This document shows, one piece after another, positions 1 to 64,000 of a stretch of 64,000 bases of DNA; within the stretch, counting starts at the first letter, position 1; the number at the start of each line of letters is the position of its first letter. The notes beneath the pieces are model-generated. The model ran no database searches. It saw only the letters and a list, made by a program, of their open reading frames with translations, and was not told the DNA's origin. Origin of the DNA: Arenicola marina. Its lineage: Eukaryota > Annelida > Polychaeta > Arenicolidae. The stretch spans positions 38,495,670 to 38,559,669 of the forward strand of contig OZ025248.1 of the NCBI GenBank assembly GCA_964019135.1, in the 5' to 3' direction. The position numbers and the translations under genes are program-made.

Positions 1-387
1 AGACCGGATTTCGAGCCAAGGAGCTGTTGATCTGCAATCGACCACTCTACCACTCGACCACCGAGTTTTCTCCATCACCAAGTGGTCGAACCAAACCCGG
101 TGAAGCTGTCACTGTACAGAGGTGAAGTGACGGAGGCCAGTGATCTGAAGTACACACACCACCAACATTGCACGTCATTTTACCGTGTAATCAGGAAGTA
201 GTTGAGTGGACATGTAGAAGCAGGCGGTGGATAGTGTCACAATATCTATTATACATACCTGCTCGCTATATACCAGTTATCTGACTTCCCGTAAGACAAA
301 CAGATAGTCGATCAAATGCACGGTCATTGTCGACTCCTCAGTTGAAAGGGGTCGATACACTGAGACTACTGACTGGCCTATAATTGT
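1..387 (+). promoter_or_regulatory. 5' flank of A1 with tRNA-like relic
   Basis: Shared 5' flank of the receptor genes; the same block recurs at about 38,110-38,636 before A4, and in more diverged form before B1 and B3. Read on the minus strand, positions 1-75 have A-box-like (GGTCGAGTGG) and B-box-like (GGCTCGAA) motifs at tRNA spacing, so a degenerate tRNA or SINE relic is likely. The proximal part (about 290-365) holds the block conserved before every lectin gene: a purine/pyrimidine mix around 'cactgagactactg'. It may hold promoter and 5' UTR, but no TATA box was identified. Confidence 0.4.
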
Positions 388-2637
388 ATGCTGTTCCAGG
401 TTAGAGATTGGTGTGACGGCTTAGCGAGATGTCACGTGACGGCCTCCACCTGGTACCCTGCTGAAAGTGGCGGGCGAACCAGCCTGACAGTGAGCTATAC
501 CTGTAAGCACAGTGGCTCAGGTACCGAAATATTAATAGGTAAACAATCAGAGTTATTTCTTAAGGCCCCCATTTTGAACACGACAACGTGCTACTCCAGA
601 TACTTCTCCCAACAGTTGTGTTCTGGCAACACGACGATTGAGATAACGGACGCCGTGTATGGAGTGAGTCCGTGTCAGGCAAATATCACTTATTGCTGTC
701 CGGATCCCGGCGACTGCACCATCCCGGTCGAACAGAATGATCCTGTCGGTCACACTGACTATTACAATGAAATACTGGTCTGGTGCAACACTAAACAGAC
801 ATGTGATAAACTTCAAGCGCAATGGATTAGCAGCATTAACAATGGGTGTACAGGTGTCTCTGGCCCCTCGGATTACGTCACGCTCTACTACATGTGTCTC
901 ACAGTTATCTTCACTGTATGTTTGGTTTTTGCAATTTTGGGCGCCTGGTTTTATTTGTGATCTTTTCTTTGGTCATAATGCCCCGACACTTTCCGCCTGG
1001 ACAATATCACCTGGAATTTACCTCACTGCACTGAACAACTTTTCTTATGCAATAATTTATTGATATCTGATAATGCTTTTTCCTTAAATGATCACACATT
1101 ACACGCTTCTATCAATATAAATCGACACTACGTATCATTCCGCAGACATGGAAATTTTCAATCCAGTTATAAAACTAAAGTCTGAATATGTTTTTGCGCT
1201 GTAGATGCAGAAAGGCTCACCACTACTACAGCAGCTGCATCGCCTGACATAACCATACCAACGAGTCCCACCACTCTCTCCACAATCAAACCAGGATCAG
1301 CGACTCCAGTTACTCCGGTATCCACCACAACCTCGACTGTGGTGTCCATGGCGGCCGATACCACTACTGACAGCGCTCTGGACCACAGTGATGGTAAAGC
1401 ATTCGTTCAGTCACACACTAAAACTAATTCTGAAATTGTATTCCGATATTTCCCTTAACGTTTACTGGAAACGCATTTTCATGCTGCTCTTATATTAATC
1501 GCAAAAAAACTTATATTTACTAAATGTACACAAGACAAATTAAGGGTCATATTTATATACTTCAATAATATAATCAGTCGTACGGACAGAAAAAAGAACG
1601 TTATACGGAAAGTATTTCGTAAGGTTCGTTTATTGCTTGGCACCTCGTACCGTGCCTGCCTCTCTACCTGTCGTTTTTCTTGACAGCCACCCTAACCATA
1701 GTGATAATAGCGGTGATTGTGGCGGTGGTCGTGGCTGTGGTGGTGGCCGTGACGGTCTGCCTGATCTGCAGGTATCGCAAATGTCCATCAATGCTAAACA
1801 AGACATAATGACATAGAATATTAAACACATGAACGCCAGCTCCACTATCACTCATATTAGGGGATGCAACCTTGATTAATCAGCTTCTTGACTGTATAAT
1901 CCACGCGCTTGACACATGACGAAGAACGGTTTATATATGGCATATGTTGATCACTTTCTTTCATTATAAGTACGTCCACTTTCAGCCATGTCGCTCTTTT
2001 AACTAATAACATTCATTCTTTTCCAACAGAAAGAGGAATGCTAACAGCGCGTCACAAGAGAATAAAACCGCCGCTGCCCAGTCACGGTCAGAGAGGATGA
2101 CGTCACACGCATCCGCGTGTGTTGATGACGTAGAACCGTATCACAGCGCGACCTGGTGGCGGCCCAGGGCCACGAGGACCGCCACCAGGTCAGGGGTTGA
2201 ATGACGTCATCAAGCCGGCCACAAACCCGTATGACACCTGTCAGCCCCTCACTAAACCAATGGTTGCCAGAAAGCCAAAACTCAATCCCAAGGCCGTAGA
2301 TAAGCCTAACATCGGAGCGGATCTCTACACCGAGGTGGTTAAGGTGCGGCCGAGGAAGAATGTGGTGCTCGATAAGTCCCCGGGGGAGGAGGATGTGGAG
2401 GCCAATAATAATGGGTCTGGTATGACAGAGGCGGGGGACAGGGCATCGTACGACCTCGTGATGCAGGAAAACCATGGGTACGGTACCCGGCAGGGGGTGG
2501 GTGGGGAGGGGGAGGGAGAGAGGCACGGCGTGGATGGGGAGGGCCTCCCCCACGAGAACCGGCAAGATGGCGACCAGGACGAACAGACAGACCCAGACTA
2601 CGACCTGGTCATGACAGAAAACAACGCCTACAGCTAG
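388..2637 (+). pseudogene. A1: class A SUEL-lectin receptor, 5'-truncated and frameshifted
   Basis: Decayed class A receptor. Exon 1 (388-904) keeps only the 3' half of lectin domain 1 (WCDGLARC onward) and all of domain 2 (ITDAVYGVSPC ... YVTLYYMC). About 0.23 kb holding the start codon and signal peptide is deleted compared with A4. The exon 1 donor is CAG-TT instead of CAG-GT, so reading would run on to a stop at 958-960 through a hydrophobic end (TVCLVFAILGAWF). The stalk exon (1205-1393) and transmembrane exon (1687-1771, IIAVIVAVVVAVVVAVTV) are intact with good splice sites. The tail exon starts at 2030. It has a 2-base deletion near 2150 compared with A4, after which the class A tail (LYTEV, YDLV, stop at 2635-2637) stays open. 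Probably a pseudogene; a 190-aa membrane-anchored fragment is possible but has no signal peptide. Confidence 0.8.
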
Positions 2638-4974
2638 AAGATTGGAAAATGGCGATTCATACTATTATTATTATGAGTACCGCATTCTGTCGGGTGAGGT
2701 TTGTTATACAATTGATGAGATAAGAATAAGTTTTCAACTAGACTATCACATTCTACAATTAGTAGGCATAAAACATGCCATATTCAGAGGTTTCAAAATC
2801 CTGTATTGGCCTTCATTAAGAGGATAAAAAGGCCGGGAGTGATATCTCACACACACGCGGCATGTACAATGCCTTGGTCATACATACGACGAAAAGATAT
2901 CAGTACAAAGCCCATGAGAGGGTTCAGAGGGACTTGTCATGCAAGGTGTTCAGATATGACGGGCAAGTCAAGCTCAAAATATACCCATAAACAAATTTAG
3001 CCCGAAAAGGAAGTTCGGATGCAGCCGATCTTTAGTTCTACCCAGAGATAGACACATGGTGTGCTTTACTCTCTGATCGGCACGTGGTGTGAGTTACTGA
3101 CTGATAGGCACGTGGTATGTTTTAATCACTGACAGACACTTGCGTTATCTTTACTTTTATCAAGGAATTAAACTTCCTTTTTAACTGTAGTTTTACCCTG
3201 TCGTCATTGGCAATACCCAGACACTTGCTGTTTTATCATTGACAATACCCAGACACTTGCTATGTTATCACTGGCAATACCTAGTTCTATTTTGATAAAA
3301 TCAGATGTTGGCAAAGGGGATGACAATAATTGGCCTGTTCTTTATAATAATATACCAGGGCGGGATTTTTTCGGATGTTTGTGAGCGTGTTTAAGTCTTT
3401 TGAACATCCATGGCGTGTCGATGGCACTTGACAACGACATCATATAGACATAGACTTGGACATAGCATAGGTATCTAGCTGCAATGACAGACTCACAGCG
3501 AGGCGAGATCTGACGAATGTAGAAGCTGAGGCCAAGTTTGCAATCATAACATTGTGACGTATTGTGCATAATATCAAAACAAACGAGATTAATAAGAAGC
3601 ATGTTTTAGTTTTGTTTATTTCTGCAAGTATGTATATCACTTGTATTTGTTGTTCACGTATTGCGATCGTTGGGTGACGCCATCGAACAAAAAGAAAATC
3701 ACGCCCGGCCTTATTGAGCCACAGGTAGCGTTGCACGACTCCTAGTGAGAGAATAAATATTAAATTCAACTGGTGTTTGTTCATTCGTCGCTCCGCGGAA
3801 GTATAAATTTGACGCAGGAGGCGATCTCCCTGGAGAGGGCGTTCCGCTTTTGCTATAGACCATATGCCCTGCTTCAAACCTAACCATAAGAATTTTCCTT
3901 TATGCTCTAAAATTGAAAATGAATCTAATCGAAGACATGTTCGCAGCTTAGCATTAAATACACCACTGTGTAGCATGTTTCGCCCTTATGGTACCGTACC
4001 GAACGAATTCCTTCGATTTTGATTAATTAGAAGCCACGTTATTTTGAACTACCAGTTCAATCGAGTTTTAAGGCGTCAAGCGCATTACACCTTGACCCCG
4101 TGTTATCTTAAATATGCTTTCACTCAATTCTTCCATTGTGATCGTATGACAATGGACTGTCTATATGTTTCAAATTCGAAAATACAAGGCCAATCGTGCG
4201 GTTGGCGGTTACGCGGGGCTGAGGTGATGTGAGAAACGAGCTCCCTCTGCCGAAAAAGAGGTCTAACAATCCGGTGTGACAAATGTTTTTATTAAATACA
4301 TCGCCAGAGAAATGTAGACAACAAGCTGAATTGGAGTCGGCTGTTTAGTGTCCCAAAAAGCTAGATGTGAGGGCGAAGTTACCCCCTATACAAATGAATA
4401 CAACGAAGCAGCATAAAACTACCGACATCGTAACGTGCTCACTCATTGCCACCACTATATCTATAACAACAACGTATTGTATCAAGACATTGGGTGGGTG
4501 GGCCAATGTGGCGGGCCGGGAGAGTCTGAGGGGTATAAACAACGAATTTATGAACAGAAGTTTAGACTGATTAATACAGGTATCACTTATCACTCATACT
4601 TCTGCCAATTAATCCAGTGATAGGCCGCCACCACCACCAGGGGGCACGCTATGTACATATTATCCCACCTTTTTTACGACCTGATTATCGCGACTATCGC
4701 GAACATCTCTCAGGTCACCTCCACGCAGTGGAGGAGTATTTACAGAAGAACTTTCGCAATAACTAACAGGCTGGGGGCATTTCGATAGTCGCCAGTAGGT
4801 GTACAACTGAACACCGGTAGGTTTACAACGGGTTAACCACGTTGTAGCTTTACTAGTAAAAACTTTATCCAGCTTCTTTAAGGTGCTATGTTGTATCTGA
4901 GATACAGTTTGGTGCACACGAAGACTGCTAAATCTCACGAAAGAAATAATATGCCCCAATAATAGAGACCCTTG

Positions 4975-5035
4975 GTCTATCGTTGGGTATGTACCACTCG
5001 GCCGCGGGCGCTCCTCAATCGCCAAGCGGCGGAAG
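4975..5035 (-). repeat. tRNA-like SINE relic
   Basis: The reverse complement shows an A-box-like GGCCGAGTGGTA. The better preserved duplicate at about 44,700-44,785 also has a B box (AGTTCGAAGCC). Here the B-box end is lost. It lies at the far end of the conserved 5' flank of B1. Confidence 0.4.
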
Positions 5036-5339
5036 AAAACCCGATAAAGCTATCACTGTACAGATTTGAAGTGAAGGGGGCGAATGATCAGACCTGTAAA
5101 AAACAGTGGACATGGCACGCCATTTCACCATGTAATAAGGAAGTAGGGAACGGATGCCGCACGGTGGGTGGTATTACAGTTATGAGGATCTCTACGCATG
5201 TGAGTAGCGGTGTAGCGATCTATTCTAGTCATTCTAACACGGTCAGCAAGTTCATAGCTTGGGGGAGACATGAAGGAGAATATGTAGAAGATGGCGAATG
5301 GAGTCACAAGATGTAGACATACCTCCTCACTGTCACCCA

Positions 5340-5477
5340 GTTATCTGACTTACAATAAGACTATAGAATATTTGATCAAATATACGATCATTGTGGTCTT
5401 CTCCCATGAAAGTGGTGGAATCCCTGAGATTATTGATCGGAATACCTTTCTATTTGTAAGCTGTTCAAGGTAGAAAA
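5340..5477 (+). promoter_or_regulatory. Conserved proximal 5' block of B1
   Basis: This stretch closely matches the sequence just before B3 (45,110-45,241) and, less closely, before A3, A4 and A1. Shared landmarks are 'gatcaaat', a 'gaaag' purine run, 'ctgagattattgatcgg' and the 'gctgttcaaggtag' just before the ATG. Conservation next to the start suggests a core promoter or 5' UTR. No TATA box or transcription start can be assigned. Confidence 0.35.
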
Positions 5478-8168
5478 ATGGAACGATCGGTCATTTTCAC
5501 GTGTGCGCTACTCATTGTCGGGTGTGGCGCCTCAGACTCCAGACAAACATGTGTCGATCGTACAGAAGATTTACGGTTGGACTGTGGAGTTGGTGTTGTC
5601 TACGTGGAAGGAGCAGCAGCGCTGGGAGACTGTAGCGAGTCCGGGACGTGTTGCCAGGATACCAGCCAGGGTGATGACGTCATCACGGCGCGGGCTAGAG
5701 ATTGGTGTGACGGCTTAGCGAGATGTCACATGGAGGCTTCCACCTGGTTCCCTGCTGCAAGCGGTGGGCGAACCAGTTTGGCAGTGAGCTATATTTGTAA
5801 GATTGGCACGCCCAAGGTGACAGGGATGAGAATGTCAGTGGGTAAACAACCAAAGTTGCTTGTTTATGCCCCCATTCTAAACACGACAAAGTGCTACCCC
5901 AGTCCCTTCTCCCAACAGCTGTGTTTTGGCGACATGACAATTGCGATAACGGACCCCGTGTTTGGAGTGAGTCCTTGTAACCTGGATAATTCCACAAAGT
6001 GCTGTCCGGATCCCGGCGACTGCATCATCCTAGTTCAGGAATCGGGTCCTGCATATTACAATGAGACTCAGGTGTAACAATAAACAGACATGTAATGGTC
6101 TTCTTGCCCAGTGGTACGCCTTCCCATACATGTGGTGTCCAGGTGCCAAGGGCGCTACGCATTACGTCACGCTCCACTACATGTGTCTAACAGGTAATAT
6201 ACAGACTGTTGCACGTTTAGATTTGAAGCCAACGGTAGATCACATGGTGTGTACTTGCAAACTCTCGCATTAACGCGTTTTCAACTAACAACACAGTATA
6301 CTGTCTAAGATATCACACATTTTTTAACATATAAAATATTTTGCCTTTTCCCACTTGAATATATGTCTACAATGTGTCAGTTATATTCACAAGGCGAAGC
6401 CTATTACATCAACAAGCTCCTCTCGGGTAGTTATTCTTTACTTCCTGCTCATTATTTCATTTGAAAATTTGGATTTCATGTTAACCATTGGACCGACAGC
6501 GTCCGATTTCAGCTTTTAGCATGTTCTTTGCACTGTTTTGTTACTTCAATCTATAAATAGGTTGAAACCAATACTGAATGCATATTTTCTTTATGATGTA
6601 CGCGCTGCGATGCATACTTCCAATTGTGCATAGAGAAGCTAATTCCACTACGTGTTTTAATTTTAACAACCGTGCTACGTAACATCATTGACTAGCAAGA
6701 TATTTCTCATGCCCATAATTTCAGACTATGTAAGTTTGTTGATATGCCTTCTAGATGCAGATCGGCTGACAACTACAACAGCTACAACGACTGACGTCTC
6801 CATCTCCACGACCAAACCAGAATCTTCCACAGTTGCGGTGTACACAGCAACCCCAGATGTTGTATCCATGGTGACCAATGTCAGAACTGAGAGTGACGCC
6901 AGTGAAGGTAATCCAGCCGTCCAGTCTCCCATAATAGTGACAATGTCTCTTTTTGTCGGATTTGTCATTCGAACATGTCACTGCACAATTAGGTCAACAT
7001 CTTTTTTATCGAGGCTGATTTCCTTATGATACGTGGCGCGAACCCCGAATTCCTGCACGGTGGCTGGGATGGCGGACTTCACTCGCGACACAGAGCGTTA
7101 ACGTTCAGGCCACGTCGGTCATATATGTAATTAAATCGATCGATTGGATATATACAAAAGCATCACTTGATTAGTGGCACAACTCCCATAGAAGATGAAG
7201 GAAAATGATCAACCATTAATCACAACTTTGGCTTCGTAAAGTTAGATTGTTCTCTTGATCGCGTTATAATTCCTGTTTTAATTGAGTTAGCAGTCCTCTC
7301 CAGCTGTGTAGCTTCGTACTTTACTTGACAGCACCCCAGACCGCGGTGATAATAGCGGTGGTTGTGACGGTTGTCGTGGTCGTCGTGGCCATGGTGGCGG
7401 CAGTGACGGTCTGCATGGTGTGCAGGTATTACTAACGTTCATAGTTACAAAGCAACCTTCAATAACATTCGCAATCAGATATCTTGAGTGCCGCCTTAAG
7501 CAGTTTAATCACGTTCATGTGTGCGCCAAGATATCGGTTGGTCTGTCCGGTGCCTTTTTAGTAACTAATACCTGTCCAGACCGAGTTAGAGAATTGACTA
7601 AGAAGAACTTGGTGTCCCAGGATTGATATCGATCCGCGATTATGACAAAGAACGATTTAAGGGTTCGCACGTGCAGATATGAACTTAAACATTGCCATAA
7701 TACTTACAAACTGTTTCAAGGAATATTGATATGTTAACTAATGCAAAATTCCGATTCTATTCACGCAGAATGAGAAAATCCAACACCACGTCCGAAGAGA
7801 GTAGAACTGTCGGTGCCCAGTCACCTGGTCTGGACAACTCGATTCACCTCCAGGAAGCTGAGCCTCTTCTACAGTCACCGCCTCGGATGATGAAGTCACA
7901 TGCATCAGCGGGTGTTGATGACGCAGATCCGTATTGCGTAACTTCGCAATCATCCCATGGTTTCTATGACGTCATCAAGCCGGTCATGGAAGCCTACGAA
8001 CCCTTAGGGCCCTACAATAAACCTGAGGTCGCCGAGACAACGGGAGATTATGTCAACGTTGTCGATACGACAATGGAAGGAAGGGCTCTGTACACTGAGC
8101 TTGCCCCGGGAACGGACGTCGTGCCAGGGAAGGCCCCGGGTGAGGGGACAACACCAGGGATAGACTAG
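5478..8168 (+). pseudogene. B1: class B SUEL-lectin receptor, interrupted
   Basis: Four-exon class B gene. Exon 1 (5478-6193) encodes a signal peptide (MERSVIFTCALLIVGCG), lectin domain 1 and domain 2. A 5-base deletion near 6064 compared with B2 causes a stop after 199 aa, within domain 2. The stalk exon (6755-6907, STTKPESSTVAVYTATP), transmembrane exon (7332-7425, Val-rich) and tail exon (from 7769) keep splice sites and phase. The tail has DPYCV, GDYVNV and ALYTEL, then ends early at TAG 8166-8168 where related tails have a Trp; the usual last 17 or so residues can still be read downstream to 8218. With two lesions the full receptor cannot be made; a secreted 199-aa lectin fragment could be. 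Confidence 0.75.
7020..7125 (-). repeat. tRNA-derived SINE relic
   Basis: Read in reverse, it has an A-box-like TGGCCTGAACG stretch and a B-box-like GGGTTCGCG. The same element occurs, whole or partial, at about 11,434-11,500, 20,086-20,140, 20,640-20,700, 21,140-21,196, 21,716-21,812, 47,030-47,120, 56,192-56,250, 56,756-56,815, 57,321-57,375, 57,832-57,893 and 58,396-58,490. It always lies in the intron after a stalk exon or between stalk exons, so it was copied along with the genes. Confidence 0.5.
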
Positions 8169-8199
8169 GCAATGAACGACCCCATGCTGGTGGAAAGCC

Positions 8200-8700
8200 A
8201 TCAGTACGGCATGAGATAGGGGGTGGGTGGGGAGGGCTATACATGCTCAGAGGGAATAGCTTCCTTGAAGGGGTGGGTGGGGAGGGCCATACATGGTCAG
8301 AGGCAATAGGTTCGTTGGAGGGGTGAATGGGGAGGATCATACATGGTCACTTGGGCGGTGATGGAAGGGCGGCGGGGGGGGGGGGGGGCATGACGGTCAC
8401 AGGGAATAAGCTCCTATGAAGGGTGGTTGGGGAGGCTTGTGACCGCCAGCAGGGAATAGGCTCCTGGGAGGGGGTGTTTGGGGAGGGTTTTGACCGCCAG
8501 CAGGGAATAGGCTCCTGGGAGGGGGTGGTTGGGGATGGTTGTGACGCCCATCAGGGAATAGGCTCTTTGAATGGGGTGGTTGGGGAGGGCCATACGTGGA
8601 CAGAGGGAATAGGCTGGTGGGAAGGGTTGGGTGGGGAGGGCCACGATGGCTGCGATGAGTACGGGTCCTGAAGGGGGGTCGGTTAGGGAGGGTGGGGGTG
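8200..8700 (+). repeat. G-rich tandem repeat after B1
   Basis: Degenerate units of about 50-60 bases, each with 'agggaataggctcctgg' followed by a G-rich run (gggtggttgggga). The same repeat lies just after the tails of B2 (about 13,105-13,220), C1 (22,813-23,180) and C2 (60,742-61,130), inside the probable 3' UTR. The long open frames on both strands here come from the repeat. G-quadruplex formation is possible on the + strand. Confidence 0.8.
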
Positions 8701-9929
8701 GAGATAAAGGCCGGAAGAGTTGTGCGGCTCTCGACAGCCGATGTGTGGTAAGGGTTAACCAGGCATATGATAAACCATATCTCGATCTGGTCATAAAACA
8801 ACACCCCCTACAGCTGGAGACTGCCGGAACTAGATAAATGAGTTCCAAACATAACAAAAAATAACATAATCCCGTAACAGCGCCAGAGCATATCATCATT
8901 GTTCTTAATCATCCCCTGTCAACCGCTTTATTTTTGATTAGTGCATGTCGGATGAGAAACTCGCGGCTTCAAGTGACGCACATGACTGAATCCTTTCGCC
9001 ATAGGTACCGCATAACCGCCATGTTCTTGTTAGCTGTGCAAGCGTTCCTTTCCATCAGCGAAACCGCGTCCACGCCTCATCATTACGGCCGCCGTCTCGC
9101 CATCGTTGTCTCCAGGACTCTACATGTCACATTGTCAACCCGGAAGCGCCATCACGGGGTTAACTCCTGAACAGTTCCGGGCACAACCAGCTTTTTCTCC
9201 CGTGTCTCGTCACAACTATATCGGCTTAACGTTACCGCGATTTATCATAATGTACCGCATGTAAGGCGTCACGTAGTCTCGGATATCTATCATAGTGTAC
9301 GGCATGTAAGGTGACACTTAGACACGCATATCATGCTGCAACGCCACGCCATGTGTAGATTGGTAGTTTAGGCCACCTTTGTGTACGCATGGGCTAAACC
9401 AGAGCTTCCTCGCGACCCAAGCGTACCGCTGCTGGCTGTACATATCGTCTTACACTTGGGGCTGCCAATAAAACATCATCAAACCTCACCATGTGTGTGC
9501 TCGCTTGTCTAAAAAACTAGCAGTCGTGATTCTTGAGAAGAGCTTTTACATTCACTGAATTGAAGGACCAGGAAGTTGACAAACCCCAGCCGACCGGGGG
9601 TGGTGTGTACCGTCACAGTGTTACACAGTGGGCTGTGTATAGTCGTGCAGTGATTAGGCTTGGTGGCTCACTCTATTCAAACACATCAGGCAGACCTGGG
9701 CAGCTGAGGACATGAGAAAGAACATGTAGGCGTTGGTGGACGCAATCGGCACATCACAACACTTACGCCTACCAGGGAATATACCACCATTGTCGGTTCT
9801 ACCATGAACACTGTTGCATAGTCCGGTCACCGAGCCGTTTGTTTAATAGAGACAGATCGCCTGTGTTCGGATCTGTAACGCAATACGCCTCTGGTAAACG
9901 TGTCGATTGCCACTGTTAAACATAGAACA
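8701..9929. other. B1 to B2 spacer and probable B1 3' end
   Basis: No supported gene. It holds two diverged copies (about 9240-9340 and 9290-9510) of a spacer repeat with 'ggtagtttaggccacctt' and 'gctgctggctgt', also found at 23,400-23,970 and 61,340-61,930. From about 9530 to 9900 it matches the 5' flanks of A2 (from 23,630) and A5 (from 61,580). Confidence 0.55.
9467..9472 (+). terminator. Candidate poly(A) signal for B1
   Basis: AATAAA in the context 'gctgccaataaaacatc'. The same context follows C1 (23,926-23,931) and C2 (61,886-61,891), which supports a real 3' end signal. The implied 3' UTR is about 1.3 kb. Confidence 0.4.
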
Positions 9930-12900
9930 ATGAAGCGACCGTCGATTGTCGCGTGTGCGCTACTCATTCTCGTGTGTGGCGCGTCAGACGCCAGACAAAC
10001 ATGTGTCGATCGTACAGAAGATTTACGGTTGGACTGTGGAGTTGGTGTTGTCTACGTGGAAGGAGCAGCAGCGCTGGGAGACTGTAGCGAGTCCGTGACG
10101 TGTTGCCAGGATCCCATCCATGGTGACGACGTCATCACGGCGTGGGTTAGAGATTGGTGTGACGGATTAGCGAGATGTCACGTGACAGCCTCCACCTGGT
10201 ACCGTGCTGCGAACCGGGAGCGAACCAGCCTGGCAGTGAGCTATATGTGTGACGTTAGGGCGCACATTAGGTCAGGTATGAAAATGTCAGTGGATCTACC
10301 AGCAGAGTTACGTGTGATGCCCGCCATTCAAAACACGACACAGTGCTACGGCAGTTACTTCTACCAACAGTTGTGTTTTGGCGACACGACGATTGAGATA
10401 ACGGACGCCGTGTATGGAGTGAGTCCGTGTAACTCGGACGGCCTTCCCACTGACTGCTGTCCGGATCCCGGCGACTGTACCATTCCGGTCGAAGAGAAGG
10501 ATCCTGACGACCACCCTGACTATTACAATGAGATTCTGGTCAGTTGTAACAATAAACAGACATGTGTTGACCTTCGAGCGGAATGGATTAACAACATTTA
10601 CCAGTGGTGTCCAGGTGTCTCTGGCACCACGGATTACGTCACGCTCCACTACATGTGTCTCACAGGTAATACGAACAGCTGGGTGTCTTTATTTGTATAT
10701 TCATCCAACATGATCAAAATGCAACGCTAATTAAGATAATAAAATGACATCATATCATTAGTGGTTTTCACATTTCGCTTAGACAGTATAAAATCCTATA
10801 TTTTTAAAATTCTGTGGGCCTTTGTTCTATTCACTCGTGTAATTAGATTGAAGCCAATATCGAACCCATATTTTCTAGAATGTATGCTATGAACATTTTT
10901 CGGTTTACGTAGATTACACTAATTTAGCAATGAGTTTCAATTTCAATAACTGTGCTACGTAACATCATTGACTTACAACATATGTCCTTGAATCCAATAA
11001 GTAGATTCTTCCATAAAATGTAAAACGTTCAGTATTCGATTTGTAAACGTCAACATGTAAATAACATGTTTCCATGAACATAAACATTAGCACATCACAT
11101 CATGACCATGATTTCTGATTATGAAAATCTGCTTGACTCTCTAGACGCAGATCGGCTGACGACTAGAACAGCTGCAACGACTGATGTAACCATACCAAGT
11201 ACCAACCCCATCTCGACGATCAAGCCAGGGCCAAGGACGGTAGCTGTATCCATGGCAACCACAGATGTGCTATCCATGTGGACCAATGCCGTGAATGATA
11301 GTGACTCCAGTGAAGGTAATTAAGCCAGCCGTCCAGTCTCACCCAATGGTGACACTGACACTGGTTATCAGCTATCCCATTGGAATATATCACGTATCGC
11401 CTTACATCGAGGCCAACTGATTTGACTTGGATAGAGGGGCGCGAGCCCCCGAGTTCTGACACGATGGCAGGCCTGGCAGATTTCACTCGCTACAAAAACT
11501 CCCTCTATATCGGAGAGTGAGCAACGAAACAGCCCCCCTAGCGCCAGAGTTGTGAAATTCCCACACGATAACTGGCTAATCGAGTAAATTTGCGCGGCGA
11601 GTGCCAAAAGTTGCCTTGTAACACTGAATAGTGGTAGGTCTTGGTTCGAAAGTAGTTGTAAATGTTTCACAAATGTTCGTAGAAGCCAGTTAGGTGATTG
11701 ATTTGGAGATTCAGCCATTAGTTTTAGAGATACAAAGCATTGAAGTGGGTGTTGACGCTCCGTGGCAGCCGTTGAGTCGTATAACCTGTTCTTATTTAGC
11801 TCGTCGCGGCGCATCCCAGGCCTTCAGCATAGCCTTCTTCTATTGGCCTGACGCAAAAAAACCGTGAGCCAGCCACTCTAGCTCTTCCGTTAAAGGGGTG
11901 ATGCCTCTAGCCGAGGCTAGTAGGAATGGTTCTCCTCACTTCTACATTTTCCTAAATGGATCGATCGATCCGATATAAAAAAATATAAAGTTTTGGTCGC
12001 CACCATCAATTAGCAATTGTATGTATTTACCACGATGGGATTAGAAGCACAACCGACTTTTGAAAAGTATAACAATTGAGAAAAATTATGTTTCATTGAG
12101 AAGAACGTGGCTGGTCTTCGGCATCATAACGTTCGAGCCTTGTCTTTATGGAGTTACCATTGCAGCTAATTATCTTTGTAATTTAGTTGACAGCTCCCCG
12201 CAGACCACGGTGATAATAGCGGTGGTTGTGACGGTTGTCGTGGTCGTTGTGGCTGTGGTGGTGGCAGTGACGGTCTGGATGGTGTACAGGTAATGTCCAC
12301 AGATACACTCTATAATAGCCAGCCCGCAATGAACCCGTGAGTGCCGCATGATACAACTGAATCACGTTAATGTGTGGTCCAATGCGGCGGTTGATGGTCT
12401 TTTCGTTGCTAAACAAACCAAAAGTCTCCAGAATCTTTCGAATTATAATGAACATGAACTCAACATGAAAAACATTTGTTACTGATTTTGTAGAATTTAT
12501 AAGGAAAACCAATGGCCAAAGTCGATATTAAAGGGTGCTAGTGCGTAAAAATATCATCTATTCATTCACTAAACATTGCTCAGTTATTTTGTAAATGCTG
12601 ATCTCTGTTGATATTTTAACCAATAATATTCCCATTCTATACCGACAGAAAGAGGAGAGCCAACACCACGTCCGAAGGGAGTAACACTGTCGGTGCCCAG
12701 TCACCAGGTCTGGACAACTCGATTCACCTCCCGGAAGCTGAGCCTCTTCCACAGTCACCGCCGCGGATGATGACGTCACACGCGCCAGCGGGTGTTGATG
12801 ACGCAGATCCGTATTACGTAAATTCGCAATCATCTCCTGGTTTCCATAACGTCATCAAGCCGGTCACGGATGCCTACGAACCCTTGGGGCCCTACAATAA

Positions 12901-13102
12901 ACCTGAGGTCGCCAAGACAACGGGAGATTATGTCAACGTTGTGGATACGACAATGGAAGGAACGGCTCTGTACAGTGAGCTTGCCCGGGGAACGGGCGTC
13001 GTGCCAGGGAAGGCCCCGGGTGAGGGGAACACACCCCTAGGGATGGAAGGGGCATTTGACGACCTCATGCTGGTGGAAAACCATCAGTACGGCACGAGAT
13101 AG
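9930..13102 (+). CDS. B2: class B tandem SUEL-lectin transmembrane receptor (487 aa)
   Basis: Intact four-exon gene: 9930-10665, 11145-11315, 12187-12289 and 12649-13102, together exactly 488 codons. Residues 1-21 are a signal peptide (MKRPSIVACALLILVCG). Two SUEL/Gal_lectin-like domains follow (about 24-107 and 139-243), recognised from LDCGVGVVYV...WCDGLARC...SYMC and LCFGDTTIEITDAVYGVSPC...CNNKQTC...YVTLHYMC. A Thr/Ser/Pro stalk of about 57 aa comes next, then a Val-rich helix (IIAVVVTVVVVVVAVVVAV) and a basic KRR stop-transfer. The tail has DPYYVNS, EAYEPLGPYN, GDYVNVVD, LYSEL and HQYGTR. The transmembrane exon needs an acceptor 7 bases upstream of the family site to stay in frame (see findings). 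The start is the ATG at 9930, aligned with the paralogues. Likely a plasma-membrane glycan receptor signalling through phosphotyrosines; the ligand is unknown. Confidence 0.82.
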
Positions 13103-13600
13103 GGAGGTGGGTGTAGAGGGAGGGTCCCGGGGAAGGCCTGATCCACGATGGTCATTGGAAGCTCCTGGGAGTGGGTGGGCGGGGAGGGCCATGAACGGTC
13201 AGAGGGTATAGGCTACAGGAACCCAGCCATCAGGTTAACGTCATGACAACGTCGACACAGCGTTATGTTGTGTTGCGATTACGTTGTGACCACGTGAAAA
13301 TGTACGTTTTCTTTTACTTTGCCAAAACGTTTTCAGATAATATTGTCAGACATTTAGTTCAGATTTTATTGACTGCGATAAACATATCTTGGCGGTTGAG
13401 AAATGCAAATTTAAATTCGACAATCGAGAACCGTTTAAAGTATATATTTGACAAGGAAATAGTTAACGCGAAAGAATGCATTTTATTTGATGTACCTGAT
13501 TTATCACTTTATGTGTGCATATACATACGTTCATATAATAGTGTAACTTTTTTGTCTTTTGTGGAAATAAAATTAATTGAAAAAAAATCCATTGCTAACA
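13103..13600 (+). other. B2 3' UTR
   Basis: Begins with two or three G-rich repeat units, then AT-rich sequence ending in AATAAA at 13,566-13,571. From about 13,315 it matches the B3 3' end (48,105-48,420), including the poly(A) signal at 48,410-48,415. A 122-codon open frame (13,243-13,611) lies across this region; it is not kept in copy II and is not called a gene. Confidence 0.6.
13566..13571 (+). terminator. Poly(A) signal of B2
   Basis: AATAAA followed by an A-rich stretch, conserved at the same place in the duplicate B3 (48,410-48,415). It gives a 3' UTR of about 0.47 kb. Confidence 0.55.
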
Positions 13601-14990
13601 TTGGTTATTAAACTAACATGTTGACGAATAATGTATTCATCCGCGCTTTCTGCAGTGTATAGGCTATACATTTCTGATGAGAAAAAAACTGGCGAAGAGT
13701 TTTTCCAAGCACGGCTCTAGCCTAGACATAGGAATTGTAATCGCCTCGAAGTAATGGAAGGTCTACTACATAAATATCAGTGTATTTGATCGGACATCGG
13801 ATAAACAGCCTAACCAATAAGGTGTGTGTGACCTGTATGGTAGGTTTAAGCGATAATCTTTGATTCGGTTACTGGCTCTCTAAGTGAAGTATAACAGGAC
13901 TCTCGTACAAACATAGTGTCCCAAGACCGACCAGAAATCTAGAAATCTAATTACAAATTCGTGGACATTATAGATCCGCAGTACGAAGCATTACCCATTA
14001 CATAATAATTCTGATTAATCAGAATTTACTCTATGGCTACGCAGATAATTATTGAAGTACTACTTTAAGATGACGCATTGATATCACCCCTGCCTGATGG
14101 CGACAAAAGTGGACTCCTCCAAGTGGACAGCAAGAATTGTTTATCATAATGGGATCGCCCGCTGGATACGCGGGCGGCAGCTAACTAACACAGGCGATCA
14201 CTTCGTTTTCTACCGCGAACGCAATAAACCACCTCCTCCACACCGCCTTCACTTGATATCAATACGTGACAACAAAGAATGAGACTAATTATAAGACGGT
14301 TATTAAAGTAAATTATATACATATATATATTGCTGAAATGTGAGCAGACGTAGTGACTAGCTAAATTTAATATCTCTCAGTATTTTAATTAGATCATAAA
14401 ACGATATAATAATACGTATTTCAACGTTTCTATGTGGCTTATGTCCCCTCACCTTCCCTGTTTAATATAACATATATATTCATATCGTTTTTCTTCAAAA
14501 TCAATAATAGAATGATTAATATGGTATATATATATATACATTTATATATATAAATAATCATACAAGAAGTTTTGCTCGTCTAACATCTGCTTGCGACAGA
14601 TGCATAGTAAACTTACTTTCACTGGCGATTTGTTTACCGCCACATAATTTATTATTGGCGATGTTTAGCCATACATTTATTAATGACGAGATCATTTCCG
14701 CCACATCAAATTTCTGGGCATGTATTTTTTCGCCACATATTTTCACTGGCGATGCGGTTTCCCGCCACATTGTTTCTCATTGGTGACGTGTTTTCCCGCC
14801 ACATAATTATCAGTGGCGGTGCGTTTTCCTCCGCCACTGATAACGATTGTCAATTTATATATTATCGGCAATAAATTTGCCGTATCCAACTACATAAGTC
14901 TTATATTATTTCATTATGATACAGGGAACGAGCTGCGGGCGAGCCAGCTATATCACCTTTTCGTAGCGCAAGACATAAATACATAATATG
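13601..14990. other. AT-rich spacer
   Basis: About 13,620-13,990 matches 48,490-48,850 in copy II. About 13,990-14,990 has no counterpart in copy II (insertion in I or deletion in II). It is AT-rich, with TA runs near 14,320 and 14,530 and a short tandem/inverted repeat at 14,619-14,853. No gene is supported. Confidence 0.55.
14619..14853. repeat. Degenerate 36-bp repeat with inverted arms
   Basis: About six units of roughly 36 bases with the core 'actggcgatg' then 'tttcccgccacat'. Each unit has GGCG and CGCC halves that could pair. The last unit has a perfect 12-base inverted repeat: arms 14,808-14,819 and 14,831-14,842 with an 11-base loop. Confidence 0.6.
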
Positions 14991-15224
14991 CAGTTCACTC
15001 TTTACCCAATATAGACCTAATATGCAATTTCACTCTTTACCCATTATAGACCTAATATGCAATTTCACTCTTTACCCATTATAAACCTATGCAGTTCCAT
15101 GCTTTACCCATTATAGACCTATGTGATTCCACGCTTTACGCATTGTAGACCTATGCAGTTCCATGCTTTACCCATTATAGACCTATGCAGTGCACGCTTT
15201 ACCCATTATAATCCTATGCAGCTC
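14990..15224 (+). repeat. Tandem repeat of about 33-36 bp
   Basis: Units read 'tttacccattatagaccta' plus 'tgcagttccacgc' variants. The same array is at about 48,850-49,100 in copy II. Confidence 0.75.
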
Positions 15225-15754
15225 ATGCATTGCCTGAATATGTCAAGCAATGTTTCCAATACATTTTGTACTTCCGTGTCAGATCACGTGGTTGATTGTG
15301 ATAACTAAACCGTTGGAAGTGCATTCATGTGCAAAGGAGCGATGCAGGTATTTTCTACATAATTTCGATATTCTCTTTATCCATTTGAAGAAACAAAAAT
15401 GTCGCCGATATTTCAGTTTTGCGTCCAATGGAAAACAATACAGCTACGCCACTCTCTCTCTTAGGACGCCATAGCAAGGGTCAGGAGGGATGCATTGCCT
15501 GAATATGTCAAGCAATGTTTCCAATACATTTTGTACTTCCGTGTCAGATCACGTGGTTGATTGTGATAACTAAACCGTTGGAAGTGCATTCATGTGCAAA
15601 GGAGCGATGCAGGTATTTTCTACATAATTTCGATATTCTCTTTATCCATTTGAAGAAACAAAAATGTCGCCGATATTTCAGTTTTGCGTCCAATGGAAAA
15701 CAATACAGCTACGCCACTCTCTCTCTTAGGACGCCATAGCAAGGGTCAGGATGG
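15225..15754 (+). repeat. Perfect 265-bp tandem duplication
   Basis: Positions 15,225-15,489 and 15,490-15,754 look identical base for base through 'acgccatagcaagggtcagga'. Copy II has a single diverged version at about 49,115-49,380. The duplication is therefore later than the segmental duplication, and very recent (or an assembly artefact). Confidence 0.9.
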
Positions 15755-15963
15755 AGGCGACCTTGCTCAGATCAGGCATCTCGCACTTGAACTAATGCCC
15801 TGACGCGGATGACGCCCCAGCTACATGAACATCTTCATATTAGGTAATACTGTACACATTCAGGACATTGTGACGGGAGCCATGCAGTCGTATTCCCAAC
15901 CATGAGGGTCAAACCAGGTAATATTGATGGCATTGTTTTAAAATCCACTGGTCACATTGCTTC

Positions 15964-16963
15964 ATTACGACATATAGCAGGCCGGTCTACTGTAATGATA
16001 CCATCACGGCATATAGCAGGTCGGTATACTGTAATGATACCATCCCGACATATAGCACGTCGGTTTACTGTAATGATACCATCACGACATATAGCAGGTC
16101 GGTATACTGTAATGATACCATCACGACATGAAGCAGGTCGGTATACTGTAATGATGCCATCACGGCATATAGCAGGTCGGTATACTGTAATGATACCATC
16201 ACGACATATACCAGGTCGGTTTACTGTAATGATACCATCACGACATATACCAGGTCGGTTTACTGTAATGATACCATCACGACATATACCAGGTCGGTTT
16301 ACTGTAATGATACCATCACGACATATAGCAGGTCGGTTTACTGTAATGATACCATCACGACATATACCAGGTCGGTATACTGTAATGATACCATCACGAC
16401 ATATACCAGGTCGGTTTACTGTAATGATACCATCACGACATATACCAGGTCGGTATACTGTAATGACACCATCACGACATAGAGCAGGTCGGTATACTGT
16501 AATGACACCATCACGACACATAGCAGGTCGGTATACTGTAATGATGCCATCACGGCATATAGCAGGTCGGTATACTGTAATGATACCATCACGACATATA
16601 GCAGAACAGTATACTGTAATGATACCATCCCGACATATACCAGGTCGGTTTACTGTAATGATACCATCACGACATATACCAGGTCGGTTTACTGTAATGA
16701 TACCATCACGACACATAGCAGGTCGGTATACTGTAATGATACCATCACGACATGAAGCAGAACAGTATACTGTAATGATACCATCCCGACATATACCAGG
16801 TCGGTTTACTGTAATGATACCATCACGACATATACCAGGTCGGTTTACTGTAATGATACCATCACGACATATACCAGGTCGGTTTACTGTAATGATACCA
16901 TCCCGACATATAGCAGGTCGGTATACTGTAATGACACCATCACGACACATAGCAGGTCGGTAA
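15964..16963 (+). repeat. 39-bp minisatellite, about 26 units
   Basis: Unit 'catcacgacatataccaggt' plus 'cggtttactgtaatgatac', 39 bases. The period is a multiple of three and the unit lacks stops in several frames, so frames of more than 340 codons are open on both strands (IPSRHIAGRFTVM type); these are not genes. The homologous array in copy II (49,630-49,853) has about 6 units. Confidence 0.93.
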
Positions 16964-18231
16964 AAGTGGAACATCATGGCATGTATGGCTATGCTATCTT
17001 ACGAAGGTGGATCTTGTCGTTTGTGTGTCACCGCCAAGACAAGATGTTATGATTATTAATGCCGTTGAGAAGAAGCGTTTGACAGATTAACATTCAAATA
17101 GCTTTGAGCAGTTTTTCCAGAGCATAATAGTGGATCCACTCCCCCACCATTCCTTTTTTCGATTTTAGAACCGTAACCCCGCTCCCCGTCCACCGCCATA
17201 AACAACTTACAAGGGGCTTATATGGGCCGTTCTCCCTAACTTACAATGACAATACTCTATCAGTTTATATCCCCCCATCTTACAACCCCCCAAAACAAAC
17301 AGAACCCATTGACTGGGACAGCAGATGCTTGTTTCTGCAATATTTCCGTGGTATAATTTTTGTTTTGTTAAGGAATCGACCTGTGCATAATTAAAAATAA
17401 TTGTATTTTTTTACAGCCAAAATCAAAGGAAAACCTGGTGACAAATCGATCGATTTCGTATTGCTTCCTATACGACCAGTTTAGTTTGAGAGTACAGCCG
17501 TATTTCGGCGTTGCGGAACGGCGTGTCAGGCCAAATACCATTGTGACAGAGTTGGATATATCGTACTATACGATCTCTGTTATTATCCGGTAACCCCACT
17601 CGAAACAGCCTACGTATACGTGGACTTCCACCACCACCCACCACGCCGTGCGCAAGCTGGGCGGCTTTAGCGATGAGATTCTTCGAGATAAGACAAACAA
17701 ACACAGGAAGTTGCCTCTGACAGGGCTACATATCAAATCAGAACTATGTGGTGTGATGAAGGATCTTCTTAACATATCAGAGCATGAACTATACTGCTAT
17801 ACTGACTACGCCATACCACTGTATCAACAATTGTTGTGAGCGTCAAAGTTACAGCGGGATTAAAGCGAGTTATACATAATCTATGAACACTCCAATGTTA
17901 TATATCATAGGATAACACGCATGTAGGAAGATAAATTGAGTGTCCAGTAAAACAAAAAAGGTGAGAATCTTCTTTATTAATAAGTTGAATATAATGCAAA
18001 CATTTCGATATATATCAAAGAATTGTAATACTTATATCTGAATCATTTAGTAAGAATAACACCCCAAGGTTTATTTTAGTGACAGGATTTCGCAGCCCGA
18101 CAACATAAAAACATGTCTTTTTCAGATATTGGCGACCTCAGGTCAGATAAAGAAATCGATGAACAAGACAAAGTCGAAGTCATCAACAGTCTCATAATTG
18201 TTATACATGTATATCCAACACCCTGGTGGCA
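16964..18231. other. 5' flank of C1
   Basis: No gene seen. It matches 49,854-51,092 before C2 almost throughout, so it probably holds the class C promoter and 5' UTR. It differs from the lectin-gene 5' flanks, so class C genes have their own upstream sequence. There is a C-rich run near 17,265-17,295 and an AT-rich stretch near 17,880-18,050. Confidence 0.5.
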
Positions 18232-21200
18232 ATGCTTAAAAACATCGCCATGTTAACAATGGATCGTCATGGTAACAACCGTCAACGTACTTGGTTGGTA
18301 CTTCCGTTGTTGCCACTAATGGCAGCATGGTTGCTGTGCAACACCCCAATTGGCCACGTGCAAAGTCTCTCGTTGGACCAACCTTTCCAAGGTAATGCCC
18401 CCGGTTTTTGCCGGGATAGTCACCCGGGATAGATATCGTTTTTTTACGCAGCAGAGCAGACTAAATTTCTGATAAAGTACACATAATTATCAGCAGTAAA
18501 TTGATGATGATACAGAGCCATTAAAGTCGCCACTTAGGAACAGAACACGTGGGGGATAATATAGGTCTAGAAAAGGACGCGGACCATTATCATTGTCATG
18601 AAGTCTCTTTTCAGCTGATGGTCGGAATGATGTTGATCCGTGTAACAAGGGGAAGTACTGTGTGGCGGACACTGTCGTGGCCAACCCGGACAATTGTACC
18701 ACTTACTTTGTGTGCGAACCTAGCGGCTGGATTGAAATGCCTTGTAATCCCAATCTGGGGTTCAATCCTGAGACAGGACAATGCGACTACATGACCGAGG
18801 TCACGTGTCAGCCACCCTGTCCCCCCTTCACCGGCCCCACCACCACCGAGGGACCCACCATAGCACCAGGTATGTGTCAATCAATTAAAAGGTGACTGCT
18901 ACAACCGTCCCCCCCCCCTTCACCGGACCCACCACCACCGAGGGGCTCACCATCTCACCAGGTATGTGTCAATCAATTAATAGGGTGACTGCTAATACCC
19001 TGCCCCCCCACCCCCCTTCACCGGCCCCACCACCACCGAGGGGCTCACCATCTCACCAGGTATGTGTAAATCAATTAGTAGGTGACTACTAATAATCTCG
19101 CCCTCCACCCGCCCCCCCACCCCCTTCACCGGCACCACCACCACCGAGGGGCCCACCATCTCATCCGGTATGTGTAAGTTAATTAATAGGGTGACTGCTA
19201 ATACCCTGCCTCCCCTTCCCCCAACCCCCTTCACCGGCCCCACCACCACCGAGGGGCCCACCATCTCATCAGGTATGCATCAATTAATAGGTTGGTTTAT
19301 ATTCCGGACGCTTTAACCACTTTTGGTCATATCGCCTCAATGGGAGAAGGGAGTTTGGGGCCATGTCCCCGGGGTAAACATGGAATCTTTATCCTGCGAC
19401 CACACAGACATGGCCACAGCGGGGCGCAAACCACCTACCCACGTGCCGTTGGCTCTCAGTTGCCAAAATCACTCAAGGCTAGCGCTGTAACCCACTGCTC
19501 TATCTAGACGGCCCCTTCAATGAATAATCGAATGCTAATACCCTGTCCCCCTCCGTCCTTTTGTGGCTCCACTACCACCAATGTGTCCACCGAGGTGGTA
19601 CGAGTATCTTGTTACACAATCAACAATGCACAACGTGTAAGATATCACTGTGAACATGGTTCACAGTTCACAATAAATCTGTCCACACAGTTCACAATAA
19701 ATAACGACATTACCCGCCACCACAACGTCACACACTGCCACGTCAAGCGTCGGTCACGCGGCGTCATCGACAACACAACGTGACACTACAGTGTTGTCTT
19801 CTACGACGTCTGACAGCCGACCACTAACCGCCACCACCACCAGCGAGGGGCCCACCATCTCGCCTGGTATGTGTCAATCAATAATTAGATGATTCTAATA
19901 CCCTGTGTCGCCCTCGCCCCATCCCCCCCCCGCCCCCTCATTGGAACTAAAACCACCAAGGGACCCAATATCTCACTGGGTATGTGTCAATCAATTAACA
20001 GGGTGATTGCTTGCTCATTCGAATATGTCACGTCACGCTTACCTAAGATAGTTCTCCATCGAGGCCGACTGATTTTCTTCTAATAGTGGGACGCGAACCC
20101 CGAATTTCGGCACGATGGCTGGGCTGGCCGAGTTCACTTTTCAATTAATAGGGTGACTGCTAATACCCTGCCTCCCCCCACCTATACCTCATCGTCCCAA
20201 CCACCACCAAGGGACGTGATATAATGATTATGATTATGAATAATCACTAGACAAATGTCCATTTAAGTATTGGCGCCGCCTACGTGTGGATTATGAATAT
20301 GGTCCCAGATTTGTCGCACAGCTCACAAGAGTGGACGGGGAGCGCCTCACCTGCAGCCATTGCAGCATCCACAACGACTGACGTAACCGTATCAACGAGT
20401 ACCACCTCCATCTCCACGACCAAACCAGAATCTCCCACAGTTGCCGTGTCTACAGCAACCCCGGATGTTGTATCCATGGTGACCAATGTCAGAACTGAGA
20501 GTGACGTCAGTAAAGGTAATCCAGCCGTCCAGTCTCACCAAATAGTGACAATGTCTCTTCTTGTTGGATTTCTCATTCGAATATGTCACGTTACCCTTAC
20601 CTAAGATAGTTCTTCATCGAGGCCGACTGATTTTCTTCTAATAGTGGGACGCGAACCCCGAATTTCGGCACGATGGCTGGGCTGGCCGAGTTAACTTTTC
20701 AATTAATAGGGTGACTGCTAATACCCTGCCTCCCCCACCCATACCTCATCGTCCTAACCACCACCAAGGGACGTGATATAATGATTATGATTATGAATAA
20801 TCTCTAGACAAATGTCCATTTAAGTATTGGTGCCGCCTAAGTGTGGATTATGAATATGGTCCCAGGTTTGTTGCACAGCTCACAAAAGTGGACGGGGAGC
20901 GCCTCACCTGCAGCAACTGCAGCATCCACAACGACTGACGTAGCCGTATCAACGAGTACCACCTCCATCTCCACGACCAAACCAGAATCTTCCACAGTTG
21001 CGGTGTCTACAGCAACCCCGGATGTTGTATCCATGGTGACCGATGTCAGAACTGAGAGTGACGCCAGTGAAGGTAAGCCAGCCGTCCAGTCTCATCCTGA
21101 GAAAAATTTTCATCGAGGCTGACTGAATTCCTTCTAATAGTGGGACGCGAACCCCGAATTCCGGCACGACGGCTGGGCTGGCAGCGTTCACTTTTCACAA

Positions 21201-22433
21201 TTAATAGGATGACTGCTAATATCCTGTTTCACCACATCACCTCCCCCCCCCTCCGCCACCTCATCGGTCCCACCCCCACCAAGGGGCCTGATATAATGAT
21301 TATGATTATGAAAAATCACTAGACAAATATTCCATCTAAGTCTATTAGCGCTGCCTAAGTGTGGATTATGAATATGGTCCCAGATTTGTCGCACAGCTCT
21401 CAAGAGTGGACGGGGAGCGCCTCACCTGCAGCAACTGCAGCATCCACAACGACTGACGTAGCCGTATCAACGAGTATCATCTCCATCTCCACGACCAAAC
21501 CAGAATCTTCCACAGTTGCGGTGTCCACAGCAACCCCGGATGTTGTATCCATGGTGACCGATGTCACCGCTGAGAGTGACGCCAGTGAATGTAAGCCCGC
21601 CGTCCAGTCTCACCCAATAGTGACAATGTCTCTTCTTGTCGGATTTGTCATACGAATAGGTCACCTTAACCTTACCTAAGATAGTTTTTCAACAAGGCCG
21701 ACTGATTTCCTTCTAATAGGGGGGCGCGAACCCCGAATTCCGGCACGACGGCTGGGCTGGCAGAGTTCACTGGCGACACAGAGCGTTAGCGACCAGGCCA
21801 CGCCGGTCATACATGTAATTAAATCAATCGATTGGATATATACAGATGCATCATTTGATTAGGCACAACTGTCATAATCAGAACTTTGGCTTCGTAAAGT
21901 TAGATTGTTCTGTTTATCCCATTATAATTCCTGTTTTAATTGAGATAGCAATCTTCTTCATCTGAGTACCTTCGTACTATACTTGACAGCCCCCCAGACC
22001 GCGGTGATAATAGCGGTGGTTGTGGTGGTTGTCGTGGTCGTCGTGGCTGTGGTCATGGCAGTGACGGTCTGCATGGTGTGCAGGTACTAGTAACATTTAT
22101 CAGGGATTTAGGATTAATGAGGAACATAGGCGTTAAAATAGAGCTTAAGAAAGACGTGTCGCCACCAGGTCTCGACAATCGGCAACAGACGATCTACTGC
22201 AATGGTATACTGAAAAAGAACGATTTAAGGGTTCACACATGCAAATATTAATTCCTTAAACATTACTATAATACATACAAACTGTTTCAAGCCATATTGA
22301 TATGTTGACTAAAGCAAAATTCCTATTCTATTCCGAAAGAAAGAGGAGACCCGACACCATGTCCGAAGATAGTAAACCTGACGGTGCCCAGTCACAAGGT
22401 CTGTACAACACGATTTTACCTCCGGGAAGCTGA
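18232..22433 (+). CDS. C1: CBM14 chitin-binding receptor on class B stalk and TM; short tail (359 aa)
   Basis: Predicted exons: 18,232-18,391 (signal peptide, LVLPLLPLMAAWLLCNTP), 18,615-18,869 (CBM14 peritrophin-A domain, six Cys, with CTTYFVC and GFNPETGQCDY, then a Pro/Thr stretch), three 159-base stalk exons (20,357-20,515; 20,914-21,072; 21,432-21,590), transmembrane exon 21,990-22,083 and tail exon 22,340-22,433. All phases fit and the sum is 360 codons. CBM14 domains bind chitin. The stalk, helix and first tail residues (KRRPDTMSEDS) match class B lectin receptors closely. The frame stops early at TGA 22,431 after LYNTILPPGS; an extra T in a T run near 22,416, compared with C2, shifts the frame. 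A second CBM14 exon present in C2 is deleted here. It could be a short-tailed chitin receptor or an early pseudogene. Confidence 0.62.
18870..19282 (+). repeat. Tandem Pro/Thr exon-end and donor units
   Basis: About four units of some 115 bases, each repeating the end of the CBM14 exon ('accaccaccgaggggc', 'ccatctcaccag') plus its donor GTATGTG and the intron start 'tcaattaatagggtgactgc'. None has an AG acceptor before the coding-like part; a C-rich tract runs directly into it. Splicing them in is therefore unlikely. C2 has a longer version at 51,728-52,340. Confidence 0.7.
19283..19515 (-). repeat. tRNA-derived SINE in C1 intron
   Basis: Read in reverse: tRNA-like head (AGAGCAGTGGGTTACAGCG, B box GGTTTGCGCCCC), then a body ending in 'ggttaaagcgtccgg' and 'aaccaacc'. 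The same family is nested in C2 at 52,340-52,955, where the B box reads GGTTCGAGCCC. Confidence 0.7.
19596..19871 (+). pseudogene. Remnant of second CBM14 exon in C1
   Basis: Matches the C2 exon 53,168-53,548 only in the intron before it and in the Thr/Ser-rich 3' part ('gacattacccgcc' onward, ending in a good donor at about 19,866). The acceptor and the chitin-binding domain (about 0.3 kb) are missing and replaced by short 'gttcacaataaat' repeats. The exon cannot be spliced in as a domain. Confidence 0.65.
20085..21700 (+). repeat. Tandem units of about 0.52-0.56 kb, each with a stalk exon (x3)
   Basis: Each unit holds a SINE fragment, a C-rich intron piece ('gggtgactgctaatacc'), 'gatataatgattatgatta', a block opening 'tgtggattatgaatatggtc', and a 159-base phase 1-1 stalk exon. 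Copy II has four units (56,190-58,395). An in-frame AG ('cctaag') before 'tgtggatt' could give a longer exon form in most units. Confidence 0.75.
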
Positions 22434-22812
22434 GCCTCTCCCACTGTCACCGCCGCGGATGATCACGTCACACGCGTCAACGGGTTTTGATGACGTTTCT
22501 CCGTCTTACGTAAATTCACAATCATCTTCGGATTTGTATGGCGTCATCAAGCCGGTCTCGGAGGCCTACGAACCCTTGGGGCCCTACAATAAACCTGAGG
22601 TCTCCAAGACAACGGGAGATTATGTCAACGTTGTCGATACGACAACGGAAGGAATGGCTCTGTACACTGAGCTCGCCCCGGGAACGGGCGTCGTGCCAGG
22701 GAAGGTTCCGGGTGAGGGGAACACAACACCAGGGATGGACTGGGCAATGGACGACCCCATGCTGGTGGAAAACCATCAGTACGGCACGTTCCTGTCAGGG
22801 GATGGGTGTTGA
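22434..22812 (+). pseudogene. C1 orphaned class B tail
   Basis: Beyond the early stop the class B tail is readable in the next frame for over 120 codons: EAYEPLGPYN, GDYVNVVDTT, ALYTELAPG, VENHQYGT, ending LSGDGC and a stop. Good conservation means the break is recent, or that the extra T near 22,416 is a sequencing error and C1 has a full tail. Confidence 0.65.
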
Positions 22813-23180
22813 GGGCCATACAGTTTCAGAGGGAATATTCTCCTGGGAATGGGTGGGCGGGAAGGCCATGTCGGGTCAGAGGGAATAAGCTCTTAGGAGG
22901 GTGTGGGTTGGCAGGGATGTAACGATCAGAGGGAATAGACTCTTTGGAGGGGTGGGTGGGGAGGGAAACGATGAGTAAGAGGGAATATTCTCCTGGGAGA
23001 GGGTGGGCGGGAAGGGCATGTCGGGTCAGGGGGAATATTCACCTGGGAGGGCGTGGGTGGACAGTGCTATAACGATCAGAGGGAATATGCTTCTGGAAGG
23101 GCGTGGTTGGGAAAGGCCTTGACGGGTCAGAGGAAATGGGCTTCTTGGAGGATATTAGTGGGAAAGGCAATGCAGGCCAG
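22813..23180 (+). repeat. G-rich tandem repeat after C1
   Basis: About seven degenerate units of 50-60 bases ('gggaatattctcctggga', 'gggtgggcggg'), the same family as after B1 and C2. Confidence 0.75.
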
Positions 23181-23925
23181 AGGGGTTCGCCACATCCATT
23201 TTGACAGTGGGTTGTGGAGTGGGCGATGATGGCCAGAGCTCACAGCTTACGACAAGGGTGCATGGTGACCGCCTTATCCGGACCGCCAGTGACCATATGG
23301 CCCCATGACAAGGAGTGACTAGCGTGGGTGAGCGGGGGTGGGGGCGTGGGTTGGGGGGTATAGGTTAATAGGTTGCAACTTAGTTGTACCAAGCGTTAGA
23401 TCTATCATAGTGTACCGCATGCAAGGTGTCACTTAGTCCTAGATGTCACGCTTCATCGCGACGCCATGGCTGGATTGGTGTTTTAGGCCACCTTGATGCA
23501 CACATGGGCTGAACAGGGCCATCAGCGCGCCCCAAGCGTACCAAAACATGACGTCACAGTCATAGGTTGGCCAATACACACCTTACCATGCGTCACTTTG
23601 TTTGTCTGGAAAGTCGTGCCTCTTGAGAAGAGCCTTTACAGTCACTGAAATGAGGCATCAGGAGGTTGACAAACCCAAACCGCTCGATATGGTGTCTATA
23701 CCATTACAGTGTGATCTGCGCAGTGTTGAAGAGCTTCAAACACATCAGGCAGAGTACATGGACAGGTGAGGACATAAGGAACACGGATATCATGCCGCAA
23801 CGCCACGACATGGATGGATTGGTAGTTTAGGCCACCTTTGTGTACGCATGCGCTAAACCGGGGCTTCCGCGCAACACAAGCGTACCGCTGCTGGCTGTAT
23901 GTATCGCCCTACACTTGGGGCTGCC

Positions 23926-23931
23926 AATAAA
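23926..23931 (+). terminator. Candidate poly(A) signal for C1
   Basis: AATAAA in the same 'ctgccaataaaa' context as after B1 and C2. Confidence 0.4.
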
Positions 23932-23971
23932 AACATCGACACGCCTCACCATGCGTGTCTTCGTTTGTTTG

Positions 23972-24142
23972 TCGTGAGGAGGGCTCTTAGTTTTGAGGAG
24001 GGCTCTTAGTCTTAAGGAGGGCTCTTAGTCTTGAGGAGGGCTCTTAGTCTTGAGGAGGGCCCTTAGTCTTAAGGAGAGCTCTTAGTCTTGAGGAGGGCTC
24101 TTAGTCTTGAGGAGGGCCCTTAGTCTTGAGGAGGGCTCTTAG
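23972..24142 (+). repeat. 19-bp minisatellite, about 9 units
   Basis: Unit 'ttgaggagggctcttagtc'. The copy II counterpart (61,934-61,975) has about two units. Confidence 0.9.
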
Positions 24143-24375
24143 AGTATTTTGCCTAAAGAACTAGGAAGTATAAAAAAAACAGCCGACCGGTGCGGTGTGT
24201 ACTGTTACGGTGCTACTCGGTGGGCTGTGTATAGTTGTGTAGTGATTAAGCTTAGCGGTTCATCCCATTCAAAAGTATCAAGCAGACTACCTGGACAGGT
24301 GAGGCCTAGAGGAACAACAATGGGAGTGATCGGCACATCTCAATGCCTATACCGATCACCGAATTCACCATCAGT

Positions 24376-25830
24376 TACATTTCCCAGTGGTGTCCAGGAG
24401 CCCGTGACACCACAGATTACGTCACGCTCCACTATCCGTGATCTTTTCTTCGGCATACCCCGACACTTTCCGCCTGAACAATATCATTTCGAATTTACCT
24501 CACCGCACCTTTACTAGCTGCAGCATTTCTTATGCAATATTTCACTGATGTCTGATGTTTTTTTTCTTACCTTTCCTTAATGATCATACATCCGCAGACA
24601 TGAAAGTTTTCAATCTAGTAATCAAAATAAAATCTGAATATATGATGCGCCGTAGATGCAGAAAAGTTCATCACGACGGTATCCACCGCAACCACGACTG
24701 TGGTGTCCATGGCGACGGATACCACTACTGATAGCGCTCTGGACCACAGTGATGGTAAAACATCCGTTCCGTCACACACTAAAAATAATTCAAAAATTGT
24801 ATTCCGATATTTCCCTTAACAAATTAACAGTAATATTTATATACATCAATAATATAATCGGTCATGCCGTATAAGAGGAACAAGAACGTTATATGGAAAT
24901 GATTTCGTAAGGTTCATTCATTGCTTGGCACCTAGCACCATGCCTGCCTCTCTACCTGCTGTTTTTACTTGACAGTCACCCTAACCATAGTGATAATAGC
25001 GGTGATTGTGGCAGTGGTCGTGGCTGTGGTGGTGGCCGTGACGGTCTGCCTGATTTGTAGGTAACGATAATGTCCAAAAATGCTAAACAAAACATAATGA
25101 CATAGAATATGATACATGACGAAGAAGGGTTTATATAGGGTATATGTTGATCAGTTTCTTTCATTATAAGTACGTCCTCTTTCAGCCATATCACCATGTT
25201 AACTAACAACTCTCATTCTTTTCCAACAGAAAGAGAAAAGAAAACAGCTCGTCACACGAGAATAAAACTGCCTCTGCCCAGTAACAGCCCAGCGGCATGA
25301 TGACGTCACACGTATCAGCTTGTGTTGATGACGTAGATCCGTATCACACAGCGCTACCTGGTGGCGGCCCACGGCCATGGGGGCCGCAACCAGCCCAGGG
25401 CTTGAATGACGTCACCAAGCCGGCCACAAACCTGTAAGGCACCGGTCCGCCCTCACTAAACCTTATTGCCAAGATGCCAAAACCCAATCCCAAGGCAGTA
25501 GATAAGCCTAACATCGGAGCGGATCTTTACACCGAGGTGGTTAAGGTGCGGCCGAGGAAGAAACTGGTGCTAGATAAGTCTCCGGGGGAGGAGGATGTGG
25601 AAGCTAATTATAACGGGTCTGATACGACCGAGGCGGGGGACAGGGCATCGTACGACCTCGTGATGCAGGAAAACAATGGGTACGGCACCCGACAGGGAGT
25701 GGGTGGCGAGAGGGGAGAGAGGGCCACGGTGTGGATGGGGAAGAACTCCCCCACGAGGGCTGCCAAGATGGCGACCAGGACGAACATAGATCCCTCCCTG
25801 TCAAAGCCTAAGTCACGCCGGACCTGGTTG
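24376..25830 (+). pseudogene. A2: class A receptor remnant
   Basis: Only the last 57 or so bases of lectin exon 1 remain (24,376-24,432: ISQWCPG...DYVTLHY), with the exon end and donor deleted. A short stalk exon (24,656-24,754) and the transmembrane exon (24,976-25,060, IIAVIVAVVVAVVVAVTV) are intact. The tail exon starts at 25,230, meets an in-frame TAA near 25,279, and has further small indels near 25,435-25,470. The class A tail (LYTEVVKV, SYDLVMQEN, GYGTRQ) is then readable to about 25,780 before diverging. A clear pseudogene with no signal peptide or ectodomain. Confidence 0.8.
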
Positions 25831-27280
25831 GGCAACTGGAACCCGTGCACGATACCCAGTGAGAGTTCGAACCTTAAACTTAACTCGGGTCGGTTTTTCA
25901 TTTGTCGCGACCCGTATAGACCCGACCGACGCCAGAAGTAGTCTTGCCAGTTTTTTTAACTGAAACTTGAAACCAACCGAGACACGTAACGATAGAATAC
26001 AACGATGGGTGAATAGCAGTGTCTCTAACGCTTGATCGGGGATAATCAGGCAAACAGTTGTAGTGATTCCTGAAATTTGGTGACACAATTATTGCACAAC
26101 AAACTGGCAAAAAGTGGTTTGACATACCCTGCACCCAGCACGTCCCCGTCGTCTGTTGCCGCTGGTCGCCCGAGATTTGTAGCCAAATGCACGCCGCAAA
26201 CACTTTCAAGCTTCAAGGTGTCTGCCTTATCATAGAACCTGATAGACACGTAACCGGTTCAGAGTTGTTTAGACCTTGCACTCGGAGCTGATCCTTACAA
26301 CGGGTGCACAAAAATAAACGTTATCTACTTGAGTGTCTAAATGAGTGTTTGTGGCCAGTAATAGGTTGATCAATGTGTCAAACGTTCGAGAGATGCGGGG
26401 AACCGGCTGTCTAGACCTGGTTTTACCCTTCGCCTTTGAGCCCTTGTCTTTTTTCGTTTAATTGCAGATATTCTATAGTTGAACCATATCAAAACCTTCG
26501 CCTTCACTTCATCTTCCATGCTCACAAACTCTCGGCACGGGGCTGGGAGGGCAGCGTCAGCGTCTGCAGGCCGGTCAATGCACACTTCATTATTTAACCT
26601 CACCATCTCATTTTGCCCCTGTGAGTTGCTACGGCTAACTGTTTTGTTTGGGTATGCATGTGTTTAAGCGCGTAATGCACTTATGTTCTCATCTTGATGT
26701 GTAGCTCACTGGTAGCTCATTTGGAGAGGCTTGTCCAAAAGTTTGCTATTAACGCATTAGCATTAAGAGGTAGGCCGGGCGCCCGTCAGCCGATCCGCGG
26801 TAGAGTAAATTAAGTCTTATAGTAAGGGTTTTTTTGGTGACCACCACCGAGTTCGGACTCCGGAAACAGCGTTAGCTTTTACGGAGACGAGGTTACATTC
26901 TATTCTACTTATACGCACATCGTTAGAGCTTAACTGGGTCTAAGTAATGTTCTATGTTCTGTTATTTTTGTACGCAACCCATTAGAGCTTGATGGCTGTG
27001 TCTAACAAATGTTCTACGTTCAACATTCATGCGCAATCCTTTGGGTCGACTGACTGGGTCTAACTGTAATACTATAGTTCTATCCTATTTATTATTCCGC
27101 GTTTATATGTTACATCCATATATATATATATATATATATATATACAACTAATCTATATATCGTGGATCGAATAATTGAAATGAATTGAATATTCTATTCA
27201 CTGGTAACATTCAGGACATCAACAGCTATATGACGGATCAATTGGACAAATGCCCGTGCGCACATTACGAGGGCGTTATG
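25831..27280. other. Spacer after A2
   Basis: About 26,030-26,860 matches 63,218-64,000, so copy I extends at least this far. The matched part has an open frame on the minus strand in both copies (26,370-26,606 and 63,576-63,761, sharing CIDRPADADA and IWFNYRIS), but with many substitutions and different ends. No known domain is seen, so no gene is called. A (TA)n tract lies at about 27,117-27,146. Confidence 0.45.
27117..27146. repeat. (TA)n microsatellite
   Basis: About 14 TA dinucleotides in a row. Confidence 0.95.
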
Positions 27281-29340
27281 AATGAAACCTAAGCATGGCC
27301 AGAACGCCATCTGGCGAAGAAACAGGCAGTTAAGTGTCACCCTGAGTCCTGTGCCCGGCACCCGGAAAGTTCGAGGGGAAAATTCATTTCCTTATGCTTG
27401 CCTCAGAATTGAAGTCTGCAAATGTAACCAGATCATAGGTGTCCAGTATGTAGCCACAGGATAGATGTCCCATATGTACCCAGGTCCTAGGCATTCCTTA
27501 AGTTACACATAATATAGGTGTCCCATCCTGGGTGTTTCATGTGTTGCATATATCACAGGTGTTCCATATTTACACAGACCCTAAGTCTCATATTTGCCCA
27601 GATCATATCTGTCCCATAAGCTTAGCATAATATATTTTTAATATTGTCTGGAAATCTATAATTTTATCAGGTCTATCACGCGCTGTAGTAGCAATATTGG
27701 CTTAATGGGGATCATAGTTCTAACGGATTGCTCAGATTACTACAGGTTGGCTGAAGAAACCATATTGACAATGATCAGTGACTAAATAGTGACCACTAGT
27801 GGCAAACAAAACTCGGATCAAGTTACGGCCACACGTCGGCATGCTTTGAGAGCTGGCTGCATACACCAGTTTATAGTGTTGAACAGGAAGTCGCCACGGA
27901 CAGACGGATCTACTTATTTATTCGACATGAATTAAACGTGTTTTCATCGCATGTTAATCAGTATCGGATCCTGTCGCCCACTACCTCCTCCCCCCTACAC
28001 CCCCCCTTCCACCCACCCCCCTCCCTCCCCACATCCACCAACCCACATGTATACTATTGAGCCGCACCGCCACAAAGCACGGCCAGAAGCCCTTGAATAA
28101 AGACCCTCAACCCCCACCGACTGGCTTACCACTGCCGCTATGAGCCGACCGGATTTGTTCGGTAGACAGCACAGAAAGAGTCAGCGATGTGTATGTATAC
28201 CGAGTCAGCAGCCCTTATTTGCTCTGGCTAACTCCCGTAAATTGCGGAAAGGCAAATACCCATCAATTATTTAATTATTATATAGTGATGTTCCAGTCCC
28301 GGGCGGGCGGAGGTGGGGTGGGGTGGGGGGCGGGGGGGAGTAGTATAACATTGCTGGCTTTGGGAAGGTTCCTCGGAAAAAGCCTCCACTTTTTCACCTC
28401 CAAAATCCTCTCGGAAGGGTTATCATTGTGCCATTGACCCGTTCTTGGCATTTCGCAGGCTCCGGCAAACTCGATTTACGGACACTGATGTTGGCCCCCA
28501 TGATGACACCAGAACTTCCCTGTCGTCCTATATAAGTTTAGGATTGGTGCTTAATGAAATATCAGTTCAGTGGGACAAATGTATGAATATTTTAGATCTA
28601 TTGGTGTATTTCTTTAAAAGAAAAGTCTACCGCATTACTGGGCGTCCTGTAATATAATAGTGTCTAAATAAAGTAAAATAAATAAACTGAATAAAAAAAT
28701 CCCCCTGAAGTGGGGCAATAAATTACCAAGACAAGAGCAAAACACACAGTGAAATAATATATTATATGACCCAGTTTGTCGACAACAAAGCCTTATTTAC
28801 TGAGGAACCAGTAAGTTCAAAGTTCACCATCACCGAGTGGTCTGTGGTAAGCACTACTCTTGTCAACAACTCAAGCCCGGCCCGGCTATATGTGAGCCAT
28901 GTACGTGGGGTGATGAGGCCGACCATATATAGCTGAGTTACACCAAACACCAGCAGGCAATGTGCGTGGTTTGGCAAGCTGTCATGAGGAAGTAGCAGAG
29001 CGGATACTGCACGATGGGTAATAATATAATATACAATATAATCTTTATGATAGTTATGAGGAAAACTCGTTGCATGTGGGTGGCGGTGTAGTGGTCTGTT
29101 CCAGTCGCTATAACACAGAGCTCGTGGGGAGGTGGATACGTGAAGAAGATCCTGTAGAACACAGTGACTGTATGGACTCACAATACGTATACAAACCTGC
29201 TCGCTATCACCCAGTCTTGTGATTTCTCAGTGGGACAGTCCGCCGATTATACGATCATTGCCGACTCCGTTTAAAGTGGTTGATTCCGTGAAATTACAGG
29301 CCGTCAAGGGAATACGCCTATAGTTGTATGCTGTTAACGG
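27281..29340. other. Spacer and 5' flank of A3
   Basis: No gene. About 27,420-27,625 holds degenerate repeats of 'cataggtgtcccatatgt'. A G-rich run lies at 28,305-28,342 and an A-rich 'aataaagtaaaataaataaa' at about 28,664-28,684. From about 28,780 the sequence resembles the 5' flanks of the other lectin genes. Confidence 0.5.
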
Positions 29341-29347
29341 TAGGAGA
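29205..29347 (+). promoter_or_regulatory. Conserved proximal 5' block of A3
   Basis: Same landmarks as upstream of B1, B3 and A4 ('gatcattgccgactcc', 'gtatgctgtt', 'ggtaggagaatgg' across the ATG). Putative promoter and 5' UTR. Confidence 0.35.
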
Positions 29348-32300
29348 ATGGAACCACCGATCATTGTGACGTGTGCGCTACTCATCCTCGGGTTGGTGTC
29401 CAGGGTGTCAGGTCTGGCAAAAGCTAAGGATAAACAAGCGGAATCGCTTGTTATGCACGTCACTTACAATACAACACAGTGCTACAACAGTCCCTTCTCC
29501 CAACAGTTGTGTTTTAACGACACGACGATTGAGATAACGGACGCCGTGTATGGAGTAAGTCCGTGTAAAGCTAATCGCACTGAATGCTGCCCGGATCTCG
29601 ACGACTGCACCATCCCGGTCGAAGAGAAGGATCCTGTCCGTCGCATTGACTATTACAATCAGATTCTGAGCAACTGTAACAATAAACAGACATGTCATGG
29701 CCTTCAAGCGCTATGGATTGGCAACATTACTCAGTGGTGTCCAGCTGCCTCTGGCGAAACGAATTACGTCACGCTCCACTACACGTGTCTCACAGGTAAT
29801 ATCAACAGCTGGACGTTTGTTTTGATAAGCCTGTGCCACTGACCAACCAGCGATCCCTCCTGTCATTAACATAAATACATAAGTAAATACATAAATACAC
29901 AAATAATAAATGAGTTATTTGACAATATGAGCATAACAATGCATGGGTCTCAGTTGAATGTTTAAAATATGTTACTTTTTGCCCCAACATTCTATTTGTG
30001 AGATGCACGACATATTTATCATTTTTCCAGCAGAGATGCCTCATCTATACCCCAAGTAACTTCCAACGTCACGGTTGACTTGATTTTTTGGGTTGAATCT
30101 TGACCAATTTAAAACATTCTTTTGTCGTACGGTGACATTCAACTTGACACGGGGTCAACATTTTAAGCGCTTCGGGCCTTTAATGGTGATGACTTCCCCC
30201 CTCCCCCTTTCCGCCCCTGCCCCCGCCCCTCGGTCGTAAGTTTGTACAACGTACGCCCTTGTACACGTACCCCTTGACGAAATACTGGATCCTCACCTAT
30301 ATCTCATATTGTTTTCCTGTACAATTCTTCTTCGATCAAGTTATTGATCATATTTCATATTCTGCACTTCAATTGCATTTATAAAAGGAAAATACGTTAC
30401 AAAAATCACCATTAGTTATATATCATTCTGTGTCAATAGATATAAATCGGTGGCCATGTCAAGGAGATGCTTTCAGGCAATACACATGTGTTATAGAAGC
30501 AGACAGGCTTAGGACTACAGGAACCGCAACGACTGACGTAACCATATCAGCGAACAGCACCACCACCTCCAAACCTAGCCCAGGTTATCCAGTATCCACG
30601 GCAACCGCGACTGTTGTATCTACGGTGACCGATGTCATTGATGATGATGGTGATGATGATGGAGGAGGTGATGATGGTGATGATGATGGAGGAGGTGATG
30701 ATGATGATAATGATGATGATGGAGGTGGTGATGATGATGATGATGATGATGGAGGTGGTGATGATGATGATGATGATGGAGGTGGTGATGATGATGATGG
30801 AGGTGATGATGATGGAGGTGGCGATGATGATGATGATGGAGGTGGTGATGATGATGATGATGGTGACGATGATGGAGGTGGCGATGATGATGATGATGGA
30901 GGTGGTGATGATGATGATGGTGATGATGGAGGTGGTGATGATGATGATGATGATGATACTAATTGTAAGCCATAACATAAGTCTTTAACTGAGTCTATGT
31001 GATTGTAAAAGTTGATATATTTCACTTGACATGACTGTATTCAAAACAGATTTGATCATGATCAGTCATTTACTCGGATTCGATCGAGGTCGAATGTATG
31101 CCAAATATTTACCAAAGATCAATTAATGGCACTATATTTAATACATGATTCAAAAATGAATAGGACAATGCTGGACAAAATAATTAATCAGAAATGAACA
31201 GGTTGCCGTATTTAGCTTCCTAACTTTGACTCATTGTGTTGACGCGCCTATTTCAACCATGCTTCATACTTTATACTTTACAGCAACCCAAACCATAGTG
31301 ATAATAGCGGTGATTGTGGCGGTGGTCGTGGCTGTGGTGGTGGCTGTGACGGTCTGGCTGGTCTGCAGGTAAGACTCCTGTCTAATGATGCACAATAACA
31401 CATAACGACATAATGACTTAGACGTCTGCAAACGATGCTTAAATTAATCAAATCAGACACGCTCAATATTGATCAGAATATTATATCTTCGATCTGGCGG
31501 AGAGTACAGAGAAATTCGTTCACAAAGTCGATCCCCAAAAAGCCGAGGTACTCTATATAAAGGCTGCATAATTACCAAGGCCGGAAATCCCTCTAAATTA
31601 CTAGATGCAAAACATCATTAAACGCGCCTTGCCAGAAATGCTGAAAATTTCAGTATCCCAAATCACCCCCAGAAAACAAGAAGCCATGATTAAAAAAGCT
31701 TTCTGACTGAATAGCTCAAATGCCACATATTAATTTGCATCCGTCGAAAGACGTCATAAAGACGTGTTGCCAGACATATTCGACAATTTTATGTTGATCA
31801 CTCTCCTTTATTATGCGTAGGCCTACGTCCACTCACATCTATGTCGCTATTTAAAGTCATCACTGTCATTCCTTTCTAAACAGAAAGAGGAAAGCAGACA
31901 ACAGATCAGAAGAAAATAAAACTGCCGCCGCCCAGTCAGCGCCAGGAATGATGACGTCACACGTATCAGCGTGTGTTGATGACGTAGATCCGTATCACAC
32001 AGCGCGACCTGGTGGCGGCCCAGGGCCACAGGGGCCGTCACCAGCCCAGGGGCTGAATGACGCCACCAAGCCGGCCACAAACCCGTATGACACCTGTCAG
32101 CCCCTCACTAAACCTATGGTTACCAAGAAACCGAAACCCAATCCCAAGGCCGTAGATGAGCCTAACATCGGAGCGGATCTCTACACCGAGGTGGTTAAGG
32201 TGCGGCCGAGGAAGAATGTGGTGCTCGATAAGTCCCCGGGGGAGGAGGATGTGGAGGCCAATAATAATGGGTCTGATATGACTGAGGCGGGGAACAGGGC

Positions 32301-32526
32301 ATCGTACGACCTCGTGATGCAGGAAAACCATGAATACGGCACCCGGCAGGGGCTGGGTGGGGACGGGGAGGGAGAGGGGCGCGGGGTGGATGGAGAGGGG
32401 GAGGGAGAGGAGCACGGGGTGCATGCGGAGGGCCATCCCCACGAGGGCCGGCAAGATGGCGACCAGGACATACCGACAGACCCAGACTACGACCTGGTTA
32501 TGACAGAGAACAACGTCTACAACTAG
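29348..32526 (+). CDS. A3: class A receptor, single lectin domain and acidic stalk (547 aa)
   Basis: Intact exons 29,348-29,795, 30,497-30,964, 31,284-31,368 and 31,884-32,526 total exactly 548 codons. A signal peptide (MEPPIIVTCALLILGLVSRV) leads after a short linker into one SUEL-like domain (about residues 44-147); domain 1 of the other members is missing in frame. The stalk begins Thr/Ser-rich, then becomes about 110 residues of Asp/Gly (DDDDGGGD repeats, 30,641-30,955). The transmembrane exon encodes IIAVIVAVVVAVVVAVTV. The class A tail is full length, with DPYHTAR, NPYDTCQP, DLYTEVVKV, ASYDLVMQEN, DYDLVMTENN, and Pro- and Gly/Glu-rich stretches. The start is the ATG equivalent to the paralogues' start; an in-frame ATG-less extension to 29,324 is less likely. 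Probably a membrane receptor; the acidic stalk may bind calcium. Confidence 0.82.
30641..30955 (+). repeat. Coding GATGATGGAGGT-type microsatellite
   Basis: Runs of GAT interrupted by GGAGGTG, in frame within the A3 stalk exon, encoding acidic Asp/Gly repeats. Splice sites on both sides (ATAG at 30,496 and GTAAGC at 30,965) and phase are kept. The antisense and other-frame open frames are repeat artefacts. Confidence 0.9.
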
Positions 32527-34383
32527 GTGATTGGAGCTGTCGGAGGATTTCGGACGAGTTCACAAAATATATCGCTGACACAGAGAACGGCCGTCAACGG
32601 ATACACACTATACACCGAAAAGAGTGTGCATTGGCATATTTCATTCAATCGCGTGCGGTTTGTGGTCCTATGAATGGAAAGATCACCGTACGAGGCACAG
32701 AGACGGGTTCACTAGTAGCCAAGTTGTTCAGCTATGGCAGGCAAGCCAAGCTCATAATATACTCATAAAACCAACGCTTCGACTCAAATGGAAGTACGTC
32801 TGTAGCGGACCTCTAGTTTTACCCCGAGATAGACACACATTGTGTGGTATCTTCAGTTTTACTCAAATATAGACGCGTATTATGGTCTACTGAGGTTTAC
32901 CCAGAGCTGCTGAATTGCCTTTTAAATGTTGTGCGCCCGAGCGAACAAGCAAAATATATAGCTGTAACGGAATTACAGGAGAACCATTGCAGTGCGCTAG
33001 AAGACATTCCGTGTTTTTGTGTATAGTGGTGTCCGACATCTAAACACAGAAGACATTCAGTGTCGTCGTGCATTCTGGTATATGACCTGCAAATCCTTTA
33101 TATCAACGTGTAGCCGTTCAAACAACTTGGTTACAGCAAACGATCGCATAATGTTCAGTGTCACGTATCGTATCTGCTACAATAACTGTCTGTGTGGATC
33201 TGTCGGTCTATTATAGTGTGTGCCCTTCTAGGTCAACCCATTCCATGTGTGACATCAAATAATAATTAGAAATACTAATGTAAACAAAGTAACAATTTAA
33301 GCTATTGTATATCGCGGTAGTTAACTTGTTTAGATGTTTAATTGATTTGATCAATATCATCATTGTACAGTCCTATCTATACTGTCTCATCCACTTGTCA
33401 TGGTCGGTTAGTAGCGCTAATGTTACTCTCCCAAATGTACCGCCGATAAATAAATGTTTATGTCATGCTACCTTAATCACGTTGAACTTTTACAACCCTT
33501 CTTATTGCGGTCTTTGCTCGTAGATATGTCCTTATCAGTTGGACATCGTCCTAATTAAACATACGCTCATCGCCTACGTTTTCCGTCGTCAAACAAATGG
33601 CGTATCATTTTCTGTACAATCGTCTTCTTGGATATGAAAAGCCAGTTCTAAGGTGATCACAATATTGACTTAAGCGCCCGCTCGCTATAAGAACCATAGC
33701 TGCAGCGGGCAGGTGTGTTTATGCTTGTGGTTTCCACCTCCACCCAAACGTGTCGCTACCGCCTGCCAATGAAAGCTATATAGCCTGAATAAATGAGTAA
33801 AGTTACTCACACGAAATACATATCAGATTCATACGTATTCTTATATATGCTACGGTCCGTGTGGGTTGTCGGTCTCTGTAGTGTCTTTAGTGGGACATCA
33901 GTCGGCTAAAACATAAGTTCGTCGATGCTATGTTTTCTGTTGTCAAACATATGGCCCCGTTTTTGCTTAAAAACGAGCTGGTGGTATATAAATGGTCTAT
34001 CAGCAAAGGGGGTCACAACATCGCAGGCCTTCCTCACAATATTTGCTTATGCCTGCGTAATTACTGTAATTACGTGTAGCGACATCTAGCGAAGGAAGAG
34101 ATAATGTCGCAACCATACATTTTGGCATAGAACCAGAGAGAGCAGCATAGTTTAGTTGTTCCTTTTTTTCTGGAACTATATGTCCTGTTACATCGGTTGA
34201 TGTATTAGGATCATTGGAGACGAGTGACGTCATCGAGCAAAGCGAAAGTCGCGCCGGATCTATTTGCGTAACAGGAAGCGTTGCTTGCACGACCACCATG
34301 CTGGAATGAATATTGGATTCAACTTTTTCATGCGGCTCGACACCAGGTGTAACTCTTGTACGTTTTGTAGCGCTGAGACATGA
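32527..34383. other. Spacer after A3
   Basis: No gene. Parts (about 33,200-34,330) are a diverged copy of the spacer after A1 (about 3140-3790) and A4 (about 43,000-43,570). Confidence 0.5.
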
Positions 34384-36350
34384 CTGGACACATCACGACC
34401 GGACACATCACGATCGGACACATCACGACCGGACACATCACGACCGGACACATCACGACTGGACACATCACGACCGGACACATCACGACCAGACAAATCC
34501 CGACCGGACACATCACGGCCGGACACACCACGACCGGACACATCACGACCGGACACATCACGACCGGACACATCAAGACCAGACAAATCCCGACCGGACA
34601 CATCACGGCCGGACACATCACGACCGGACACATCACGACCAGACAAATCCCGACCGGACACATCACGGCCGGACACACCACGACCGGACACATCACGACC
34701 GGACACATCACGACCGGACACATCACGACCAGACAAATCCCGACCGGACACATCACGGCCGGACACACCACGACCGGACACATCACGACCGGACACATCA
34801 CGACCGGACACATCACGACCGGACACATCACGGCCGCACACACCACGACCGAACACATCACGACCAGACAAATCCCGACCGGACACATCACGGCCGGACA
34901 CACCACGACCGAACACATCACGACCAGACAAATCCCGACCGGACACATCACGGCCGGGCACACCACGACCGAACACATCACGACCAGACAAATCCCGACC
35001 GGACACACCACGACCAAACACATCACGACCAGAAAAATCCCGACCGGACACATCACGGCCGGACACACCACGACCGAACACATCACGACCAGACAAATCC
35101 CGACCGGACACATCACGGCCGGACACACCACGACCGGACACATCACGACCGGACACATAACGACCGGACACATCACGACCGGACACATCACGACCAGACA
35201 CATCACGACCGAACGCATCACGACCGGACACATCACGACCGGACACATCACGACCGGATACATCACGACCGGACACATCACGACCGGACACATCACGACC
35301 GGACACATCACGACCGGACACATCACGACCGGATGCATCACGACCGGACACATTACGACCGGACACATCACGACCGGACACATCACGACCGGACACATCA
35401 CAACCGGACACATCACGACCAGACACATCACGACCGGACACATCACGACCGGACACATCACGACCGGACACATCACGACCGGACACATCACGACTGGACA
35501 CATCACGACCAGGCACATCCCGACCGGACACATCACGGCCGGACACACCACGACCGGACACATCACGACCGGACACATCACGACCGCACACATCACGACC
35601 GGACACATCACGACCGGACACATCACGACTGGACACATCACGGCCGGACACATCATGACCGGTCACATCACGACCGGACACATCACGACCGGACACATCA
35701 AGACCCGACACATCACGACCGGACACATCACGACCAGACACATCACGACCGGGCACATCACGACCGGACACATCACGACCGGACACATCACGACCGGACA
35801 CATCACGACCGGACACATCAGGGCCGGACACATTACGACCGGACACATCACGACCGGACACATCACGACCGGTCACATCACGACCGCACACATCACCACC
35901 AGACACATCACGACCGGACACATCAAGACCAGACACATCACTACCGAACACATCACTACCGGACACATCACGACCGGACACATCATGACCGGTCACATCA
36001 CGACCGCACACATCACCACCAGACACATCACGACCGGACACATCACGACCGGACACATCACGACCGGACACATCACGACCGGACACATCACGACCGGGCA
36101 CATCACGACCGGACACATCACGACCGGACACATCACGACCGGACACATCACGACCGGACACATCACGACCAGACACATCACGACCGGGCACATCACGACC
36201 GGACACATCACGACCGGACACATCACGACCGGACACATCACGACCGGACACATCACGACCGGACACATCAAGACCAGACACATCACTACCGAACACATCA
36301 CTACCGGACACATCAGACGGACTGGACATATCACGACCAGACACAATGCC
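34384..36350 (+). repeat. 15-bp minisatellite, about 130 units
   Basis: Unit 'ggacacatcacgacc'. Variants (agacaaatcccgacc, ggacacaccacgacc, cggcc) recur in longer blocks, giving a higher-order pattern mainly at 34,490-35,120. The 15-base period keeps three frames open for over 650 codons (HHDRT and TGHIT on +, VSGRD on -); these are artefacts. It lies within the A3 spacer at a point where the A1 and A4 spacers have none. Confidence 0.95.
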
Positions 36351-38109
36351 TTCCTAATGTGTAATTGAGTTTTTCACTGATCTTTCGCCCTACATACGGT
36401 GTGACATAATCTGGTGTGACGATGAGTCATCTTTAAAGTTGCATGTCGAGTTGTTTCGCTGTTTTTTAATGCCAAATTTGCGTATAAGAACACAAACCTA
36501 AGGCCTTAAGGTTCATAACAGACAATAAACACCTACCATATCGCTCACCAATTATCTGCCAATGAGCAAAACATTTCAAATTCATGAATTGTCCGCCACA
36601 AAAATGAAAACTTGTGCTGATTTGAAACGTCATAAACGTGTGTACACAAGTCGTTTACCGGTGCCACCGACAGGGGGCCCAAGTGCTAAATTATATGAGA
36701 CAATAGAAGCGTCCGGAGCGCCACTTTTTCTTTGGCGGTGGCCGTTGACACTGCTTGTGCTCGAAGGTAACATTTCCTGTTTATGTTTATTTTGGTACAG
36801 CCGTTGCAACGGTCAGCTTCACATGTAACTTTAATCAACATTAAGCATTCCTCTCAATTGAGTTTCTAAAGCGATCACACGAACTATTTCAATCGGACGC
36901 TAAATAAAAGTAGAATCAATACGTTGATAGATTCAGAATGACAATACTGCAAATGTAAATGATCAACACGATGTACTTTAAGTAATGCATGACAACAGAA
37001 ATAGGGATAACGAGCTGCATTGAAGATGAAGGCTCAGTGTGCCAAAGACTCGGATGCAAGTGTGAAGTCCCCAGGGGGTGGAGGCGGCACTGTTAAACAA
37101 ATCTGGTGAGGGGCTTCCGCGGGTGCCCCTGGATGCCTGAGAGAGCAGACATTTGTGATGACGAAGATACCCATATAGAGTGGATATTAGAAAACTTGCG
37201 GCCGGGAGCGGGGGGGGAGGGGGGGGGAGGATTACGAAAATGTGCGTTGATGGAGCGAGTTTGCCTAAAAAATAGAATGAACCGTGCGGGTCAACACAAA
37301 GCGCCTCTACCTAGCGGATTTTGGTGTTGAAAACGGGAGGGGGGGGGGATGTACAGCGAAACCCCATCCAAACCCAGCAATGGGTTAAATACCCCCTCCC
37401 CCGGGGCGAAGTCCAACCATTTAACTGTTTTCTCCCGTGCACAAATGAATACAAGAAATAACGCATAACGCTGCCGACATCATAACGTTCTCACTCATTG
37501 CCACCACTGAACCTATACCAACGACGTATTGTATCAATACATATATGTGGGTGGGCCAGTGGGAAGCGCCGGGAGAGTCTGACGAGTGTAAACAACGAAT
37601 TTATGAACAGAAGTCTAGATTGGTTTGACGACACGGGTGTGCAGTCATACTACTGCTACTAATAAAGTGACGTCACCGTCATGCACCACGCGGGGAGGTG
37701 TAGAGGGTGGGGGGGCGCTATCTCCAAAAACCAGAGTCTTTTTCCGATCAATAGATGCTACATTAAAATAATAACCCTGACCATTGCCCGACTATACCGT
37801 GACTGTCCAATCACCTTCACACTCTGTATTTACTCCGTAATCCCTTGTATACGCATTTACGGTAGTCACCGGTATCTTTACTGATAGCAAGTTTGTCGAA
37901 CTATTTTAGGGAGTATCCCCGGTTGTACCTATGGTAAATTAGAGGGCGATCCTGTTGTGGGAGTCCTATGTGACTTATATCAGGAAGTGTAAAACATTCC
38001 AACCTCACGGTGTGGTTGTACCATCTTCAGGTTATCATTCAATCGCTCAGTGACATAATCCTTGTTCTAGACCCGTTTTGTAGACACAATGACCTATGCC
38101 CCAGATCAG
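36351..38109. other. Spacer before A4
   Basis: No gene. About 37,430-37,640 matches the 3' half of the A1 spacer (4,380-4,570) and 44,180-44,350. There are G-rich runs at about 37,209-37,230 and 37,336-37,350. Confidence 0.5.
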
Positions 38110-38636
38110 CTGGCCCAGAGCGGATTTCGAGCCAAGGAGCTGTTGATCTGCAATCGACCCCTCTACCACTCGACCACCGAGTGTTCTCCACCACCAAGTG
38201 GTCGAGCCCAACCCGGTGAAGCTATCACTGTACAGAGGTGAACTGACGGGGGGCAGTGACATTGCACGCCATTTCACCATCTAATCAGGAAGTAGTTGAG
38301 TGGATGCCGCACGGTGGGTGGTAATAGTTATGACGATCACTTTTCGCATGTAGGTAGCGGTGTAGATGTCTATTCTAAAGTGGCCAGCAGACCTCGTGGA
38401 TTGGCGGAGACATAAAGGAGAACATGTAGAAGAAGACGGTGGATAGTGTCACAATATCTATTATACATACCTACTCGCTATATACCAGTTATCTGCCTTA
38501 CCGTAAGACAAACGGATAATCGATCAAATGCACGGTCATTGCCGACTCCTCAGTAGAAAGGGGTCGATTCACTGAGACTACTGGCCGGATTACATAACGG
38601 GATATACCTGCATTACTAGGGGCTAAAGGTACGAGA
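38110..38636 (+). promoter_or_regulatory. 5' flank of A4
   Basis: Fullest version of the lectin-gene 5' flank: a tRNA-like relic on the minus strand (about 38,115-38,185), then the block kept before A1 ('gtcacaatatctattatac', 'cgatcaaatgcacggtcat', 'tcactgagactactg'). Putative promoter and 5' UTR. Confidence 0.4.
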
Positions 38637-41065
38637 ATGGAACGATCGGTCATTTTCACGTGTGCGCTACTCATTCTCGGGTGTGGCGCGTCAGACTCCA
38701 GACAAACATGTGTCGATCGTACAGAAGATTTACGGTTGGACTGTGGAGTTGGTGTTGTCTACGTGGCAGGAGCAGCAGCGCTGGGAGACTGTAGCGAGTC
38801 CGGGGCGAGTTGCCAGGATACCAGCCATGGTGATGACGTCATCACGGCGCGCGTTAGATATTGGTGTGACGGCTTAGCGAGATGTCACGTGACGGCCTCA
38901 AACTGGTACCCTGCTGAAAGCGGGGGACGAAGCAGCCTGGCAGTAAAGTATATTTGTAACGTTAGAGCGCATATTAGGTCAGGTACAGAGAGGCCAGTGG
39001 ATTCACTAGCAGACTTGCGTGTGATGCCCGCCATTCAAAACACGACAAAGTGCTACGGCAGTTACTTCTCCCAACAGTTGTGTTTTGGCGACACGACGAT
39101 TGAAATCACGGACGCCGTGTATGGAGTGAGTCCATGTAACTCGGATGGTAATCCCACTCACTGCTGTCCGGATTCCGGCGACTGCAACATCGATGTCGAA
39201 CAGAAGGACCCTAAGGAGCACCCTGACTATTACAACGAGATTCTGCTCAAGTGTAACAATAAACAGACATGTGATGACCTTCAGGCGCAATGGATCAGTT
39301 ACATTTCTAAGTGGTGTGCAGCTGCCCCTGACAACACGGATTACGTCACGCTCCAGTACATGTGTCTCACAGGTATCTCCACTGTATGTTTGGTTTTTGC
39401 AATGTTGGTCGCCTGTTTTTTCCGTGATCTTTTCTTCGGTCATAATGCCCCGACATTTTCAGCCTGGACAATATCACCTCGAATTTATCTCACCGCACCG
39501 AACAACTTTTCTTATGCAATAATTCATTGATATCCGATAATTAGTTACTTAAATGATCACAGATTACACATTTCTATCAATATAAATCGATGCTACATAT
39601 CACTCCGTAGACATGGAAATCTGAATATGCTTTTGCGCTATAGATGCAGATAGGCTCACCACTACTACAGCAGCTGCATCGCCTGGTGTAACCTTATCAA
39701 CTACTACCACCACTCCCTCCACAATCAAACCAAGATCAGCGACTCCAGTTACTGAGGTATCCACCGCAACCTCGACTGCGGTGTCCGATACCACTACAGA
39801 CAGCGCTCTGGACAGCAATGATGGTAAACCATTCCCTCAGTCATACACTAAAACTAATTCTCAAATTGTATTATGATATGTCCCTTAACGTGTACTTGAA
39901 ACACATTTCCATGTTGCTCTAACATTAATCGAAAACAAAGCTTACATTTATCAAATGTACACATATTGGCAAGCCAAATTAACAGTAATATTTATATACT
40001 TCAATAATATAATGAGCCATACCGTATAACAGAAAAAAGAACATTATAGGGAAATGATTTCGTAAGGTTCGTTCATTGCTTGGCACCTAGTACCATGCCT
40101 GCCTCTCTACCTGTCGTTTTTATTGTTAGTCTCCCTAACCATAGTGATAATAGCGGTGGTTGTGGCAGTAGTCGTGGCTGTGGTGGTGGCCGTGACGGTC
40201 TGGCTGGTCTGCAGGTAACGCTAATGTCCAAAAAATGCTAAACAAAACATAATGACATAGAATATTAAACACATGAACGACGGCTACACTAACTATTACT
40301 CATATTATAGGATGCAACCTTGATTAATCAGCTTTTTGACTGTATAATCCACACGCTTGACACATGATTCAGAACGGTTATATATGGCATACACTTTCTT
40401 TTAATATATGTACGACAAGTCGCTATTTTGACTAATAACTCTCATTTTTGTCCAACAGAAAGAGGAAAGCAAACAGCACGTCACAAGAGAATAAAACTGC
40501 CGCTGCTCAGTCAGCGTCAGGAAGGATGACGTCACACGTATCAGCGTGTGGTGATGACGTAGATCCGTATCACACAGCGCGACCTGGTGGCGGCCCAGGG
40601 CCACGGGGGCCGCCACCAGCTCAAGGGTTGAATGACGTCACCAAGCCGGCCACAAACCCGTATGACACCGGTCAGCCCCTCACTAAACCTATGGTTGCCA
40701 AGAAGCCAAAACCGAATCCCAAGGCCGTAGATAAGCCTAACATCGGAGCGGATCTCTACACCGAGGTGGTTAAGGTTCGGCCGAGGAAGACTGTGGCGCT
40801 CGATAAGTCCCCGGGGGAGGAGGATGTGGAGGCCAATAATAATGGGTCTGATATGACCGAGGCGGGGGACAGGGCATCGTACGACCTGGTGATGCAGGAA
40901 AACCATGGTTACGGCACCCGGCAGGGGGTGGGTGGGGAGGGGCAGGGAGAGGGACACGGGGACTGGGAGGGTCTCCCCCACGAGGGCCGCCAAGATGGCG
41001 ACCAGGACGAACAGACAGACTCAGACTACGACCTGGTCATGACAGAAAACAACGCCTACAGCTAG
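38637..41065 (+). CDS. A4: class A tandem SUEL-lectin transmembrane receptor (535 aa)
   Basis: Best preserved class A gene; exons 38,637-39,372, 39,644-39,823, 40,130-40,214 and 40,459-41,065 sum to 536 codons. Signal peptide 1-20 (MERSVIFTCALLILGCGASD). SUEL-like domain 1 about 24-107 (LDCGVGVVYV, WCDGLARC, LAVKYIC) and domain 2 about 139-243 (LCFGDTTIEITDAVYGVSPC, CCPDSGDC, CNNKQTC, YVTLQYMC). The usual rhamnose-lectin YGR and DPC motifs are absent (YGV). The stalk is Thr/Ser/Pro-rich, 246-306. The helix IIAVVVAVVVAVVVAVTV has Ala at every fourth position and is followed by RKRK. The 200-residue tail has DPYHTAR, GPPPAQG, NPYDTGQ, DLYTEVVK, ASYDLVMQ, HGYGTRQ and DYDLVMTENNAYS. Exon 1 could also read into the intron to a stop at 39,528-39,530, adding a hydrophobic end. 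Likely a plasma-membrane glycan receptor. Confidence 0.85.
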
Positions 41066-41640
41066 AGATTGGAAACTGTCAGAGTTTGTGGGCGATTTAT
41101 ATTATTATGAGCGCCGCATTCAGTCGGGCGCGTTTTGTTATACAGTGGATGAGATAAGAATCGCCAAGTTTTTTTAACTGGACGATCACATGTCACGGTT
41201 AGTAGACATACAACATGTCATATTCAGTGGGTTCAAAGTCCTGCATTGGCCTTCATTAAGAGGATAAAAAGCCCTGGAGTGATATCTCACACTCACGCTG
41301 CATGTGCAAAGCGTTGGTCGTACATACGATGGGAAGATATCAGTACAAAGCCCATGAGAGGGTCAGGGGGACTTGTCATGCAAGGTGCTCAGATATGACG
41401 GGCATGTCAAGTTCATCAGATACCCATGAAAACATTTAGCCTGAAGAGGAAGTACGGATGCAGCAGATCTTTAGTTCTACCCAGAGATAGACACATGGTG
41501 TGCTTTACTCACTGATCGGCACAGAGTGTGGGTTACTGACTGAGAGGCACGTGGTATGTTTTAATCACTGATAGACACGCGTTATCTTTATATTGATCAA
41601 GGTATAACACTTGTTGCATTATCTGTAGTTTACCCTGATA
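41066..41640. other. Spacer after A4, first part
   Basis: Closely matches 2638-3200 after A1, including 'ggccttcattaagaggata'. Probably includes the class A 3' UTR; no clear AATAAA was identified. Confidence 0.5.
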
Positions 41641-41647
41641 TAGAACT

Positions 41648-42725
41648 TGCGGTGTTATCATTGGCAATACCCAGTCACTTGCTGTGTAATCATTGGCAAT
41701 ATTCAGTCACTTGCAGTGTTATCATTGGTAATACCCAGTCACTTGCTGCGTTATAATTGGCAATAACCAGTCACTTGTGGGTAATCATTGGCAATACCTA
41801 GAACATTTCTGTGTTATCATTGGTAATACCCAGATACTTACTGTGTTATCATTGGCAATACCCAGTCACTTGCTGTGTTATCATTGGCAATAACCAGTCA
41901 CTTGCTGTGTTATCATTGGCAATACCCACTCCCTTGCTGTGTTATCATTGACAATACCCAGATACCTTCTGTGTTATCATTGGCAATACCCAGACACTTT
42001 CTGTGTTATCATTGGCAACACCCAGTCACTTGCTGTGTTATCCTTGGCAATACAGTCACTTGCTGTGTTATCGTTGGCAGTATCCTGACATTTGCTGTGT
42101 TATCATTGGCAATACCCAATCCCTTGCTGTGTTATCATTGACAATACCCAGATACCTTCTGTGTTATCATTGGCAATACCCAGACACTTTCTGTGTTATC
42201 ATTGGCAACACCCAGTCACTTGCTGTGTTATCCTTGGCAATACAGTCACTTGCTGTGTTATCGTTGGCAGTATCCTGACACTTGCTGTGTTATCATTGGC
42301 AATACCCAGTCCCTTGCTGTGTTATCATTGACAATACCCAGGCAGTTGCTGTGTTATCATTGGCAATACCCAGTCACTTGCTGTGTTATCATTGGCAATA
42401 CCCAGTCACTTGCTGTGTTATCATTGGCAATACCCAGTCACTTGCTGTGTTATCATTGGCAATACCCAGTCACTTGCTGTGTTATCATTGACAATACCCA
42501 GATACTATCTGTGTTATCATTGGCAATACCCAGTCACTTGCTGTGTTATCATTGGCAATACCCAGTCACTTGCTGTGTTATCATTGACAATACCCAGATA
42601 CTATCTGTGTTATCATTGGCAATACCCAGACACTTGCTGTGTTATCATTAGCAATACCCAGTCACTTTCTGTGTTATCATTGGCAATACACAGACACGTG
42701 TAATACCTAGAGTTAGACACTTGCT
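41648..42725 (+). repeat. 32-bp minisatellite, about 33 units, with a 190-bp higher-order copy
   Basis: Unit 'cacttgctgtgttatcattg' plus 'gcaatacccagt'. A block from about 41,924 is repeated 190 bases later with the same variants (pentamer-like 'tatccttggcaatacag' and 'cgttggcagtatcctgac'). Copy I has only about two units (3222-3290). Confidence 0.92.
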
Positions 42726-45241
42726 GTATTGTTTTTTATGCTGTGAACCAAGCGAAATACAGCTGTATGATAGTTTGTTTTTCTAACACTGCAGCGTGAC
42801 AGATTAGATTCAGTGTCGCCCTGCATTGTGGCCCCTGACATGTAAACCTATATATATACGTTATATCAACGTCTATTGGTGCAAGCAGTTTGGTTACATC
42901 AAGCGGTGGCGAAATATTCATTGTTACTTATCGTGTATGTTACGGTCTCTGTGGGTCTGTCACTTATAGTGGGTGCTCTACACGGACTAACCTTTTTATT
43001 ACTGCCTTCGTTCGAAAATATGTGGTTATTAGTTGGGCAGATCTCCACTTAAGCATACCTTCCTCGCCCCTCACATATAATCTGGTTTTAATACAATCAG
43101 ATATGAAAGGCCTGTTGGCAAAGGTGAGGACAATAATTGGCCTAAAGCCTGATCGGTATAACCAAATATCAAGGCGAGATTTTTTGTCTGTGGTTCGAAT
43201 ATTTTCTGTCGCAGGCACTTAACTACGACAGGATATAGACATAGGATCGGGTACAAGATAGGCATCTAGCTGCAATGACAGACTCACAGCGGTGCGACAT
43301 CTGGCGAATGAAGAAGCTGAGGACAAGTTTGGAATCATAACATTGTGACGTACTGCGCATAATATCAGAACAAACGAGATAACTAAGAAGCATGGTTTAG
43401 TTTTGTTTATTTCTGCAAGTATATATGCTCTTGTCTATTGATGTATTACGATCAGCGGGGACGAGTGGCGCCATCGAACAGAAGGAAAATCACACCCGAC
43501 CCATTTGAGCCACAGGTAGCGTTGAACGACACCTAGTGAGAGAATAAAATATTAAATTCAACCGGTGTTTGTTCATTCGTCGCTCCGCGGAAGTAAAGAC
43601 ATGAAGCCGCAAACGATCTCCCGGTAGAGGGCGTTCCGCTTACGCTATAGTCCCTCTGCCCCGGGTCAAACGTAACCATAAGAATTATCCTTTATACTCT
43701 AAACTTGTAAATGAATAATCGGAGATATGTTCGCAGTTTGGCATTAAATACACCACTGTCTAGCATTTGTCGCGCTTATGGTACCGTACCGGACGAATTC
43801 CTTCGATTCTGATTAACTAGAAACCACGTTACTTTCGAACTACGACTTCAATTGAGGCTAAAGGCGTGAAGCGCATTACACTTTGACCCCGTGTTATCCT
43901 AAAATATGCATTCGCTCCATTCTTCCATTGTAATCGTATGACAACGGACTGTCTATATGTTTCCAACTCGGCATCGAAAATACAAGGCCAATGATGAGGT
44001 TGGCGGTTACGTGGGGCTGAGGTGATGTCAGAAACGAGCTCTCTCTGCTGAGAATCGAGGTCTAATATTCTGGTGTGACCAATGTGTTTATTAAATTCAT
44101 CGCTAGAGAAATGTAGAATTGCTGAATTGGAGTCGGCTGTTTAGTGTCCCAAAAACGTAGATGTTAGGGCGAAGTTAAACCATTTAACCATTTTGCCCCC
44201 TATACAATTGAATACAACGAAGCAGCATAAAGCTACCGAGGTCATAACGTGCTCACTCATTGCCACCACTGTATCTATAACAACGACGTATCGTATCAAT
44301 ACATTGGGTGGGTGGGCCAACGAATTTATGAACAGAAGTCTAGACTGATTGTTACGGATGTCACTTATCACTCATACTGCTGCCAGTTAATCCAGTGATA
44401 GGCCGCCACCACCACGCGGAGGGCCCTTCCTCTATGTACATATTATCCCCACGTGTTTACGACCCTACTATCACGACTATCGCGAGCTACTCTGGGGAAG
44501 TATTGACAGAATAACTTTCGCAATAATTAATAGGCTGGGGCCATTTCGACAGTCACTGGTAGGTTTACAACAGGTTAACCACTTCGTAGCTTATCTTGTA
44601 AAAACTTAATCCAGCTTCTTTAAGGAGCTATGTTGTATATAAGATAACATTTGGTGCGCACGAAGGCTAAATTAGCAATGTCTGAAAATAATATGCCCCA
44701 GATTAGACTGCCCAGACCGGGCTTCGAACTAGAGACCCTTTGTCTACCGTTGGGTATCTACCACTCGGCCGCGGGCGCTTCTCAATCGCCAAGTGGCGGA
44801 AGCAAACCCGATAAAGCTATCACTGTACAGATCAGAAGTGAAGGGGGCAAACGATCAGACCTGTGAAAAACAGTGGACATGGCACGCCATTTCACCATGT
44901 AATAAGGAAGTAGTGAACGGATGCCGCACGGTGGGTGGTAAATACAGTTATGAGGATCTCTTTGTATGTGAGTAGCGGTGTAGTGGTCTATTCTACTCAT
45001 TCTAACACGGTCAGCAAGCTCATAGCTTGGCGGAGACATGAAGGAGAATATGTAGAAAATGGTGGATAGAGTCACAAGACGTATACCTTCTCGCTGTCAC
45101 CCAGTTATCTGACTTTCCGTAAGACTGTAGGATAGTTGACCAAATATATGATCATTGCCGTCTCCTCACTTGAAAGTGGTGGATTCACTGAGATTATTGA
45201 TCGGAATACACCTTTATGTGTAAGCTGTTCAAGGTAGGAGA
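42726..45241. other. Spacer before B3
   Basis: No gene. Matches 3290-5477 in copy I. Holds the better preserved tRNA-like relic on the minus strand (about 44,700-44,785) and the conserved proximal block before B3 (45,110-45,241). Confidence 0.55.
44700..44785 (-). repeat. tRNA-like SINE relic
   Basis: The reverse complement reads GGCCGAGTGGTAGATACC (A box), then AGTTCGAAGCC (B box), about 45 bases apart; the ends could partly pair as an acceptor stem. It is the duplicate of the relic at 4975-5035. It could be a tRNA pseudogene rather than a SINE head. Confidence 0.5.
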
Positions 45242-48100
45242 ATGGAACGACAGGTCATTTTCACGTGCTCACTACTCATTCTCGGGTGTGGCGCGTCAGA
45301 CTCCAGACAAACATGTGCCGATCGTACAGAAGATTTACGGTTGGACTGTGGAGTTGGTGTTGTCTACGTGGAAGGAGCAGCAGCGCTGGGAGACTGTAGC
45401 GAGTCCGTGACGTGTTGCCAGGATACCAGCCATGGTGATGACGTCATCACGGCGCGGATTAGAGATTGTTGTGACGGCTTAGCGAGATGTCACCTGGAGG
45501 CTTCGACCTGGTACCCTGCTGCAAGCGGTGGGCGAACCAGCTTGGCTGTGAACTATGTGTGTAATGTCGCCTCACACAGTAGGTCAGGTGTGGAAATCTC
45601 AGTGGATAAACTCGCAGAGTTGCGTGTTTTGCCTGCAATTTTAAGCACGACAAAATGTTACGCCAGTTACTTCTCCCAACAGTTGTGTTCTGGCGACACG
45701 ACGATTGAGATAACGGACGCCGTGTATGGAGTGAGTCCGTGTAACTCGGATGGTAATCCCAGGTACTGCTGTCCGGATCCTGGCGACTGCACCATTCCGG
45801 TCGAAGGGAAGGATCCTGACGAGCACCCTGACTATTACAATTAAATTCTGGTCAAGTGTAACAATAAACGGACATGTGATGACCTTCAAGCGCAATGGAT
45901 TCCCAACATTTCCCAGTGGTGTGCAGGTGTCTCTGGCAGCACGGATTACGTCACGCTCCACTACATGTGTCTCACAGGTATCTCCACCGTATATTTTTTT
46001 TTGGCAATTTTGGGCGCCTGGTTTTGTTCGTGATCCTTTCATCGGTCATAATGCCCCGACACTTTCCGCCTGGACAATATCACCTCGAATTTACCTTAAT
46101 AAAAAAAACTGGCTATTATAAGTTACAGGTGTAACAATAAACAGACATGTGATGGTCTTATTACCTCTTCGAGCGCCTTTCCATACATGTGGTGTACACG
46201 GGTGTCTATGGCACCACGGATTGCGTCACGCTACACTACATGTGTCTCACAGGTAATACGAACCGAACCGAATCACGTTTTGATTTGAAGCCAACGGTGG
46301 ATCACATGGTGGGTACTTGCAAACTCTCGCATTAGCGTGCTTTCAACAGAGTGTACTGACATATCACACACTTTTGATGATATAAAATCTTTCGCGTTTC
46401 TCACTTGAATATATGTCTACATTGTGCCAGTTATATCAACAAGGTGAAGCCCATTACATAACAAGCGCCTCTCGGGTAGTTATTCTTTACTTCGTGCTCA
46501 GTATTTCATTGGAAAATTTTGATTTCTTGTTAACCATTGCACCGATAGCGTCCAATTTCAGCTTTTAGCATGATCTTTGCACTGTTCACTTCTATAAATA
46601 CTTAAATCTACTTCTATTTGTGCATAGAGAAGTTAATCCCACTATGTGTTTCAATGTTAATAAGCGTGCTACGTAACATCATTGACTGAAAAGATACTTC
46701 TCTTGCCCCTAATTTCAGACTATGTAAATTTGTTGATACGCCCTCTAGATGCAGATAGGCTGACAACAACAACAGCTACAACGACTGACGCAACCATATA
46801 CACGAGCGTCACTTCCATCTCCACGATAAAATCAGGAACCCCAAATGGTGCGCCACCCACAGCAACCCCGGATGTTGTATCCATGGTGACTGATGTCACA
46901 ACTAAGACTGACGCCAGTGAAGGTAACCCAGCCATCCAGACTCACCCATTAGTCTCAATCGAATATGTCACGTCACGCTTACCTAGAAGAGTTTTTAATT
47001 TCTTTCTGATGAGGGGTGGGGGGGGGCGCAGGTGGGGCGCGGACCCCGAATTCGGCCACAATGCCTGGGCTGAGTCCACTCGCGACACAGAGCGTTAACG
47101 ACCAGGTCATGGTCGTCATATATGTAATTAGATCGATCGATTGGATATATACAGATGTATCACTTGATTCGAGGCACAACTGTCATAATCAGAACTTTGG
47201 TTTCGTAAGGTTAGATTGGTCTCTTGATGGCGTTATCATTCCTGTTTTAATTGTGTTAGCAGTCCTCTCCAGCTGAGTACCTTCGTACTTTACTTGACAG
47301 CAACCCAGACCTCGGTTATAATAGCGGTGGTTGTGGCGGTTGCCGTGATCGTCGGGGCTGTGGTGATGGCCGTGACGGTCTGCATGGTGTGCAGATACGA
47401 CTGATTTTTATCAGGGATTTAGGATTAATGAGGAACATAGGCGCTAGTACATCTTAAGTAAGGAGTGTCGCCACCAAGTCTCGACAATCGGATACAGACG
47501 ATCTACTGCTCATGTAATAATGACAAAGAACGATTCAAGGGTTCACACGTGCACATTTCTCATTAAATATTGCTACAATACATACAAATTGTTTCAAATC
47601 ACATTGATATGTTAACTAATGCAAAATTCCGAATCTATTCGTGCAGAATGAGAAAATCCAACACCACGTCAGAAGACAATAAAACTGTTGGGGCCCAGTC
47701 ACCAGGATAAGACAACTCGATTCACTTCCCGGAAGCTGGCCCCCTCCCACAATCACCGCCGCGGATGATGACGTCACACGCACCAGCGGGTGTTGATGAC
47801 GTTGCTCCGTATTACGTAAGTTTACAATCATCCCCGGAATTTTCTGACGTCATCAAGCCGGTCACGGAGGCCTACGAACCTTTATGGCCCTACAATAGAC
47901 CTGAGGTCGCCCCGACAACGGGAGATTATGTCAACGTTGTCGATACGGCAATGGAAGGAAGGGCTCTGTACACTGAGCTTGCCCGGGGAACGGGCGTCGT
48001 GCCAGGGAAGGTTCCGGGCGAGGGGAACACAACACCAGCGACGGACTGGGCAATGAACGACCTCATGCTGGTGGCAAACCATCAGTACGGCACGAGATAG
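45242..48100 (+). pseudogene. B3: class B receptor, interrupted B1/B2-type hybrid
   Basis: Exon 1 (45,242-45,976) has the signal peptide, lectin domain 1 and domain 2, but TAA at 45,842-45,844 ends the frame after 200 aa; downstream, CNNKRTCDDLQAQW to CLTG is still readable in frame. A second, partial copy of the end of domain 2 (46,130-46,255), resembling B1, lies in the intron. The stalk exon (46,749-46,922) is open. The transmembrane exon (47,301-47,394) has lost its donor (CAG-AT). The tail exon (from 47,647) has TAA near 47,707, then a readable class B tail (GDYVNVVDTA, ALYTEL, HQYGTR, stop 48,098-48,100). The 5' flank and intron match B1 while the 3' flank matches B2. A secreted 200-aa lectin could still be made. 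Confidence 0.78.
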
Positions 48101-48225
48101 TTGCCAAAACCTATTCAGATAATGTTGTCAGACATTTAGTCCAGACTTTATTGACTACGGTAAACATATCTTGGTGGTGGAGAAATGCAAATTTAAATTT
48201 GACAATCGAGAACTATTCAAGTATA

Positions 48226-48305
48226 CTTTTGATATTGAAAAGTATATTTTTGATATTGAAAAGTATATTTTTGATATTGAAAAGTATATTTTTGATATTG
48301 AAGTA
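48226..48305 (+). repeat. 21-bp tandem repeat in B3 3' UTR
   Basis: Four units of 'gtatatttttgatattgaaaa'. B2 has a single diverged unit near 13,440. Confidence 0.9.
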
Positions 48306-48409
48306 TTTAACGCGAAAGAATGCATTTTATTTGATGTACCTGATTTATCACTTTACGTGTGCATGTAAATACGTTCATATAATAGTGTAACTTTTTTTCC
48401 TTTTGCGGA

Positions 48410-48415
48410 AATAAA
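48410..48415 (+). terminator. Poly(A) signal of B3
   Basis: AATAAA at the position homologous to that of B2 (13,566-13,571). Confidence 0.5.
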
Positions 48416-48420
48416 GTTTA

Positions 48421-49629
48421 TTTAAAAAAAATCATTGCTAACATTATCCCGGAACGGCGAATGAAGTCCCGCCTAGTCCATTATAACAGCCTTGAACACG
48501 TTGACGAATAATGTATTCATCCGCGCTTTTTGCACTTTATAGGCTATACATTTCTGACGAGAAACAACTGGCGGAGAGTGTTTCCAAGCACGGTTTTAGC
48601 CTAGACATAGGAATTGCAATCGTCTCGAAGTAATGAATGGTCTGCTACATAATTCATTGTATTTGATCGGACATCGGATAAACAGCCTAACCAATAAGGT
48701 GTGAATGGCGTGTATGATTGGTTTAAGCGATAACCTTTGACTCGATTTCTGGCTCTCTGAGTGAAGTATAACAGGACTCTAGCACATATATAGTGTCCCA
48801 AGACCGAACAGAAATCTAGAAATCTAATTACAAATTCGTGGACATTATAGATCCGCTATAGACCTATGCAGTGCGACGCATTACCCATTATAAACCTAAT
48901 GTTCAGTTTCACTGTTTACCCATTATAGACCTAATATGCAATTTCACTCTTTACCCATTATAGACTTATGCGGTTCCACGCCTTACCCATTATAGACCTA
49001 TGTGTTTCCACGCTTTACCCATTATAGACCTATGCAGTTCCACGCTTTACCCATCATAGACCTATGCAGTGCCACGCTTTACCCATTATATATACCTCTG
49101 TAGATCACGTATTGCCCGAATATGTCAAGCAATGTTTTCAATACATTTTCTACTTCCGTGTCAGATCACGTGGTTGATTCTTATAACTAAACCGTTGAAA
49201 GTGCATTCACGTGCAAAGGAGAGATGCAGGTATTGTCTACATCAATTCGATACTCTCTTTATCCATTTGAAGAAACAAAAATGTCGCCGATATTTCATTT
49301 TTGCGTCCGAAGAAGATATGTTTAGAATACAGCTACGCCACTCTCTCTCTCTTAGGACGCCAAAGCAAGGGTCAGGATGGAGGAGACTTTGCTGAGATAA
49401 GGCCTCTCGCACTTGAACCAATGCCCTGATGTGGATGACGCCCCAGCTACATGAACATCTTCATATTTAGGTAATACTGTACACATTTAGGACATTGTGA
49501 CGGGAGCCATGCAGTCGTATGCTTGTTTCTTGCATCAAACAAAGGTGGAATTCCGTTTTGCGCAACGCTGAGGGTCGAACCAGGAAGTATTGATGACATT
49601 GTTATAAAATACACTGGTCACATCGCTTC
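48421..49629. other. B3 to C2 spacer, first part
   Basis: No gene. Matches 13,600-13,990 and then 14,990-15,960 in copy I. Includes the 33-36-bp array (about 48,850-49,100) and a single copy of the 265-bp unit (about 49,115-49,380). Confidence 0.6.
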
Positions 49630-49853
49630 ATTACGACATATAGCAGGTCGGTATACTGTAATGATACCATCACGACATATAGCAGGTCGGTATACTGTAA
49701 CGATACCATCACGACATATACCAGGTCGGTATTCTGTAATGATACCATCACGACATATACCAGGTCGGTATACTGTAATGATACCATCACGACATATACC
49801 AGGTCGGTATACTGTAATGATACCATCACGCCATATAGCAGGTCGGTAAAAGT
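49630..49853 (+). repeat. 39-bp minisatellite, about 6 units
   Basis: Same unit as 15,964-16,963, with about one quarter of its copy number. Confidence 0.93.
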
Positions 49854-51092
49854 GGAATGTCAGGGCATGTACGACTATGTTACAGTATCTGACGATGGTG
49901 GATCTTGTCGTTTGTGTGTCACCGGCAAGGCAAGATGTTATGATTATTAATGCCGTTGAGAAGAAGCGTTTGACAGATTAACATTCAAATAGCTTTGAGC
50001 AGTTTTTCCAGAGCATAATAGTGGATCCACTCCCCCACCATTCCTTTTTTCGATTTTAGAACCGTAACCCCACTCCCGGTCCACCGCTATAAACTTACAA
50101 GGGGCTTATATGGGCCTAACTTACAATGCCAATACTCTATCAGTTTATATCCCCCCATCTTACAACCCCCCATAACAAGCAGAGCCCATTGGCTGGGATT
50201 GGCCGGATATTTCCGTGGTATAGTTCTTGTTTTGTTAAGGAATGAACCCATGCATAATTAAAAATAATTGTATTTTATTACAGCCAAAATCAAGGGAAAA
50301 CCTGGTGACAAATCGATCGCTTTCGCATTGCTTCTTATGCGGCCTCTTTAATTTGACAGTACAGCCGCTTGGCGGGGCTGCGGAACGGCGTGTCACGCCA
50401 ACTACCATTGTAACGTAACGGAGTTGGATATCTCGTACTATACGATCTCTGTTATTATCCGGTAATCCGCTCCACACCGCCTACGTGGACTCCCCTAACC
50501 ACCCACCACGCCGTGCGCACGCTGGGCGGCTTTATCAATGAGATTCCTGGAGATAAGACAAACAAAACACAGGAAGTAGCCTCTCACAGGGCTACATATC
50601 AAATCAGAACGATGTGGTGTGATGAATGATCTTCTTAACATATCAGAGCATGAACTATACAGCTATTCTGACTACGCCAGACCACTGTATCAACAATTGT
50701 TGTGAACGTCCAAGTTACAGCAGGATTAAAGCGAGTTATACATAATCTATGAACATTCCAATGTTATATATCACAGGATTACACGCAGGTAGGAGGATAA
50801 ATTGAGTGTTCAGTAAAACAAAAAAGGTGAGAATCTCCTTTATCAATAAGTCAAATGACTTCATATAATGCAAACATTTCGATATATATCAAAGAAATTG
50901 TAATATTTATATCTGATTCATTTGGTGAGAAAAACACCCCAAGGTTTTTTTTAGTGACAGGCTTTAGCAGCCCGACCACATAAATACAACATGTCTTTTT
51001 CAGATATGCAAAGGAATCGATGAACAAGACAAAGACGAAGTCATCAACAGTCTCATCATTGTTATACGTGTATATCCAACACCCTGGTGGCA
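49854..51092. other. 5' flank of C2
   Basis: No gene. Closely matches 16,964-18,231 before C1; probable class C promoter and 5' UTR. Confidence 0.5.
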
Positions 51093-54000
51093 ATGCTTAA
51101 AAACGTCGCCATGTTAACAATGGATCGTTATAGTAACAACCGTCAACATTGGCTGGTACTTCCCTTGTTGGCACTAATGGCAGCATGGTTGCTGTGCAAC
51201 ATCCCAATTGGCCACGCCCAAAGTCTCTCGTTGGACCAACGTTTCCAAGGTAACGCACCCAGGTTTGGCCGGGACAGTCACCGGGGATAGACATCGTTTT
51301 TTCACGCAGCAGAGCAGACTAAAATTTTGCTAAAATACACATAATTATCAGCAGTAAATTGATGATGATACAGAGCCATTAAAGTCGCCACTTAGGAACA
51401 GAACACGTGGGTGATAATATAGGTCTAGAGAAGGACGCGGACCATTATCATTGTCATGAAGTCTCGTTTCAGCTGATGGTCGGAATGATGTTGATCCGTG
51501 TAACAAGGGGAAGTACTGTGTGGCGGACACTGTCGTGGCCAACCCGGACAATTGTACCACTTACTTTGTGTGCGATCCAAGCGGCTGGAATGAAATGCCG
51601 TGTGATGCCAATCTGGGGTTCAATCCTGAGACAGGGCGCTGCGACTACATGACCGAGGTCACGTGTCAGCCACCCTGTCCCCCCTTCACCGGCCCCACCA
51701 CCACCGAGGGGCCCACCATCTCACCAGGTATGTGTAAATCAATTCATAGGGTGACTCCCAATACCCTGCCCCCCCACCCCTCACCCCCCTTCACCGGCCC
51801 CACCACCACCGATGGGCCTACCATCTCACCAGGTATGAGTAAATCAATTAATAGGGTGACTCCCAACACCCTGCCCCCCCCCCCCACACCCCACCCCACT
51901 CTCACCGGTCCCACCCACACCAAAGGGCCCACCATCTCATCCGGTATATGTAAATTAATTAATAGGGTGACTGCTATTACCCTGCCCGCACCCACCCCCC
52001 TTCACCGGTCCCACCACCACCGAGGGGCCCACCATCTCACCAGGTATGAGTAAATCAATTAATAGGATTACTCCCAATACCCTGCCCCACCCCACCCCAC
52101 TCTCACCGGTCCCACCCACACCAAAGGGCCCACCACCTCATCCGGTATGTGTAAGTTAATTAATAGGGTGACTCCCAACACCCTGCCCCCCCCCCCCCAC
52201 ACCCCACCCCACTCTCACCGGTCCCACTTACACCAAAGGGCTCACCATCTCACCAGGCATGTGTTAATCAATTAATAGGGTGACTGCTAATATCCTCCCC
52301 CCCCCCCCCCACACACCCGGCCCTCTCACTGGTCCCACCCCGACCAAGGGGCCCACCACCATGTCCCCGGGGGTAAACCTCTACTCTTTGCGAAGAAATA
52401 CATGAGATCTTTATCCTGCGACCCCACACACATGGTTGGTTGGTTATTCAGGACGCTTTAACCACTTTTGGTCATATCGCGTCAATGGGAGAAGGCAGGG
52501 AGAGTGGAGCCATGTCCTCGGGGGTAAACCTCTACTCTTTGCGAAGCAATACATGGGATCTTTATCCTGCGACTACACACACATGGTTGGTTGGTTATTC
52601 AGGACGCTTTAACCACTTTTGGTCATATCGCGTCAATGGGAGAAGGAAGGGAGAGTGGGGCCATGTCCTCGGGGGTAACCCCCTACTCTTTACGAAGAAA
52701 GACATGGGATCTTTATCCCGCGACCACACAGACATGGCCACAGCAGGGCTCGAACCACTGACCCACATGCCGTTAGGCTCTCAGGTGACCAGAGCACTCA
52801 ATGCGAGCGCTCTAGCCCACTGAGCTGTCGCGCCGGCCCTCCACACACACATGGCCACAGCGGGGAGAAAACCACCCATCTACGTGCAGTTTGGCTCTGA
52901 GGTGCCAAAATCACTCTGGCTACCGCTGTAACCCACTGAGCTATCGAGGCGGCCCCTTCAATTAATAATCGAATGCTAATACCCAGTCCCCCTCTCTCCT
53001 TTTGTGTCCCCACTACCACAATGTGCCCACCGAGGTGGTACGAATATATTGTTACACAATCAACAATGTTTAAGATGTCACGGCGAACATGGGTCTAATA
53101 GATCTGTCCTTGCGTTATATCCAGTGTTAACGTTACCTCTTACATTGTCCCCGCCGCTGCGGCTTAGGTTTGTGTCACTACGTGGCGCTGCCATGTACCG
53201 CTGGGGAGAAGTTCGCCGATGTCTCCAGCTGTGAACATTATTACGAGTGCGTCGTCTTAAACACACTCCGCAGACTGCAGTGCCCGGGGGGACAGGTTTT
53301 CGACATCTACCTCTCGATGTGTAATGTCGTCACCCCGGGCTTCGACTGTGACTACCGATGTACAACCACCGGGGCGCCAACGACATTACCCGCCACCACA
53401 ACGTCACACACTGCCACGTCAGTGTCGAGCGTCGGTCACGCGGCGTCATCGACAGCACAACGTGACACTACCGTGTTGTCTTCTACGACGTTGGACAGCC
53501 AACCACTAGCCACCACCACCACCAGCGAGGGGCCCACCATCTCGCCTGGTATGTGTCAAGCAATAATTAGATGACTCTAATACCCTGTGTCGCCCTCGCC
53601 CCCCCCCCTCCCTCATTGGAACTAAAACCACCAAGGGACCCAATATCTCACTGGGTATGTGTCAATCAATTAACAGAGTGACTGCTTGCTCATTCAAATA
53701 TGTCACGTCACGCTTACCTAAGATAAGTTCCATCGAGGCGGACTGATTTCCTTCTAATATCGTTAAGTCACCAACTTGTTTCAAAGGTAAAATACCGACC
53801 TTAATTGATGTTGTGATTATAAATGTGTCGAAGCGCTTACGAGATGTATCATGTATAGATACGGGCCTCAGCGATTTTCACCATATGTGATGCGTAGCAA
53901 CGAAAATAGAAGTTCCCATTAAGCAGCAGAAACGTGTCTATTATCGAAGTTTAAACATTTTGATTAGATTAAATACAAAGACGTTCTAGCATCGGTACCT

Positions 54001-56159
54001 TTTCATGTAGGTGAAGTCTTTGAAGATGTTGATGATTCATATTGGTTTTGTAGCACATTGATCAAAGAGGTCGTTGATAGACATGCACCAACCAAGCAAC
54101 AGGTAGTTAAGAATAACTGAATATCTTATTAAGAAAATCTTCGCAAAGCCATAAATGTAAAAAATATGCTGAGACGGAAATACGAGCAATTGAGTAGCCA
54201 AGAGAAGTGGGAAAAAAATCAAGAAAAAACGTGTTACTGAAAGAGCGAGACGAAATAATATCAGATCCATCAAAGGTAAGTGACATATTTAATCAATATT
54301 TCATAGACGTTGCCAAAGACATAGGCTAACAAGTTGACATACCAGATGATCAACCAATAGACGAAACCCTTCTTTATCACAAAGACCATAAATCCGTTAT
54401 GGCTATAAAGGAAGGTATCCAAGTCATAACGGAAACTTTTAACTTTCGGGCAGTAAGTAGCCACGAAATATACAATGCACTTCAAGGCATTGACGTGTCG
54501 AAGGCCAGTGGCTACGACAAGATACCTCCGAAGCTTATCAAGCTGGGAGCTGCCATCCTGTGTGAGCCATTAAGGTATGTGTTAAATATGATGATTAATT
54601 GTAATACGTTTCCAAAAGAACTAAAATACGCTGAAGTCACAACCCATTTTCAAGAAGAAGGATAACTTAAATAAGGAAAACTACAGGCCAGTAAGTGTTC
54701 TCCCCTGTATCTCCAAGATATATGAAAAAACATTGTGTGACCAGCTTATGTCCTTTATGGAACCCAGGTTATCACCCAGACTATCTGGGTTTTAGGAAGG
54801 GACACAGTTGCCAAAGCCTACTGATGCGCTTAGTTGAAGACTCCAAAAATGTATTAGATAATAATCAAGTTATGGGAGCTATACTAATGGATCTCTCAAA
54901 AGCATTCGATTGTCTTCCACACAGATTATTGATTACCAAGATGAACGCTTATGGCATAAGTAAACAATCATGTACGCTAGTTGTAAGCTATCTTACGAAC
55001 CGCGAACAGAGGGTAAAACTAGGACATAATTGGAGCTAGTGGCTTACCCTTAAGAAAGGAGCACCACAGGGATCTGTTTTTGGTCCACATCTGTATAATG
55101 TATTTACGAATGACCTGCTTGTATCCACCGCACGGGAAACCGATAAGTATAATTATGCTGATGATAATACTGTGGCGGCTCAAGGTAAGGAGTTTAACTA
55201 GGTTAAAGTAACTCTAGAGAAGGCGTTATCGGAGATAACAACGTGGTTCGTCGACAATTACATGAAAGCGAACCCAAGTAAATACCAGGCAATCGTGTTT
55301 GAAAAGAGAAACGAATTAAGTCAGCGCAGATCGTTCTCGATTTCTGGAACAGAACTGGCAGCACAACAGGAAGTAACATTACTAGGTATTCAACTGGATT
55401 GGTTAACTTTCGGCAACCATATATCAAGTTTATGCAAGAAGTCTGCAAAAAGTCTCAATGTTTTAGCTAGAGTTTCAAAATCAATGGATGTTGATAGCAA
55501 ACTTACGTTATTTCATTCTTTTATTCTTTCACATTTTAATTATTGTCCCGTTGTATGGCATTTTTGTGATATGAAAAATATGCGTAACATTGAAAAGATA
55601 CAGAGGCGGGCATTGAGGTATGTGTTTAATGACTTTAGATCGGAATACGCAGAGTTGAGGAAGAGAGCGGGTAGACCATTGCTATATGTTGAACGATTGC
55701 GCTGCATATCATTAGAAGTTTACAAGAGTATCAACAAGATTGGGCCTAGTTATCTTCATGACATGTATAACGTGAAGGAAAACAATTACATTTTAAAAAA
55801 TGGGCCAAATATATGTATGCCACGCGTTAAGACAACAGCTTATGGCCATAATTCATTGAAGTATCAAGGTAGCAAGCTATGGAACATGCTCAACAAGGAA
55901 ACGAAGTTAGCCAAATCTGCCAAGGAATTTAAAACAACGCTGTCATCTTCGGATGTGTTCTTGTGTCACTGTAATTCATGCATATTATGTAACATAGCTA
56001 ATGGGTAAGGTTTTATGAGATGCAAACGTTGTTACATTTTCATTGTCATATGTACATTTATCTCATCCGCTCATGTCATTTTATCATTGTCGGTCAATAG
56101 CACGTGTGCTAATGTTTATTGTTGACTTTTACACACCGACGTTAAATAAAACTTTCTCT

Positions 56160-56192
<33 letters not shown>

Positions 56193-59127
56193 AGTGGGAC
56201 GCGAACCCCGAATTTCGGCAAGATGGCTGGGCTGGCAGAGTTCACTTTTTACAATTAATAGGGTGACTGCTAATACCCTGCTTCCCCCACCCAAACCTCA
56301 TCATCCCAACCACCACCAAGGGGCCTGATATAATGATTATGATTATGAATAATCACTAGACAAATGTCCATTTAAGTCTATTGGCGCCAACTAAGTGTGG
56401 ATTATGAATATGGTCCCAGGTTTGTCGCACAGCTCACAAGAGTGGACGGGGAGTGCCTTACCTGCAGCAACTGCAGCATCTACAACGATGGAAGTAACCA
56501 TATCAACGAGTACCATCTCCATCTCCACGACCAAACCAGAATCTTCCACAGTTGCGGTGTCTACAGCAACCCCGGATGTTGTATCCATGGTGACCAATGT
56601 CAGAACTGAGAGTGACGCTAGTGAAGGTAATCCAGCCGCCCAGTCTCACCCAATAGTGACAATGTCTCTTCTTGTTGGATTTCTCATTCGAATATGTCAC
56701 TTTACTATTACCTAAGATAGTTTTTCATCGAGGCCAACTGATTTCCTTATAATAGTGGGACGCGAATCCCGAATTTCGGCACGATGGCTGGGCTTGCAGA
56801 GTTCACTTTTCACAATTAATAGAGTGACTGCTAATACCCTGTCTCACCCCCCCCCCCCCCCCCCTACCTCATCGGCCCCACCGCCACCAAGGGCCCTGAT
56901 ATAATGATTATAAATTATCACTAGACAAATGTTCCATTAAAATCTATTGGCGCCGCCTAAGTGTCGATTATGAATATGGTCCCAGATTTGTCGCACAGCT
57001 CACAAAAGTGGATGGATAGCGCCTCACCTGCAGCAACTGCAGCATCCACAACGACTGACGTAACCATATCAACGAGTACCACCTCCATCTCCACGACCAA
57101 ACCAGAATCTTCCACAGTTGCGGTGTCCACAGCAAACCCAGATGTTGTATCCATGGTGACCGATGTCACCACTGAGAGGGCCCCCAGTGAGGGTAAGCCA
57201 GCCGTCCAGTCTCACCCAATAGTGACAATGTCTCTTCTTGTCGGATTTCTCATTCGAATATGTCACTTTACCCTTACCTAAGATAGTTTTTCATTGAGGC
57301 CGACTGATTTCCTTGTAATAGTGGGACGCGAACCCCGAATTCTGGCACGATGGCTGGGCTGGCAGAGTACACTTTTTACAATTCATAGGGTGACTGCTAA
57401 TACCCTGCCCCCCCCCCACCCCACCACCTCATCGCCCCACCACACCCCAGGGGACCTGAAACAAAGATTATAATTATGAATAATCACTGGACGAATGTTC
57501 CATTTATTGATGTCTATTGGCGCCGCCTAAGTGTGGATTAAGAATATGGTCCTAGATTTGTCGCACAGCTCACAAAAGTGGATGGGGAGCGCCTCACCTG
57601 CAGCAACTGCAGCATCCACAACGACTGACGTAACCATATCAACGAGTACAACCCCCATCTCCACGACCAATCCAGAATCTTCCACAGTTGCGGTGTCCAC
57701 AGCAACCCCAAATGTTGTATCCATGTTGACCGATGTCACAACGGAGAGTGACGCCAGTCAGGCAGAAGCCAGCCCTCCAGTCTCATCCTAAGATAGTTTT
57801 TCATCGAGGCTGACTGATTTCCTTCTAATGGTGGGACGCGAACCCCGAATTCCGGCACGATTTCTGGCCTGGCAGCGTTCACTTTTCACAATTAATTGGG
57901 TGAGTGCTAATACCCTGTTTCACATCCCCCCCCCCCACCTCATCGGCCCCACCACCACCAAGGGGCCTGATATAATGATTATGATTATGAATAATCACTA
58001 GACAAATGTTCCATCTAAGTCTATTAGCGCCGCCTAAGTGTGGATTATGAATATGGTCCCAGGTTTGTCGCACAGCTCACAAGAGTGGATGGGGAGCGCC
58101 TCACCTGCAGCAACTGCAGCATCTACAACGACTGACGTAACCATATCAACGAGTACCACCTCCATCTCCACGACCAAACCAGAATCTTCCACAGTTGCGG
58201 TGTCCACAGCAACCCCGGATGTTGTACCCGTGGTGACCGATGTCACCACTGAGAGTGACCCCAGTGAAGGTAAGCCAGCCGTCCAGTCTCACCCAATAGT
58301 GACAATGTCTCTTCTTGTCGGATTTGTCATACGAATATGTCATCATAACCTTACTTAAGATAGTTTTTCAACGAGGCCGACTGATTTACATCTAATAGAG
58401 GGGCGCGAACCCCGAATTCCGGCACGACGGTTGGGCTGGCAGAGTTCACTGGCGACACAGAGCGTTAGCGACCAGGCCACGCCGGTCATACATGTAATTA
58501 CATCAATCGATTGGATATATACAGATGCATCATTTGATTAGGCACAACTGTCATAATCAGAACTTTGGCTCCGTAAAGTTAGATTGTTCTGTTTAGCCCA
58601 TTATAATTCCTGTTTTAATTGAGATAGCAGTCTTCTTCAGCAGAGTACCTTCGTACTTTACTTGACAGCCCCCCAGACCGCGGTGATAATAGTGGTGGTT
58701 GTGACGGTTGTCGTTATCGTCGTGGCTGTGGTGGTGGCAGTGAGGGTCTGCATGGTGCGCAGGTACTACTGACATTTATCAGGGATTTAGGATTAATGAG
58801 GAACATAGGCGATAAAATAGAGCTTAAGAAAGACGTGTCGCCACCAGGTCTCGACAATCGGCAACAGACGATCTACTGCAATGGTATAAGGAAAAAGAAC
58901 GATTTAAGGGTTCACACATGCAAATATTAATTTCTTAAACATTACTATAATACATACAAACTGTTTCAAGCCAGATTGATATGTTGACTAAGGCAAAATT
59001 CCTATTCTATTCCGAAAGAAAGAGGAGAACCTTCAACCTGTCCGAAGATAGTAAACCTGACGGTGCCCAGTCACAAGGTCTGTACAACACGATTTACCCG
59101 CGGGAAGCTGAGCCTCTCCCACTGTGA
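51093..59127 (+). CDS. C2: two-CBM14 chitin-binding receptor, short tail (490 aa)
   Basis: Predicted exons: 51,093-51,249 (signal peptide), 51,473-51,727 (CBM14 no. 1), 53,168-53,548 (CBM14 no. 2: CTAGEKFADVSSCEHYYEC, then a Thr/Ser-rich run), stalk exons 56,468-56,626, 57,034-57,192 and 58,111-58,269, transmembrane exon 58,669-58,762, tail exon 59,019-59,127. The phases agree and the sum is 491 codons. A further stalk copy (57,604 to about 57,760) has lost its donor and is skipped in this model. The tail stops at TGA 59,125-59,127, where relatives read TCA, leaving KRRTFNLSEDS ... GLYNTIYPREAEPLPL. Introns hold a SINE nest and a LINE. Chitin binding is the known CBM14 role; the shared class B stalk and helix imply the same receptor family. 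It may be a short-tailed receptor or a pseudogene. Confidence 0.62.
51728..52340 (+). repeat. Tandem Pro/Thr exon-end units in C2
   Basis: About six units, as at 18,870-19,282, each with the end of the CBM14 exon, a GT donor and the intron start, but no AG acceptor; long C runs precede each. Confidence 0.7.
52340..52955 (-). repeat. Nested tRNA-derived SINEs
   Basis: On the minus strand, 52,840 down to about 52,575 is the best copy: GCGACAGCTCAGTGGGC (A box), GGTTCGAGCCC (B box), then a body ending near 'ggttaaagcgtcctgaataa' and 'ccaaccaacc'. Two extra body segments (about 52,350-52,435 and 52,436-52,570) repeat the tail. A separate older head lies at 52,845-52,955 and matches the SINE of C1 (19,283-19,515). 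A newer SINE therefore landed in, or was duplicated within, the older one. Confidence 0.72.
53760..56186 (+). mobile_element. 5'-truncated non-LTR retrotransposon (LINE, CR1/Jockey-like)
   Basis: Encodes a reverse transcriptase: IPPKLIKLG block, GFRKGHSCQSLLMRLVED, DLSKAFDCLPHRLL, GAPQGSVFGPHLYN and YADD (55,154-55,165), followed by the C-terminal region ending CHCNSCILC at 56,006. The frame shifts between about 54,660 and 54,695, and stops fall at about 55,037 and 55,198. No endonuclease domain is seen, so it is 5'-truncated. The 3' end has a (TTATC)n tail. A perfect 7-base target duplication TCTAATA flanks it (53,753-53,759 and 56,187-56,193), and the empty site is kept in C1 at 20,079-20,085. 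Dead on arrival, in a C2 intron, same strand as the gene. The exact clade is not assigned. Confidence 0.9.
56190..58395 (+). repeat. Tandem units of about 0.51-0.57 kb, each with a stalk exon (x4)
   Basis: Same unit as 20,085-21,700, but four times. Stalk exons start at 56,468, 57,034, 57,604 and 58,111, all 159 bases and phase 1-1, except the third, whose donor is destroyed by a small change. Confidence 0.75.
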
Positions 59128-59238
59128 CCGCCGCGGATGATGACGTCACACGCGTCAACGGGTTTTGATGACGTTGCTCCGTATTACGTAAATTCACAAT
59201 CATCTACGGATTTGTATGACGTCATCAAGCCGGTATCG
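59128..59238 (+). pseudogene. C2 orphaned tail, first part
   Basis: In-frame continuation of the class B tail beyond the TGA (PPRMMTSHASTGFDDVAPYYV...YDVIKPV), cut off by the insertion at 59,239. Confidence 0.6.
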
Positions 59239-60495
59239 TAGGGTAATAAAATGGCCCGTATAGATTTACGTAACATATTGTATATTTCAACTGATAGCTT
59301 AAGAATAAGAGACGGAGACACTAAGATAGAGGCAGACTTAAAAGACATAAGAATAAAAGACGCATGTGCCATGACGTAATAACCAGTAGACAGACAAAAG
59401 GACAAAAGAAGGTGACAATTGGTACCACGGTCAAGAGCAGCAGAATCTGACCGTCGGATGGAATGCGTAAACCCTTACAACATCGACCACGAAGAGACAG
59501 GCATAGAAAACTTCAAGGCAGTAAAGATGACAGCAATCGACGGCTTTAACAACAACAAAGAGAATAATTAGATGGAAAAATAACCAATTGGCAGTCGTAA
59601 CCAATGAAGCAATCAAAAGCCAGTGCTAGCTCGCCCAGTCTGAGGACAGCAATCGATGACTCAAACTATAACAATAACAAAGAGACTAAATAGATGGTAA
59701 AATAAGCAGAGTGACAGCCAGCTCGCCTGGTCTCATGATGCGACACGCAGGTGACTCTAACAAGTCCAGAGGTTCACAAATTCTATTTGCTCAAAGCACT
59801 GGCGCGAAACGGTTACTGAATTAAGAAAACGACTAGGCCCAGATGCGACTAATGGGACGGTATAAATAGACAGGACAAACTTTGAAAAAAAAACTAAGAC
59901 TGGTAGGAAGACACTGAGAGAGACAGCAAGGCGAGGAAGAAGGCAGGCCAGGGATAGGACCGGGTGTGGCGCGTTTTGGGATGGCGCGTATCGGTTTTCG
60001 TGGACACGGTTATAAACTTCGCCGCCGGACCAGTTATGATGTAAAAGTCTAGGACCACGGTTGGACTATGGACACGACTCGGAACTGATACACGGAGCCA
60101 GGGCTAAGTTAAGTATATACGGTCCCAGCATAGAACACGGTTTCGGTTACCCGATCGTGAGAAATCATTGTATACCGGTTCTATCGCTAGGAGGCTTGTA
60201 ACTTGCCCGCGCGTAGCGTAAAGCCGAAGTTACTGAATTAAGTATTACAACCAAATATTAAAGAAATCAGAGTTAGGTTTAAAAGAATAGACAAATAGCC
60301 TACCCCGTGGCTGCATTGTTAAAGTGTAGACAAACCCCGTTTACGATGGATAGTAAATAAATCTATATCTAAACCCTACATGGTTGTTGGTGTCTTGTAT
60401 TCGTTCCACGTGAGCATTCCCCATGCTACAGATTATCGTGCTAGTTTCAGTCTGACAACGACAGTCGGACGAGACCCTAAATGAGCACGACCATA
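59239..60495. mobile_element. 1.26-kb insertion in C2 tail, LTR-like, family uncertain
   Basis: Absent from C1 at the same place. Flanked by a near-identical 9-base direct repeat (ccggtatcg at 59,230-59,238; ccggtctcg at 60,496-60,504) if the ends are placed there. No coding capacity is seen. It has a TATA box (tataaata at 59,861) and a late AATAAA (60,356-60,361), an arrangement like a solo LTR, but clear TG...CA ends are not visible. A non-autonomous DNA transposon is also possible. It looks like a fossil without genes. Confidence 0.55.
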
Positions 60496-60741
60496 CCGGT
60501 CTCGGAGGCCTTCGAACCCTCAGGGCCCTACAATAGAACTGAGGTCGCCAAGACAACGGGAGATTATGTCAACGTTGTCGATACGACAATGGAAGGAAGG
60601 GCTCTGTACACTGAGCTTGCCCCGGGAACGGGCGCCGTGCCAGGGAAGGTTCTGGGCGAGGGGAACACTACACCGGGGATGGACTGGGCATTGAACGACC
60701 CCATGCTGGTGGAAAACCATCAGTACGATACGTTCCTGTGA
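60496..60741 (+). pseudogene. C2 orphaned tail, second part
   Basis: Rest of the class B tail after the insertion: EAFEPSGPYN, GDYVNVVDTT, ALYTELAPG, VENHQYDTFL and stop. Well conserved, so the disruption is young. Confidence 0.65.
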
Positions 60742-61130
60742 GGGGGTGGGTGCTGAGGGCCATGCATGGTCAGATTGAATAGGCTCCTTGGAGGGGTGGG
60801 TGTTGAGGGCTATGCATGGTCAGAGGGAATAGGCTCCTGGGATGGGGTGGGTGGGGAGGGACGTAGCGATCAAAGGGAATAGGCTCCTTGGAGGGGTGGG
60901 TGGGGAGGGAAATGATGAGTAAGAGGGAATATTCTCCTGCGAATGGGTGGGCGGGGAGGCCATGTCGGGTCAGGGGGAATATTCTCCTGGGAGGGGGTGG
61001 GTGGGCAGTGCTATAACGTTCGGAGGGAATAGGCTTCTGGAAGGGCGAGGTTGGGGAGGGCCTTGATCAGAGGTCAGAGGCCCGGGTCAGAGCGAATGGG
61101 CTTCTTGGAAAATATTAGTGGAAAAGGCAA
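60742..61130 (+). repeat. G-rich tandem repeat after C2
   Basis: Same family as after B1, B2 and C1 ('agggaataggctcctggg', 'ggtgggtggggaggg'). Confidence 0.75.
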
Positions 61131-62295
61131 TGCAGGCCAGAGGGATTCGCCACATCCATTTTGACAGTGGGTTGTGGAGTGGGCGATGATGGCCAGAGCT
61201 CACAGCTTACGACAAGGGTGCATGGGGAGGGCCTTATATCCGGACCGCCAGCAACCATACGGCCCTATGACAAGGAGTGACTAGCGTGGTGAGCGGGTGT
61301 GGGGGCGTGGGTTGGGGGGTATAGGTTGATATGTTGCAACTTAGTTGTACCAAGCCTTAGATATATCATAGTGTACCGCATGCCATGTGTCACTTAGTCC
61401 TGGATGTCACGCTTCATCGCGACGCCATGGCTGGATTGGTGTTTTAGGCCACCTTGATGCACACATGGGCTGAACCGGGCGATCAGCTCGCCACAAGCGC
61501 ACCACAACATGACGTCACAGTCATAGGTTGGCCAACACAAACCTTACCATGCGTCACTTTGTTTGTCTGGAAAGTCGTGCCTCTTGAGAAGAGCCTTTAC
61601 AGTCACTGAAATGAGGCATCAGGAGGTTGACAAACCCAAACCGCTCGATATTGTTCTATACCATTACAGTGAGATCTGCGCAGTGTTGGAGAGCTGCAAA
61701 CACACCAGGCAGAGTACATGGACAGGTGAGGACATAAGGAACACGGATATCATGCCGCAACGCCACGCCATGGGTGGATTGGCAGTTTAGGCCACCTTTG
61801 TGCACACATGCGCTAAACCAGGGCTTCCGCGCTACACAAGCGTACCGCTGCTGGCTGTATGTATCGCCCTACACTTGGGTCTGCCAATAAAACATCGTCA
61901 GACATTACCATGCGTGTGTTCGTTTGTTTGTCGTGAGGAGGGCTCTTAGTCGTGAGGAGGGCTCTGAGAGTCATTTGCTTAAAGAACTAGGAAGTATAAA
62001 AAAACCAGCCGACCGGTGCGGGGTGTACCGTCACGGTGCTACACGGTGGGCTGTGTATAGTTGTGTAGTATTGATTAAGCTTGGCGGTTCATTCCATTCA
62101 AACACATCAGGTAGAGTGCCTGGACGGATGAGGCCAGGAGGAACAACAATGGACGTGATCGGCACATCTCAATGCCTATACCGATGACCGAATTCAAGAT
62201 CATTATCAAATTCTTAAATAAATATTGTTGCATGGTCCAGTCGCTGAAACGTTTGTTTAGAGACGGATCGCTTGTTTTCCAAATCTGTAACGGAA
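61131..62295. other. C2 to A5 spacer
   Basis: No gene. Matches 23,181-24,375, with two copies of the 'tttaggccacctt' repeat (61,360-61,580 and 61,750-61,930), about two units of the 19-bp minisatellite, and the candidate C2 poly(A) signal at 61,886-61,891. Confidence 0.6.
61886..61891 (+). terminator. Candidate poly(A) signal for C2
   Basis: AATAAA in the same 'ctgccaataaaac' context as after B1 and C1. Confidence 0.4.
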
Positions 62296-63218
62296 TACTC
62301 CTCTGGTAAACGACAGACGATGTACCGTCGGACTGTGGAGTTGTCTACGTGGAAGGAGCAGCAGCGCTGGGAGACTGTAGCGAGTCCGTGACGTGTTGCC
62401 AGGATGCCAGCCATGGTGATGACGTCATCACGGCGCGCGTTCGATATTGGTGTGACGGCTTAGCGAGATGTCACGTGACGGCCTCAAAAAAATGTCAGTG
62501 GATCAACTCGCAGAGTTGCGTGTGATGCCCGCGATTCAAAACACGACAAAGTGCTACCGTAGTTACTTCTCCCAAAAGTTGTGTTTTAGTGACACAACCA
62601 TTGAGATAACGGACGCCGTGTATGGAGTGAGTCCGTGTAACGCGAATGGTAATTTCAGGTCCTGCTGTCCGGATCCCGGCGACTGTACGATCCCGGTCGA
62701 AGAGAAGGATCCTAGCGATCACCCTGACTATTACAATGAGATTCCGGTCGAGTATAACAATAAACAGACATGTGACACACTTCAGGCCGAAAGGATCAGC
62801 TACATTTCCCAGTGGTGTCCAGATGCTTCGGGCAACACGGATTACGTCACGCTCCACTACATGTGTCTCACATGTATCTCCACTGTATGTTTGGTTTTTG
62901 CAATTGTGGGCACCTGGTTTTGTCCGTTTTCTTCGGTCATAATTCCCCGACACTTTCCGCCTGGACAATATCATTTCGAATTTACCTCACCGCACCTTTA
63001 CTAGCTGCAGCTTTTCCTTTGCAACATTTCACTGATGTCTGATGTTTTTTCTTTACCTTTCCTTAATGATCACACATCCGCAGACATGGAAGTATTCAAT
63101 ATAGTAATAGAAATAAAATCTGAGTATGTTATGCGCTATAGATGCAGAAAGGCTCACCACGACGGCACCACCGCAACCACGACTGTGGTGTCCATGGCGG
63201 CCGATACCACTACTGATC
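62296..63218 (+). pseudogene. A5: class A receptor remnant (lectin exon and part of stalk)
   Basis: Lectin exon from about 62,296 to 62,873. The start and signal peptide are deleted (about 0.11 kb compared with B2), and domain 1 has a second deletion after CHVTAS near 62,487. Domain 2 is whole (TIEITDAVYGVSPC, CCPDPGDC, YVTLHYMC). The donor is damaged (ACAG to ACAT), and the frame reads on through a hydrophobic stretch (STVCLVFAIVGTWF) to a stop at 63,002. The stalk exon (from about 63,143) breaks off at 63,218, where the sequence jumps to what is 26,035 in copy I, so the transmembrane and tail exons are gone. Confidence 0.75.
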
Positions 63219-64000
63219 GGGGATAATCAGCAGCTTCAGGGCGATGGGAGATCAATAATCAACCAAAACATTCACTATGAAAGCGGCTCATACAACAATT
63301 GTCCACCTGCATTATTACTTTCCAAATAATTTTGGCAAAATGTCCTTAACTGTGACAATATGACTGTGTACATGTTAACTGTGTACAAAGTGCGCATATT
63401 TAAAAAGGCAAACAGTGGTAGCTAAACCTTGCACTCGGAGTTGGTCGTTACAACGGGTGTACAGCAATAAACGTTTACTACTTGAGTGTCCAAATGGGTC
63501 TTTGTGGCCAGTAATAGGTTGATCGATGTGTCAAACGTTCGAGAGATGCGGGGAAACGGCTTTTTAGACCTGGTTTCATTCCTCGCTTTTGAGCCCTTGT
63601 CTTTTTTCGCTTAATTGCACTGATATTCTATAGTTGAACCATATCAATGCCTTCGTCTTCACTTTATCTTCCATCCTTACAAACTCTGGGCGCGGGGCGG
63701 GGAGGGAGGCGTCAGCGTCTGCTGGCCGGTCAATGCACACTCCATTATTTAGCCTCATCATCTCATTTTGCCCCTGTGAGTTGCTACGCTTAACTGGGTT
63801 TGTTAGGTATCCATTTGTTTAGTCGTATAATGCACTTATGTTCTCATCTTGGTGTGTAGCTCACTGGTAGCTCATTTGGAGAGGCTTGTCCAAGAGTTTG
63901 CTATTAACGCATTAGCATTAAGAGGTAACCCGGGCGCTCGTTAGCCGATCCGCGGTGGAGTAAATTTAAGTCTTAATAAGGGTTATTTTGGTGACCACCA
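63219..64000. other. 3' flank of copy II
   Basis: No gene. Matches 26,035-26,860 of copy I to the end of the window, so the duplication continues beyond it. Confidence 0.6.

Follow-up and report, generated by a model that had tools for sequence, protein, structure and literature searches.

Published accounts describe EVA-1 and C21orf63 as proteins that cross the membrane once and carry two rhamnose-binding-lectin (SUEL-type) domains outside the cell (PMC2430599), the VCBPs of the tunicate Ciona as immune proteins pairing a chitin-binding domain with another recognition domain (PMC5465252), and the FREP, CREP and GREP proteins of Biomphalaria snails as paralogues in which one common module (IgSF) is joined to varied lectin-type domains (PMC10875847). 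In lancelet, domain exons of phase 1-1 were shuffled into new domain pairs (PMC4284660). Here we describe a tandem array of lectin-type membrane receptor genes of the animal kind within a window of 64 kb, the whole stretch of DNA analysed. With SUEL-like heads that score below the Pfam threshold, gene A2 and the B class may have a layout like that of EVA-1 and C21orf63. Two further genes, C1 and C2, recall the VCBPs in their chitin-binding (CBM14) heads, the snail proteins in the variation of heads on a common part, and lancelet in the mechanism proposed. The exchange of heads is present at the DNA level; a working signalling tail common to both kinds of gene is not supported by the predicted reading frames.

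The lectin-type genes were modelled as follows.
400..2637, + strand: A1, head truncated at the 5' end, head donor lost, A-type tail
5478..8219, + strand: B1, two-domain SUEL-like head, stalk, TM and tail
9930..13102, + strand: B2, open head, stalk and tail, TM exon of 96 nt
38637..41065, + strand: A2, 535 aa, two SUEL-like domains, stalk, TM and A-type tail
45242..48100, + strand: B3, head and tail both with nonsense codons, TM donor lost (no GT)

Among the genes modelled, only A2 is whole, with two tandem SUEL-like domains (SUEL score sub-threshold) and one TM. B1 to B3, like A1, are all broken as modelled. The B1 head has a frameshift (exon of 716 nt vs 736) and its tail a stop near the end, and the B2 TM exon, 96 nt instead of 94, throws TM and tail out of frame. 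The ITAM-type tyrosine motif is present in B1, the gene with the broken head; B2 and B3 lack its first tyrosine, and A2 is without it.

The assignment of the lectin heads to Pfam SUEL (PF02140) did not hold at the Pfam threshold. The best score among the A and B heads was 16.9 bits against a cut-off of 31.4, never above the gathering score. When heads were scanned in full, SUEL was listed for 3 of 5, with E 0.0082 at best, and it was listed for all 3 single domains scanned apart (E 0.041-0.39), the overall range across heads and single domains being 0.008-0.7, all sub-threshold. DUF5481 ranked above SUEL in the B2 head, and SUEL was not listed for a head fragment at 62456-63001. A Pfam scan of + strand frames with stops masked covered 1-18102, 23000-32502 and 37800-47702, where SUEL was absent at E <= 0.01, as well as the spans of the C genes. 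One RIFIN line in the masked frames (E 0.0068), under its own cut-off, was disregarded. Comparison of the lectin heads with PDB sequences gave no match up to E 1 (profile) or E 10 (single domain), and AlphaFold returned low-confidence models (pLDDT 29 and 39). Rfam and tRNA scans gave no match; a pattern scan of IMG/VR for relatives gave 8 matches, none confirmed.

The C genes begin with start codons at 18232 and 51093, as proposed in the preliminary description, and their exons were modelled as follows.
18232..18391, + strand: C1 exon 1, signal peptide, ends in phase 1, donor AAG/gtaatg (percentile 98.2), open frame
18615..18869, + strand: C1 exon 2, CBM14 and Thr/Pro linker, phase 1-1, Pfam CBM_14 E 2e-11
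20357..20515, + strand: C1 stalk exon 1, 159 nt, 1-1
20914..21072, + strand: C1 stalk exon 2, 159 nt, 1-1, 94.2% identity to the B1 stalk over 138 columns
21432..21590, + strand: C1 stalk exon 3, 159 nt, 1-1
21990..22083, + strand: C1 TM exon, 94 nt, 1-2, KD19 peak 3.73
22340..22812, + strand: C1 tail exon, stop after 30 cytoplasmic residues in the frame from the homologous acceptor
51093..51249, + strand: C2 exon 1, signal peptide, KD19 peak 2.21
51473..51727, + strand: C2 exon 2, first CBM14, 1-1, Pfam E 4.7e-11
53168..53548, + strand: C2 exon 3, second CBM14, 1-1, Pfam E 2e-6, weak acceptor (percentile 69.9)
56468..56626, + strand: C2 stalk exon 1, 159 nt, 1-1
57034..57192, + strand: C2 stalk exon 2, 159 nt, 1-1
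57604..57762, + strand: C2 stalk exon 3, 159 nt, 1-1, without GT donor
58111..58269, + strand: C2 stalk exon 4, 159 nt, 1-1
58669..58762, + strand: C2 TM exon, 94 nt, 1-2, KD19 peak 3.74
59019..60741, + strand: C2 tail exon region, nonsense codon (TGA) after 35 residues, insertion inside

The number of CBM14 domains is thus one in C1 and two in C2, and that of stalk exons three and four, respectively. The claim of CBM14 ectodomains was borne out in both genes, where Pfam PF01607 exceeded its cut-off of 22.1 bits: 44.3 bits over profile 1-53/53 in C1, 43.1 bits over 1-53/53 in the first domain of C2 (acceptor percentile 82.4) and 28.3 bits over 6-47/53 in the second. The C1 domain also matched chitinase 6g9c at residues 432-484 (phmmer, PDB; E 3.4e-5), and the C1 signal exon has its hydrophobic peak at residue 22 (KD19 1.76). 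No counterpart of the CBM-coding part of C2 exon 3 was found in C1.

Exon phases are the same in both C genes: the signal exon ends in phase 1, the CBM exons and all seven stalk exons, each of 159 nt, are 1-1, and the TM exon is 1-2. The phase matching claimed for the whole cassette was found in C1 and C2 and fails in B2, with its TM exon of 96 nt vs 94, and in B3, whose TM donor lacks GT. Scored with a splice-site matrix, the sites vary in quality, which counts against the splicing as modelled: percentiles were 91-95 for the C stalk acceptors and 87.2 for both TM donors, but lower for the two CBM14 acceptors of C2. At the site aligned with the B-type stalk acceptor (ctag), 7/7 C stalks have gtgg, and a nearby same-phase AG preserves the frame in 7/7. 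Joined as modelled, the exons are in frame through the TM over 328 codons in C1 and 454 in C2 (a chain that omits the stalk exon without donor), with 0 stops each, against 14 and 22 stops in the other two frames of C1 and 16 and 25 in those of C2. None of 2000 shuffles stayed open for either gene, the exons having been picked with the frame known.

The stalk, TM and tail exons of the C genes are copies of those of the B class, as had been proposed. The C1 tail shows 85-88% nucleotide identity to B1-B3 vs 62-63% to the A tails, the C1 TM 89-92% to B, and the C stalks 90-94% to B1. BLAST aligned C1 21432-22788 with B3 46764-48094 at E=0 over 1.4 kb, thereby ruling out chance for this homology. 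In the tail tree, B and C stand apart from the four A tails (bootstrap 100), and C1 groups with C2 (100). BLAST also placed C1 and C2 within one duplicated block, and the swap was therefore counted once, not as two independent swaps.

Could the CBM14 exons instead form a secreted gene of their own, followed by a headless B-type relic? The gap of 1.5 kb between CBM14 and the first stalk of C1, with AATAAA at 19672 and 19696, is consistent with two such neighbours, as is the early stop of the unspliced C1 CBM14 frame. However, a strong phase-1 donor (CAG/gtatgt, percentile 99.6) follows CBM14 in both C1 and C2, and no lectin-head match was found between start codon and stalks of either, so that no such head remains upstream of the C stalks. 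Moreover, decayed copies of the CBM14 linker are lodged upstream of the stalk exons (3/3 in C1, 3/4 in C2), and all 22 linker-pattern matches on the + strand of the window fall within C1 or C2, with 0 near A or B genes. Linker and stalk thus adjoined when the unit multiplied, and two separate genes are very improbable.

The 100-bp repeats after CBM14 were ruled out as linker mini-exons for C1. There are 14 AG sites in C1 18876-19300; those at percentile >=95 abut a donor, and those at percentile 81-86, starting GGTGAC, would run straight into a TGA if read in phase 1.

The swap of heads onto the B cassette was thus upheld by sequence, tree and frames open to the TM; the part of the claim concerning working hybrids on a shared signalling tail was not. 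After the TM, C1 reads KRRPDTMSEDSKPDGAQSQGLYNTILPPGS and then stops; its tail exon has an extra base near its start, within a short T run near 22414, and the tyrosine motifs of the distal tail (YGVIKPVSEAYEPL) are shifted to a different frame. In C2 the tail exon stops early and is split by a 1.26-kb insertion (59237-60495) with a 9-bp (8/9) target-site duplication. An in-frame ITAM-type motif, YxxL/I-x(6-8)-YxxL/I, was found in neither tail, being out of frame in C1 with the homologous acceptor and beyond the stop in C2. The C1 motifs can be reached via a weak acceptor at 22344, 4 nt downstream of the homologous one, which would give an open 484-aa protein to 22812 with both tyrosine pairs (YxxI-x6-YxxL). 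The extra base could also be an artefact of sequencing; the tail would then be in frame over its full length. One of these is needed if C1 is to be a working receptor with CBM14 on a B-type tyrosine tail, and the lower difference of C1 from B1 in exons (12.2%) than in the alignable rest (17.2%) fits some past constraint. Yet the +4 acceptor has percentile 39.5 vs 90.0 for the homologous one, C2 carries its own stop and insertion, the C1 tail gave omega 1.0-1.8 against the B tails, and the comparison of C1 with B3 shows no exon advantage (15.3% vs 16.0%). We consider working receptors improbable. Very improbable is a family that swaps heads of unrelated fold on one stalk-TM cassette, whose CBM14 branch became tail-less in both copies through separate mutations, and in which the C1 acceptors 4 nt apart could let a tether lacking the tail alternate with a full receptor bearing the tyrosine motifs.

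There is no constraint between the two copies. C1 and C2 differ by 7.36% in coding and 7.82% in non-coding sequence, with a pooled dN/dS of about 1.4 (34 N : 8 S) that excludes the stalk exons, the second CBM14 exon, which only C2 has, and any tail sequence past the insertion in C2; omega 0.3 was rejected (P 7e-6) and omega 1 was compatible (P 0.23). Stalks were left out because they could not be paired one to one, and the 21 single pairs of C stalks (omega 0.48-3.18) were too noisy. Such neutral-looking divergence fits dead genes as well as live unconstrained ones. It is in line with C1 and C2 being pseudogenes left over from a hybrid that once worked, in an array most of whose copies are dying; so are the broken tails of both, the lost stalk donor of C2 with its LINE-like intron insertion and its tail insertion, and the damage to A1, B1, B2 and B3. 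That the frame from signal peptide to TM has stayed open over 328 and 454 codons despite a difference of about 7% between C1 and C2 makes this unlikely, though worth serious consideration.

The account that we hold probable, though far from certain, is that one phase-1 exon-shuffling event gave rise to CBM14-mucin-TM proteins that are now tail-less and drifting. An exon for a signal peptide, together with a CBM14 exon of phase 1-1, would have landed upstream of a B-type stalk-TM-tail half; a block with the 3' end of a B gene and the hybrid would afterwards have duplicated into C1 and C2, and the 159-nt stalk exons would have been amplified in tandem, to three in C1 and four in C2. The predicted products are type I membrane proteins with a signal, one or two CBM14, a Thr/Ser-rich mucin-like stalk and a Val-rich TM, and the predicted tails of 30-35 residues start with KRR and are without tyrosine motifs. 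We infer splicing as modelled, as well as ligand, cell type and function of both genes. Their most likely action would be as a surface tether for chitin or for microbial or mucus glycans, with no signalling of their own, and they are most likely now under little or no constraint.

No paper among the open-licence PMC matches listed describes SUEL-like heads and CBM14 heads sharing a cassette. The excerpt on EVA-1 and C21orf63 mentions no chitin-binding paralogue on the same stalk and TM (PMC2430599). VCBPs are secreted and have V-type Ig domains (PMC5465252), whereas C1 and C2 are predicted to be anchored by a TM beneath a mucin-like stalk; CBM_14 alone was listed at E <= 0.001 and no Ig domain was found in the C-gene spans scanned (Pfam, three + strand frames, 18100-22901 and 51000-54502), so that the VCBP combination of V-type Ig and CBM14 in a secreted protein is not theirs. 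The snail proteins are likewise secreted, and what they have in common is the IgSF region rather than stalk, TM and tail (PMC10875847). The shuffling described for lancelet is a genome-wide process, unlike a single family such as the C genes (PMC4284660). C1 and C2 offer a readable swap of heads between membrane receptor genes via symmetrical exons, in which both an acceptor shift that preserves the frame and stalk amplification are visible. If transcripts exist, the pair would show how an invertebrate lectin-receptor array acquires a chitin-binding branch; if there are none, it shows the decay of such hybrids.

The preliminary description had assigned CBM14 chitin-binding ectodomains to C1 (18232-22812) and C2 (51093-60741), and Pfam bore this out. 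CBM14 was matched once in C1 (18615-18869, E 2e-11) and twice in C2 (51473-51727, E 4.7e-11; 53168-53548, E 2e-6), and the CBM14 identity of these head domains, as predicted from sequence, is certain. In PDB, the C1 domain also matched chitinase 6g9c (residues 432-484, E 3.4e-5). No counterpart in C1 was found for the part of the second C2 CBM14 exon that codes for the CBM.

C1 exon chain and C stalk exon starts
18232-18391, + strand, first exon of C1
18615-18869, + strand, CBM14 exon
20357-20515, + strand, stalk exon
20914-21072, + strand, stalk exon
21432-21590, + strand, stalk exon
21990-22083, + strand, transmembrane (TM) exon
22340 onward, + strand, tail exon
20357, 20914, 21432, 56468, 57034, 57604, 58111, stalk exon starts of C1 and C2, each with two in-phase AG acceptors separated by 9 nt

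The stalk exons of the C genes, seven in total, measured 159 nt each, and six had a GT donor. They showed 90-94% identity to B1, one of three genes (B1-B3) with a SUEL-like lectin head and B-type tail; stalk 2 of C1 was 94.2% identical to B1, 71.8% to B2 and 78.6% to B3. The C1 TM exon was 91.5, 90.4 and 89.4% identical to those of the B genes and 81-82% to A. Tail identity was 86.0, 87.7 and 85.2% (C1 with B1, B2 and B3) and 84-85% (C2 with B tails), as against 62-63% (C1) and 62% (C2) with A tails, four of them for C1. The tail tree set B and C apart from A and paired C1 with C2 (support 100 each), the position of the C genes among the B genes being weakly supported (78, 60). The swap of heads onto B-type stalk, TM and tail exons is real, with stalks close to B1 and tails grouped with B; a working receptor is unproven. 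Since the C stalk is closest to B1 but the tail is not, gene conversion or a mosaic origin of the C cassette (stalk, TM and tail exons) is suggested. Lectin heads occur with A as well as B tails, and the CBM14 head is therefore likely the newcomer.

In alignment, the B-type stalk acceptor (ctag) read gtgg in 7/7 C stalks, and a same-phase alternative AG replaces it; as the AG acceptors 9 nt apart share phase, the frame is kept with either. The CBM14 linker (the Thr/Pro end of the CBM14 exon) recurs in decayed form upstream of the stalk exons, in 3/3 cases in C1 and 3/4 in C2. All 22 linker-pattern matches on the + strand of the window fell within the two C genes; upstream of the C stalks, no match to a lectin head was found. 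Tandem repeats of ~100 bp (18821-19288 and 51679-52358) copy the linker end with a GTATGTGT-like donor; no fitting acceptor was found for those of C1, and several of those in C2 are read through by an open frame (ORF 51460-52050). Fragments of LINE-like reverse transcriptase lie at 53968-56005, within the C2 intron ahead of the stalk exons (RVT_1 at 54695-55036, E 3.3e-8).

When the C2 stalk exon without a donor was left out, the chains were open through to the TM for 328 (C1) and 454 codons (C2), whereas the remaining two frames had 14 and 22 stops in C1 and 16 and 25 in C2. None of 2000 shuffles was open for either gene, a generous control because exons were chosen with the frame in view. 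Splice sites, scored with a matrix, were uneven: the second C2 CBM14 acceptor was weakest (percentile 69.9), followed by the first (82.4) and the TM donors of C1 and C2 (87.2). Exon phases, described earlier as matching throughout, fit in the C1 chain (starts 0,1,1,1,1,1,2) and fail in B2, where a 96-nt TM exon puts the TM out of frame.

In the 64 kb window of eukaryote-like DNA, related receptor genes and gene fragments are arrayed in tandem, modelled copies all being on the + strand. Self-comparison (best 120 of 286 matches) revealed big duplicated stretches, including a block, interrupted by gaps, that runs from a B-gene tail (12608 / 47604), takes in the C gene and reaches ~24009 / 61968. 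Thus, to judge from this block, C1 and C2 most likely arose by a single block duplication. Long minisatellites are also present at 34382-36345 (15 bp; several frames open on both strands), 41645-42697 (32 bp) and 15963-16962 (39 bp).

Further copies in the array
25110-25790 and 31870-32526, A-type tail copies, 87-92% identical to A1/A2 (SUEL-like heads, A-type tails)
29324-29839, SUEL-like head fragment with its own signal-peptide-like start
62313-63001, SUEL-like head fragment

The A and B heads, each one exon with two cysteine-rich domains in tandem, are probably SUEL-like. Pfam listed SUEL_Lectin for 3/5 whole heads (E 0.0082, 0.066, 0.71) and 3/3 single domains (E 0.041, 0.07, 0.39), always below cut-off, and not for the fragment 62456-63001. 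For the B2 head DUF5481 outscored SUEL (0.074 whole head; 0.025 second domain). PDB searches with A/B heads gave no match, and two AlphaFold models (pLDDT 29 and 39) were of no use.

A working signalling tail, as originally proposed for the C genes, finds no support in this sequence. With the B-matching acceptor (percentile 90.0), C1 meets a stop 30 residues past the TM exon; its distal tail (YGVIKPVSEAYEPL, YVNVVDTTTEGMALYTEL) is open in a different frame, reached from an acceptor 4 nt downstream that would give 484 aa but scores lower (percentile 39.5). The C2 tail has a TGA after 35 residues, and its exon is split further on by 1259 bases (59237-60495; flanks CCGGTATCG/CCGGTCTCG). This 1.26 kb insertion has a 9-bp (8/9) target-site duplication and, at its ends, an inverted pair of 10 nt (90%) and nothing more; no second copy was found in the window. 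As the breaks differ, each most likely postdates the duplication. B1 has a head frameshift and a stop close to the tail end; B3 has stops in head and tail and a TM donor without GT; A1 lacks the head start and head donor. A2 (535 aa) is the sole whole gene of the seven modelled, and no YxxL/I/V pair at the sought spacing was found in it.

With its signal peptide, a head of CBM14 type, a long stalk rich in Thr/Ser and a Val-rich TM, a C protein would most likely form a surface tether, with chitin or similar glycans as putative ligand; its 30-35 cytoplasmic residues, without tyrosine pairs, would not signal alone. Given the absence of constraint between the C copies, the main rival reading is that the C gene is dead. 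Non-synonymous to synonymous changes between C1 and C2 were 9:1 (CBM exon), 7:3 (signal exon, 48 codons), 7:2 (TM) and 11:2 (tail as far as the insertion); pooled, 34:8 fits omega 1 (P 0.23), not 0.5 (0.003) or 0.3 (7e-6). Differing sites numbered 108/1468 coding and 291/3723 non-coding. Against alignable non-coding sequence only, exons showed some constraint in the pairs B1 with B3 (14.0% vs 18.1%) and C1 with B1 (12.2% vs 17.2%), and hardly any in C1-B3 (15.3% vs 16.0%). Omega in the lectin heads was 0.44-0.91 (10 pairs), so past constraint on them was weak; the C copies appear to have been under none since they separated.

SUEL-like and CBM14 heads on one cassette were not found in the open literature, among the matches listed. 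EVA-1/C21orf63 bears two RBL domains on one TM (PMC2430599), the probable layout of A2 and the B genes here. FREP/CREP/GREP proteins exchange lectin-type domains around a common module (PMC10875847), a chitin-binding domain is joined with other immune domains in VCBPs (PMC5465252) and, of the hevein-like kind, in amphioxus PGRPs (PMC4610682), and extreme 1-1 phase exon shuffling is reported in lancelets (PMC4284660).
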